64,000 nt of DNA from Artemia franciscana (lineage: Eukaryota; Arthropoda; Branchiopoda; Anostraca; Artemiidae). The DNA is taken from positions 1,736,001-1,800,000 of the forward strand of contig NC_088872.1 in NCBI RefSeq assembly GCF_032884065.1, given 5' to 3'. The notes beneath the pieces are model-generated. The model was not told the origin of the DNA, did no database searches, and saw nothing but the letters and a program-made list of their open reading frames with translations. Every line of letters begins with the position of its first letter. Position 1 is the stretch's first letter. A program made the translations under genes and the position numbers. This document shows positions 1 through 64,000 of this stretch, piece after piece.

Positions 1-1537
<1,537 letters not shown>

Positions 1538-2574
1538 CTAGCTGATGGGGTGGAGCTTCGCGCCACCCCAACACCTAGTTGGTGGGGCGCTTCGCGCCCC
1601 CCAAGCCCCCCCGCGCGCGTAATTCGTTACGTGCCATATTAGTTACGCGCCATTGTAGCTGTGTCCCTGTGTCCCACCTGTGAATAGATATAGATATAAA
1701 TATATATTTTTAACTTTGTAAAACATGCGAATATACAACATTCTTCGCTGTCCCATTGTCTGTGCATATAAATAGTATTTATATTCCCTGTGTCCCGGTC
1801 GTCATTTGTGTCCTGGTGTCCCAGTTTGTAATTTCTCTTTGAGTGTCCCGGTCGTCATTTATATTCCCTGTGTCCCAGTGTCCCGGTCGTCATTTGTCTC
1901 CTGGTCAGTAATTTCTATTCAAACAATCCCTGTGTCTCAGTCGTCAATTATATATCCCGCCTGTGCCCCCGGCGTCCCCGTTGTAGTTGTGTCTCTGTGT
2001 CCCGGTCGTCATTTATATTCCCGGTTTGTGTCCCGGTCTGTAATTTATCGTTGAGTGTTTTTTCTTTTTAGTTTTTTACATTTTTCAGTTTTTTTTTCTT
2101 CTTTATTTTTCAGCGTCACTATGAAGTACATATCGCCGAACCTTTGTTTTTTAACTTAAATCTGGTAGGCATTGATGACCTTATCCAAGTTAAAATCCCA
2201 AACCCAATCATCATCGCTATCATTTTCAGTTTTGATATGTTTTGACTCTCGCTTTCCTGGTGGGTTTTCATCTAACTGCGCGGTTTTGCGTTCTTTAGCC
2301 GCAAGCCTGTTTTCTTGCTGTTCTTGTGATTCCTCGGCACGCTTTCTTTTCTTACTTTCTCTATCAGCTGCAAGTCTGTTTTCTTGTTGTTCTTGTGATT
2401 CCTCGGCACGCTTTCTTTTCTTACTTTCTCTATCAGCAGCGTGAACGCATTAACGCATGTCTTAAATACCATTAATGACGTCACCGTCAAAGCAAAAATG
2501 ACGACAACTAATTTCATGACGTCAGCCGACACAGAAACATGACGTCACCTGATCCACAGACAGACAGACAACTT
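1538..2574 (-). mobile_element. HelA Helitron, minus strand, head-to-head with the next copy
   Basis: CTAG at 1538-1541, with the GC hairpins just inside (about 1547-1600), is the 3' terminus on the minus strand. Inside come a helicase C-terminal remnant (1700-1775), minisatellite (1780-2050), and a damaged N-terminal coding segment (about 2110-2480) in which a 23-residue Arg/Lys/Glu-rich block is duplicated in tandem (69-bp repeat, about 2302-2440). Near 2530-2574 lie the 5'-end motifs TGACGTCA and CAGGTGACGTCA in reverse. The element meets an inverted copy of its own 5' region at 2574/2575. Confidence 0.65.
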
Positions 2575-3155
2575 AAAGTTGTCTGTGGATCTGTGGATCG
2601 TGGATCAGGTGACGTCATGTTTCGGCTGACGTCATGAAATTAGTTGCCATCATTTTTGCTTTGAAGGTGACGTCATTCAAGTTATATAAGACATATGTTC
2701 GCGTAGAATTCTATTAATGTTTAAGTTTACAATGACTGATGAAGATGCTCAAAGAGTCTATGCCAAAAAACTTGCTGCTGATAGAGAAAGTCAGAAAAGA
2801 AAGCGTGCCGAGGAATCAAAAGAACAGCAAGGAAACAGGCTTGAGGCTAAAGAACGCAAAACCGCGCAGTTAGATGAAGATCCACCTGGACAGCGAGAGT
2901 CAAAACATATTAAAACTGAAAATGATAGCGATGATGATTGGGTTTGGGATTTTGACTTGGATAAGGTCATCAATGACTACCAGATTTTAGTTAAAAAAAC
3001 AAAGGTTCGGCGATATGTATTTCATAGTGAAGCTGAAAAATAAAGAAGAAAAAGAAAACTGAAAAAAGAAAAAAGAGAAATTACAGACTGGGATACCGGG
3101 ACACAAATGACGACCGGGACACAGGGAATATAAATGACGACCAGGACACAGGTAT
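2000..3155. repeat. Long inverted repeat: two Helitron 5' halves head-to-head
   Basis: The symmetry centre is near 2577, where ACAACTT AA AGTTGT pairs. Arms of about 550 bp run outward through the 5' motif (GATCAGGTGACGTCATG), the N-terminal coding segment and into the minisatellite. The arms differ by point changes and by a 69-bp duplication in the left arm, so this is an old inverted arrangement rather than an exact assembly mirror. Confidence 0.75.
2717..3043 (+). CDS. N-terminal segment of HelA helicase-type protein
   Basis: A 108-codon ORF beginning MFKFTMTDEDAQR, rich in Lys, Arg, Glu and Gln, with an acidic tail containing DSDDDWVWDFD. N-terminal arginine/lysine-rich segments of this kind precede the Rep domain in many Helitron proteins. 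It sits just downstream of the 5' terminus motifs and upstream of the helicase relic on the same strand. The Rep (HUH) domain that should follow is missing, since the sequence passes into minisatellite at 3090. Treat it as a surviving fragment of a deleted ORF, possibly not translated usefully. Confidence 0.5.
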   Translation: MFKFTMTDEDAQRVYAKKLAADRESQKRKRAEESKEQQGNRLEAKERKTAQLDEDPPGQRESKHIKTENDSDDDWVWDFDLDKVINDYQILVKKTKVRRYVFHSEAEK

Positions 3156-3261
3156 TTAAGAATATCGTTCAAAGACAAATTTTTAATTGTAAGAAGACCG
3201 TTGAAAGAGAAATTTATAATTGAAAAATGACTGAAAAACCTACAATGGCAACGGTACCACC

Positions 3262-4912
3262 ATCGAAGTAGATAACCAGTGGGTTTACGGCCAACCTACC
3301 ATCTTCCAAGATACCACGATAGGAAGACTCTACACCGTTCACCCCAATCAACATGAATGCTTCTTTCTACGCCTGCTTTTGGTGAATGTACCCGGTCCGA
3401 CATCCTTTGAGTATTTGAGAACTGTAAACGGTACTATACATGACACTTAGTGCATGCCAAGCTCTGAATTTATTGGAGAATGACCAGCACTGGGATAACT
3501 GCATCAATGACGCGTGCGAAACGTCAACCCCAAGTCAAATTCGTACACTTGCTCTCCATCAGCACCTACAGAGTTATGGGAAAAATATAAGTCAAAAATG
3601 TCCGAAGATATACTCCATCGAAAACAGTTAGAGACGTCAGAAATGACTTTTGATTTTACATCAGAAATTTATAACGACACTTTAGTTATTATAGAAGACG
3701 TATGGCAAACAAACCTCTTCAGGATTTGGGAATGCCTTCACCTAACCGTATCGCTGCTGTTTCGACATGTGTAGAATTGGATCGTGAACAAAGTTACAGT
3801 ACGAGTGATCTATTGTCGTATGTACAAAATAACATTTACAAGTTAACGTCGGAACAAAAAGACATTTATGATACGATAGACTCAAATTCAGGACGTATAC
3901 AACTACCTGCTGATTTCTGTAGTTTAGTGACGTCCAAAAATGAATTGATTGAAAAAGTATTTCCGAATATTCTAAAAAATTATAAAAATAATAAATGGCT
4001 TTTAGTTATTATAGAAGATTTGTGTGTAATTATGGCAAACAAACCTCTTCAGGATTTGGGAATGCCTTCACCTAACCGTATCGCTGCTGTTTCGACATGT
4101 GTAGAATTGGATCGTGAACAAAATTACAGTACGAGTGATCTATTGTCGTATGTACAAAATAACATTTACAAGTTAACGTCGGAACAAAAAGACATTTATG
4201 ATACGATAGACTCAATTTCAGGACGTATACAACTACCTGCTGATTTCTGTAGTTTAGTGACGTCCAAAAATGAATTCATTGAAAAAGTATTTCCGAATAT
4301 TCTAAAAAATTATAAAAATAATAAATGGCTAAGTGAAAGAGCGATTCTCGCACCCAAAAATATAGACGTCCACGAAATCAACAATATTGTTTTGACCAAG
4401 ATTCGAGACCAGGCAGTCCTTTGCAAGTCAGTCGACACAGTTTTGGAACCAAATGAAGCGGTTAATTATCCATCTGAATTTTTAAATTCCATATATCTTT
4501 CAGGGTTTCCACCACACGTGCTACAACTAAAAATAGGCGACCCACCAAAGCTTTGCAATGGCACGCGACTTGCCGTAAAAAAACAATGGAAAGCCTAATA
4601 AAGGCGACAATCTTGACAGGGCATTTTGAGGGTAAGGCTGTTCTTATTCCTCGCATTCCCATGATTCCAACGGATCTGCCTTTTCAATTTAAAAGATTGC
4701 AATTCCCAATTCGATTAGCATTTGCAATCACCATTAACAAAGCTCAAGGTCAATCATTAGAAAAATGTGGTATAGATCTTAATACTGATTGTTTTTCCCA
4801 TGGACAATTGTACGTTGCATGTTCGAGGGTCGGTAAACCTGACAATCTATTTATATGCAGCGACAATTGGACAGCGAAGAATGTTGTATATTCGCAAGTT
4901 TTACGCAGTTAA
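3262..4912 (+). pseudogene. Helitron PIF1-like helicase relic
   Basis: In order: a linker block (GQPTIF..., about 3280-3450), ending in a stop caused by a 5-bp deletion relative to the copy at 15950; a block containing SEDILHRKQ (about 3600); two copies of MANKPLQDLGMP (3702 and 4032); a block containing SGRIQLPADF; a block containing DVHEINNIVL (about 4365); and, in another frame (4553-4912), the C-terminal helicase motifs [11 protein letters not shown] and YVACSRVGK. The Walker A/B section that should lie between SEQKDIYDTI and SGRIQLPADF is deleted in both repeats. Helicases of this class unwind DNA for rolling-circle transposition; this copy cannot. Confidence 0.8.
3681..4330 (+). repeat. 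Tandem duplication (~320/330 bp) within helicase relic
   Basis: Units 3681-4000 and 4001-4330 are nearly identical. They differ by about 10 bp of length close to the start of each unit and by scattered substitutions (for example GAATTGATT versus GAATTCATT). The duplication is in frame, so a 298-codon ORF spans it. Confidence 0.9.
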
Positions 4913-4929
4913 TTTGTATTGTATCCATT

Positions 4930-6135
4930 TATCTATCTATCTATATAAAAACGTCCATGGGAAAACAATCTGTATTCAGATCTATACCTCATGATTCTAA
5001 TGATTGCCCTTGAGCTTTGTTGATGGTGATTGCTAATCGACCATTCCCTGTCCCGGTGTCCCGGTCGTCATTTACATCCCCCTGTTTCCCCCGGTGTCCC
5101 CGTTGTAGTTGTGTCCCTGTGTCCCGGTCGTCATTTATATTCCCTGTGTCCCGGTCGTCATTTGTATCCCGGTGTCCCGGTCTGTATATACATTCGTTTT
5201 TTAGTTTATTTTTTCTCCTTTATTTTTTTCCTTTTTTTTTCTTTTTTAGCTTATTTAGATTTTTAGATTTTTTAGTTTTTTTATTAGTTTTTAGTTTTTT
5301 TTTCTTTTTAGTTTTTTTGTCCCGGTCGTCATTTATATCCCCCTGTTTCCCCCGGTGTCCCCATTGTAGTTGTGTCCCTGTGTCCCGGTCGTCATTTATA
5401 TTCCCTGTGTCCCGGTCGTCATTTGTATCCCGGTGTACCGGTCTGTATATACATTCGTTTTTTAGTTTTGTTTTTCTCCTTTATTTTTTTCCTTTTTTTT
5501 TCTTTTTTAGTTTATTTAGATTTTTAGATTTTTTAGTTTTTTTATTAGTTTTTAGTTTTTTTTTCTTTTTAGTTTTTTTGTAGTTTTTACCTTCTTTTTA
5601 GTTTTGTTAATTTTTTTTTTTACTTGTGTCCTGGTCGTCATTTATACTCCCTGTGTCCCGGTGCTTTGTTGATTGCTAATCGAACATTCCTTTTGTCCTG
5701 GTCGCTTTCTCTTTGAGTGTCGTCATTTATTTTTTTCTTTTTTAGTTCTTTTAGTTTTTACCTTTTTTAGTTTTTTTTAGTTTTTAGTTTTTTTAGTTTT
5801 TTACCTTTTTTTAGTTTTTTTAGTTTTTTTAGTTTTTTAGCTTTTTTATTTTTTTTATTAGTTTTTAGTTTTTTCGTAGTTTTTGCCTTTTTTTTAGTTT
5901 TTTTAGTTTTTTAGCTTTTTTATTAGTTTTTAGTTTTTTTTGTAGTTTTTGCCTTTTTTCAGTTTTTTTAGTTTTTTAGCTTTTTTATTTTTTTTATTAG
6001 TTTTTAGTTTTTTTTGTAGTTTTTGCCTTTTTTTAGTTTTTTCAGTTTTGACGTCACCTGATCCAGTTTTTTCAGTTGACGTCACCTGATCCACGATCCA
6101 CAGATTCACAGACAACTTATTTTTATATATATAGA
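4930..6135 (-). mobile_element. HelA Helitron fragment, minus strand, with 5' terminus
   Basis: It contains an inverted helicase C-terminal remnant (about 4952-5045), two tandem blocks of minisatellite plus T-rich sequence (5047-5320 and 5321-5590, nearly identical), long T-rich low-complexity DNA (to about 6045), TGACGTCA-containing 5' motifs, and the terminus (reverse complement of TCTATATATATAAAAATAA) ending at 6135. Confidence 0.7.
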
Positions 6136-6705
6136 TAGTTTTTTTTTTTTACTTATGTCCTGGTCGTCATTTATACTCCCTGTGTCCCGGTGCTTTGTTG
6201 ATTGCTAATCGAACATTCCTTTTGTCCTGGTCGCTTTCTCTTTGAGTGTCGTCATTTATTAGTTTTTTCCTTTTTTTTTTTAGTTTTTTATTGGTTTTTA
6301 CCTTTATTTTAGCTTATTTTTCAGTTTTTTCCTTTTTTTTAGTTTTTTTTTATTTTTTTTTTTTAGTTTTTTACCTTTTTTTAGTTTTTTTAGTTTTTTT
6401 AGTTTTTTAGCTTTTTTACTTTTTTTATTAGTTTTTAGTTTTTTTTGTAGTTTTTGCCTTTTTTTAGTTTTTTCAGTTTTTTTTTTTAGTTTTTTATTGG
6501 TTTTTACCTTTATAGTTTTTTTAGTTTTTTAGCTTTTTTATTTTTTTTATTAGTTTTTAGTTTTTTTTGTAGTTTTTGCCTTTTTTTTGTTTTTTCAGTT
6601 TTGACGTCACCTGATCCAGTTTTTTCAGGTGACGTCACCTGACACATCCATCCACACATCCATCCACACATCCACAGACAGACAACTTATTTTTATATAT
6701 ATAGA
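6136..6705 (-). mobile_element. Second HelA 5'-end fragment, minus strand, tandem to the previous
   Basis: This repeats the arrangement of 5619-6135: a block starting ACTTATGTCCTGGTCGTC, a CTTTGTTGATTGCTAATCG block, T-rich low-complexity DNA, a GACGTCACCTGATCC motif, and the Helitron 5' terminus on the minus strand at 6705. Just beyond, TATC at 6707-6710 begins a plus-strand 5'-like motif, so two 5' ends almost touch. Confidence 0.65.
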
Positions 6706-6719
6706 TATCTATATATATA

Positions 6720-6773
<54 letters not shown>
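6720..6773. repeat. (TA)n microsatellite
   Basis: A pure TA run separating the Helitron 5' end(s) from the truncated LINE reverse transcriptase at 6775. Confidence 0.95.
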
Positions 6774-6774
<1 letters not shown>

Positions 6775-8610
6775 TACTGGTAATAAAGAAATGGGCCCTA
6801 TAATTTCCTAGTACATTTTTATCTCCACCTTTATAGACAGGAATAACTTTTGGAATTTTAAAACAACTTGTAAACACTCCAGTCCTTAAACATTCATTAA
6901 ATAAATACACTAAATGACCGGAAATAACAGGGTAAATATACTCTAAAGTTTTAACTGTTACAATATCAGAGCCTGAAGCTCCAATTTTTAATTTTTTCAA
7001 TGTTTCAGAAAGCTCAGAAGCGACGGTTGGCTTCAAATATGCTGAAACATCACTTGCATTCGATAAATATTTCTTAAAACTACCTTCATGCTCAGAAATA
7101 ACTATACTTCGGACCAAAACCTTTCCCACATTAGCAAAATGACGGCATATTCTATCAGCAGTTGTACTATCATTATGTATACCGTCAGGAAATATACCAT
7201 CATTATTAGGACTTCGGACGGATTTTATAATTTGCCATATTTTTCTAGGGTTACCTTCAAAAGATTTAAATTTATTACGATAGTAATCAGCTTTGACTTT
7301 ACGAAGTAGTGAATTTAACTGGTTACTATAAATCTTGTATTCTGTTTTATCACTTACACTATTATTAGCCGCACACATTTTGAACAAATATCTTCTTCTA
7401 ATAATAGCCTTTTAAAGAGCTCGGGTGATCCATGGTTTCTTTGGAGTTTCTCTACGACGAGTTGCATTTTTACAAATACTGCAATCAATCAATAAACTAA
7501 TTATAATTGAATACCAGTTTTGAAACTTAGCATTAATATCTAGCTCATTACTATTTAAAAATTCAAAATTACATTTCTCTAACATTACTTTATAAAGAAT
7601 GAGCACATTATTATCAATGATCACTTTTTTATATCTATTTTGTGAATTTGAGTTAAGCCTAGTACCTTTACTAAAAAAATTTTAACACTCAAAAATATCT
7701 CAAAATGGTCAGATACTTCATTTATTATCACACTTGCATTATAGTAACTGACATTAGCAAAAATATTATCAATCAACGATGCTGAATTCATAGTAACCCT
7801 AGTTGGGACTGTAATCGTAGGCTTCAACCAATAACTCAGCATAATATTTAAAAACTGGCTAACTTCTGTATTAATAAACAAATTCATTAGGTCAATATTG
7901 AAATCACCACACACAAATATAGGTAAGTTTCTGCTCCTAATCATGTCCAACTGTTTTTCTAGTAACATAAAAAATTCATTAATATTACTCGACGGAGGTC
8001 TATAAACAAGAACCAAATAAAACACCTTGGATTTCTTGCTAACCTCTAATACCAAGCTCTCAAATACCATTTCTCTATTAACCCTTAAATCATCTCTTTC
8101 TATAACTAGCAAGTCTTTTCTAATGTGAGCACACAGTCCACCATGCTGACGAGCCTCCCTATTCTTAAGACACAATCGATAATTACCTATTTCTAATAAA
8201 CTAGAATTATGATTCTGTAACCAAGTTTCAGTTAGAGCTAATATTTGAATTCCAGAAAACATACATAATTTATTTAAATATGTTACACTGCTTTGCAGTC
8301 CCCGACAATTCAAGTGGAAAACCGTAAGAGAATCATTAGGCATCGATTCAGAAATATCAACCGGGCTAATATAGCGTACTGCTATTTTACTTTCCTCTAC
8401 AACAAAATCATCAATCCCTCTACTTTCATCTATTAACTCCAAATGAGCCAAATTAAGTGGACTATTCTCAAGTGGACGCAATCTATCAAAATCTACAACC
8501 ATTTTCAAAATCATTTAAACGGTACTGGTCAAGTGAGAAAAAATCATCATAACTATCCAATATTCTTCTTCTCAGTAAATCCCGGGACGAATGAAAGTTA
8601 AAAGAGCTTT
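6775..8610 (-). pseudogene. Non-LTR retrotransposon (Jockey/CR1-like) relic: endonuclease plus start of RT
   Basis: On the minus strand, 8514-7621 encodes an APE-type endonuclease: VFHLNCRGLQ at the start, ALTETWL with the catalytic Glu, VYRPPSS, VCGDFNID and a late SDHFEIF. These enzymes nick target DNA for target-primed reverse transcription. A one-base shift near 7624 leads to 7624-7412, then an in-frame TAA (7412-7414), then 7387-6775 in the same frame. That last part ends with the start of the reverse transcriptase (IPKVIPVYKGG, VLGNYR). The RT is cut at GNYR by the (TA)n array, so the catalytic RT is absent. A further frame change near 8480 extends similarity to about 8610. Dead copy; the clade call is approximate. 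Confidence 0.8.
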
Positions 8611-8669
8611 TAATAGCTTCCTTTCAAAAATGGAAATAAATATAATCAACAATAATATGACTGAAATAA

Positions 8670-9160
8670 CTAGATGAATTGAGAATGACTTAATCTGCTA
8701 AAGTTTTCCACTTTAGCAGATATAAAGATGTCAAGGAGTTTTTCCATCTCCCGACCAATCACCCTAATAAAAGGCAGGGTATAGTCCTCGTTACACTGTT
8801 CTAGGGCATCATAATATGCCTCTCTGTTGGTATTAAATACAAGAATAGGATAGTCATTTTTCAGAAGACATAAAGCCATTAGAAGTCTGGAAGTTCTTCC
8901 TTTACCATCACAAAATGGATGGATATACACGAGCTTGTAATGCGCCAACGCTGCGTACTTGATAGGATGCAATCGTTTGGCGTTATCGGAGTTTATCCAA
9001 ATGAGAAACTCCTTCATCAGCGTTTCGACTTCTTCAGGAGGTGGAGGGTAAAAGTCTCCCACTTTGAGTATACACGTTCTGTAAACTCCAGTTTCCTTAG
9101 GATGTGCTTTTGTATGTAATTGCATCACATTGTGATGCATCTCCAAGAGCATTGTTTTAT
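8670..9160 (-). pseudogene. Fic-domain (FICD/HYPE-like) protein, C-terminal fragment
   Basis: Fic enzymes AMPylate or de-AMPylate hydroxyl side chains; animal FICD acts on BiP in the ER. The 160-codon frame shows the family hallmarks: LHPIKYAALAHYKLVYIHPF leading into the catalytic loop HPFCDGKGRTSRLL (residues 78-91, catalytic His78), then a C-terminal helix ending naturally at a stop. The usual motif is HxFxDGNGR; here Asn is Lys. The N-terminal membrane segment, TPR repeats and autoinhibitory helix are not present. Upstream sequence (9125-9391) is in another frame. The fragment lies between a LINE relic and a Helitron, so it may be a captured or duplicated last exon. A functional gene is unlikely. 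Confidence 0.75.
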
Positions 9161-9391
9161 TAATTTCCTTTTTTTAAATTTTCGCAGCAACTGCATTATT
9201 TCGTTGGTGTAGACATATAATTTATCTGCTGATAATTTTTTTATTATTCTTTCCGCGTAATAACCAGTGATAAGATCGCATGGAATGACACTTTTGATTC
9301 TTTTTTTTGTAATTCTAAGGAGCATTGACTCCACTTCTTCCTTATAGGTTATGACATCTTTTTTTCTTTCTGTAGCTTTTGTAGACATCAT
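9125..9391 (-). other. Unrecognised 88-codon ORF upstream of the Fic fragment
   Basis: A Lys/Arg-rich reading frame (starts MMSTKATERKKDV, contains YYAERIIKKL and NEIMQLLRKFKKRK). It overlaps the Fic frame by 28 bp in a different phase and reaches its stop at 9125. An A-rich run near 9170-9176 could hide a frameshift joining the two. I do not recognise it; it may be the degraded upstream part of the same gene or chance. Confidence 0.3.
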
Positions 9392-9659
9392 TGTATTGAC
9401 AGAATTAAAATTTTACTCGAAGGAATAAAATCGTTACTAGCACCACCCTTTTTTAATTTATTTATAAAAATATTCATCCTCGGTAATTGGTTACAGATAT
9501 TAATTCTGTTCAACTTTCAAAGACAGGATATTTGTGCAATTGCTGATAAACTTAAATTATTGTTAAATTAAACACAATTTCAAATTTGATGAATTAAACA
9601 TTGAATTGAAACATCGAAATTGATGGCGTTAAAATCTTTTTTTAATTATATATTTTTAA
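9392..9659. other. AT-rich sequence, nothing recognised
   Basis: About 270 bp of AT-rich DNA without an ORF, hairpin or family match that I can see. It ends at the AAC|TAG junction of the next Helitron. Confidence 0.6.
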
Positions 9660-9815
9660 CTAGCTGTTGGTCAACACCTAGTTGGTGGGGCGCTTCGCGC
9701 CCCCCCCCCAAGCCCCCCCGCTCGCGTAAGTCGTTACGCGCCATATTAGTTACGCGCCATTGTAGTTGTGTCCCTATGTCCCACCTGTGAATATAGATAG
9801 ATTTATATATGTGTT

Positions 9816-11060
9816 TCAAACTACGTAAAAATTGCGAATATACAACATTCTTGGCTTTCCCATTGTCTTTGCATATACAAAGCCGTATGTGCTAATAATG
9901 ACGGCATATGCAAACGCTCTTTTTACAAACAAACAAATTTTAACTGCGTAAAACTTGCGAATATACAACATTCTTCGCTGTCCAATTGTCGCTGCATATA
10001 AATAGATTATTAGGTTTACCGACCCTCGAACATGCAACGTACAATTGTCCATGGGAAAAACAATCAGTATTAAGATCTATACCACATTTTTCTAATGATT
10101 GACCTTGAGCTTTGTTAATGGTGATTGCAAATGCTAATCGAATTGGGAATTGCAATCTTTTAAATTGAAAAGGCAGATCCGTTGGAATCATGGGAATGCG
10201 AGGAAGAAGAACAGCCTCACCCTCAAAAGCCCCTGTCAAGATTGTGGCCTCTATTAGGTTTTCCATTGTTTTTTTTTACAGCAAGTCGCGTGCCATTGCA
10301 AAGCTTTGGTGGGTTGATATTTCTTAAAAGTATTATTGGTACGCCTATTTTTAGTTGTAGCACGTGTGGTGGAAACCTTGAAAGATCTATGGAATTTAAA
10401 AATTCAGATGGATAATTAACCGCTTCATTTGGTTCCAAAACTGTGTCGACTGACTTGTAAAGGACTGCCTGGTCTCGAATCTTGGTCAAAACAATATTGT
10501 TGATTTCGTGGACGTCTATATTTTTGGGTGTGAGAATCGCTCTTTCACTTAGCCATGTATTATTTTTATAATTTTTTAGAATATTCGGAAATACTTTTTC
10601 AATCAATTCATTTTTGGAGGTCACTAAATTACAGAAATCAGCAGGTAGTTGTATACGTCCTGAAATTGAGTCTAATGGGAGCTTTGCGTATCCAATTGCC
10701 AGCAATTGATCTGAAAATGTTTGACCAGAGTCATCGTTTTGCAATCGGACACGCATATTTGTAGTTAATTCTAATATTTTTACGTGTGCCCATAAATTAG
10801 AATTTTTCAGGATAGCATTCATTTAGTCTGCTGGAGTTGATCTTGGTACTATAGGTAATGTTTGCCTGAAATCTCCTGCAAGCAATATTAATGTGCTGCC
10901 AAAGGGTTTCGACTTCCCTCTCAAATCTTTCAAGCATTGATCCAGAGCCTCGCTCTAGTTGGAGCATTGTATCTACGCACATGTTGGCCAGGAGGCGTTT
11001 TGTCAGTGGAAATAACAATTTTATGTGTATCAGTAGGCATCAAATCGATGGCTGTTTTGA
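9816..11060 (-). pseudogene. Helitron PIF1-like helicase relic (C-terminal half)
   Basis: On the minus strand: DTMLQLERGSGSM-type sequence (about 10960), a damaged GDFRQTLPI-like region, LTTNMRVRLQNDD (about 10770), SGRIQLPADFCNLV (about 10650), APKNIDVHEINN-like sequence (about 10520), FPPHVLQLKIGVP (about 10360), then [11 protein letters not shown] and YVACSRVGK (about 10030-10130), ending at YSQVLRS. It is split over three frames. A 3' extension (9816-9960) duplicates the tail. The Walker A region is missing. This copy keeps the middle block that is deleted at 14956-15288. Confidence 0.8.
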
Positions 11061-11079
11061 ACAGACGCATTAAATTATT

Positions 11080-11640
11080 ATTTTCGTTGAAATTTTTTTT
11101 ATTAGTTTTTGTTTTTTTTTCTTTTTAGTTTTTTTGTAGTTTTCACCTTTTTTTTAGTTTTTTTTGTTTTTTTTTTTCTTTTTTAGTTTTTAGTTTTTTA
11201 CCTTTTTTTTAGTTATTTTTTTAGTTTTTTTAGTATTTTCTTTTTAGTTTTTTTGTAGTTTTACCTGTTTTAGTTTTTTTTTCTTCTTTTATATTAATGC
11301 TAAGGCCAAGACCCGAACCTGGAACCTCTCGGACCTGGAACCTGGAACATAACGCCTTATCAACTCAGCTACTTCGGCTTGAATACATTTACCTTTTTTT
11401 TTAATTTTCTTTTTTTAGTTTTCTTTTTCTCCTTTATTTGTCAGTTTTTTTCCTTTTTTAGTTTTTTTCTTTTTAGTTTTTTTAGTTTTTACCTTTTTTA
11501 GTTTTTTTTACTTTTTTTTACTTTTTTAGTTTCTAGTTTTTACCCTTTTTTAGTTTTTTTTTAGTTTTTAAGCTTTTTTAGTTTTTTTAGTATTTTCTTT
11601 TTAGTTTTTTTTTAGTTTTTATCTTTTTTAGTTTTTTTCT
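11080..11640. repeat. T-rich low-complexity tract (TTTTAGTTTTT-type)
   Basis: Irregular repeats of TTTTTAG, TTTTTACC and TTTTAGC, interrupted by the first tRNA-like segment. The same tract type, in either orientation, occurs at 1190-1420, 5190-6050, 6140-6600, 12085-12390, 12505-12815, 12945-13090, 42215-42530 and 42650-43290. It is a normal constituent of HelA elements. Confidence 0.85.
11299..11380 (-). other. tRNA-like segment inside Helitron (copy 1)
   Basis: On the minus strand the sequence reads AGCCGAAGTAGCTGAGTTG (A-box-like) and, about 45 bases on, AGGTTCGGGTCTTGGC (B-box-like). Its ends can pair (AAGCC with GGCTT). It is tRNA-derived or tRNA-mimicking rather than a normal tRNA gene, since the anticodon arm is replaced by repeats of AGGTTCCAGGT. 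A second copy lies at 11655. Confidence 0.55.
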
Positions 11641-11654
11641 TCTTTTGTGTTAAT

Positions 11655-11736
11655 GCTAAAGCCAAAGTTCGAACCTGGAACCTCTTGGATCTAGAACCTG
11701 GAACATAACGCTTTACCAACTGAGCTATTTCGGCTT
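11655..11736 (-). other. tRNA-like segment inside Helitron (copy 2)
   Basis: This is the better-preserved copy: on the minus strand GCCGAAATAGCTCAGTTGG is a canonical A box and GGTTCGAACTTTGGC a good B box. Intervening sequence contains AGGTTCTAGATCC. It lies just inside the Helitron 5' region, before the GACGTC block. It could act as a pol III promoter or be a SINE head carried by the Helitron; not a functional decoding tRNA as far as I can judge. Confidence 0.6.
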
Positions 11737-11844
11737 GAATACATTCGTTTTTGAATTGGTATGTGATGAAATAATTCAGACGTCATATGCAGACAGTGAC
11801 GTCACTTGACAAACACACAGATAACTTATTTTTATATATATAGA

Positions 11845-11976
11845 CTAGTTGTTGGGGGCGCTTCGCGCCCCCCCCCAAGCCCCCCCTCGCACGTAAGTCG
11901 TTACGCGCCATATTAGTTACACGCCATTGTAGTTGTGTCCCTGTGTCCCACCTGTGAATATGGATATATATATATA
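11845..11976 (-). mobile_element. HelA Helitron 3' end fragment, minus strand
   Basis: CTAG at 11845-11848 directly follows the 5' terminus of the preceding minus-strand Helitron. The GC hairpin (GGGGGCGCTTCGCGCCCCC type) and the conserved block up to CCCACCTGTGAATA follow. It is interrupted at 11976/11977 by a plus-strand Helitron. Confidence 0.8.
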
Positions 11977-13094
11977 TCTATATATATAAAAATAAGTTGT
12001 CTGTGTGTGTATCTGTGGATCTATGGATCAGGTGACGTCATGTTTGTCCGCATATGACGTCTGATTTATTTCACACTAATACAAAAGAAGAAAAAAACTA
12101 AAAAAGGTAAAAACTACATAAAAAACTAAAAAGAAAAAAAAACTAAAAAAGCTAAAAAACTAAAAAAAACTAAAAAAAGGTAAAAATCTAATAACTAAAA
12201 AAAACTGAAAAAAATAAAAAAAGGCAAAAACTACAAAAAAAATAAAAACTAATAAAAAAACTAAAAAAGCTAAAAAACTAAAAAAACTAAAAAAAACTAA
12301 AAAAAGGTAAAAAACTAAAAAAAACTAAAAACTAAAAAAGAAAAAAACTAAAAAAAAGAAAAACTGAAAAATAAAAGAGAAAAAGAAAACTAAAAAAATA
12401 TGAATAAATATATATAAAAATAAGTTGTTTGTGGGTTATGTCTGTCTGTCTGTCTGTCTTTTGACGTCGTGTTTGTCCGCATATGACGTCTGAATTATTT
12501 CACACTAATACAAAAGAAGAAAAAAAACTAAAAAAGGTAAAAACTACAAAAAAAAACTAAAAAGAAAAAAAAACTAAAAAAGCTAAAAAACTAAAAAAAC
12601 TAAAAAAAGGTAAAAAACTAAAAACTAAAAAAACTGAAAAAACTAAAAAAAGGCAAAAACTAAAAAAAACTAAAAACTAATAAAAAAAACTAAAAAAGCT
12701 AAAAAACTAAAAAAACTAAAAAAACTAAAAATAGGTAAAAAACAAAAAAAAACTAAAAACTAAAAAAGAAAAAACTAAAAAAAAGGAAAAAACTGAAAAA
12801 TAAGAGAAAAAGAAAACTAAAAAATATTAATAAATATAAAAAATATAAATATAAATATAATATAAATTAGCAATCAACAAAGCACCGAGACACAAATGAC
12901 GACCGGGACACAGGGAGTATAAATGACGACCAGGACATAAGTAAAAAAAAAAAAAAACTAAAAAAATGGTAAAAACTACAAAAAAACTAAAAACAAATAA
13001 AAAAAACTAAAAAATCTAAAAATCTAAATAAACTAAAAAAGAAAAAAAAGAAAAAAGGAAAAAAATAAAGGAGAAAAACAAAACTAAAAAACGA

Positions 13095-13400
13095 ATGTAT
13101 ATACAGACCGGGACACCGGGATACAAATGACGACCGGGACACAGGGAATATAAATGACGACCGGGACACAGGGACACAACTACAATGGGGACGCCGGGGG
13201 GCACAGGGGGATATAAATGACGACCGGGACACCGGGACACAAGGAATATAAATGACGCCCGGGACACTCAAAGAGAAATCACAGACTGGAACACCGGGAC
13301 ACAAATGACGACCGGGACACAGGGAATATAAATGACGACCGGGACACAGGGACATAACTACAAAGGGGATGCCGGGGTGCACAGGGGAATATATAAATGA
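13095..13400. repeat. 27-bp minisatellite (CCGGGACACAGGG... units)
   Basis: Head-to-tail units of about 27 bp carrying GACGACCGGGACACAGGGA and TATAAATGA, mixed with variant units. Because 27 is a multiple of 3, the minus strand reads as ORFs with repeated PGRHLYSLC. Other blocks: 1080-1170, 1425-1545, 1780-2050, 3085-3155, 5047-5185, 5322-5450, 43425-43690, 44330-44625. It is always inside HelA copies, so not a CRISPR array. Confidence 0.9.
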
Positions 13401-13617
13401 CGATGGCGACTCAGGGAATGGTCGATTAGCAATCACCATCAACAAAGCTCAAGGGCAATCATTAGAATCATGAGGTATAGATCTGAATACGGATTGTTTT
13501 CCCATGGACCATTATATGTTGCATGTTCAAGAGTCGGTAAACCTGACAATCTATTTATATGCACAGACAATGGGACAGCAAAGAATGTTGTATATTCGCA
13601 AGTTTTACCTAGTTAAA

Positions 13618-13941
<324 letters not shown>

Positions 13942-14091
13942 CAGGTGGGACATAGGGACACAACTACAATGGCGCGTAACTAATATGGCGCGTAACGTCT
14001 TACGCGCGCGGGGGGGGGCTTGGGGGGGGGGGCGCGAAGCGCCCCCACCAACAAGGTGTTGGGGTGGCGCAAAGCGCCACCCCAACAGCTA

Positions 14092-16125
<2,034 letters not shown>

Positions 16126-16139
16126 TGACTTACCCTGTT

Positions 16140-16906
16140 TTCGACGTTCAAATACTATTTTTTTAGATGGCTCAGTTCCACTCTGGTAGGATTTTTCAAT
16201 AATCCGTTTTGCTGTTTGTACAGTTTTTTTCTGCTAAACCGTTAGATTGCGGATGGTCGGGGCTGGAAGTAATGTGTTTGATTCCCCACTCTTTTGCAAA
16301 TGTACTGAACTCGGCTGAAGAAAACTGTGGGCCATTGTCAGTCATTAACATTCTGGGAATGCTGAAACGTGCAAAATGTGGCTTCATCTTTTGGATGACT
16401 GCTTTGGAGGTCATGCTGGTGAGTTTATCCACTTCAAAATAGCAGCTATAGTAATTGATTAAGATCAGATGTTCCTCCCCCCTGAACAAGAAAATGTCAG
16501 CTCTGATACGTTCCCAGGGGTATTCAGGTAGCTCCGTGTTGATCAGAGGGTGCTTCCGAGGTTGCATTTGTAAGCAGCCACAAGTGATACATTGGCTGAT
16601 CATTTCTTCTATGTTTCTGTTGATACCAGGCCAGTAGACGATTGATCTGGCCCGTTGTTTCGTTTTCTCCATCCCCATGTGTGAGTGGTGTAGTTGTTGC
16701 AGGATCTCTCTGCGCATTGTCGCCGGGATGACGATTTTGTCTCCTTTTAGAACAATACTGTTGGCTATCGATAGCTCATGACGGGTGTTCCAGTATTTCT
16801 GAATTTTCTCAGAACAGCTGGATCTGGTTTCTGGCCATCCAGTGATGATGGTGCTGGTTAGAGAGGATAGTTCAGGGTCGGATTCGGTTGATGATTTAAT
16901 GCACAA
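16140..16906 (-). pseudogene. Gypsy integrase, truncated
   Basis: The HHCC zinc domain (HHSHMGMEKTKQRA, then CITCGC) and the DDE catalytic core (DIFLF, TDNGPQFSS, SSPDHPQSNGLAEK) are present. A frameshift after NGLAEK gives an early stop at 16196, and similarity continues in another frame to about 16140 (a block with RIIEKS- or LLKNPTRVE-like reading). The C-terminal domain is missing where Helitron sequence takes over. Confidence 0.8.
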
Positions 16907-16909
16907 CAG

Positions 16910-17720
16910 TCAACTGTCACTCATTAGTACGTTCTTGAATAGGGTGTGAACAAAGACTTCTGTCTCTCGTTCGAATTCTGCATCCGTCTCAGGGAGTGGG
17001 AGGCGTGAAAGAGCATCGGCCACAGGGATGCTTGTTCCAGGCACGTGTTCAACTGACAAGTTGTACGGCTGGATCTGTAGCATCAGACGTTGCAGTCGTG
17101 GAGGCGCAACTGAAATGCCTTGAGATAGGATGGATTCAATTGGTTTTTGATCGGAGAGAACCTTGACTGGCTGTCCATACACACATTGGTGGAAATGCTT
17201 GTATGCAAAGGCAATGGCCAGTGCTTCTTTTTCAATCTGTGAGTATTTTTGCTTGGCTGATGAAAGCAATCTTGATGCAAATGCACAGATTCCACCGTCG
17301 CACGTTAATGTAGCTCCAAGGCCATGCTGCAACGCGTCAACTTTCAGTACAACATCCTCAGAAGTTGGGTTGAAGTATTTTAGGTTTTTGCAAATGCTGG
17401 TCTTGACATTGGAGAACGCTTTGTTGTGCTCTGAGGTCCACTGGAAACTGCCGTCAGTTCTGTGCTCTTTTGAAAGAGTTCTGAGTGGGTGGTTCAATGT
17501 TGACAGATTCGGGATATATTTGCCAATGTAGTTGACCATACCCAGCAGCGATTGTAACTCTTCAGGTCCCTTAGGCTTGGGCATTTGGCGAATGGTAAGA
17601 ATTTTATTTGGGTCTGATTTGATACCTTCCGAGGTCAATATGTGCCCAAAGTATGGAATTTCTGTCTTGCCAAAGATGCATTTTTCTCTGTTGAAACAAA
17701 CATCTTTTTCACGCGCGACC
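16910..17720 (-). CDS. Gypsy RT C-terminus and RNase H (frameshifted continuation)
   Basis: The meaningful part starts at VAREKDVCFNREKC (about 17715); upstream codons of this frame to 17860 are out of phase. It holds the RT thumb/connection (YFGHILTSEGI, LLGMVNYIGKYIPNLS) and a Gypsy RNase H with KVDALQHGLGATL, EKEALAIAFAYKHFHQ and LSDQKPIESI. It ends at an in-frame TGA (16910-16912), after which integrase continues in the same frame. Confidence 0.8.
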
Positions 17721-19520
17721 GACTTGTAAAGTTTTCTCCAGGTTGCTGTCGTGCTCCTCGTCTGTTGCTCCATGGACAACAATGTCATCAATAAGGAGGC
17801 CCAGACCTGCCATCTCGATAAGCTCAGAAAATATTTCTTCCATCTTTCTTTGGAAGTCATCCTGGGCGCAATTCAGACCGAAGGGATATCGCCGGAAGCG
17901 AAACCTTCCAAATGCTGTGTTAAAGGCAGTTAGATTAGCTGACTCATCGTCGAGTTCCATGCTCCAATAGCCATGGCGTGCATCAAGCTTAGAGAATTTC
18001 TTGGAATTGGCGCATTTTATGGCAACATCGTCGAATGTTGGTATTGGGTGGTGCGGTCTCTTGATGCATTTGTTCAGGTTTCTAGGGTCCAGGCACAAAC
18101 GGAGACTTCCGTCAGGCTTCTCAACAATGACTATTGAATTAACCCATTCCGTTGGTTTTGATATTTTCTCGATAACGCCAAGGGTTTCGAGACGGCTAAG
18201 CTCTGCTTTGAATCGATCCTGCATGGATATAGGGATCCTTTTTGGTGGCTGTACTGTAGGCTGACAATTCTCCTTCAAGTAAATGTGGCATTTACCTTCT
18301 AGTTTTCCAATCCCTTGGAAGACGTCTTCGTACTCAGAAAGGATTCTGTCGACAGTTTGATCTGGCTTCTTGGTAACTTCATTCAGGACTTTGATCAGGC
18401 CTAGTGATACGCTTGAGTTCTTGCACAAGAGAGGTTGTTTAGCGGTACTGACGATGTAGAATTTGTGGACCTCTGGATCTTGGTTGTCTTTTCTTTGGAG
18501 TTTCAGGTTGCCGGTTCCTAGTACTTTGACTTTGCCATCACAATAGGAAGTAAGTATATCAGAGGTGTTAAGCATAGATGGCTGTGGGTTTAGAATGCTA
18601 TAGATTTGTGATGGTAGCACGTTGACTTCAGCGCCAGTGTCGATTTTGAAGTTCACACGAGTGTTTTGTTCAACTAGTCTGATGGTAGCGATCGTGCTGC
18701 TCTCAGCAGGACTGTCTATGGAGTCTATGAAAAATTCTGAGGTTGCCGCACAGTCTTCAACAACCATCAGGCGATCATGCTGGATATTATGGACTGATTT
18801 GCTCCTACATGCACGGACGAAGTGGTTTAATCTACCACATTTCGAACATTTTTTTCCTTTTGCAGGGCATCTGTGTTCATTACTGTATGGGCCACCACAG
18901 AAATAGCAATCTTTGTTTGCTCTGCTATCAGTTACTCTCCTACCAACTGCATCAACTTCCTGTTTGAGAGTCTGCTTTGCTTCATTATGCATTGTTTGTA
19001 GTTGTGCTTGGGTTACCTGGAATGTTCTGCATATCAGGACAGCTCTGTCCAAAGTTAGGCTCCCACCTTCAGCAAGAAGTCTTTCTCTGAGCCTATCATT
19101 CTTCAGCCCAAAAATGAGTTGATCTCTCACCATCTCATCTTGCTGGCTGTAGCTGCAATTCTGTGCAATTAGCTTGAGATCAGTAATGTATTGTTCAATG
19201 GTTTCAAATTCTTTCTGGTTCCGCTTGTGGAACTTGAAGCGTTCAAAGATGGGATTGGAAGAGGGCTCAACATGGTTTTTGAACAGTCTTAGGTACTCAG
19301 TTGGATTGTTTTCACTGCCATCCGGAACAACAAAGGTACTAAAAATGTCTCTGCCCTTCTCTCCTACCCATATGAGGAGGTAGGAGCACTTCACTGTATT
19401 AGATTTTCCATTTAAGGGGCCACTGAACATCAACTCCACATGCTTGGAGAATCTTGTCCAGGCATCTTTCAAGTTAGGCTGGTTCCAGTCGATGAATGGA
19501 GAGGGTGTAGATGGGTCCAT
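17709..19520 (-). CDS. Gypsy gag-protease-RT (first part of polyprotein)
   Basis: 603 codons starting MDPSTPSPFIDWNQ. The gag region (residues 1-200) packages RNA. It is followed by two Cys/His knuckles (CYFCGGPYSNEHRC, then the canonical CSKCGRLNHFVRAC), the aspartic protease active site FKIDTGAEVNVLP, and the RT palm with LDARHGYWSMELDD, RYPFGLNCAQDDFQRKM and the catalytic pair in LLIDDIVVHG. The frame ends prematurely (residues KTLQVGRA) because of a one-base shift near 17720. The rest of pol continues in another frame from 17708 down. Confidence 0.85.
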   Translation of the reverse strand: MDPSTPSPFIDWNQPNLKDAWTRFSKHVELMFSGPLNGKSNTVKCSYLLIWVGEKGRDIFSTFVVPDGSENNPTEYLRLFKNHVEPSSNPIFERFKFHKRNQKEFETIEQYITDLKLIAQNCSYSQQDEMVRDQLIFGLKNDRLRERLLAEGGSLTLDRAVLICRTFQVTQAQLQTMHNEAKQTLKQEVDAVGRRVTDSRANKDCYFCGGPYSNEHRCPAKGKKCSKCGRLNHFVRACRSKSVHNIQHDRLMVVEDCAATSEFFIDSIDSPAESSTIATIRLVEQNTRVNFKIDTGAEVNVLPSQIYSILNPQPSMLNTSDILTSYCDGKVKVLGTGNLKLQRKDNQDPEVHKFYIVSTAKQPLLCKNSSVSLGLIKVLNEVTKKPDQTVDRILSEYEDVFQGIGKLEGKCHIYLKENCQPTVQPPKRIPISMQDRFKAELSRLETLGVIEKISKPTEWVNSIVIVEKPDGSLRLCLDPRNLNKCIKRPHHPIPTFDDVAIKCANSKKFSKLDARHGYWSMELDDESANLTAFNTAFGRFRFRRYPFGLNCAQDDFQRKMEEIFSELIEMAGLGLLIDDIVVHGATDEEHDSNLEKTLQVGRA

Positions 19521-19521
19521 T

Positions 19522-19533
19522 GTTCTGACACCA
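19522..19533 (-). other. Primer-binding site (tRNA-primed)
   Basis: TGGTGTCAGAAC, complementary to a tRNA 3' end finishing CCA, sits immediately after the LTR and 1 bp before the gag ATG (19520). Confidence 0.55.
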
Positions 19534-19686
19534 TGAACAATTCTTCTATTTAAGGTTTAATTTGAAACCCAAGCACCTATAAAAAAATAAAGCAAAAGCA
19601 AGCAATAAGCAAAACCAAGCAATAAATAAGCACTATGCAATAATCACAGGCAGCAAGCAGGGCGGGTATTTAGCTGAGCCCCAACA
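19534..19686 (-). repeat. Probable 5' LTR of the Gypsy element
   Basis: On the minus strand it begins TGTTGGGGCTCAGC (a common Gypsy LTR start) at 19686 and ends TTGTTCA at 19534, directly followed by TGGTGTCAGAAC. A TATA-like TTTTTTTATAGG lies near 19572-19585. At 153 bp it is short. The other LTR is not in place to compare, so the boundaries rest on the TG...CA rule and the adjacent primer site. Confidence 0.55.
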
Positions 19687-20706
19687 TTGCAGACAACAGA
19701 GCTTGTATATGTTATTTGTGTTCTTTACTTTATAGTCTAAATTAAAGTAAAGTTGCAATTTACTACAACTATTTATTAGTTGCATTAGTTAGTTAATTAT
19801 TGGATAATCATGCTAGGTTTTGGTGGAGGACAACAGATAGGGGAATGCCCTACAGATAGGTAGACTAGCTCCATAGGAGGCTTAGACCAAGTAGGAGCTT
19901 GTCCCAGTGGGGCCCATAATAAAAACTGGGAAACCCTCCCCTGGGGGTCATAATTACAGGTGGAGGAGGAAGAAGGCCCCTCAAATGTACACTCAGCATG
20001 GCCAACTGCCCTGTTCACACGTCAGATGAGTTACAAACCTCCTCCCAGTAATGGGTTAATTTGCATGGTGAAGCAGAACACCATCGTGGGAGGATCCTCT
20101 ATAGGAGGACAACTGCAGAAGGGCATAAGATCCAGATTTATGGACAACGGCCTCTGTAAAGGGCTGCCTCGACCCTTTCGGGGTACCTGCAAGACTGGGA
20201 AACTTGCAGTCAATTTTTCCCACTTGAGGAGTGGCACCCCTCAAGGAAATTATAGCCTAGTAAACAACACAGCACTTGTACAGGATTCTGATTATTGGAT
20301 AATTTTCTGGTCTTGGTTTGTTTTGATGGGCGTTTTCGGGCTGAAAAACCTCTTCCTAGCTAATTTATCTACTATGGGCTGCCTCCCCGTAGTAGCATAA
20401 TATTTGTAGGCATGAATATATAATGAGTCAGAGGTAATAGGCTTGGGACTGTCTGTGCAGGATTTCGACTCTTGTTGATAGAAGAGCATCAGCAAGTGCT
20501 GAAAACCATGTTGTGACCAAGATGGGCCCAGGATTGCACAAAGCCTCCAACTTGCTGGAGGTCCCAGGGACTTCTTGCTGTCTGGTTCTAAGCCGGCTTA
20601 AGCGCTTCGGTGTAGACTTGAGAAGATATATTGGTCCCCATCCTGCACTGGTATCCGGTATCACTGCTTTTCTTGAGGCCAAAATAATTTCAAAGATTTA
20701 AAGAAC
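19687..20706 (+). other. Region upstream of LINE endonuclease; likely LINE 5' UTR
   Basis: 19687-19800 is AT-rich with no call. From about 19805 the sequence becomes GC-richer and compact (G-runs such as TGGTGGAGGACAAC). It runs without a convincing frame into the ATG at 20707. An ORF at 19960-20400 lacks any motif I know. The abrupt composition change and position suggest the 5' untranslated region of the element at 20707. Confidence 0.4.
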
Positions 20707-22181
20707 ATGAAAATTGGAACTTGGAATGTTACGACGTTAAAAAATGACTATCGCATCGACATTTTGACTGACGAATTCAGAAGGTTTGAACTGGATTTAT
20801 TAGGAGTTTTAGAAACTCATATCCCAGGGGTAGGAAGCATGAAATTAGGTGACATAGAATTTGTTTACTTGGGTAGGAAGGATGGGGTACATAGACAGGG
20901 AGTAGGGCTCAGGATGAATAAGGAAGCTGCTAAGCCTTGTTTAGGCTGGGAATGTATTAATAATATAAAACTAATTGCTCATTTTATGACTAAAAAGTTT
21001 AGGGTATCAGTTATAGTAGTATATGCCCAATTGAACCACCTGATGGAGATACTAGTGACTCAGATGAATTTTACTTACAGTTACAGGAGCAAATAGACAG
21101 GGTACCAGGTAGAAATATGGTGTCTTTGCTAGGAGATTTTAATGCCCAGGTTGGTAGAAATAGAGATAGATGGTATGCTAGCCTAGGTAAATTTGGTGTA
21201 GGAAAAGAAAACAGTAATGGCTATAGGCTTTTGCAATTTTGTAGATATAACAACCTAGTTATAACCAATACGGTGTTTGGTCACAAAATGGCCCATAAGT
21301 TGACATGGTATTCACGTGATGATAAGACAGCAAACCTTATTGATTATGTTATTGTAAACAGAAGACTAGCAGGATCAATACAAGATACTAGGGTGTATAG
21401 GAGTGCTGTTATTGATGTTAAAAGTAAAGATCACCATCTAGTAGTGTCTAAGGTTAATTTAAAGCTGAAATTTCGGAAGGGTAACTCCCTCCCAGAAAGT
21501 TATGATGTTGGTAGAATTCAGGATGAAAATTTGAGAAAAAAATTCCAGGAACAGTTGAGTACTAAACTTGAGGGTTTAAAATTTGACAACGTGGAAGATG
21601 GATGGAATAATTTCAGAAAAACAATTTGTGAAGTTGCTGATGGTGTCCTAGGGAAGAATGCTAAGACTGCAACTAGGGATATTAGTGAAAAGGCTTTAGG
21701 TTTAATAGAGAGTAGAAGGGGTTTGTATAAGTATTATCTAGGTGATAGGTTGTATGAAAACAAAAGGAATGTAAACAAAGTGGAGAAAGCATTAAAATAT
21801 GAACTAAGGAGATGTGAAGTGGAGGCAATGGATAAAATTGCTGAGGATCTGGAAGATGCGGCTAGACGGCATAATAGTAAAATATTATACTGGCATGTTA
21901 ATAAATTGAAAGGGAGTAGCTAATCCGGACTAGTCCCAGTTAAAGATAGAAATGGGGCCACAATTAGTGATAAGGAAAAAGTTAAAGAAAGATGGGTGGA
22001 ACATTTTGTGAATGTGCTAAACCAAGATACAGTTGCAGGAAAAGATATAGATGAAAATGAAAAAGTTTGTGATACCTTGGATGTGAAGGAAGATTTATTT
22101 AGTGAGGAAGAATTAGCATCAGTACTAAAAGGATTAAAAAATAATAAGGCACCAGGTGTTGATAGTATAACTAGCTATTAA
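20707..22181 (+). pseudogene. Non-LTR retrotransposon relic: endonuclease and linker to RT
   Basis: 20707-21028 starts MKIGTWNVTTLKND and contains DLLGVLETHI, the APE endonuclease N-terminus. A one-base loss in a C-run near 21028 shifts the frame. 21029-21923 continues with SLLGDFNAQVGRN, LTWYSRDDK, NLIDYVIVN and KSKDHHLVVS, the catalytic C-terminal half. An in-frame TAA (21921-21923) interrupts, then the frame continues to EEELASVLKGLKNNKAPGVD, the leader of the reverse transcriptase. The element is cut there at about 22168 by a tandem repeat, so no RT domain follows. The layout resembles arthropod LINEs annotated as craniofacial development protein 2-like. Confidence 0.82.
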
Positions 22182-22588
22182 CTTTATTCATGAGCACGTT
22201 TTCGCGCTAACTTGGAAAATTCAAAATTCAAAAAAGTTTTAAAGTATTTGCTACAGCTGAACTTCTATTATTATTATGAAACAATTAGGAAAATCCCAGA
22301 AGTTGCTACTAAATTTCAAAAAAATATCAAGTTTTTTAATGCAGTCTATTTTAATAACTAGCTATTAACTTTACTCATGAGCACGTTTTCGCGCTAACTT
22401 GGAAAATTCAAAAAACTTTTAAAGTATTTGCTACAGCTGAACTTCTATTATTATTATGAAACAATTAGGAAAATCTCACAAGTTTCGTCTAAATCTCATA
22501 AAATGTCAAGTTTTTTAATACAGTCTATTTCAATACTTAGCAATTAACTTGACTCCTGAGCACGTTTTCGCGCTAACTTGGAAAATTC
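22168..22588. repeat. Tandem repeat, ~187/178-bp units, 2.3 copies
   Basis: Units start at about 22171, 22358 and 22536 with ACTAGCTATTAACTTTA (third: ACTTAGCAATTAACTTGA). Each contains GAGCACGTTTTCGCGCTAAC. The first unit abuts the truncated LINE. Confidence 0.88.
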
Positions 22589-23040
22589 AAACCCACGTGG
22601 ATTTGAAAATGGAATTACGTTTTTCAGCAAAAAGGAGGGTTCAAAGATTGTCCCTAATCTGCAAAATCACTATGGTATTCTTCAAAACACAGTATGTTAG
22701 AACTAGGGGTTAGAAAGTGAATTCAGAAGAAATAAAAACTTGGCAATACCGTCCACAGACGGCATATGAGCTGTGAATCTACTCCTGAAAGTTTCATCCT
22801 CCGAATTAAACTACTTTCCAAGAAAACAAAAATCCTGGCATCTATAGTTTTATCCTTGTGTTATATACTTTTTTGTTTTTTAATTCAACAAGGTAACACT
22901 GAACTGCCTGTTACACAAATCTATTTTTTATTTATTTAATGAGAGCTGTACTAAAGCATCAGAGATCTGATTTTCTTCAACTTCTGATTTTATTTTACTT
23001 AAGGCCCTTAGGCATACCTCAACTATTTCTTTTCATGCAG
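22589..23040. other. Non-coding, probable intron
   Basis: No repeat or ORF recognised. The last 20 bases (CTATTTCTTTTCATGCAG) form a good polypyrimidine tract and AG before the PR-domain exon. Confidence 0.5.
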
Positions 23041-23180
23041 GACTTACAAACTTATAAAAGCAGGTGACGAACTGCTGGTTTGGTACGGAGATGGCTATGC
23101 AAGAACATTATTGATACCCATTTGCAAAGAGAAAAACAGAAAATGGATGAGGGCTCCATCTTTAGCCTGCTACTTATCTC
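23041..23180 (+). CDS. Internal exon of a PR/SET-domain (PRDM-like) protein
   Basis: PR/SET domains methylate histone lysines or act as protein-binding modules in PRDM zinc-finger regulators. The 140-bp segment lies between TTTTCATGCAG and a donor C|GTAAGC. Read in its second phase it is open throughout and contains AGDELLVWYGDGYARTL, the hallmark of the end of a PR domain (usual core ELLVWYGDEY). Tyr in WYG belongs to the post-SET cofactor/substrate pocket. No adjoining exon could be recognised in the window: the next conserved region should be zinc fingers or the domain start. It is either one exon of a gene with long repeat-filled introns or an isolated duplicated exon. Confidence 0.75.
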
Positions 23181-23289
23181 GTAAGCTGTTTACTTTTCGA
23201 TTATGTAGGATATGTCGTCTTTTTGTAATAAAAATAGCTGCGAACACTTTCAGATGACCACAAAGTCTGGATACATACAAATTTTGATA

Positions 23290-23620
23290 CTTTGTTTGAC
23301 ATGTTTATATATAGAAGCTTGTAACTTCTACAGTAGGGCTCTCTGGTACGTCGAATATGATGGCGTGCTTTTCATTAAAATTCCTTCAATTTTAAGGGGT
23401 CTTTCCCCCCTATTCCAAAAATCTGGCAAATTTTCTCAGGCTTGTAACTTTTGATGTGTAACACTAAACTTGATGAATCGTATGTATTTGGAATCAGCAT
23501 AATAAGCTGATTCTTTTGATGCATCTACTGATATTAAAATTTCGTTTTTTAGAGTTTCAGTAAATTTTTAAAATTCGTATCTATCCAGATTTTTTGGATA
23601 CCCTGTAAATGTGTGAAACT
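23290..23620 (+). repeat. Diverged 3' part of the composite foldback repeat (element E)
   Basis: Contains AGAAGCTTGTAACTTCTACAGTAGGG, GCAAATTTTCTCAGGC, TAACTTTTGATG and CTAAACTTGATGAA in the same order as 54655-54900, 55805-56060 and 60715-60960, strongly diverged. A 80-codon ORF across it is not credible. Confidence 0.65.
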
Positions 23621-24800
23621 GCAAAGAGAAGTGTTGGCACGAGGCTTGTAGCATTGGTTACTTTAAGAAAGCTCAGCCAGGACTGAAAAAGGAAACGACA
23701 AAGAAATAAGGTGCTTCATTCAGTAGCCTTGTTTTACCAGCTAAGTAGGAAACTACCTTATTCTACCTTCTCCATTCTTAGTCATATCATTATGTAGAGG
23801 CGAGTCATTCCATAGAGGAACTGTTTGTAATCAGTGGTAGACAAAGATCAAATTTTCCATTATTAGCAGCAAAACGTAAAAGTCGTGTTATTCTGATAAT
23901 CTAAGGTATCTTTAGTGGCACCATCTGAAATCAGTAGCTGACAAACATGGCGTGTCATTTCATACTAAGGATTAGTGTAAATTAAGGATTTAATATTATT
24001 TTGCACCAGAATTTTTCTGATTGAATTTGAATTGCTCCAAAATTGAATTTATTTAATTTTAATGAATTTAGTTAATTTTAGAATGCTTAGGATCCATGCA
24101 CGGCGTTATTTCATTTATTTTTACCGAACGAAACTGACGTTCCACTATAACTATTTATGGTTTCAGTTTCAAGGAAGGAATTCTTTAAAAAGGACTCAAA
24201 ATGTCAAATTTTACCAAGTATTACGAAAAAGGCCGTAAATAATAGTGCATCCACTTATTTCTATGGTCTCCTCCAATAAGTATTCATGGGTTACCAAATA
24301 TAGTATGTTATTTTTTAGTAGCAGACTAATAATAATAAAAAAGAAATAAATCACAAAATAACTTTCAAAGCATCACTTGCATCAATACATCACTGCCAGT
24401 ATATTTTTTTTAAAGGCCGTACTCAGAACTATCTGTGCATTCACAACGAGAAACTGCCTGAACTACATCAGTCATTCCGAAACCATGTCATTAAAAGCTA
24501 TTTTTTGTGTTTAACCCAAGGGTACCAAAATGAAGATTATCGTTTGATTCTCTTCAGCCAGTCCCAAGTATGAAAAAATCAGGAGGGCTGGGAAGTGGAC
24601 TAACAACCAGCTGCTCAAAATACTTTAAATGAAACCAAAATATAGATGAGTTTGCTCGGAATGATCCAAAAGAATGACCCAAGCAAGCCCCGGCCCAGAT
24701 TTTTAAGCAGAAGAAATAGATACAAGTTGATTTCTGTAATGTATGTGCTCTGACGCAGACAACAAAAACGTAACAAGCCAGTAATGAAATCGAAAAACAC
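23621..24800. other. AT-rich non-coding sequence
   Basis: I see no recognisable gene, hairpin or family repeat. Short ORFs at 24554-24802 (minus) lack motifs. Confidence 0.5.
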
Positions 24801-24934
24801 ATTCTTGAATTAATCGATGCGGCTTGGAAATGGCAAAAATTGTCAGATTATCACGTTGGGATCATTCACAGCGGCCCAGCTAAAAGACAAGAAAATGACG
24901 CAACACTTACCCTATTGCAACAAATACTCTGAAG

Positions 24935-25075
24935 GATTGGATTCCAATTTCACGTCGATTTGGCTACAATTGCTGCACGCCATGCAAGGAGGTCTCAAGT
25001 CATATGTTATGCACCGACAAATGACTCAACCGAGGAGTCAAAAGATGACTTCCGTGACACCTTAAGATATTCCAC
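24935..25075 (+). pseudogene. Possible LINE endonuclease scrap
   Basis: The frame around 24990-25060 reads SQVICYAPTNDSTEESKDDF, matching the YAPTND motif followed by acidic residues found in APE endonucleases of RTE/CR1-like LINEs. Nothing upstream or downstream extends it convincingly. Confidence 0.4.
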
Positions 25076-25628
25076 ACCATGTCATGATCTTCGTGATTTG
25101 AGACCTAGATGGAGCTTATCGATGACATTGCCAATGCGCTTCAAGAAGTAATGACATTAATAAACGAAATGAAAATGGCTATCGCTTCCTCAGTTTCGCA
25201 ACCCACAAACGATCCCGTCACTGCTGGTAGCAGTGACATTGAACTGTTCTGTACTCAGCAGGGTATACTCAGATTTTCTTCGAATAGAGGTAGTGGGGGG
25301 ATGACACTACAACTTTAATTGATAGTTTGAATAGATAATAACCGAAAATTCGGAAAGATTTAGGACTTCGGAGGGGGTCAGAACCCTTCGCCACCCCCTG
25401 GATTACTGTGTTTCTATGTAAACATATACACAATGATTTATTTCAGGGGGAGTGAAGTAATAATAAAAGGTCCCCAGATAATTCTAATAAAAAGTGCCCA
25501 GAAATTATCTGGAACATAGGATTGCAGGGTCTCGAGGCACCAATGCGAAGGTGCCTGCTGTTCGTACTAAGTCGACACTCCTGTAATTCTGAAGGACATA
25601 TTAAAATGGATTCTTCGTTTTTTTTCAG

Positions 25629-25836
25629 ACACAAAGCAAACGGACCTACATTGAAGCATATGCAGCAGATGGCGAGTTTTATTCTCAATCGTTATTTTTG
25701 GATACTTTCCAAAAATGGGATGGTATACTGGTCGAGCCAGATCCATTTTATTTTGACGAGTTAAAAAATAAAAAGAGAAACGCAACGCTGATAAACGCAT
25801 GTTTAAGCACATCCAACACTACAGAGAGTATTAGCA
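25629..25836 (+). CDS. Internal exon of a Star-like FkbM-domain protein
   Basis: FkbM domains are S-adenosylmethionine-dependent methyltransferase folds; the insect Star protein carries one and assists EGF-ligand trafficking. The 208-bp segment follows a run of T ending TTTTTTTCAG and is followed by GTAAGTAT. It is open in phase 0: YIEAYAADGEFYSQSLFLD, then WDGILVEPDPFYFDEL and NATLINACLS. These match the family pattern EAGAxDGExxSNTLxLE...W.GLLVEPxP...L...R.....CLS. Aligned with the methyltransferase fold, AADGE is the cofactor loop and the acid in VEPDP ends strand 2. Other exons were not identified. A further exon at 51032 might belong to the same or another gene. Confidence 0.75.
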
Positions 25837-25899
25837 GTAAGTATAAAAAGAGCTTGTTACCGTCAGCGTGAGATATTCATGACTCGAGCCTATCAGAAA

Positions 25900-26390
25900 C
25901 CTTGGCGAAAGTAAAACAGTTCAAAATAGGGATGAAACCTTTTTATTGACAGTGAACAGATATAAAATTTAACTGGATTAACTGGAAAAAAATCTTATTC
26001 AAGAATAATTCCATAAACAGAAATACGGGTGAATTTGGATTGAATTCAATTTGATAATTTACTGAGTTCAAATAAAGTAAATATCACCTCATCTAAAAGC
26101 TATGACCTCTGTCCACCTGGTATGTCAGATAAATCTCATGAACCGGAACCGAAAAGGTCAAAGAGACTCGCTTCCGCTGTTGCATTGAAAAAAATAAGAG
26201 CAATAAACTATATGTAATTAGTTTATTAGGTATAAATTTTGTTTGGTTTTATTCATGTCCTTTAGTTTTACTGCTGATGATGAACACTGTATATGTGTTC
26301 GAAATATCAAGTTAAATTTTGTATATGTTCACTGTCAATAAAAAGGTTTCATCCCTTTTTTTAACTGTTTTACTTTCGTCATGGAAAGGC
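25900..26390. mobile_element. Short element with ~60-bp terminal inverted repeats
   Basis: The left arm (about 25905-25975) contains AGTAAAACAGTTC, GGGATGAAACC and TTTTTATTGACAGTGAACA. The right arm (about 26310-26385) is its reverse complement with few differences. The 330-bp interior shows no ORF. A motif CTGCTGATGATGAACACTG...GTGTTCGAAATATC at 26271-26310 is reminiscent of Penelope-like element termini. Non-autonomous; class undecided. Confidence 0.6.
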
Positions 26391-26940
26391 AGTGTGGTCT
26401 TCGAATCAGAAACCATCAGAAACGTTATCCATCAGAAACCTTATTAAACAAATTAACACTTTTTTTAATCCCAGGGCAGTCATTTGCTATAAACAAATCT
26501 TTCACGTAAACCTATAATACATGATTTCATATCTGACAAACTAAGAATTTAAAAGTAGTTATTGCTAAATTACCATCTAAAGGTTTTTTTCTTAGCACTA
26601 CCCCCTATATTAGACTAACGAGAGCTAAGCCAGTGTTAAAGGTAAAATTTATGTTGCCCCTATTATTTAAAAAAAAGAATTCAATCTGTAATAGTTTAAA
26701 AATAGTCAATATTTTTCAAGCCCTCTTTGGTACCACGGTCTAACAGGCTAGTTATATATACATCTTTATAGTTATATATACATCTTAAATTTTTCAGATG
26801 TGTATATACATCTGATTAGAGAAAATCAGGAATCAAACTTTCGATTAAAAAAAGAGACCTACATTAGCCGTTATGCGGCTTTTGTAGGTGCTAAAGTAAA
26901 ACAAAAAATGAAAGGTGAGCATAAAACAAGCATAAACTGG
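26391..26940. other. AT-rich non-coding sequence with short repeats of ATATACATCT
   Basis: Nothing gene-like. 26748-26815 holds repeated AGTTATATATACATCTT and an inverted copy (AGATGTGTATATACATCT). Confidence 0.5.
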
Positions 26941-26944
26941 TAAC

Positions 26945-27296
26945 CCCTGGTTCCCACTGCTGCGATTTCGCGCAAAATCCTGCGACATGCGACAAATGAT
27001 ACAAATCGTGCGACAAATGACGCAAAACCGTCTGTTTTGCTGCAATGTAATTTCAACTCATACGACAAATCGCATGTGTTGTTCTGATTAAAAAAAAGGA
27101 AAAAAAACTCATAAGCAACAATTTGATGTGATTACAAAGGATCACGAGTTTGAGATCCTGATTTGAATTCTTCTAGAGTTTGTCGCAGCGACGCAAAAGT
27201 CTGCGTTTCTTGGTGAACCTCTATCCGATTCTGTCGTACGTCTGTTCCGCCAGAAAAAAAATCGTGTCGGGATTGATGCAGCAGTGGGAACTATTA
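26945..27296. mobile_element. MITE-like element with short TIRs (GTTCCCACTGCTGC)
   Basis: Left end GGTTCCCACTGCTGCGA at about 26949. Right end TGATGCAGCAGTGGGAAC at about 27274-27291, its inverted repeat. The interior is rich in GCGACAAATG, a sequence style frequent in small DNA transposons. No coding capacity; target duplication not resolved. Confidence 0.6.
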
Positions 27297-27887
27297 GTAA
27301 AACAGATTTGGCACATAATAGCGTAAGAAGCTGCTTATGCTGTTATTGCAGCTTCATAGCTAGCTAGAAGCTGCAGCTGTCATTTGAAGGTGTAGCTGAT
27401 CGAATTTTTACGGACGAACAGCATTGTCAAACTTAACCAAGTTGTCCTTCTTATTTATTTCACTGTGGTAACATTGTTGGAAGTGTGGAACTACGGAAGA
27501 ATATTCATAGTTCTGAAACAACCAAAAGAAAAATGAGAAAATTGACGCTTTCAGGTAATGAAAAGACCTATAATGGGTCAAGGGACAAAAATTATTCTTT
27601 TATTTGAGTGCCCTTGTACTTTAAATCGCAACAGAAAGCTGGTCTCCAACATTTCAATTCTGAACAAGACATTCATGTTTTAGCCTCCCTGTATCTTAAA
27701 AATATTTAACAAGGTCTGCTTCATAGCTTCAATTCATTTCACCCATTTCATGTTATTAACTAAAACATTCAGTTTAAGGTTGGATGAGGGTATGCTACTA
27801 AACAAAATAATGAGATTATTATTGTTATTATTGCGCTAATGTTGGACTTAGTAAATTGGGTCATTATTATTATTAAATAAAAAAAAA
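27297..27887. other. AT-rich non-coding sequence
   Basis: No ORF or repeat family recognised; a short ATTATTATT run occurs near 27815-27880. Confidence 0.5.
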
Positions 27888-29350
27888 ACAAGTTTTTTTT
27901 AAATGAAAGTAAGGAGCAACATTAATACTTCGAACGAACAGAAATTACTCCGTATATGAGAGGGGCTTTTCCTCCTCAACGCCACGTTCTTTACGCTAAT
28001 TTTTGACTCTTTCTCTTGGCTCTATTTTTAAAACAGTAAAAAACTCTAGCGTAAAGAGCGGGGCATTGAGGAGTAAAAGCTCCTTTCATATACGGAGTAA
28101 TTTCTGTTCGTTTTAAGTTATAATGTTGCTCCTTACTTTCATTTAAAAAAAAAGTTGTTTTTTTCTTTTTAATTTCTGGACGTTTTTGAATTAATACATG
28201 TATTGATCATGGCTCTCCGCACATAAATAATTAAAACAAACGTTGCATATTAATTATTTGTAATTAATCATAAGACTTTGAGAAAAAATAACTTTGAGAC
28301 TTTGAGAAAATTTGGGAGGAGGCCAAGTTGACCTCCAATTTTTTGATTACTTAAAAAAGCAACTAGAACTTTTAAATTTTTACAAACGTTTTCATTGGTA
28401 AAAAATATACGTAGCTTGCGAATTAACTTACGTAACGAACTTCTATATTCGTATGTTTTTATAGCGTATATGAGGGGGTTCAACCCTCGTCGATACCTCG
28501 CTCTTTACACTAAAGATTAAATTGTGTCCCAATTCCTTAAGAATGGCCTCTGAATCACAAAGGCCGCAGAATAAATAGTTGAAATTAACTATTTAAGTTA
28601 ATTAAGTAATTAAATTAAATATTTAAAATAGTTAAATACCTTGCTCTTTATACTAAAGCTTAAATTGTGTCCCAATTCCTTAAGAATGACCTCTGAATCA
28701 CAAAGGCCGTAGAATAAATAGTTGAAATTAACTATTTAAGTTCGTTTTAAGTTTTGATGCTGCTCCTTACTTTCAGTTGAAAAAACTTTTCATATTTACT
28801 TTTTATTGTTTTTCTTAAATAGTGCTAAAAGATCCTGCGCCCCCTTATTGAAATTGTCTTCCCCATGAAAAGTTTCTCCATGGAAATATCCTCCCACGTA
28901 ACCCCCCCCCCCCTCAACTATCCCCCTAAACCAAAAAAATCCCCCTGTAAACGTCTGTACACTTCCCAGTGATCATTACTATATGTAAATACAGGCCAAA
29001 GTTTGTAACTTGCAACCCCTCTCACGGGGACTGCGGGGGAGTAAGTCGTCCCTAAAGACATAGTTAAAAGGTTTTTCGACCATGGTGAATAAAATTGCTA
29101 TCTCAGAATTTTGATCCGGTGACTTTGGGGAAAAAACTGAGCGTGGGAGGGGCCCTAGGGGCCCTCTAATTTTTTTCGTCACTTAAAAAGGGCAGTGGAA
29201 CTTTTAATTTCCTTTAGAATGAGACCTCTCTCGACATTCTAGGACCACTGAGTCGATACGATCACGCCTGGGGAAAAAACAACAAACAAAAAATCAAACA
29301 AATAAAAACGCATCCGTGATCTGTCTTCTCGCAAAAAATGCGAAATTCCA
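27888..29350 (+). repeat. Composite foldback repeat (element E), copy 1
   Basis: It opens with a ~270-bp hairpin: left arm 27888-28000 and right arm 28050-28159, loop about 50 bp, arms containing GAAAGTAAGGAGCAAC and ACGAACAGAAATTACTCC. Then block B (GGCTCTCCGCACATAAAT; TTACGTAACGAACTTCTATA), block C (ACCTCGCTCTTTA, AGAATGACCTCTGAATCACA, partly duplicated at 28500-28740) and block D (CCTGTAAACGTCTGTACAC, TTTGTAACTTGCAACCCC, AGTCGATACGATCACG). The order matches the copies at 53215 and 59340. No protein-coding potential seen. Confidence 0.8.
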
Positions 29351-29354
29351 AATT

Positions 29355-29510
29355 TTCAAACAGTTCGTGGTAACGGACTGTAGTAAGGAACGACCCGGCT
29401 CAATAGTAAACGAAACTCTAAAAAAAGGAACTTCGATGCTAAAAGATATATCAAAAGAATCGGATTTTATGCTGATTTTAAATATATAAGTTTGTCATCA
29501 AGGAGGCACA
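29355..29510 (-). repeat. Inverted end of element E
   Basis: AAACAGTTCGTGGTAACGGACTG, then GGAACGACCCGGCTCAATAGTAAACGAAAC: reverse complement of the D-end found at 56060-56115 and 60970-61020. It lies directly after copy 1, back to back. Confidence 0.75.
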
Positions 29511-29559
29511 CTCGTGCCTCTATAAAGAGGCGACACACGACAATGTTAAGCGATCTTCG

Positions 29560-30125
29560 GTTCCAGTGGTCGCAGACGGATGGGGAGGGATGCATTTCGT
29601 AGCCCGAGCTCCAACTAAGAAACCTGCAAAATTTCATCCCCCTCCAACTTTTTCTTCACGGGGAAAATCTGGCCGAAAGTTTCGACCTGTCAACCCAAGC
29701 CCCCCTTTAACGTTGTCCGATCGGACTGAAATTCACAAGTTAAGGTCCCCTAGGGCCCAGGAGCTTATCCGCGAAATTTCAGCTTGATCCGATAACTCCT
29801 TCCCTGTTTTCCAGAAACCACGCATAGCCACTTAAAATTCATTCACTTTTTTTTTCTAGACGCCTACAGGTCACATCCGACATCGGATCTGGGTGTACGA
29901 AGATTCATTCGATGCGGAATTCTCCGAGTAAGTGCCCATGAAAGTTTCGTAGGAAAATCTTAACCCCCCGAAAGTTTCGACCCTCTAACCCCCCTCCACC
30001 CCTTTTAACGTTGTCCGATCGGGCTGAAATTCACAAGTTAAGGTCCCCTACGGCCCAGGAGCTTATCCGCGAAATTTCAGTTGGATCCGATAACTCCTTC
30101 CCTGTTTTCCAGAAACCACCCATTA
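29560..30125. repeat. Two diverged tandem ~300-bp repeats
   Basis: 29690-29826 and 29980-30122 share CTTTTAACGTTGTCCGATCG, GAAATTCACAAGTTAAGGTC, CCCAGGAGCTTATCCGCG and CTCCTTCCCTGTTTTCCAGA. The reading frame at 29566-29787 is a by-product. Confidence 0.8.
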
Positions 30126-30215
30126 GCTATTTAAATTAACGGATTTCTCTCCATAAGAGCCCATGTTAATTTGAAATTTTTAAAAGCTATTGAGAAGTTA
30201 AATTTACAAACATGC

Positions 30216-30287
30216 AAGTTATTAGCTCAGTTGGTAGAGCGTGAGACTTTTAATCCTCTGGTCAAGGGTTCAAGTCCCTTACGGGCG
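30216..30287 (+). tRNA. Degenerate tRNA-Lys(UUU)-like gene, probably a pseudogene
   Basis: TAGCTCAGTTGGTAGAGCG (D arm, A box) at 30223-30241, an anticodon loop CTTTTAA with TTT, and a perfect T arm AAGGGTTCAAGTCCCTT (B box), then ACGGGCG and a T run (pol III terminator) at 30289. Anticodon-stem mismatches and an acceptor stem that does not pair well (5' AAGTTAT against ACGGGCG) argue against a working tRNA. It may be a SINE head. Confidence 0.55.
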
Positions 30288-30310
30288 ATTTTTTTTCACA
30301 ACATCAAAAC

Positions 30311-30560
30311 AATTTTGATAACACCTGGACAGCTTATCATTTGAGAGATAACAGAATATTAGCTTCTTATGAGCAAAAGAAACATTTCGGTCATTCTATC
30401 TATTTTTTTTTTCTATTTTATACAATGATTTAAAAGCGGGGGGGGGGGGCTCCTCTCCTAATTCCTGTACGAGGAGTACAGGAACTATTAAATTACATCC
30501 ACCATGGATTGTAGAAAAACGTACAGAATTAATACGAAAAAAAATTAAACCTGTACAAAA
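30311..30560 (+). repeat. Left ~240-bp direct repeat flanking the Helitron-USP gene
   Basis: Starts TTTTGATAACACCTGGACAG and continues through TTATGAGCAAAAGAAACATT, a T-run, AATGATTTAAAAGCGGGGG, a hairpin CCTGTACGAGGAGTACAGG (30465-30483) and ATTACATCCACCATGGATTG. The right copy begins at 39978 in the same orientation with about 95% identity by eye. The spacing of the two is about 9.67 kb. Confidence 0.85.
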
Positions 30561-30880
30561 GAGTCTTTAAAAGCGGGGGGTTTGCCTCTCCTAATAGTCT
30601 TCTTATAGTCCTAATAGTCTAATAGTCCCATGTTAATTTTTGAAATTCTTAAAAGTTACGAATATCAACATTCAAGTACATCAAAATAATCAGCTCGGCA
30701 CGGCGAGAATGACTGCAAGCATCATAAAAATCCAGCTCCATTCCAGATATTAAATTATGTAATTGGAAATTCTCCTTGATTGGAAATGTTTTCCAAACTG
30801 AACGCAGACGCCATCTAGCATATCAGAAATGAACTTCCTAAACGCCATCTGTCCTTTTTTGAGAGAAAATTTACAATTTA

Positions 30881-31300
30881 TCTAAATAGAATTGTATCAG
30901 TTGAACTTGAGCCAAGCTAGGAAAGAGAGAATTTCTACAGCAGAAGATTAGATTTCCGAAGCTAAGTACCAGACTAGGCTATCTAATCATAATTAATCTT
31001 TCTCTTGCCTCACCTATCTGGATAGAATTGTATCAGCTGAACTTGGGCCAAGTTAGGAAAGAGAGATCTTCTACAGCAGAAGATTAGATTTCCGAAGCTA
31101 AGATAGGCTAAGATAGAAGCTAGATAGGCTATCTATCATCATTAATCTTTCTCTTGCCTCACCTATCTGGATAGAATTGTATTAGCTGAACTTGGGCCAA
31201 GTTAGGAAAGAGAGATCTTCTACAGCAGAAGATTAGATTTCCGAAGCTAAGTACCAGACTAGGCTATCTATCATAGTTAATCTTTCTCTTGCCTCACCAG
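30881..31300 (+). repeat. Triple tandem repeat just upstream of the large ORF
   Basis: Three units (about 30881-31014, 31015-31162, 31163-31300) each run from ATCTGGATAGAATTGTATCAG through GGAAAGAGAG, ACAGCAGAAGATTAGATTTCC to TTAATCTTTCTCTTGCCTCACC. The middle unit has an extra AGATAGGCTAAG stretch. Each unit ends in a pyrimidine-rich tract; only the last continues as CACCAG and so provides an AG acceptor. Confidence 0.9.
31281..31300 (+). other. Candidate 3' splice site before the Helitron-USP ATG
   Basis: TCTTTCTCTTGCCTCACCAG: a strong polypyrimidine tract and CAG ending 12 bp before the ATG at 31313. It suggests a 5' UTR intron. No donor has been identified. Confidence 0.5.
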
Positions 31301-31312
31301 GTCTTTTCTACA

Positions 31313-34300
31313 ATGCCAAGCAAAGCTAGGCAACTAAAGCAGAAAATGAAAAGAAAGTATGATGAGGAAAAACAAGAAATTAGCGAGATAAGAAGGAAAT
31401 ACTACCAGGAAAATAAGGACCGAATCAAGGAGGATGTAAAGAGCCGCTTTCAAACAAATGAGATGGCAAAGGAGCGTAACCAAACAAAAGCTTTGAAAAG
31501 ACATTCCAAACTGTATGCAGCATCACAAGATTATCGCTCAAGGAAAAATCAGGTAAAGCTCACTCAGTACAACAACCACAAGGACAAATTTTCACAACTG
31601 TTTGGTGACTACTACAAGAGAAACAGGGACATCTTGACTGCAAAACTATGGGTGAGAAAAGAGATGAAAAATGGTACACCAACACCCCTGTCGCGAACCA
31701 AACATGGAAAAAATGGTAATAAAGCGCCACCCGCAGCAGAAGCTACCAGCATCTCATTTTCTGCATGCTACTGTCCACGCACAGAACGCCAAGAGTCAGC
31801 AGCATTCAAAAAAGCAGTAGAACACAGAATGAAGAATGATGCAATTTTGTCCCAGAGATCGCGCGTGAAACAAAAGCGACACAGACAGTATTATTTGGGA
31901 AAAGCGCGTAAAGTTCAGAAAATGCAGAATGATTTAAAGGAGATGCAACAAGTTCTGAATATGCACTATTGCAACACGGAAGACTCGAAGGAAGCCATAA
32001 AATTGGAATTTGCACGTGCAAACAATGTCATAGAAATGGCAACAAATTCGCTCGCAAAGCGACATGCGCTTAATGCAGCAAAATGTGAAAAATTTCTCGA
32101 CAACTTGCCAGAAGACGAACCCCCAACCCTCGAAGACTTTACAACAGCTATGGGTAATTTGAGACAACACAGTGAGTACACGGAGCCATATTTTTATGAA
32201 ACGGCCTACACTAACTACGGAACTAATATCTGTCGCGTTTGTAATTCTTTTTCAGACAATGTCTATACGGTTATACCCATCGACGAAGAAGGAAGCGCGA
32301 GATTTTTCCAGCAATCAGAGACTGAGACACCAGTACGACCCAAGCAAAAATGTTCATGCTTACCACCAAGTTGCGCCCCGGGTCGTGCCACTCCGCAACA
32401 AACCAAGCCCAGCAGAATTCACGACGCATGGAAACAATTTCCCTCTCCCAGTTCTAGATTAGAATCCCAGTCCTCACAGGTTTCCCAGACCCGCAGTTTG
32501 CCCGACTGGAATCTGCCGCCCTCTTTTCGCTTTCAGGAAAGTCAGTGTTCTCAGACACAAGATGACGACTTAAGTAGCGAGGATGAAAACGAAAAGTACA
32601 TTCCTCCACGTAAAGAGAAGAAAAATACCAAGAAAGATGATAATGATGATGATGAAGATGTAATACCAGTAACAGTAAGATGGGAGTGTCATGAAGACCT
32701 ATGTAAGTTCAATTTAGACGATATTTATGCTTGTCAACACTTTTTTTCCAGGATGGAGCAGACGAAAACCGACCAACTCCCAACTAATGCATTAATCCCC
32801 TTTTATTTGGAGTCTTTAGATGCATGCAAGAACCCGCTGCGTCGTACAGATAAACTAGGTCACTCACCATTTTGTGCAATCGACACCGGATGCTACAGCT
32901 TTTTGAGACCGATGAGAGCACTCAAACCACATTTTCCAGTGCTGAACCGATTTGTCTGCGACATATACAAGGCCATAGTCAGATGTAAGATCATCGTCAA
33001 GCTGAACATGCTCAAAGCCAAAGGCACACTTAAACAACTGCAAAAAGCAGTCAAAAAGGCCATCACAAGCCTCCAAGAGAGGGGTAAAGCTGACGAATCC
33101 ATGTTCGATCCGCAGCACCGAATTCTCATTGACGAAGAATCCTTAAAACAGGCGTATGGAAAGAATTTGGAAAAAGTGGCAGCCAACCGTGACGAGTATC
33201 CCAGTGTAGCCTGCGACTGTTGCGAAATGCTAAAAATGGGCAAGGACCTGAAAACGCTTCGATCATATACAAACCGAAAAGGCTTTGACGACATGTTGAC
33301 GTCGGTGCTCGAAAAATTTCAGCAAGACTTACCTGAGGAAGAGCGAGAATTGGAAAACGATGCAGGCTGGGTGAACGATATCAAGGACAACTTCAAAGTA
33401 TGCACATACTGCGCAGGGAAAATGACCGACAGCAAAGAGAATGCACGATGCGTGTTCAATAACCTACAGGCGAAGCCCACACCCGACTGCATCAAAGTGC
33501 TCAACCGCTTTGAACTTGCGATGATCAAATTTGTAATGACCTGTGTAACCATTGTACGCTTGGGCCAAGTCACAACCTTCAAAAGACCCAGGACTGAGCT
33601 GACGGATGCACTAAAAGGAAGAATCGTATACTTGCCAATTGACGTTCAAGCAAATGCAGAAGTTCTGCCCGAAAATCTTCTCAATGTAGACAGCTTTGTG
33701 ATTCTCGTTGGAGGTCAGCCCACGTACAGTAAAATAGTCTGGACCAGTGTGATAGATCTGAGGAAAGTCCACGAGGCACTACTCTGGCTCAGAGAAAACA
33801 ACAGACTCTATGCCAACATTAAAGCGTACACAGTACAAGAACTGGAGGAAATTCTTGAAACGCGACTCGCAGAGAAAGAAAAAGGCATCGAAAATCCTCA
33901 ACCTATCCCTGACGAATCAATCCTCAAACGCCTGACAGACAACGCAAAGTCTGAGCTCCTTGAACATTTCTCGGTGCAAGCCATTGATTCAACAGTGCCA
34001 AAAGATTTTATCGAGGACTTTAAAAACAACAAACAGAGTGACGTTGACGAATTTCAGTTTAAAAAAATACAGGGAGACGCGGAAAACATTTTCGACCCGG
34101 ACCTTGACCTGAAAGCATTTCCGCACCTGTTCCCAGACGGTAGTAATGGACTGCAAGAGACTGCCCGCAAATTTAAAATGCGAAACGCAGACTATATCAA
34201 ATGTCGCCTCCTTAGTCGACATCCTCAGTTCAGACTCGACAAAAACTATCTCTTCCACAATTTCCAATTCCAAGAGGTGGCACACATGTGCAACAGCGTG

Positions 34301-37300
34301 AATCATATGCTTCGCACCGTAAAGCCCAAGCAAAACATTGGCGATTTCATGCAGAGACTGCAAAAACGAGACGGAGAAATGGAGGGCAGCCTGTTCTCAG
34401 TTCAGTCAAAGCTAAGAGGCTCGCGTCAGTACTTTCAAGCCCTATCGACAAAGGTAAAATCAATGATCCAACAGGACGGTCCGCCAGCCCTCTTTGTAAC
34501 GCTCTCCTGCGCCGAATGGTACTCTATTGAATTCATAGACTATCTGCGCACGATAAATAAGCATGTACCCGGCGCCGCCAACATGACACCTGCTGAGCTC
34601 ACAGCCATGGACCCAGTTAGCGTCTCAAATCATTTTCACAAAAAATGGCGCGCAATGTTCAACGAACTCATCGACGCCAAAGAGAAACCGATTTTCGGCA
34701 AACTTGCGAACCATTTTTGGCGCATAGAGTACCAGACTCGCGGAGCACCTCACGTACACTGCCTCCTATGGATTGAAGGAGCACCAATTATTGGCAAAGA
34801 TCCTCGTGAAAAGGTACTCGAGTACATAAACAGTATTGCCACGTGCGAGATGCCAGACAAACTAAAGAGTCCGACGCTGCACAAGCTCGTAAACGATCAT
34901 CAGAAACACCGCTGCAACACCTACTGTCGCAGAAAATACAAGAGAGGCAGAAACTGGGTTACCTACTGTCGATTCGGTTTCCCACCCCCAAAACATGATC
35001 TGACTGTTCTCCACGACATACTCAACTGCCTTGCGACAGGACGCGACAAAAAGAAACCGCGAAGACGAATCTATGATTTGAGACGTGACGAACACGAACG
35101 CTACATAAACGACTATCATCCTGCCCTGCTCTTGGCCAATCTCTCCAACGTTGATGTCCAGTACATTGGTCACTTGGGCTCAAAACTGCCCTATTATGTC
35201 ACAGACTACATGACAAAAGCAGAGTCTGCAGAGGTCGATGCAATGTGGGAAGAAGTAAACAACGCGTTCACAAGCCTCGGCCAGAAAGCAATGTCCTTTC
35301 TCCTGAAAACAGTCAAGAATCGCCAAGTTGGCGCCGTTGAAGCAGCAGACAGACTCCTCGGAACAAAGCTGTACAGCATATCGCGCCAGTTTCGCTTCGT
35401 AGATCTATCACGCCACAGTGAACTAAAGAGAACTCTAAAAAAATACCAGGAACTCGAAGAGCTCGCAAAAAATAATCCCGACAGCGAAGACCTCTATGTG
35501 GCGCATTGGGTTGCAGACGTCTATCCAAACAGACCATACGACATGGAAGACATGAGCCTGTTTGAACTGTTAGCCTGGTACGAACGCGAGAGAAAAGGCA
35601 CAGACGAAAAACTACTGCTCAGAGATGGATCCTTTTATTTGCGCAGACGAAAGGAAAAACCCTACGTAATCCAGCACAGGCGCGTGAATCCAGTGGAATC
35701 GGACGAAAAACGCGAGGAATACTATGGCATGCTTCTGAAGCTTTTTAAACCGTGGCGTAAAGAGGAGGACATCTGTTTCGATGGGAAATCCAACCATGAA
35801 ACTTATTGCATCGAGAGCGATAACTATCCCACCATGGTCGAGTATCACGAGCGCTCTGTAGCAAAAGTACGAGAAGAAGAAGAGTTTGAACGCAAAGTAC
35901 GAGAACGTGCAAAAGAACTCGAAGAGAAAGAGAAAGAAGCAGCACTCGAAGAGAACATGGACGACCCACAGAATGCAATTCAAGGCGCCGCCATAGATAG
36001 AGCAGCAGACGCAATGGAAGACCTTGTGAATGCAAATCGACGACTGCTCGACGCCAACACAAAAGAACAAGTGGCAAAAGAATATTTGTCTCTGAATGTT
36101 GACCAGAAACGTGTTGTTGACAAAGTGACGAACGCAGTCAAATCACTCAACAAGACAGCACCACTCCGTATGATTGTCTCAGGATTCGGAGGTACAGGCA
36201 AGTCAGTTGTGATAAAAGTGATTCGAAACATCCTCTGTCATCATTTCAGCAAAGACAAATGTCCCGTCATCGTTATGGCACCCACAGGACTTGCAGCATA
36301 CAGCATCAAAGGAGAAACAATACACAGATGCTTCAGTTTGCCCGTCGATCAAGCAGGAACCTCCAAATACTCTGAACTCTACACTGAGCAACTGCTGACA
36401 CTCAGGGCAATCCTACAGAAAACACATCTCTTCATCATTGACGAAATAAGCATGGTCTCCGCGCTCGCATTCATGTACATCCATCTGCGACTCACAGAAG
36501 TCATGAGCATCAACGCTGTCATGGGAAACGCAAATATGCTAGTCTTTGGCGACTTTCTACAACTCAGACCTGTCTCCGCAAACCCACCGTTCAAGCAACT
36601 CACACGGCTGGAAATAAAAAATCGGATCGGCTCAATGGGAACATTTGATCTCTGGAGTCACTTTGAATATGACGAGCTCACTATTAACATGCGTCAGAAA
36701 ACGGACACAGACTATGCCGACCTTCTCGCAAATATTCGCGTAGGAATTTGCACAGACAACAATCACGAACAGCTACAGCGGCGAAAAATCGAATCTAATC
36801 GCAGAGCAACAAACGAGGAGATTGCCGACAAGTATATCGAACTAGTGGCGCTTGGGAAAACACCAGTCATTCTCATGCCAAGAAACGTAGACTGCAGATC
36901 GATAAACGAAACGCTGCTTGCGAAAACCTCAGACAACATTTCCACCTTCACTGCCATCGATAGACTCTCCACCGTCCTCCGTGACAAGCGTATTGAAGCT
37001 GAGGCTGCAGAAAACGTAAAGAGCTTTGAAAACGACAGCAAACGAACCGCCGGGTCAATTTCTCACCTCAAACTGGCACTCGGCGCTCGCGTCATGCTAC
37101 AGCGAAACGTTAACGTAGAAGAAGGTCTCGTCAATGGTTCCATGGGCTATGTTAAAGGATTCAAGATGACAGCGGCAAATATAGCAGTCGGCATACAAGT
37201 ACAGTTCGACGGACAAGATAAAATCGTGGAAATCGAGCGTGAAACAGTGAAATTCGAGGCTCTCAAAGAGGTGTACTACACACGTAGACAGTTTCCTCTG

Positions 37301-38755
37301 ACGCTGGCCTACGCCATCACCATCCATAAATCCCAAGGACTGAGTCTACAGACTGCACTAGTTGACGCAGGTGATCGCTGTTTCGGACCAGGTATGATCT
37401 ATGTAGCTCTCTCTCGTGTCACCATGAGCGAAGGTCTACACCTCATCGATCTTGACAGAAGGAAAATTTGTGCAGACACAGAAGCTCTAGTCGAGTACAA
37501 TAGACTGCGACAAAAGTATCGTCCAGATCTGCCCCAGTTCGCAATACCAGAACCCTTCAAAGTTCCCACAGTTCCAGTGGCGAAACAGCAACCAGTTAAA
37601 CGAAAACCGAGTAGCAGCACCAGCATAGACGTACCGCCAAAGAAATCCAAACCTGATGCAGCCAAAGATAAGCCCAAGACTAACCCAACACCCCCACGGA
37701 AAGTGAAACCCACTACAAGTGAGGCGAAGAAAAAAGCGCCCACCAAGAGATTGAACGCGGAAACAGTTGAAACCTCATTTCCCACAAAGAAAACGCAGCA
37801 CGACACAGCTGTCAAACAAAACTATCGCAGTGGCATTGGCCCGGGTAGAAAAGGCCTGAAAAATACAGACGGCTCAGCGTGCTATGCGAACGCAACGATG
37901 CAAAGCCTTTTTGCCATGCACTACAAGCTGTTCGAAGTACTCTCAGTTATGCACGGACCTCTCGCCGAAGAACTCAAACGATTGGCACTCAGTTCGCTCG
38001 GAAAGAATGAAACTATGGACACCGTGCGTAGCCTCCTGCCGCCACAGCACAACTACACAGGCAGAGATCAGCAATCGCTATGCGAATTCTGGTTCCACCT
38101 ATTTGAACAACTCGACGCAGAACATCAAGCCAATGACATGAGCCCCCTTCGCTCCCTGTACCAGTTCAAGATTCATAGATTTTCTGTCTGCAGCACGTGC
38201 CACTGGTCCAAAACCGCATTGCACCCAGAAGGTACTCCAGACTGTCCATTTCCGATTCCAGGTGTTCTAAATCCCAACGAGCCTGCGATCAACGAAATTA
38301 TCGACAACAACGACATTTCTTTCAGTTCGGTTCTAATCCCAGAGCAGCCCGGCGAAACATGTCCCAACGGTCACGTCACCAAACTGAAAACAGTCTTCAC
38401 TCAAGCTCCTGAGTACTTGGCCCTCAATCTGGACAGACGAACACTCTGCCACAAGATTACGCGACGCGTCATTGACTTCGACCCGGAGCAAATTCTTTTA
38501 CATAGAACAGATGACGCTGACCTCAGACACGGCAACATCTACAACCTCGGCACAATGTCATCAATACGATACCGTGCAATTGCTGTTGTCATTCACTCAG
38601 GGTCCAGCTTTGGAAACCAGGGCCACTACTATGTATACCGCAGAACACTGGAAGGTGCATGGTGCAAATGTAACGACTCTGAAGTAAGAGTTGCCAAAAA
38701 CGCGTCAGAAATAGACTTTTCAGGTATGACATTCATGATACTTCAGAAACTGTGA
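31313..38755 (+). CDS. Helitron-like Rep-helicase with C-terminal USP (C19) protease domain
   Basis: A single open frame of 2480 codons from ATG 31313 (the frame is open to a TTG at 31289). Residues 1-250: basic and coiled-coil. About 310-360: Cys-rich (ICRVC, CSCLPPSC). About 420-460: acidic. About 640-850: zinc-like and DUF6570-like section (CTYCAGKM, LNRFELAMIKF). About 925-1320: Helitron HUH initiator, with FVTLSCAEW, EYQTRGAPHVHC (His1147, His1149) and YYVTDYMTK (Tyr1295, Tyr1299); these would nick and hold DNA ends in rolling-circle transposition. About 1590-2050: PIF1/RecD-like helicase, Walker A GFGGTGKS (1624-1631), Walker B IIDEISM (Asp1710, Glu1711), ITIHKSQGLSL and YVALSRV. About 2060-2170: Lys/Pro linker. 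About 2175-2480: USP-like fold with GLKNTDGSACYAN (Cys2190), CSTC and CPNGH (possible zinc finger), GHYYVY (His2438) and NDSEV (Asn2454/Asp2455). All key residues are intact, so the copy may be recent or active. Confidence 0.92.
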   Translation: MPSKARQLKQKMKRKYDEEKQEISEIRRKYYQENKDRIKEDVKSRFQTNEMAKERNQTKALKRHSKLYAASQDYRSRKNQVKLTQYNNHKDKFSQLFGDYYKRNRDILTAKLWVRKEMKNGTPTPLSRTKHGKNGNKAPPAAEATSISFSACYCPRTERQESAAFKKAVEHRMKNDAILSQRSRVKQKRHRQYYLGKARKVQKMQNDLKEMQQVLNMHYCNTEDSKEAIKLEFARANNVIEMATNSLAKRHALNAAKCEKFLDNLPEDEPPTLEDFTTAMGNLRQHSEYTEPYFYETAYTNYGTNICRVCNSFSDNVYTVIPIDEEGSARFFQQSETETPVRPKQKCSCLPPSCAPGRATPQQTKPSRIHDAWKQFPSPSSRLESQSSQVSQTRSLPDWNLPPSFRFQESQCSQTQDDDLSSEDENEKYIPPRKEKKNTKKDDNDDDEDVIPVTVRWECHEDLCKFNLDDIYACQHFFSRMEQTKTDQLPTNALIPFYLESLDACKNPLRRTDKLGHSPFCAIDTGCYSFLRPMRALKPHFPVLNRFVCDIYKAIVRCKIIVKLNMLKAKGTLKQLQKAVKKAITSLQERGKADESMFDPQHRILIDEESLKQAYGKNLEKVAANRDEYPSVACDCCEMLKMGKDLKTLRSYTNRKGFDDMLTSVLEKFQQDLPEEERELENDAGWVNDIKDNFKVCTYCAGKMTDSKENARCVFNNLQAKPTPDCIKVLNRFELAMIKFVMTCVTIVRLGQVTTFKRPRTELTDALKGRIVYLPIDVQANAEVLPENLLNVDSFVILVGGQPTYSKIVWTSVIDLRKVHEALLWLRENNRLYANIKAYTVQELEEILETRLAEKEKGIENPQPIPDESILKRLTDNAKSELLEHFSVQAIDSTVPKDFIEDFKNNKQSDVDEFQFKKIQGDAENIFDPDLDLKAFPHLFPDGSNGLQETARKFKMRNADYIKCRLLSRHPQFRLDKNYLFHNFQFQEVAHMCNSVNHMLRTVKPKQNIGDFMQRLQKRDGEMEGSLFSVQSKLRGSRQYFQALSTKVKSMIQQDGPPALFVTLSCAEWYSIEFIDYLRTINKHVPGAANMTPAELTAMDPVSVSNHFHKKWRAMFNELIDAKEKPIFGKLANHFWRIEYQTRGAPHVHCLLWIEGAPIIGKDPREKVLEYINSIATCEMPDKLKSPTLHKLVNDHQKHRCNTYCRRKYKRGRNWVTYCRFGFPPPKHDLTVLHDILNCLATGRDKKKPRRRIYDLRRDEHERYINDYHPALLLANLSNVDVQYIGHLGSKLPYYVTDYMTKAESAEVDAMWEEVNNAFTSLGQKAMSFLLKTVKNRQVGAVEAADRLLGTKLYSISRQFRFVDLSRHSELKRTLKKYQELEELAKNNPDSEDLYVAHWVADVYPNRPYDMEDMSLFELLAWYERERKGTDEKLLLRDGSFYLRRRKEKPYVIQHRRVNPVESDEKREEYYGMLLKLFKPWRKEEDICFDGKSNHETYCIESDNYPTMVEYHERSVAKVREEEEFERKVRERAKELEEKEKEAALEENMDDPQNAIQGAAIDRAADAMEDLVNANRRLLDANTKEQVAKEYLSLNVDQKRVVDKVTNAVKSLNKTAPLRMIVSGFGGTGKSVVIKVIRNILCHHFSKDKCPVIVMAPTGLAAYSIKGETIHRCFSLPVDQAGTSKYSELYTEQLLTLRAILQKTHLFIIDEISMVSALAFMYIHLRLTEVMSINAVMGNANMLVFGDFLQLRPVSANPPFKQLTRLEIKNRIGSMGTFDLWSHFEYDELTINMRQKTDTDYADLLANIRVGICTDNNHEQLQRRKIESNRRATNEEIADKYIELVALGKTPVILMPRNVDCRSINETLLAKTSDNISTFTAIDRLSTVLRDKRIEAEAAENVKSFENDSKRTAGSISHLKLALGARVMLQRNVNVEEGLVNGSMGYVKGFKMTAANIAVGIQVQFDGQDKIVEIERETVKFEALKEVYYTRRQFPLTLAYAITIHKSQGLSLQTALVDAGDRCFGPGMIYVALSRVTMSEGLHLIDLDRRKICADTEALVEYNRLRQKYRPDLPQFAIPEPFKVPTVPVAKQQPVKRKPSSSTSIDVPPKKSKPDAAKDKPKTNPTPPRKVKPTTSEAKKKAPTKRLNAETVETSFPTKKTQHDTAVKQNYRSGIGPGRKGLKNTDGSACYANATMQSLFAMHYKLFEVLSVMHGPLAEELKRLALSSLGKNETMDTVRSLLPPQHNYTGRDQQSLCEFWFHLFEQLDAEHQANDMSPLRSLYQFKIHRFSVCSTCHWSKTALHPEGTPDCPFPIPGVLNPNEPAINEIIDNNDISFSSVLIPEQPGETCPNGHVTKLKTVFTQAPEYLALNLDRRTLCHKITRRVIDFDPEQILLHRTDDADLRHGNIYNLGTMSSIRYRAIAVVIHSGSSFGNQGHYYVYRRTLEGAWCKCNDSEVRVAKNASEIDFSGMTFMILQKL

Positions 38756-39205
38756 ATCTGTCATTAACAGTACTTTAATTCTCGTTTCAGATTCCAGTTG
38801 CCATCAAATGTCACAAAACGTAAACAATCTGTTTCTCTAGAAACAACTGTCCACATCTGTTTTTTTAAAAACACCAAAACCGTCAGTGATCTGCCGCGGT
38901 TAGGCAGTGAGACTACCTTTTCTTCCCCGTAATCTGTTGTCTGTCATCGGTCAGAGCTTGCAAGCTTAAGAATCATAGTCAACCATGACACAGCACAGCA
39001 GTACCAAAAAATACACGAAAAAATACAGCAGTACCAAAAAATACCAAAAATACACGACTTTAAAATGCACTTGCAATATAAGTTTTTGATTGAATTTATG
39101 CAAGAAAATCTGATGATATTAAAAACAATATAGCTGAGGAGAGAATGCAAAATCCATATAAAAATCAACCCGTGTGTAGCAGTTTAATTTTGAAATAGAA
39201 TATAA
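38756..39205. other. 3' flank of the large ORF, no gene
   Basis: AT-rich. It contains a possible acceptor TTAATTCTCGTTTCAG (ending 38790) and a short tandem run of CAGCAGTACCAAAAAATAC (38992-39055). A donor-like CAG|GTATGA sits inside the end of the ORF at 38720-38728, so alternative splicing of the tail is conceivable. Confidence 0.4.
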
Positions 39206-39511
39206 CAATTCGAAATTTTAGCAGATCTCGACAACGATGAAATAATCGATGAAAGTGCCGAAGTTTCATCTGTTCCTAGTGTGACTATTGTGCAAAGTTC
39301 TGAACAAGTCGTTGTGAAACCTTTTATACAAAAACGACCTCAGCCATTCACTCGTCTTCAACGCCCAAGTTTGCCAAGAAGAATCAATGACTCACCTCTT
39401 CGTCAAAGACAGCACCAACCCACTCCAGATCCACTCCTAAGTGAAAGTGATTCTGACTATTATGATGAAAGTGATGATGAAGTTGTTGACAATTTTAAAA
39501 GAATAAGTTAG
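39206..39511 (+). other. Unrecognised ORF, possible 3' exon with acidic tail
   Basis: Open for about 100 codons and ending at TAG 39509-39511. An AG acceptor-like TTCGAAATTTTAG ends at 39221. The encoded sequence contains DLDNDEIIDESAEV, a Pro/Arg-rich middle (PFTRLQRPSLPRRIND) and SESDSDYYDESDDEVV. The composition looks protein-like but I know no family. It lies between the Helitron-USP ORF and the right direct repeat, so it could be a second product or an alternative C-terminal exon of that element. Confidence 0.4.
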
Positions 39512-39963
39512 AAAAAGTCAAGATTGTGAATGGACGTGTAAGATGCTTCGATGTGGGCAATTTCCCCCATTCTGGTAGCTGTAAGAAATTTATAAATTGT
39601 GCACGAGTTGACTGGAGCTGTAAGATACATGTCCAAAAGAACTGACTTTTGACCCTGTTGGGGACTTTGCAACTGGGGCAATCCTCAGCGATGTCCGAAA
39701 TAAGTGTGATATAAATGTGCTTTAAGTATATATTTTATAGCCTTTAAGTGCTCATTGCCAATTTTTAGGTGAATTTTCAAATGTTTTGAAGAAGTTTAAG
39801 TTTTTCTCGATTTAATGAAACGTGGAAATTTACTTATTTTATATAAATAGTTGCTAAATAAGATAAATAATATATAATTTACTATAATTACCTAAAGATG
39901 TTTCCTATATGAGAAGGCATTTTTAGAATAAATTCTTTTTTATAGGCTTTTGGACGTAGCGAT

Positions 39964-39972
39964 CAAAATAAA
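39964..39972 (+). terminator. Possible polyadenylation signal (AATAAA)
   Basis: CAAAATAAAAG lies at the end of the interval between the ORF and the right direct repeat; another AATAAA occurs near 39928. Candidate transcript end for the large ORF; no independent support. Confidence 0.3.
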
Positions 39973-39977
39973 AGTGT

Positions 39978-40212
39978 ATAATTTTGTTAACACCTGGACT
40001 GCTTATCATTTGAGAGATAACAGAATATTAGCTTCTTATGAGCAAAAGAAACATTTCGGTCATTCTATCTATTTTTTTTTTCTATTTTATACAATGATTT
40101 AAAAGCGGGGGGGTTGGGGGCGGCAGCCACCCAACTTCCTCTCCTAATTCCTCCACGAGGAGTACAGGAATTATTAAATTACATCCACCATGGATTGTAG
40201 AAAAACGTACAG
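39978..40212 (+). repeat. Right ~240-bp direct repeat flanking the Helitron-USP gene
   Basis: Matches 30311-30530 from TTTTGTTAACACCTGGACTG to CATGGATTGTAGAAAAACGTACAGAA. It differs by a longer G-rich insert (GGTTGGGGGCGGCAGCCACCC) and by loss of the perfect hairpin (CCTCCACGAGGAGTACAGG). Confidence 0.85.
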
Positions 40213-40214
40213 AA

Positions 40215-41004
40215 ATAATATGAAAAAAACTTCGTTTTCTTAAAGAGTTAAAGAGGCTGCGTCCCAAAGTCGAACCTTAAAACGTACAGGAATTAGAAAA
40301 GGCAGTTGGGGGGCTGCCGCCCCCCAAACCCCCCGCCTTTAAAGACTCTTTTGTACAGGTTTTTTTTTGTGGGGGGACTTCATTGTTACTAATTATTTTC
40401 TTAAAGAGTTAAAGAGGCTGCGTCCCAAAGTCGAACCTTAAAACGTACAGGAATTAGAAGAGGCAGTTGGGGGGCTGCCGCCCCCCAAACCCCCAGCTCT
40501 TAAAGACTCTTTTGTACAGGTTTTTTGTTTTTTTGCTAACCCCCCGCTCTTGGCTTGGGAAAGGCCCTCTTTTAATTAACAAAAAATTGAAATGAATGAA
40601 TAATGGAATAACTTCAAAAAATGTTAAACACAAGAGGACAGGAGAACCATTGCGCCGAAACTAGTAATTAGTAACAATGAAGTCCCCCCACAAAAAAAAC
40701 CTGTACAAAAGAGTCTTTAAAAGCTGGGGGTTTCGGGGGCGGCAGCCCCCCAACTGCCTCTTCTAATTCCTGTACGTTTTAAGGTTCGACTTTGGGACGC
40801 AGCCTCTTTAACTCTTTAAGAAAATAATTAGTAACAATGAAGTCCCCCCACAAAAAAAACCTGTACAAAAGAGTCTTTAAAAGCGGGGGGTTTGGGGTGC
40901 GGCAGCCCCCCAACTGCCTTTTCTAATTCCTGTACGTTTTAAGGTTCGACTTTGGGACGCAGCCTCTTTAACTCTTTAAGAAAACGAAGTTTTTTTCATA
41001 TTAT
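40215..41004. repeat. 790-bp palindrome made of tandem ~170-bp G/C-hairpin units
   Basis: The left end ATAATATGAAAAAAACTTCG and the right end CGAAGTTTTTTTCATATTAT are exact inverses; the centre lies near 40610. Each arm holds two units with TCTTAAAGAGTTAAAGAGG, GTCCCAAAGTCGAACC, ACGTACAGGAATTAGAA, a hairpin TTGGGGGGCTGCCGCCCCCC and AAAGACTCTTTTGTACAGG. Related single motifs occur in the direct repeats. The central ~130 bp is not symmetrical. Confidence 0.92.
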
Positions 41005-41505
41005 CTATATAAAAACGAGTTGTGTGTATGCATGTTTGTTTGTTTGTAAAAAGAGCGTTTGCATATGACGTCATTATTAGTGCATACGGCTTTGTATGTG
41101 CACAGGCAATGGGAAAGCCAAGAATGTTGTATATTCGCAATTTTTACGTAGTTTAACTCCTGCAGACGAAATGAATGCTTGCCTGAAAAATTCTAATTTA
41201 TGGGCACACGTAAAAATATTAAAATTAACTACAAATATGCGTGTCCGATTGCAAAACGATGATTCTGGTCAAACATTTTCAGATCAATTGCTGGCAATTG
41301 GAAACGGAAAGCTTCCAGTAGTGGGAAAGCCAAAAATGTTGTATATTCGCAATTTTTACGTAGTTTGAAACACATATATAAATCTATCTATATTCACAGG
41401 TGGGACACAGGGACACAACTACAATGGCGCGTAACTAATATGGCGCGTAACAACTTACGCGCACGGGGGGGCTTGGGGTGGCGCGAAGCGCCACCCCAAC
41501 AGCTA

Positions 41506-41506
<1 letters not shown>
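41004..41506 (+). mobile_element. Compact non-autonomous HelA Helitron (503 bp)
   Basis: 5' TC at 41004 (host A before it) with TCTATATAAAAACGAGTTG, and CTAG at 41503-41506 (host T after it) preceded by the hairpin GGGGTGGCGCGAAGCGCCACCCC. Inside are a TATGACGTCATTAT motif, a helicase remnant (LTTNMRVRLQNDD, GNGKLPV joined to GKPKMLYIRN) and the conserved 3' block. The internal deletion junction equals that of 14956-15288. The element is inserted precisely at the right end of the 790-bp palindrome. Confidence 0.88.
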
Positions 41507-42103
<597 letters not shown>

Positions 42104-43886
42104 TCTATATATATAAAAATAAGTTGTCTGTGTGTGGATCTGTGGATCTTTGGATCAGGTGACGTCATGTTTGTCCGCATATGACGTCTGAATTATTTCA
42201 CACTAATACAAAAGAAGAAAAAAACTAAAAAAGGTAAAAACTACAAAAAAAACTAAAAAGAAAAAAAAACAAAAAAAGCTAAAAAACTAAAAAAAACTAA
42301 AAAAAGGTAAAAATCTAATAACTAAAAAAAACTGAAAAAAATAAAAAAAGGCAAAAACTACAAAAAAAATAAAAACTAATAAAAAAACTAAAAAAGCTAA
42401 AAAACTAAAAAAACTAAAAAAAAACTAAAAAAAGGTAAAAAACTAAAAAAAACTAAAAACTAAAAAAGAAAAGAACTAAAAAAAAGGAAAAAACTGAAAA
42501 ATAAAAGAGAAAAAGAAAACTAAAAAAATATGAATAAATATATATAAAAATAAGTTGTTTGTGGGTTATGTCTGTCTGTCTGTCTGTCGAGTGACGTCGT
42601 GTTTGTCCGCATATGACGTCTGAATTATTTCACACTAATAGAAAAGAAGAAAAAAAACTAAAAAAGGTAAAAACTACAAAAAAAACTAAAAAGAAAAAAA
42701 ACTAAAAAAGCTAAAAAAACTAAAAAAAACTAAAAAAAAGGTAAAAAACTAAAAACTAAAAAAAACTGAAAAAACTAAAAAAAGGCAAAAACTAAAAAAA
42801 AACTAAAAACTAATAAAAAAACTAAAAAAGCTAAAAAACTAAAAAAACTAAAAAAACTAAAAAAAGGTAAAAAACAAAAAAAACTAAAAACTAAAAAAGA
42901 AAAAACTAAAAAAAAGGAAAAAACTGAAAAATAAGAGAAAAAGAAAACTAAAAAAATATTAATAAAGAAGAAAAAAACTAAAAAAGATAAAAACTACAAA
43001 AAAAACTAAAAAGAAAAAAAACTAAAAAAGCTAAAAAACTAAGAAAAACTAAAAAAAGGTAAAAATCTAATTACTTAAAAAAAAACTGAAAAAAATAAAA
43101 AAAGGCAAAAACTACAAAAAAAATAAAAACTAATAAATAAACTAAAAAAGCTAAAAAACTAAAAAAACTAAAAAAAACTAAAAAAAGGTAAAAAACTAAA
43201 AAAAAACTAAAAACTAAAAAAGAAAAAAACTAAAAAAAAGGAAAAAACTGAAAAATAAAAGAGAAAAAGAAAACTAAAAAAATATGAATAAATATATATA
43301 AAAATAAGTTGTTTGTGGGTTATGTCTGTCTGTCCGCATATGTCGTTGCGTGTTTGTCCGCATATGACGTCTGAATTATTTCACACTAATACAAAAGAAA
43401 AAAAAAAAACTAAAAAAGGTAAATGACGACCGGGACACAGGGACACAACTACAATGGGGACGCCGGGGGGCACAGGGGGATATAAATGACGACCGGGACA
43501 CCGGGACACAAGGAATATAAATGACGCCCGGGACACTCAAAGAGAAATCACAGACTGGAACACCGGGACACAAATGACGACCGGGACACAGGGAATATAA
43601 ATGACGACCGGGACACAGGGACATAACTACAAAGGGGACGCCGGGGTGCACAGGGGGATATATAAATGACGATGGCGACTCAGGGAATGGTCGATTAGCA
43701 ATCACCATCAACAAAGCTCAAGGGCAATCATTAGAATCATGAGGTATAGATCTGAATACGGATTGTTTTCCCATGGACCATTATATGTTGCATGTTCAAG
43801 AGTCGGTAAACCTGACAATCTATTTATATGCACAGACAATGGGACAGCAAAGAATGTTGTATATTCGCAAGTTTTACGTAGTTAAA

Positions 43887-43979
<93 letters not shown>

Positions 43980-44132
43980 ATATTCACAGGTGGGACATAG
44001 GGACACAACTACAATGGCGCGTAACTAATATGGTGCGTAACGACTTACGCGCGCGGGGGGGCTTGGGTGGGGGCGCGAAGCGCCCCCACCAACTAGGTGT
44101 TGGGGTGGCGTGAAGCGCCACCCCAACAGCTA

Positions 44133-44133
<1 letters not shown>
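42104..44133 (+). mobile_element. Non-autonomous HelA Helitron, plus strand, both ends
   Basis: 5' TC at 42104; TGACGTCA at 42161; A-rich tracts repeated three times, each with the ACAAAAGAAGAAAAAAACTAAAA start (42210, 42640, 42966); internal 5'-like motifs at 42540 and 43295; minisatellite 43425-43690; helicase C-terminal remnant 43690-43885; (TA)n 43888-43977; 3' hairpins; CTAG at 44130-44133. It is close to 11977-14092 but carries one more A-rich unit. Confidence 0.88.
43888..43977. repeat. (TA)n microsatellite
   Basis: Internal TA array of the Helitron 42104-44133, much shorter than the 320-bp equivalent at 13619. Confidence 0.95.
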
Positions 44134-44187
<54 letters not shown>

Positions 44188-44768
44188 TCTATCTCTATTC
44201 TCAGGTGGGACACAGGGACACAACTACAATGGCGCGTAACTAATATGGCGCGTAACAACTTACGCGTGCGGGGGGGCTTGGGGGGGCGTAAAGCGCCCCA
44301 CCAACTAGGTGTTGGGGTGGCGCTTGACACAAATCACGACCGGGACACGGAATATAAAAGACGACCGGGACACAGGGGCACAACTACAACGGGGACGCCG
44401 GGGGCACAGGCGGGATATATAAATGACGACCGGGACACAGGGATTGTTCGAATATAAATTGCAGACCGGGACACCGGGACACAAATGACGACCAAGACTC
44501 CGGGACACAGGGAATATAAATGACGACCGGGACACTCAAAGAGAAATTACAAACTGGGACACCGGGACAAAAATGACGACTGGGACACAGGGAATATAAA
44601 TGACGACCGGGACACAGGGACACATCATTAGAATAATGAGGTATAGATCTGAATACGGATTGTTTTTCCAATGGACAATTATATGTTGCATGTTCAAGAG
44701 TCAGTAAACCTGACAATCTATTTATATGCAAAGACAATGGGACAGCGAAGAATGTTGTATATTCGCAT
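44134..44768 (+). mobile_element. HelA Helitron fragments up to the assembly gap
   Basis: A short TA array (44134-44182), a conserved 3' block and first hairpin (44200-44325) that breaks off inside the second hairpin at GGTGGCGC/TTGACAC, then minisatellite (44330-44625) and a helicase C-terminal remnant (44628-44768) cut by the gap. Confidence 0.75.
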
Positions 44769-44868
44769 NNNNNNNNNNNNNNNNNNNNNNNNNNNNNNNN
44801 NNNNNNNNNNNNNNNNNNNNNNNNNNNNNNNNNNNNNNNNNNNNNNNNNNNNNNNNNNNNNNNNNNNN
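44769..44868. other. Assembly gap (100 N)
   Basis: Exactly 100 N, the usual placeholder for a gap of unknown size. The left side ends just where a (TA)n array would be expected, a likely cause of the break. Reading frames crossing it are meaningless. Confidence 1.
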
Positions 44869-47800
44869 CTTTCTTATACCCAAAAACTATTTGAGTATAC
44901 TTTGGTCATTTTCAAGAGCTCAAAAACTTGTACTTGAAGCACTTATTATGTTTGTAAAAAATAAAAAAGGGCATCAAGGAGTATGTTCACTTTATTTGTA
45001 AATCAAACATATGAACAACAAAAAATTTACCAATTATTAGTATAGCTGCACAATTTTCCCCTGGGTATGTAGGCTTAGTGGAAGGTCACTTATACCTGAT
45101 CATGTCCCTAATGTTTTTACTTGGTTGAAAAAAAAATCCAAAGAAAGTTCCTATTGAAAAGGAAAGAGATCAAAAGTGAGATTGAATTTGTCATAGCTTG
45201 GAGGTTTGTCCCTTCAGTCTGTTTAAAGAAAACAGATTCATAATTGAAGCTTTGTTCATTTCAATCTTAGGGATAATCTACATTTGTTACACTTAATTAA
45301 ATGGTTGTAAAGGGATACTTTTATTTATTTGTCTTGTTTGTTTTCTACATAATTTTTTAATCTTTAAATTGATATACATTTCTTACAAATTAATTAGTCA
45401 TATCATAGTTCCACTTGCAAGTTTTGACCTACTTTGTAACCCTGGTCTCAAAATTGCATATAAATTTATTGAAGCTAGGAAACATAGAACTCCTCTCTGT
45501 TTAAAGAAAATGGATGGACATAGGTAGGTTTTAATACACTAAAGTCCTAGGGCCATGGAAATTAAAAAAAAAAAACAATGAAGATTAACTTTAAAATTCT
45601 GGACATGACATAAATATGACATTCACAAAGAAAAACCATTCACAAAATTTTACTTTTGTGCTCAGTTGCCAACCTGAGCAATTGCCCTAAATTTTTAAAC
45701 CTTGCAAAACATTCACCAGCCAATTCTTATGACCTACACTGTTGTCTGTACATCAAAAATTCATGGAAAAGGAAGGACCACCTTACTGACATTTCTTCCT
45801 TTGTACTTATATTTAATGGGTTTAAAAGAAAGCTCCTATGGCTAAGTCAGAAGCCTAATAAAGGACCAGGTAATCCTTTAGACAGGAAGTGCAATAGGAA
45901 GCTAGGGGCCAGTCATCCTATGCTTTTGCATGTCCTTCCTGCTTACTGACCCCAGATTTCTCTAGGTAACCTGTTAAGTTTGGGCCAATTCTGGCTGAAC
46001 TTACAGAGTTACATCACTGACCTTCGTCCCAAACCAAATAAACTGCTAATGCCAGAAATTAAACCTGTGCCCTTTGGATAAAGGATTCTCAACCTAGAGT
46101 TCCAGCCACTTAGGAAGGAATATAAATGTCACCAGAGAACAAAAATTATTTGGAAAAAAGAAAATATTGAAAAAAAAAATAACTCAAGTCATAGTTGCTC
46201 ATTGCTGTCCCACAAACAATATGTATTTCATTAAGACAAATAAATTTTTAAACAGGTATCAACAAAACTCCATCAGGGATTGTATTTACTTAAGGTACAA
46301 TCAGCAATATTAATGCTTAGTTTTGTGATATTCTGGTTTTGAAATAATAAAAAAGAGAAATTATATGTTCTACTTGTTTTCCACAACCCCATTTGAGAAA
46401 AATCATTTGTAACAACAATATACCCATGGTTGGCTCAGAATCTCTCTAAAATTCTTTAAACAGAAGGAATTAAAAAAAAAAATTATACTCATCAGCAAAA
46501 ATATTAACATAACTCTCTAAACTTGGCACTTTTTAAGACAATTTTTAGCAAAGCAAATGCAAAACTTTAATGGTGTCCTATGTCATCTAAAAAAAAACAA
46601 CCTTAAAATGTGTCAAATGAATTTTGATGTAAGATGCCTCTAATACTTTCAGTTGAAACTGTGAAATGAAGGGCCAGGTATTCCTTTACATTTTATACAA
46701 TATATAAAAGAAAAACAGTTCAAATTTTTTCACAAAAGAAGAAGCTTGATGTAAAAAAATAAATATATTTTTAACAGAAAGCAACTGACATCAATGAAAT
46801 CAAATAAAACAAAAATTCATGGAGAATAAATAATATAAGCCATATATTTAACCTATAATGAGGTGGCATAAAAGATTATTTTTAGAATTAGAAAAAAACA
46901 GTGTTATGGCTTAAAGTTCTGCTCAATCAACAGGAGTTGTCTAAGGCCAGAATAATTAAGAACTAAGGCCAGAGAAAAAGAAACTGATAGGTACTTCAAA
47001 ATACCTTCCTGGGAAATACTTTAGCCTGTAGACACATCCCTGAAAGTTTCATTTTCCTAGCCTAACCTCTTTCAAAGATAGCCAAAAGTAGCTAAAGTAA
47101 AATTTTACCCCAACTGTATCTTAAAAATCCAGTTTAAATAGCAGTCTCAACAAATATAGACTATATAAAAGGCTATAGGTATTGGCCTAATCATTCTAAA
47201 TTTTTTCCAACTAATAATTATAGGATGGTTTAGAAACTAGGCCTGTTTGATATAATAACATTTGACTAACTCACCAATGTGATAGCTGCCTCCCTAAGAA
47301 TCAACCTTTTTAATAACAAAAAAAACTTTTCTTCTGACTCCTTATGAAGCTTAGCCTATGCAAGACAGGCCTAGAACACCAAAAACCCTTTAGATACTAA
47401 GGAATATGCATAATATTACTTACAGGTCACTGAAAAGCTAAGATTATTTCTATTATTTACAGTTTCCTTGTCTTTTCTTTAGACTTAACGATTTCACATG
47501 TTTATCCATTTAAAAAAATATATAGCATTGACGTCACAATCCTCAAATAATCTTTTTATTTGGGGGTTATAAAGTGCCAGCCCACGGACGAGTAATCTTG
47601 AGCGTTTGTGGGGATAATCCGACTAACCTCTGACGTCATATGTGTCTAAAGAAACGCTTGGATTAATCAGATTAATAATCGGACAAGTAAAGAAACGCAC
47701 CCCTGGTCTACTCTACCGGAGTGAGAAAACCCAGCTGTAGCCAAAAAACTAAAGGCTTGCTTTGCTGTATTGACGCAGGCGGATTTACGCTTTGCTTATT

Positions 47801-49690
47801 TTATCTATTAAATATATATTGAAATAATATTTTATAATATTTGGAAATAATACTTGGAAATAATATTTACAAGAAAATAATTGAATGTACTGAATGATAA
47901 AGAAGACACCAAAAGACAGTTTAAATAGAACAAAAAAGTACACCTATCAACTCACTATTCCTTTTGCCAAGTAATTAATTTCGTTTACTCGCATTTGATC
48001 ATCATTTATTTTTCACATTTCATTTCTAGTGTTCGTTTCATATGTTTTATTTAAATAGACTTTTTGCGGTTTATTTGAATTTATTCAGTATTTAATATGT
48101 AAATAAAGAAAACTTATAAGGTGAGCTCGAATGCAATGGTTGCGAAGCCAATACGTTACCGAACATGTAATGTCACAAGAGAGCGGGGTAACTTTGAAAT
48201 GTGTGTTTTTTTACTATTATTAACCTGCAAATATTCATAAAAAGAATATTTTTTACATTCAAAATAAAGTATTAAAATAAGTTGATGTAAAAAGCACACA
48301 TTTTCAACTATGTGTGAGAGTAAAGAGATGATAAAATAGATTTCAGTAAAAAGAGGAATTTTGTCAGTAAATTAGAATCTAAACAAGACAGACAAAAAAG
48401 ATTGAGCTAACTCCAAAAACAAGTTTTCCATACATGGTCACATGATGCCCAGCTGTTCACAAAATAACTTATCAAATAAAAAGAAAAAATCTTCACCAGC
48501 GATACTTGGATGACACACCATATTTCCACAGGGCTACATTTTTAACAAAAGTTACATTATGATGCATAGTTCCGATAACGTTCAACGAACTACAAGGAAG
48601 CAAGCTCGAATCATTTCTTGGGGATAGTTTTCTTACTAAGACGGAACTAATCTGTTTCAACACAGAATAAACAACATGCAGTTACAACGATAAGCACCTA
48701 TTGTTCGGAAACGAACTTCGGAAACTGTTTACCGAACCGTGAATTGTTTTTAAATCTAGGGATTAAACAGACTCGAATAAGATTTTACCATACCTCTGAG
48801 AGAAAATTAAACAACTAAGTTGGTCGGGATACAGTTAGGGAGAAATATAGTTTCTAAGCATCCATGTGGCACGTAAACTCAAATGAAAGTTCTCTTGTAG
48901 TTATCAACTTGAAAAGTTCAAAGGGTGGAGTCAAATTGTAACTGTCAAAACATTCAAATAAAAGGTCAGATAAAAGGTATGCGAAAATTTTCTTTTAATA
49001 AAATAAAATTTTCTGTAGCTTTTTAACCAGATTTTTTTAGTGCATAATGCATTAAACACCATATACAATGAGCGTTAAATGTAGATAAGAAAGTTAAAAA
49101 TTTTACTTCGCAGCTTGAGACCTGGTATACTTACCTATGCCCTGAGCATTACTTCCAATACACTGATCTCGAACTATTTTGTAAATGGTTTGGCTATGCT
49201 AATTACCCTTGCAAAATTGTTCCTTGCAAGGTTACAAATGCTAGTTGTAAAATAACATCAAAGTAATATAGCCTTGGATCGAACAACTCTCTAGAAATAT
49301 AAATTCTGCTTGTTCTCAGATTATGAAAATGAGTCTCTTTTCCTATTGTTAAATTACATGGATGTTAAATTTTGGTTCTCTTCTAAAACTGCTTTCTAAG
49401 GTTTATGACAAAGCCAGAAACCTCATTCTGGAAACTAATCACTCAAGAGTAATCCCCTTACTCGATCTCATTATATTAATTACATGATCTAATTAATTAT
49501 TACTCAATGTAATTATAATCTTTGTGGTAAAAAAAAAAATTCACATTCCAATTCCTTTTACTCCCTGTGTAAGGTCAGATTTTAATCATTCAATTGCAAG
49601 TCGTACTATCTGGAGTATGAAGCCTGAATCAGCTCGAAGATACCGAATACGACTTTTTAAAAAAAGGAAGTCACCTTAATAAGAAACTAA
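44869..49690. other. AT-rich region without recognised gene or repeat
   Basis: About 4.8 kb with few ORFs over 60 codons and none with a motif. It has no copies of the families that fill the rest of the window, so it is the most unique-looking stretch here. Two TGACGTCA octamers (47529-47536 and 47631-47638) lie about 100 bp apart in its least AT-rich part. No exon could be supported. Confidence 0.5.
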
Positions 49691-49698
49691 AAAAAAAG

Positions 49699-49966
49699 CA
49701 ATTTTTTTTACTGAAAGTAAGGAGTGACATTAAAACTTAAAACGAACAGAAATTACTTCGTATATGAAAGGGGCTGCTTCCTCATCAATGCCCCGCTCTT
49801 TACGCTAAAGTTTGACTCTCTCTAAACTCTACTTTTTAAAACAGTGAAAAACTTTAGCGTAAAGAGCGGGGCGTTGATGAGGAATTAGCCTCTTTCATAT
49901 ACGAAGTAATTTATGTTCGTTTTAAGTTTTAATGTCACTCCTTACTTTCAGTTAAAATAACTTGTA
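49699..49966 (+). repeat. Foldback hairpin of element E (copy 2, hairpin only)
   Basis: Left arm from CTGAAAGTAAGGAGTGAC, right arm ending GTCACTCCTTACTTTCAG; loop around 49825-49850. Copy-specific changes (GTGAC/GTCAC, ACTTCG/CGAAGT, CATCAA/TTGATG) occur in both arms. Confidence 0.9.
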
Positions 49967-51031
49967 TTTTTATTTAATTTCCTTACAAAGCTACGCCGCG
50001 GTGTATAACCTACTCGAGCATTATATTGATTTTTCTGTATTGATTGGTATTTATTTAGTTAATAAAACTATGGATCAAACAACAATTTAATCGAGTAGTT
50101 AAAACATCATCAGTTTAAAAATATAGGTTGTTATGTTTACTTGAAGCAGCTAATAAAATTGAACACATAAAGAGATCAGCGCAATGATATATTCACACTT
50201 TTATTCTAGTGCTTTTTTTTCCTTTTTCCGCAAACTGTTTTTCTCTGGAAACTACGCCATTCAAACACTGAAACACGACTCACAAATTAATTTGATTCGA
50301 CAACAAAAATTTTTTCTCTTTGCGTTATATTTGCGCGTATTATGTGTGAAACTTTTGTTGTATTATGTTTGAAGATTTCTTGTCTTTGTGTTATGCCAAA
50401 GCCACATTTTAGTCACAATTGTAGATAAAATCAAATTATGCAAAACTAAAGCGCCAATAATGTACAATGTGTGAGATTTGGTAAGCTGAACAATGTTCAA
50501 CTTTCAACCGTAAACTTGATGATCGATCAATCACAGTGAAGATGGTAACGTGGATGATAGAAGCTGTCCAGTCTTTAGGATGAATACGGAAAAATATACA
50601 AATTATAAGTCTAAGAAGGTAATGGTTATAAGCATATTAGTGTTGGTACATGTTTTTCAAATGAATTTCTTATCATTTCAGTTTTACGCATTAGAAGTAA
50701 GAAGGTAGTGTTGAATTCAAGGAAGAATTCATTCACATTCATTCATTCATTCAATGTGAATGAATTCATTCACATTGAATGAATATCATAAACTCATAAG
50801 ACATTGGCGTTTTTGTCAGGTCAAATACATATATAAGTTCAAATACAACTTATAAGTTCAAATACAACTAAATATTATCTTTGGCATATTCTGAGATCAG
50901 TACTTATTGTGACTCTATCATTGATCTTTGGCTTTTGGATTTAAAATTGGCAGCATTGCCAAGTCCAAGGTTACAAATTAGTCTCCGATTTTTTCATCTA
51001 AAATTCAAGCGATAGCTATTCTCTATTCCAG
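49967..51031. other. AT-rich sequence, mostly unassigned
   Basis: No gene supported. An ATTC/CATT-type microsatellite lies at 50726-50786. Possible intron ending GATAGCTATTCTCTATTCCAG at 51031. Confidence 0.5.
50726..50786. repeat. (ATTC)n / (GAAT)n palindromic microsatellite
   Basis: ATTCATTC repeats followed by ATGTGAATGAAT, giving a self-complementary tract. Confidence 0.8.
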
Positions 51032-51187
51032 GCGAATAAACAGAGGAAATTTCTTATAGAAGTGGTAAGTCAGCTGTGTGAATCCCAAGGTTTCGAGCTA
51101 GTTCATGTATTTCCCAGCGTGGTTCCGGGGTCAAGCACTTTACCAGAGTTCGACTCAACATGGTTATTCGCTGTAAGAAGCCGTTGA
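51032..51187 (+). CDS. Possible terminal exon of an unidentified gene
   Basis: After a good acceptor (CTATTCTCTATTCCAG) the frame is open for 51 codons to a TGA at 51185-51187: it contains KFLIEVVSQLCESQGFELV and EFDSTWLFAVR, a composition typical of folded protein. Its alternating hydrophobic pattern would fit the last strands of a small alpha/beta domain, for example a methyltransferase fold, but I do not recognise a family. A strong donor-like GTGGTAAGT at 51062-51070 offers an alternative (a 33-bp microexon). Low certainty. Confidence 0.35.
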   Translation, partial: ANKQRKFLIEVVSQLCESQGFELVHVFPSVVPGSSTLPEFDSTWLFAVRSR

Positions 51188-51944
51188 AATATCGATTGAC
51201 CTGGAATAAAAAAAAGTCAAAATATATCGATGGTTTGATGATTTACATTGAGAGACAGCAAATACGGCACCTATCTCGGTCAAAAGAAGTGACGGAGGAA
51301 ACGCAAAAAGATCTTATTATATGGAAAAAAGAAGAAAAACAGCGCCAATCGTAACTATGCTAATACTAAATACATGGTAACAAAAAACACGGCACGTGTT
51401 TTCCACCAATGATTAATCTTGCAGTTGATGCTAAGGTAAGATGCTAAGGTAAGACAGAGAGAAAAAATCTCGAGAAAAGATAAAACAACGAGTCTATGCC
51501 CAATAGAAAGAAACAAAAATATGAAAATCACAATATATATTCCGCCTGTATAAAACTAGGGGTCGCTAGCGTTACGAACAGATATAATCTAAAACATAAC
51601 CAATTATAAGAGAAAACGGATAAAATCTAAAAACAATAAATCAGTCAACAATAAAAGCAGCTCAGCATCTGAGTTCTTTTGTTTATTCACAAGGGCATCT
51701 CATAAATCTTATATTATCTACACTTTTTTGATATTGTTTCAAAATTGGTTTGATTTTCCCTTTTTTCTTTTAATTGGTTATGTTTTAGATTATTTCTGTT
51801 CTTAACACTGAAGACGTCTAGTTCTATAAAGGCAAAATATCAAACGTGATTTTCGTCTTTTCTATCTACTGGCCATAGACCCCTTGTTGAGCTTTTTTTC
51901 GAGATTTTCTCTCTCTTTGTCTTGTCATGGTAAGCCATGGTTAG
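51188..51944. other. AT-rich non-coding sequence
   Basis: No supported gene; short Lys-rich ORFs only. Confidence 0.5.
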
Positions 51945-52450
51945 ATCTTTCAAACAGTTCGTGGTAATGCACTGTAGTAAACGAAACTTTACAATAGTAA
52001 ACGAAACTTCAAAATGGGATTTTGATACCAATAGATACATCAAAAGAATCAGATTTTTATGCTGATTTTAAATATATAAGTTTCATCAAATTTAGTCTTA
52101 CTTATCAAAAGTTCCGAGACTGAGAAAATTTGCCTTATTTTGAAAAACAGGGGGAAACACCCCCTAAAAGTCACATAAGTTTTTTTAACTGAAAGTAAGG
52201 AGCGACATTAAAACTTAAAACGAACAGAAATTACTCCGTATATGAAAGGGGCTGTTCCCTCCTCAACGCCCCGCTCTTTACGCTAAAGTTTTTCACCGTT
52301 TTATACAGTAGATTTGAGAAAAAGAGTCAAACTTTAGCGCAAAGAGTGGGGCATTGAGGAGGGAACTGCCCGTTTCATATACGGAGTAATTTCTGTTTGT
52401 TTTAAGTTTTAATGTCGCTCCTTACTTTCAGTTTAAAAAAACAAGTTTTT
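51945..52450 (-). repeat. Element E copy 3, minus strand, internally deleted
   Basis: The D-end in reverse (TTTCAAACAGTTCGTGGTAA to AAACACCCCCTAAAAG, 51945-52165) joins the foldback hairpin (52174-52446). The hairpin loop (TTTCACCG...GAGTCAAAC) is in the reverse orientation of the other copies, in agreement with a minus-strand element that lost blocks B and C. Confidence 0.8.
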
Positions 52451-53214
52451 TTTTATATTTTATTATACAAGAAACTAAAATAATTTGAAAAAGGTAACGA
52501 ATAAGGCATCTAGGCAAATACATACAATATTTTTTTTGGGAAGGGGTTTAGTGGTGGGGAGTGAAAGCAATTGAAAAAACACATAAAATACGCTAATTAT
52601 ATGAAAAATACCAAGAAAACACAATGTTATAAATATCTTTTGGTTAAAGAAGGGTGAAGATTCACGTCCGTCCCTCAGTGTATACCTCCTTCCAAAGAAA
52701 ATGAAATACTCAACGCGTTGTATTTTTCCACGGAACAAATTCAGGTTGTGAAGAAAATAAACAAACTTTATATGCTTTATAAAGCCTAGTCCTACAGAAA
52801 AGAATAATATAGATTATTTTGAAGCTGAATCTCGGGCGTACCATTTTTTTCCTCTTTGCAGGCTTACTTTCTTATAGGGGCATTAATTATTTCTTTTTTT
52901 TCAAATTTTATTCATGTTTTGACAACTGAGTACAAGTTTTAGTGTCAATTAATTGAATTTAAAAGCTTTTTCGATAAAATAAGCTTCTCAAAGAAAAGTA
53001 AAGAGCTAGAATAAGCCAAGAATGAGCAAAAATAAAGTCAACTAATCTTCTAAGCGTAAACCTACCATAAATCACAGTAAATAAATAAATGAAACTAAAA
53101 AAGAACAGAAATTACAATAAATTGCCGAGTAAAACTCAAAAATAAATATGAGTAGGGATGATAAGCCCAATGGCTTCTTAAGACGAGAACAAAATTTGCG
53201 CTTTTACTGAATTA
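52451..53214. other. AT-rich non-coding sequence
   Basis: Nothing recognised. Short ORFs lack motifs. Confidence 0.5.
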
Positions 53215-54957
53215 AATAAAAAAAACTAGTTTTTTTAACTGAAAGTAAGGAGCGACATTAAAACTTAAAACGAACAGAAATTACTCCGTATATGAAATGG
53301 GTTGTCCCCTCCGCAGTCCCACGCTCTTTACGCTAAAGTTTGACTCTTTGCCACAATTCTACTTTTTAAAACAATTAAAAACTTTAGCGTAAAGAGCGTG
53401 GGACTGCGGAGGGGACAACCATTTCATATACGGAGTAATTTCTGTTCGTTTTAAGTTTTAATGTCGCTCCTTACTTTCAGTTAAAAAAACTAGTTTTTTT
53501 TATTTAATTTCTGAACGTTTTTGAATTAATGCATGTTTGATTTTGGCTCTCCGCACATAAATTATTGAAATGAAATTAGTATATTAATTTTTTTTTGGCT
53601 AAATGGCTTTCTCTTAGTTTTGATCAGACGATTTTGAGAAATAAGGGGTGGGAAGGAGGCCTAGCTGCCCTCCAATTTTTCGGTTACTTAAAAAGGCTAC
53701 TAGAACTTTTAATATTCAACGAACGTTTTTATTAGTAAAAAATTATACGTAACTTAAGAATTAACTTACGTAACAAACTTTTATATTCTTATATTTTTAT
53801 TATGTGTACGAGGGGGTTTGTACCCTCGTTAATACCTCGCTCTTTACACTAAATCGTAAGTTTTGTCCCAATTCTTTAAGAATGACCCCTGAATCAAAAA
53901 GGCCGTAGAATAAATAGTTGAAATCACTAAAAATATTTTAGCATCAAGAGCGAGGTATCTATCTCCTCCTAAATACCTCGCTCTTTATGCTAAAGTATTT
54001 TTAGAACCCCTCATATGCGTAATAATCTCTGTTCGTTTTAAATTTCAATGCTATTCCTTACTTTCATTTGAAAAAACGTTTTCATGTTTATTTTTTCATT
54101 TTTTTTTTTTATAGTAATGCTAGAAATCCTGCGCCCTTTTCATTGAATTTTTCTTCCCCGTGAATATTCCTCAAAGGAAAGATCCTCCCACAAAAGCCCT
54201 CTCCCATCAACCCCACCCCCCAAACCAAAAAATCCCATGAAAACGTCTGTACACTTCCCAATAACCATTGCTATATGTAAACACTTGTCAAAGTTTGTAA
54301 CTTGCAGCCCCTCCCCCAGGGATTGTGGGGAGTAATTCATTCCCAAAGACATAGTTATTATGGTTTTCGACTATGTTGAACAAAATGGCTATCTTAAAAT
54401 TTAATCTGTTGACTTTTGGAAAAAAATTAGCATGGGAGGGGGCCTATTTCCCCTCCAATTTTTTGGTCACTTAAAAAGGGCACTAGAACTTTTCATTTCC
54501 GTTAGAATGAGCCCTCTCGCGACATCCTAGGACCACTTGGTCGATAAAGATGACCCCTGGGAAAAAACAAAAAAAAAACAAACAAATAAATAAACACGCA
54601 CCCGTGATTTGTCTTCTGGCAAAAAATACAAAATTCCACATTTTTTAGATAGGAGCTTGAAATTTTTTGCTATAGAGTTCTCTGATATACCGAATGCGAT
54701 AGTGTGATTTTCGTTAAGATTCTGTGACTTTTAATGGATGTTTCCCCCTTTTTTTCCAAAATAGGGCAAATTTTCTCAGGCTCGTAACTTTTGATGACAA
54801 AGACTAAATTAATTGAAACTTATATTTAGAATCAGCGTAAAAATTCGAATCTTTTGATATATCTTTTAGCATTAAAATTCCGTTTTTTAGAGTTTCGTTT
54901 ACTATTGAGCCGGGTCGCCCCTTACTACAGTTCCTTACCACGAAGTGTTTGAAAAGA
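53215..54957 (+). repeat. Element E copy 4, near full length (~1.74 kb)
   Basis: Hairpin 53215-53500 (arms contain CCGCAGTCCCACGCTC in both), block B (53500-53800, GGCTCTCCGCACATAAAT), block C with a second hairpin (ACCTCGCTCTTTACAC against GCATCAAGAGCGAGGT, 53830-54000), block D (54100-54900) and an end with CCGGGTCGCCCCTTACTAC and TTACCACGAAGTG (54910-54950). No coding frame. Confidence 0.88.
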
Positions 54958-55254
54958 AAATAATTCGGTATTTCGGGGCTTCTGACATTATTACTCCTTT
55001 GCGGAAGTTAGGCTCAAAATTGAAAAGGATTATATTTTTTCTCTGGGCCCCTTCCACCTCTTAGTTTGTTTATTTTCCCGTTAGTTTTCACCTGTTTTCG
55101 CTTTATAGTTGTGTTATCTCTTAGCAGTTCTTTCGTTAGTTGAGTTATGGTTGTGGTATACATGTTTTATCGCTCGTATAGTTGTGTTATTTTCAAATTA
55201 TACTCCATAATAGAGAGGTTCCGAACACCCAGCATTGTATATTAAGCTCTTAAT

Positions 55255-56118
55255 TTGACATTTTTTTTCTAACGTGACCAGATTCGTCCTGCGCCCTTTT
55301 CATTGAATTTTTTCCCCCATGGCATATTTCTCAAGGAAAGATCCTCCCACATAGCCCCCTCCCTTAACCCTACCCCCAAAACCAAAAAATCCCCCTGAAA
55401 ACGTCTGTACACTTTCCAATAACCATTATTATATGTAAACACTGGTTGAAGTTTGTAACTTGCAACCCCTCCCCCAGGGGCTGTGGGGGAGCAAGTCATC
55501 CCCAAAAACATAGTTATTATGATTTCGACTATGCTAAACAAAATGGCTATCTCAAAATTTGATCCGTTGACTTTGGGAAAAAAATGAGCGTGGGAGGGGG
55601 CCTAGATGCCCTCCAATTTTTTTGGTCACTTAAAAAGGGCACTAGAACTTTCCATTTCCGTTAGAAAGAGCCCTCTTGCGACATTCTAGGACCACTTGGT
55701 CAATACGATGACCCCTGGGAAAAAAAAACAAAAAAAAAACAAAACAAACAAATAAACACGCACCCGTGATTTGTCTTCGGGCAAAAAATGCAAAATTCCA
55801 CATTTTTGTAGATAGGAGCTTGAAACTTCTACAGTAGGGTTTTCTGATACGCTGAATCTGATGGTGTCATTTTCGTTAAGATCCTACGACTTTTAGGGGT
55901 GTTTCCCCCTATTTTCCTAAATAAGGCAAATTTTCTCAGGCTCGTAACTTCTGACGGCTAAGACTAAACTTGATGAAACTTATATATTTAAAATCAGCAT
56001 TAAATGCGATTCTTTTGATGTAGCTATTGATATCAAAATTCAATTTTTTAGAGTTTTGGTTACTATTGAGCCGGATCGCTCCTTACTACAGTTCGTTACC
56101 ACGAACTGTTTGAAAAGA
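55255..56118 (+). repeat. Element E copy 5, block D and end only
   Basis: Starts ACGTGACCAGATTCGTCCTGC; contains CCCCTGAAAACGTCTGTACAC, GACCACTTGGTCAATACGATG, AACTTCTACAGTAGGG and TTCGTTACCACGAACTG (56095-56111, a small hairpin that ends every copy). It begins about 300 bp after copy 4 ends. Confidence 0.85.
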
Positions 56119-56700
56119 AACAAACAATCAAATGACCATGGATTGTCTGACTATTACAGATATTAATTCCTTAAAGTATTGATAATTTTTTTTATGAAAG
56201 TAAGAAAAGTTAAAACATTGCAAACGTATTTTGTTTTCAGTAAAGCGCAAATTGTCCTACTCATCTTAATTTTTGATCGTTTTGAGTTTGACTCGGCTAT
56301 TTATTGTAATTTCTGTTTGTTTTGAGTTTCATTTATTTATTAATAGCGATTTGTGATAGTTTTACGATTGGAAAATTATTTGTCTTTATTTTTGCTCATT
56401 CTTGGCTTACTGGAGCTCTTTACTTTACTTTGAAAAACTTATTTTGTTGAAAAAGTTTTTTCAATTCATTTCTGTTCGTTTTTTATTGACATTAGTGTTT
56501 TTCATGGAAAAATAATATTTTTATCTTTTCAGTTTTTTTGTATAACAATCCATAGTATGGGTTGCTATTTGTATGATGGAGAAACTTTTTCAAAACACAA
56601 TTTTTCAGCAACAATTTTCAATCACGACACAAACGCTTCTTTTTAATTTAAATTAACAGCTTCTGAAGTTGACCTGAAATATTAAACTATGTATTATTCC
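56119..56700. other. AT-rich non-coding sequence
   Basis: No gene or clear repeat. Confidence 0.5.
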
Positions 56701-56734
56701 CAAAAGATCCTATTTATTTTCCGCTTGGCCATTT

Positions 56735-57910
56735 AGGGCTTGAGAGAAGGGCTGCTTGCCCTCCAATCTCTTGATACTCTTAGAAAGGGCACCAGAATTG
56801 TTAATTTTCAGTTGAATTAGGTCTTTAAAAGTTTCAATTATATTCCTAGCTATAATAGAGTGGTGCTGCCTATGGTATTGCTTATATGCCCCTTTGAAAA
56901 CCTGCATGCATGCAGGTTTTTCCTTTAATAGAGACTCCTAAACGTTCCCTAAGTGTTTCATCTTAATACCTTTGGCGACATTGTTACATTAACTGTAGTG
57001 TTAGGATTGAAAGTATACCTGCAGTGTCTTCTGGCTACTTCAAAACGAGGGGACTGGTTGTCCACCTTTCACTTTTGACCCTTAAAAAGGGCACTAGATC
57101 TTCCAACTTCCAGTCGAACGAGCCCCATCCGACCCGAAGTTTATGCGACCATACGTTCCATAAAAACCTCACATGGCCAGGGCATAACTTACAACCCTTG
57201 CACCTGCGCTCTGGAGGGTCGTGTCCACCTTGAAGCCATTGTTATATGCACTTTAGGCGATTTTGAAAAAAATTGGCTATCTAACAATTTTGATTTAGTG
57301 TCTTTGGGGAAAACAGATTGTCAGGGAGGGGGGTATGGTTGCCCTACATTGATTTTGACTTTTAAAAGGGATCTAGAAATATACATTTCCAGTCAAATGA
57401 GCTACCTCCAAAGTTCAAACAGCCACAACTTCCATAAAAAGCTTATATGCCCCTGGGGCATAACTTACAACCCACAAAAGCCGTTCTAATCATTTGATCC
57501 TACGGCATAAAACGACAAAATACGTTAAAAATGTTTTAAATTTTTAAACTTTAATAAACGAAAATTATTAACATTCATTAAGGAATACATATCAGTATAA
57601 GTATACTAAAATGATAATCCACAGCCATTTTTTCCAATAAATTGAAAATTATGTTCTGGTCTTGAGAAGGTACGCGGGTTCACAAAGACAATTTACAGAC
57701 AATTCAACTACGCTGGACAAAATGACTATCTCAGAATTTGATTAAATGTCTTTTGGGAACTGATGGGTATAGTCGGGGGGGGTGGTTTCCCTACACTCAC
57801 TTTTGAATAATAGAAAGGGGACGAGACCTTTCAATTTCCAATCGAATGAGACTTTTTCGAAGTTTCTACGACAACAAATGGCCGAGGTGGGCGTGGGGGG
57901 GTGTGTGTGA
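56735..57910. repeat. Diverged ~300-bp repeats related to block D of element E
   Basis: Units near 56735-56890, 57040-57240, 57250-57490 and 57700-57905 share the order GGGGACTGGTTGTCC (or equivalent), AAAAAGGGCACTAGA, TTTCCAGTCGAATGAG, CCATAAAAACCT and GGGGCATAACTTACAACCC. They echo the AAAAAGGGCACTAGAACTTT segment of block D. The ORFs across them have no motif. Confidence 0.65.
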
Positions 57911-58479
57911 AACATAATCATGGAGCATTATGAACTAAGGTATATTCTCGAAATTAACCGATAATATTTTTGTTGAAAATTAAGTAAGTAGCGCATCTTC
58001 TTCTTCTTCTTTCCTTAGACACTTCCTGTTCAGTAATCCATTCCTCAGCTGGTTATCCCACGGATAAAATACTACAGAACTTTTGACAAGCTAAGCATAT
58101 TTACTAGAGCCTATTTTTATGAGTTTAATTATAGAAGTGGAACGAAAAGTAATTCTCAGGATTTGGACTCCCTCTCACTGTTCTCATAATCACTCTCGAA
58201 AATATCCATTAGGACTTAGTTTCCCCAAGAAGTATACGAAACTGGAAAAGCTGATATAAGTAATTTGGTGTAATCACTTCCTAGCCGAAGCTAAATCCTG
58301 AAAGAGAAACGATATCTTACGAATATCTTACGATATATTACGGAATGGGTTTTGTGCTTTCAGTAAAGCACTGCTTTAGTAGATATATGTCGCGAAGAAA
58401 TTATTTTGTTCGTTTTAAGTTTCTATTTTACTTTTTAGATTCGTCAGAAGAAAAAAAACTTTTCACTAAAATATAACAA

Positions 58480-59336
58480 ATATGCTTCTAAAAAGTCAAA
58501 CAAATACAAGTTTTTCCTGGGAAACGACTGTTAATTCTGTTAACCTCAGAAGGGGTTTGATTCTCATTTTATGATCCCCATGCCAAAAAAAAGTTACTTT
58601 CAATCTTTCGAAAGTAAATTCAGTCATTTGTCGATACCAAGAAAAAAACGCTGATAACAGAAAAACTGCAAAAGCAATAGTGGTGCTTCGCAACACAATT
58701 CTAGAAGGAATATTTGGCATATTGAAGAGTAGAGCGAAAACATACCAAATATCCAACGTAGTAGACTAGAAAAAAAAAATTTCCTGGGAAACGACAGACG
58801 ATTCTGTCAACTCCAAAAAGTCTTTTATTCTCGTTTAACAACCGTCATGACAGAAATACTTTCAAATTTCAAACTCTTATCGATACAAAGCAACAAATAC
58901 AGATAACAGAAAAAAAAAACACGAAATCATAGTGATGCTTCGCAACACAATTCTAAAAGGTGGTATTTGGAAGATTTTAGAGGAGAGGGGAAATATGCCA
59001 AATATACTAATTATTAGGCTAAAAACAACATTAAAAAAACAAACAAAATACACTACTTATTAGGCTAAGAAAAAAAACATTTTTTCCTGGACTGATAATT
59101 TTGCTAAAACATTTTTTCCTGGACTGATAATTTTGCTAGCTACAGAGGGGCTTTTTATTTTGTTTGACCTCCCCCATGGTGTAAAAAAGTTCCAAATTTA
59201 TATCACTTACAAATGCCAAGTTTACAGGTCGTTTGTTACTGAAAAAATAAAAATAGTAGTGTTGCTTTGCAGCTCAATTCTAAAAGCGGCAAGTGGTAAA
59301 CTTTACAGGACAGTGGACAGACTTTTGACTAGTAAT
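58480..59336. repeat. Three diverged tandem ~280-bp repeats
   Basis: Units near 58505, 58785 and 59095 start TTTTCCTGGGAAACGAC (third: TTTTCCTGGACTGATAA) and share GATAACAGAAAAA and GTGCTTCGCAACACAATTCTA. Diverged; no coding frame. Confidence 0.75.
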
Positions 59337-59339
59337 TAA

Positions 59340-61022
59340 ATAAAAAAAAAAAAAATTTCTAACTAAAAGTAACGAGCGACATTAAAACTTAAAACGAGCA
59401 AAAATTACCACGTATATGAAAGAGGCTGTTCCCTCTTTAACGCCCTCCTCTTTACGCTAAAGTTTGACTCTTTCTCTCAAGTTTTCTTTTTAAAACAATA
59501 AAAACTTTAGCGTAAAGAACAGGGCGTCGAAGAGGGAACAGCCCCTTTCATATACGTGGTAATTTCTGCTCGTTTTAAGTTTTAATGTCGCTCGTTACTT
59601 TCAGTTAGAAAAACTTGTGTTTTTTATTTAATTTCTGAACGTTTTTTAGTTAATCCGTGTTTTGATTTCGGCTCTCCGCAGATGAATGATTAAAGTGAAA
59701 TTTGCATATTTATTTATTTGGCTAAATGGCTTTCCCGTAGTTTTGATCGAATGATTTTGAGAAAAAAAGAGGGGGAGGAGGCCAAGTTGTCCTCCAATTT
59801 TTCTGGTACTTAACAAGGCAACTAAAACTTTTAATTTTTACGAACTTTTCAATAGTAAAAGATATATGTAACTTACGAATTAGCTTACGTAACAAACTTC
59901 TATATTTGTATGTTTTTATTACGTATATGAGAGGGTTCGCCCACTCGACAATACCTCGCTCTTTACACTAAAACTTTAAATTTTTCCCCTGAATCACAAA
60001 GGCCGTAGAATAAATAGTTGAAACTACTAAAAATACTTTAGTGTAAAGAGTGAGGTATTAAAAGGAGGTGAACCCCTTATATGCGTAATATTTTCTGTTC
60101 TTTTTAAGTTTTAATGCTACTCCTTACTTTCAGTTGAAAAAGTTTTGCATATTTAATTTTTCATTGTTTTTTTAGATAATGCTAGAAAATGCTGCGCCCC
60201 CTTCATGGAAATCTTCCTTCCCCATAACAAATTCCTCCATGGAAAGTTTCCCCCACCTAAGCCCCTCTTCCCAGCTTCTCGTCCCAACCAAAAAATCCCC
60301 CTGAAAACGTCTGTACACTTCCCAGTAACCATTACTATACGCAAACACTGGTCAAAGTTTGTAACATGCAACCTCTCCCACGGATACTGTGGGGGAGGAA
60401 GTCGTCCCCAAAGAAATGATTATAGGGTTTTTCGACTATGCTGAATAAAATGGCAATCTCAGAATTTTGATCCGACGACTTTGGGAACAAATGAGCGTGG
60501 GAGGGGGCCTAGGTACCCTCCAATTTTTTGGTCACTTAAAAAGGGCATTAGAACTTTTCATTTCCGTTTGAATGAGCCCTCTTGCAAAATTCTTGAATCA
60601 CTGCGTCGATACAATCACCCTGGGAAAAAGAAGAAGGAGAAAAAAAAAAAAAAAAAAAAACACGCATCTGTGATTTGTCTTCTGGTGAAAAATACAAAAT
60701 TCCACGTTTTTGTAGATAGGAGCTTGGAACTTGTACAGTAGAATTCTCTAATACGCTGAATCTGATGGTGTGATTTTCGTTAAGATTCTATTACTTTTAG
60801 GGGGTGTTTTCCCATACTTTCTATAACGGCAAATTTTCTCACGCTCTTAACTTTTGATGGGTAAGACTAAACTTGATGAAACTTATATATTTAAAATCAG
60901 CATTAAAATGCGATTCTTTTGATGTAGCTATTGGTACCAAAATTCCATTTTTTAAAATTTTGGTTTCTATTAACCAAACCGGGTCGCTCCTTACTACAGT
61001 TCGTTACCACGAACTGTTTGAT
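59340..61022 (+). repeat. Element E copy 6, near full length (~1.68 kb)
   Basis: Hairpin 59356-59612 with copy-specific ACGAGC/GCTCGT in both arms; block B to 59940; second hairpin in block C (ACCTCGCTCTTTACAC at 59952 against GTGTAAAGAGTGAGGT at 60043); block D 60160-60960; end CGTTACCACGAACTG at 61001-61015. A (A)n run with GAAGGAG occurs at 60625-60660. Confidence 0.88.
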
Positions 61023-61024
61023 TA

Positions 61025-63535
61025 AATAAAAAAAACAAAATTTTTCAACTGATAATAAGGAGCAACATTAAAACTTAAAACGAACAGAAATTATTAAGTA
61101 TATGAAGGGGATTGCCTCCTCCTCAATATATCTCTCTTTACTCTAAAGTTTTTTTAATGCTTTTAAAACAAGAGCTAAGAGCTCATATGGCACTTATGAC
61201 GAGGCGAGAAGAGCTAAGAGCCAAGAGGTCATATGGTATGAGCTCTAACAAAATTCTATGAATTAATAGATTGATTTAAAACGGAAAATAAGAGGCTTAA
61301 TGCCGGTCAGGATTTAAAATAAGAGCTTGGAGTCACGATATCCTTCTAAATATCAAAATTCATTAAGATCCAGTCACCCACTCGTAAGTTATAAATACCT
61401 AATTTTTTCTAATTTTTCCTCTCCCTTTAGCTCCCTGGATGGTCGAATCTGGGAAAACGACTTTATCAAGTCAAATTGTGCAGCTCCCTGACACGCCTAC
61501 TACTTTTCATCGTCCTAGCACGTCCAGAAGCACCAAACTCGCCAAATCCCTGAACCCCTCCCCCCAACTCCTCCAAAGAGAGCGAATCCAGTACGATTCT
61601 GTCAATCACGTATCAAGGACATTTGTTTATTCTATCCACCAAGCTTAATCCCGATTCCTCCACTCCAAGTATTTTTCCAAGATTTCCCCCTCCAACTCCC
61701 CCCAATGTCAAAAGATCTGGTCAGGATTTGAAATAAGGGCTAAGAGACATGAATTCCTTCTAGAAATCAAATTTCATTAAGATCCGATCATCTATTCGTA
61801 AGATAAAAATACCCAATTTTAACGTCTTCCAAGAATTCCGGTTTCCCCCTCCGACTCCCCCCAACGTCACAGGATCTGGTCGGAATTTAAAATTAGAACT
61901 TTAAAGCACAAGATCCTTTTAAATATCAAATTTCATTAAGATCTGGTCACCCTTTCGTAAGTTACAAATACCTCAATTTTCAAAATTACCCCCCCCCCAA
62001 TTCCACCAAAGAGAGCAGATCCGGTCCGGTTATAACTGTCACGTATCTTAAACAGGTTTCTATTCTTCCCATCCAGTTTCATCCTGATCTCACCGCTTTA
62101 AGTATTTTCTAAGATTTCTGGTCCCCCCAACTGCCCCCTCCTCCCAATTACGCTTGATCCGGTTGAGATTTCAAATAAGATATCTCAGTTACGAGGTCCT
62201 TCTAAATATGAAGTTTCATGAAGATCCGATCACTCCTTCGTCAGTTAAAAATACGTAATTTTTTCTTATTTTTCAGAATTAACCCCCCCCCCCCTCAATA
62301 GAGCGGATCAGTTCCAATATGTAAATCACGTATGTAAGACTTCTTCTTATTTTTCCCACCAGGTTTCATCCTGATCCCTCGAATCTAAGCATTTTCCATG
62401 ATTTTAGGCTCCCCCACCCCAAACTTCCCCCAATGTCACCAGATCCGGTCAGGATTTAAAATAAGAGCTTTGAGACACGATATCCTTCTAAATATCAAAT
62501 TTCATTGAGATCCGATCACCCGTTCGTAAGTTAAAAATACCTAATTTTTTCTAATTTTTCTGAATTAGCCCCTTTCCCAACTACCCCAAAGAGAGCGGAT
62601 CCGTTCCAGTTATGTCAATTATGTATCTAGGACTTGTACTTATTTTCCCCACTAAGTTTTATCCCGATCCCTCCACTCTAAGTGTTTTCCAAGTTTTAGG
62701 TTTCCACCTCCCAAATCCCCCCCAATGTCACCAGATCCGGTCGGGATTAAAATGAGAGCTCTAAGACACGATATCTAAACATCAAATTTCATTGAGACCC
62801 GTACACCTGTTCGTAAGTTGAAAAACCTCATTTTTTCTAATTTTTCAGAATTACCCCCCCCCCTCCAACTACCCCAAAGAGAGTGGATCCGTTCCGTTTA
62901 TATCAATGATGTATCTGGGACTTGTGCTCATTTTTCCCATCAAGTTTCATCCCGATCCCTCCACTCTAAGTGTTTTCTAAGATTTTAGGTTTCCCCCTCC
63001 AACTCCCCCCATTGTCATCAGATCCGGTCGAGATTTAAAATAAGAGCTCTAAGACATAATATCATTCCAAAAATCAAATTTCATTAAGATCCCATAACCC
63101 GCTCATAAGTTAAAAATACTTCATTTTTTTCTATTTTTCCGAATTAACCCCCCCCCCAGATTTTCAAATCGGGAAAAAGACTATTTCTAATTTAATCTTG
63201 TCCGGTCCCTGATACGCTTGCCAAATTTCATCGTCCAAGCTTACCTAGAAGTGCCTAAAGTAGCAAAACCGGGACCGACAGACAGACCGACAGACCGACA
63301 GAATTTGCGATTGCTATATGTCACTTGGTTAATACTAAGTGCCATAAAAACGCTTCTTATTGTTCTAACTAAACGACCCTTTTTTGTCAGGAGTCTTTCT
63401 TAAAGAAGAGGGACAAAATTCAAACTTTAGCGTAAAGAGAAAGGTGTTGAGGAGGGGACAACCCCATTCATACACATAATGATTTTTGTTCGTTTTAATT
63501 TTTAACGTTACACCTTACTTTCAGTTGAAAAAAAA
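61025..63535 (+). repeat. Foldback arms enclosing a ~290-bp satellite array
   Basis: The left arm (61042-61165: CAACTGATAATAAGGAGCAAC, ACGAACAGAAATTATTAAG) and the right arm (63420-63530: CTTTAGCGTAAAGAGA ... TTTTTGTTCGTTTTAA ... CACCTTACTTTCAGTTG) belong to the element E hairpin family. Between them lie head-to-tail units whose AGATCCGGTCAGGATTTAAA motif recurs at about 61303, 61717, 61878, 62156, 62443, 62733 and 63020 (typical spacing 287-290 bp). The array ends with (GACAGACC)n at 63279-63302 and a hairpin ACTTGGTTAATACTAAGT at 63324. Confidence 0.85.
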
Positions 63536-64000
63536 GCTCTTTTTTTAATTAAATTTCTGATAATTTTTTAGACATTGCCAGGATATCCGGTCCAACTTCC
63601 AAGGAGAAATCCCCCTTCCCACAGAAATATCATTTAATAAACTTAATACCAGTGAATGTTAACCCCTGACCAATCCGAGCAGCCAAGGTTAAGGGTATTG
63701 AAAAAAATCTCAAGTAATGATAAACGAAAATAAAGAACAAAGAAACATACAGTCAGAATAATTGCGTTAGCAAAAATAGCAACCAGTCAAAAAGAAAAGT
63801 GAAAAACAAAGAAATATCCGATTCGAAGATAATCGGCAGCAACAATTCATTTAAGTCAAAACAAGTGAAGATCAGAGAAATATGAGGTTACAATACATGC
63901 GATAACAAGGAGTAGAACAAATTAGAAATAAAGGTGAAGAACGAAGAATTATGCGGCTAAAATATATGCCACAGCGAGAACAAAGAAATATGCGGTTAGC
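63536..64000. other. AT-rich sequence with loose ~65-bp repeats
   Basis: From about 63735, phrases like GAAAAACAAAGAAATATCCG recur near 63737, 63808, 63869, 63936 and 63977 with poor conservation. No gene. Confidence 0.4.

Follow-up and report, generated by a model that had tools for sequence, protein, structure and literature searches.

On contig NC_088872.1 of the brine shrimp Artemia franciscana, one long open reading frame appears to join the replication machinery of a Helitron to a ubiquitin-specific protease (USP). Is the protease really part of a transposon, and what would it do there? The frame lies in a 64,000-nucleotide stretch of that contig (here called the window; coordinates are counted from its first nucleotide). 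The reading that we favour, by a modest margin of belief, is that the frame belongs to a nearly intact rolling-circle element which inserts between A and T, and whose C-terminal USP sits in a slot otherwise held by OTU or Ulp1 proteases and frees the transposase, or repair or replication factors, of ubiquitin.

One protein with Rep, helicase and USP domains

An initial annotation, made from the letters alone, described an intact 2480-codon frame with Rep and helicase motifs, a basic linker and a protease-like end. The frame proved to be a single ORF at 31313-38755 on the + strand; it is open upstream as far as a TTG at 31289, and a stop-free run of 2480 codons has a chance probability of p ~10^-57 at this base composition. 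The motif residues were all found where they had been placed: HVHC at 1147-1150, YVTDY at 1295-1299, GFGGTGKS at 1624, IIDEISM at 1708, GSACYAN at 2187 (Cys2190), GHYYVY at 2437 (His2438) and NDSE at 2454. The linker is indeed basic, with 26 K/R against 10 D/E in the 110 residues from 2061 to 2170. The features of the protein are as follows.

31313..38755, + strand: Rep-helicase-USP open reading frame, 2480 aa from the first ATG
33458..33823, + strand: DUF6570, residues 716-837 (Pfam, 6.4e-12)
34193..34768, + strand: Helitron_like_N, the HUH Rep domain, residues 961-1152, HxH at 1147/1149 (PF14214, 1.3e-25)
35195..35209, + strand: two-tyrosine Rep motif YVTDY, Tyr1295 and Tyr1299 (motif position)
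36092..36763, + strand: PIF1-like helicase, residues 1594-1817, with a 2B domain after it at 1918-1949 (PF05970, 2.7e-27)
37493..37822, + strand: basic linker, residues 2061-2170 (composition; BLAST match limits)
37832..38752, + strand: USP / peptidase C19 domain, residues 2174-2480 (PF00443, catalytic residues, fold)
37880-37882, 38624-38626 and 38672-38677, + strand: catalytic codons of Cys2190, His2438 and Asn2454-Asp2455

The protein thus has the feature of the Helitron superfamily, an HUH Rep with two tyrosines and a PIF1-type helicase in one chain, where we take YVTDY, following the Helitron literature, to fill the two-tyrosine role.

The last 306 residues, scanned alone, matched PF00443 (UCH) with an E value of 1.1e-19 and 71.5 bits (curated cut-off 23.9) over profile positions 2-241 of 254. 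UCH was the sole family in that segment at E up to 10, with no match to OTU (PF02338), and an OTU profile of our own did not match the window protein (P0001) either. A Pfam scan of the full-length protein reported no UCH or other peptidase; the match appears with the C-terminal 306 residues alone. Cys2190, His2438 and Asn2454-Asp2455 align with the Cys box, the His box and the Asn/Asp of the relatives, and structure prediction of the segment gave a USP fold, in a model that is weak (pLDDT < 50) at segment residues 1-5, 132-138, 141-173, 203-215 and 233-242. Four further residues, Cys2293, Cys2296, Cys2350 and His2354, align with conserved, mostly cysteine positions of other Helitron USPs, and we take them to be candidate zinc ligands. 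Both profile comparison and structure prediction therefore bear out the USP assignment of the initial annotation, and an OTU or non-peptidase fold is ruled out by the PF00443 match, the miss of the OTU profile and the predicted fold.

Chance read-through into a separate host gene was likewise rejected, because the same fusion is present in a second Artemia Helitron family (family B, described below) and in P0124, a helicase-linker-USP fusion from a public contig at 81% identity. Profile, residues and predicted fold together show the C-terminal segment to be a USP domain whose catalytic context is complete, and it belongs to the transposase. A protein search with the USP segment gave 4 matches; two A. 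franciscana proteins match it with 95% identity over 66% and 93% over 62%, the former being the closest protein. A protein search with residues 2170-2480, limited to full-length sizes, gave none at E 0.01, and when viral_contigs was scanned with the entire protein and then with the USP, the pattern matches numbered 3 and 13, zero of them relatives.

The element, its ends and its copies

The frame sits in an element whose limits were set by comparing copies in the Artemia assembly (1.27 Gb, 6468 contigs).

29498..41003, + strand: whole rolling-circle transposon, 11,506 bp, 5' TC ... ATTA 3', between A and T (comparison of copies)
29498..29520, + strand: 5' terminus TC with a 7-bp hairpin, GAGGCAC-ACTC-GTGCCTC, at 29503-29520
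30850..31251, + strand: three tandem copies of a 117-nt repeat, 5' untranslated part (family D7, 73-100% identity)
40208..41003, + strand: 3' end with long inverted arms, 40208-40375 and 40844-41003 (I2, 95% complementary; common to other copies)
40980..41003, + strand: 3' terminus ...GAAGTTTTTTTCATATTA, with no CTRR

The 5' end at 29498 is common to L054 and L038, and the 3' end at 41003 to L047, L048, L049, L018 and L025, with differing flanks in each case; L020-L022 also have this 3' end, and their flanks begin alike. The window, L054 and L038 all start with TCAAGGAGG, which begins with the TC of canonical Helitrons, and the fetched 5' stretches of L052 and L053 gave no match to the 5' end. 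At the other end the element reads ...CATATTA in the window copy and in the sister copies read, L050 being one base short. When the flanks of the sister copy at C2:6.64 Mb were joined with AT, they matched 40 genome sites over 127/127 columns at 94-96% identity, and the three of these matches that were read are gap-free. Such empty sites imply that the element goes in between A and T and duplicates no target sequence, which is how canonical Helitrons insert.

The canonical 3' end, CTRR with a hairpin before it, is absent: hairpin and CTRR occur together only at 40763 and 41503, neither of them terminal, and the last 60 nt of the element hold no perfect hairpin stem of at least 6 bp. As to the asymmetric terminal inverted repeats and the palindromes at either end that mark Helitron2, the element has the hairpin of 29503-29520 at the 5' end, and inverted matches of at least 14 nt between 29000-31313 and 38755-41020 pair internal repeats and not the termini. 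An AP-type endonuclease, a Helentron feature, was not among the Pfam matches, and the C-terminus is the USP, so an assignment to the Helentron type fails on the feature tested. Since it has no CTRR end and no endonuclease was found in it, the element is grouped neither with the canonical Helitrons nor with the Helentrons; by homology of its protein and comparison of its copies it is a Rep-Hel transposon of the rolling-circle kind whose 3' end is divergent.

Three other candidates were dropped. The direct repeats 30311-30449 and 39980-40118 (97%) are not the element ends, as other copies extend past them, and a hairpin with CTAG near 41480-41513 is not its 3' end, as sister copies stop at 41003. 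A tRNA-Lys-like stretch seen by eye near 30217-30290 was not confirmed by ARAGORN, which gave 0 tRNA genes in 25000-45000. The hairpin with CTAG is itself part of a small canonical Helitron that abuts the element.

The initial annotation also held that every other element in the neighbourhood is broken, and this is so for the frames and fragments that were checked. Seven other frames of at least 200 aa were found, of which five matched a Pfam family and two matched none, and the recognisable remains include these.

16196-19520, - strand: Gypsy-type pol, broken over three frames
7621-8514, - strand: endonuclease fragment
4688-4864, 9988-10903 and 15064-15642: Helitron helicase fragments

Helitrons make up 8.81% of a published A. 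franciscana assembly, according to the available text of PMC11492255. The USP segment had 117 matches in the genome, 19 of them (the window copy included) at 91% identity or more, which we call family A. Seven of the 19 cover the USP segment to within one residue, one of these with a stop, and the window copy alone lies in a frame longer than 2000 aa (2492), followed by copies with 1479, 1094 and 1090. Three family A copies are 98.8-99.4% identical in DNA across 2.7 kb, and family A has therefore been mobile recently. Shortened copies exist too: L038 is an internal deletion that joins 30907 to 38399, and L019-L022 have one common short form, in which a USP fragment (37885-38485) survives together with 3' portions of the element. 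Ratios of dN/dS were 0.19-1.15 within family A, on 4-26 changes, counts too small for a selection test, and 0.41-1.29 within family B. Judged by its frame, ends and sister copies, the window element is a nearly intact, recently mobile Helitron-type transposon of the brine shrimp.

A protease slot with different occupants

Relatives were collected with residues 900-2480, which gave 243 matches; the 120 listed were used, and with the window protein they make 121 Rep-Hel rows. Among the matches listed, 28 rows have a USP (window included), 52 an OTU and 3 both, while 38 are unlabelled (truncated or with another domain) and stand outside the label counts. A USP follows the helicase in 30 of the 120 listed relatives, some of these domains being partial or degenerate and 3 of the 30 relatives having an OTU too, and the USP-bearing relatives among the matches listed come from several animal groups. 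A USP profile grown from the window found the domain in 33 of 125 proteins, after the helicase in the Rep-Hel ones, and Pfam added P0074 and P0091. The initial annotation had called a USP in this position unusual, which these 30 relatives contradict.

The Rep-Hel-USP proteins of Rhodnius, Linepithema, Nasonia and metagenomes (P0028, P0029, P0031, P0034, P0035, P0037, P0043, P0049, P0057, P0077 and others) resemble the window protein in domain order and in their C-terminal PF00443, but their identity to it is only 33-39% over Rep-Hel and about 16-24% in the USP. Such proteins are already in public databases with Pfam labels, and where the source names them they are called "uncharacterized protein" or helicase. 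Rep-Hel-OTU Helitrons (of the P0002-P0023 type) share 42-50% identity with the window protein across Rep, the helicase and a stretch of the linker, and they also end in one protease domain. Theirs, however, is an OTU, and homology ends in the linker: for full-length OTU-bearing relatives the BLAST match to the window protein stops at about 2073-2155. The presence of OTU in animal Helitrons is noted in the available text of PMC2836005. One group has a C-terminal Ulp1 (PF02902), placed by coordinates in P0085 and taken from Pfam lists in P0088, P0094, P0096, P0098 and P0110.

A Rep-Hel tree was built from 46 rows of our choosing; 75 of the 121 rows were omitted, P0030 for its length, and P0124 and P0125 were omitted for short cover. 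In this tree the window protein is sister to 26 rows, 22 with OTU and 4 unlabelled, with support 100/99; next outside them comes a sister group of 5 rows, of which 4 have a USP and one is unlabelled (100/100, 98/96). Topology tests rejected a single OTU clade (p-AU 1e-73) and a single USP clade (5e-29). By these domain assignments and trees, the C-terminal position is a swappable protease slot, held by USP, OTU or Ulp1.

Some relatives carry two proteases. P0078, P0080 and P0084 have a USP without its Cys and His and an OTU downstream, and in a quick tree that OTU groups with the OTUs of P0042 and P0067 (SH-aLRT 99), which suggests exchange between elements. In P0086 the C-terminal USP is degenerate and a Ulp1 is N-terminal. 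A pattern in which a dead USP pairs with another protease was noticed here; it consists of one clade of three and one case, and P0087 runs contrary to it, since its USP is dead and Pfam shows no further protease there.

Origin of the Helitron USP

On one account, an ancestral Helitron USP persisted in the Artemia lineage and its sister clade swapped to OTU, with no capture of a host gene; we consider the chances of this to be evenly balanced. Retention is the most parsimonious history on the Rep-Hel tree, with 2 changes on that subset and the outer rows mostly USP, and in a USP tree free of host sequences the window USP falls inside a 12-row Helitron clade (98/97). The USP trees leave out domains matching 200 or fewer profile positions, with P0041, P0074 and P0091 added by hand in the host-free tree. 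All clades in the following tests and in the test within Artemia below were named after tree inspection, and the p values are indicative only: without hosts, the window with P0028/P0029/Rhodnius was not rejected (p 0.155) and the window with the other group was (p 0.015), but once three host USPs were included, neither Artemia and hosts against the other Helitrons (p-AU 0.345) nor Artemia with Rhodnius/P0028/P0029 (p-AU 0.147) was rejected. The three host USPs cluster (97/97), but on an unrooted tree this grouping decides nothing.

Profile scores, too, give Helitron USPs no advantage over host USPs. When 21 Helitron USPs, the window's left out, were made into a profile, it scored the window USP at 72.6 bits, no real gain on the 71.5 of the general Pfam model, and the Artemia USP profile gave 53 bits for a solved host USP, the SAGA-bound 6tbm_Q (presumably Ubp8), and 41 for USP18, against 46.8, 30.4 and 25.5 bits for Helitron USPs outside Artemia. 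After these scores and trees, simple retention from an ancestor was dropped as a settled history and kept as the rival account above.

Gene capture is frequent in Helitrons, so the USP might be a passenger, a fragment of a host gene caught in frame and of no benefit to the element. Some solved host USPs score as well as non-Artemia Helitron USPs with the Artemia profile, and the short non-autonomous copies hold a USP fragment without the Cys and His boxes, both of which fit a passenger. Yet fusion, active site and candidate zinc ligands have been kept across two Artemia families whose synonymous sites are saturated, and the same position is taken in the 30 listed relatives of several animal groups, and we think a passenger quite improbable. 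The favoured reading remains that the domain serves the element.

Family B and free-standing USPs in Artemia

Family B (L027-L029, L031-L036) is the second Artemia Helitron family with the helicase-linker-USP fusion. Its helicase-holding pieces are 53-76% identical to the window protein (L027, 64% over 402 residues) and its USPs 47-49%. Its long frames, read over their last 800 residues, measure 2679 aa at two places, with identical USPs, and 2701 aa at one.

Other USPs stand alone, for example at C5:50690263-50691165, C18:31696107-31696991 and C9:38394259-38395176. A cluster at C9:38.39-38.42 Mb, S2 (L026, L030, L037), has USPs 46-48% identical to that of the window and no Rep-Hel; the frames of L026 (567 aa) and L030 (647 aa) contain coiled-coil-looking repeats and a hydrophobic stretch at the N-terminus, and L037 is interrupted by two stops. 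Group C comprises 13 matches at 35-39% identity with spans of at least 286 residues, all 13 stop-free; shorter matches at 34-42%, some with internal stops (e.g. C1:20948967, C9:638269, C1:34986355), are outside this count. Eight of the 13 were fetched with about 7.8 kb upstream each, and no Rep-Hel was found upstream of these eight save a short opposite-strand helicase fragment in L046. Their frames are open and 361-831 aa long. Cys and His are kept in six of the eight, while L043 is without the His and L046 without both; in L045, which keeps the pair, the third catalytic position is changed.

The A, B, S2 and C USPs form one clade (100/100; L009, identical to the window, was omitted). Within it, A+B had p 0.22 and C+S2 p 0.098, and B+C has 80/84 in the best tree; a segment at about 2320-2334 (window residues) is common to A, B and S2 and absent from C. 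Ratios of dN/dS are 0.32-0.56 for the deep group C pairs (with L039 or L046), 0.53-1.20 for the remaining C pairs and 1.09, on 15 changes, for the single S2 pair. As read from these ratios, the free-standing USPs are under old constraint, with fast change lately. Hydrophobicity of the N-terminal segment is clear in L026, L030, L039 and L045 but less marked in the other free-standing USPs, so a membrane anchor is offered as a suggestion only.

Two histories would produce such genes: either they were domesticated from a Helitron, or a Helitron captured a host USP. We tentatively propose, giving it somewhat less than an even chance, that these USPs, which are 35-48% identical to that of the window and each read as one open frame, with a hydrophobic N-terminal segment in several and a dead active site in some, are host genes that arose from the deubiquitinase of the transposon. 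Insect inactive VTD genes, as described in the available part of PMC9741609, are similar in that they stand apart from the transposon deubiquitinase to which they are related and lack active-site residues, as some Artemia USPs do, but belong to the VTD class and to insects, and are testis-specific in Drosophila.

Since free-standing USPs exist, the domain can occur without Rep-Hel. This lends something to the idea that the USP of the element acts outward, countering ubiquitin-dependent silencing or immune signalling of the host instead of protecting the transposase, and viral deubiquitinases do target host signalling (PMC9741609, available text). However, the USP stays fused to the helicase in the long family A and B copies, and a hydropathy scan of the 2480-aa window protein, made to look for targeting, showed no N-terminal hydrophobic segment in its three top windows. 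Outward action thus seems unlikely to us, and we return to action on the transposase or the factors around it.

A possible role in transposition

The single protein would nick and unwind DNA through its HUH Rep and PIF1-type helicase, functions assigned by homology, and the USP would travel with the transposase. There it may strip ubiquitin from the transposase or from repair and replication factors that it meets, which would prevent their proteasomal loss during transposition. By analogy with related systems, the Helitron USP is probably a deubiquitinase that shields the transposase or its partners in repair. If the element requires some ubiquitin-type protease, and not a USP as such, unrelated classes could replace each other in the slot.

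USPs recognise folded ubiquitin, and LRGG and RGG, the motifs behind which a USP would cut, are absent from the whole 2480-aa protein by motif scan; self-processing, with the USP splitting the protein into Rep-Hel and the remaining parts, is disfavoured for these two reasons, and we rate it as very improbable. The basic linker before the USP would suit such cutting, and PMC4067079, in its available text, proposes for Helentron OTU proteases either a signalling role or the cutting of Rep proteins (Rep/helicase/endonuclease). Protection by deubiquitination, the role preferred here, has its nearest experimental parallel in the VTDs that Helitrons encode: their preferred chains are K48 and K63, and it was proposed that they keep proteins needed for transposition from being degraded (PMC9741609, available text).

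Comparison with known systems and significance

Helentrons with VTD or OTU domains are likewise rolling-circle transposons with a fused deubiquitinase, whose activity was shown for zebrafish VTDs; they differ in protease class and in a C-terminal AP endonuclease, not found in the window element (PMC9741609, available text). Ginger1 also has a C-terminal slot with OTU or Ulp1, never both, but is a cut-and-paste element with a Gypsy-type integrase and no Rep-helicase, and no USP is listed for it in the available part of PMC2836005, which does mention peptidase C19 with transposase_11 in Trichomonas. A full-text literature search, with most subscription journals outside its scope, found no description of a USP in a Helitron.

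Transposase-fused deubiquitinases come from unrelated classes: OTU, VTD, Ulp1 and, here, USP. That a USP lineage stands beside an OTU sister clade suggests that ubiquitin control is a genuine requirement of rolling-circle transposition and not a chance capture. As the element is nearly intact, with defined ends and a known catalytic residue, the role is directly testable in cells. Among the free-standing Artemia USPs there may be a fresh instance of transposon enzymes turned host genes, or of the reverse. Domestication, if true, would be a second, independent case after the insect VTD domains of Helentrons, and would point to repeated exchange of deubiquitinases between transposons and their hosts.

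The element and its surroundings

Features in the window within and around the Rep-helicase-USP element (29498..41003), with coordinates and strand.
4688-4864, +, helicase fragment of another Helitron
7621-8514, -, endonuclease/exonuclease-phosphatase fragment, as in non-LTR retrotransposons
9988-10903, -, helicase fragment of another Helitron
15064-15642, -, helicase fragment of another Helitron
16196-19520, -, Gypsy-type pol divided among three frames, with RT, RNase H and integrase
30311-30546, repeat of about 235 bp, 5' untranslated part of the element
39980-40214, same repeat, same orientation, 3' untranslated part of the element
41004-41513, +, small non-autonomous canonical Helitron, recognized by eye from the sequence

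The two copies of the direct repeat are 97% identical across their first 139 bp, and other copies of the element likewise carry the repeat. The small Helitron's first base (41004) directly adjoins the element's 3' end, so that a single A|T junction is common to both. Read by eye, its 5' end is TCTATATAAAAACG and its 3' end is a hairpin, GGGGTGGCGC-GAA-GCGCCACCCC, followed by CTAG|T. The three helicase fragments share 25-43% identity with the element's helicase.

A different Helitron family is very abundant in the Artemia genome searched (L001-L008 and others), with at least 150 Rep-domain matches, many of them within long open frames. In the eight loci read (L001-L008), its Rep part is only about 21% identical to that of the element.

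The protease slot in other Rep-helicase proteins

In three database Rep-helicase proteins, P0078, P0080 and P0084, an OTU domain comes after a USP domain from which both Cys and His are missing; this OTU is nearest to the OTU of a different Helitron lineage. Peptidase_C48 (Ulp1) is listed for six Helitron Rep-helicase proteins (P0085, P0088, P0094, P0096, P0098 and P0110), three of them named as Mnemiopsis; in P0085 the Ulp1 domain is C-terminal, in the slot that USP fills in the element's protein.

USP sequences outside the full element

Six short copies in the Artemia genome (L018-L022 and L025) retain a USP fragment and 3' parts of the element, and in L019-L022 this fragment corresponds to window 37885-38485. 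P0122 and P0123, both annotated as proteins of A. franciscana, look like fragments of this kind and lack the Cys and His boxes.

Relatives of the Helitron USP also occur as free-standing genes in the Artemia genome.

Free-standing USP genes, by contig and position.
L039-L046: C1:48.09M, C5:50.69M, C18:31.70M, C17:6.25M and 6.66M, C10:43.75M, C7:53.08M, C19:29.23M
L026, L030, L037: C9:38.39-38.42M

L039-L046, L026 and L030 have open frames of 361-831 aa, and L037 has stops inside its frame. Across the whole set, some genes encode an N-terminal hydrophobic segment, and two are missing the catalytic Cys or His. These genes are possibly domesticated transposon deubiquitinases, or else possible donors of the Helitron USP.
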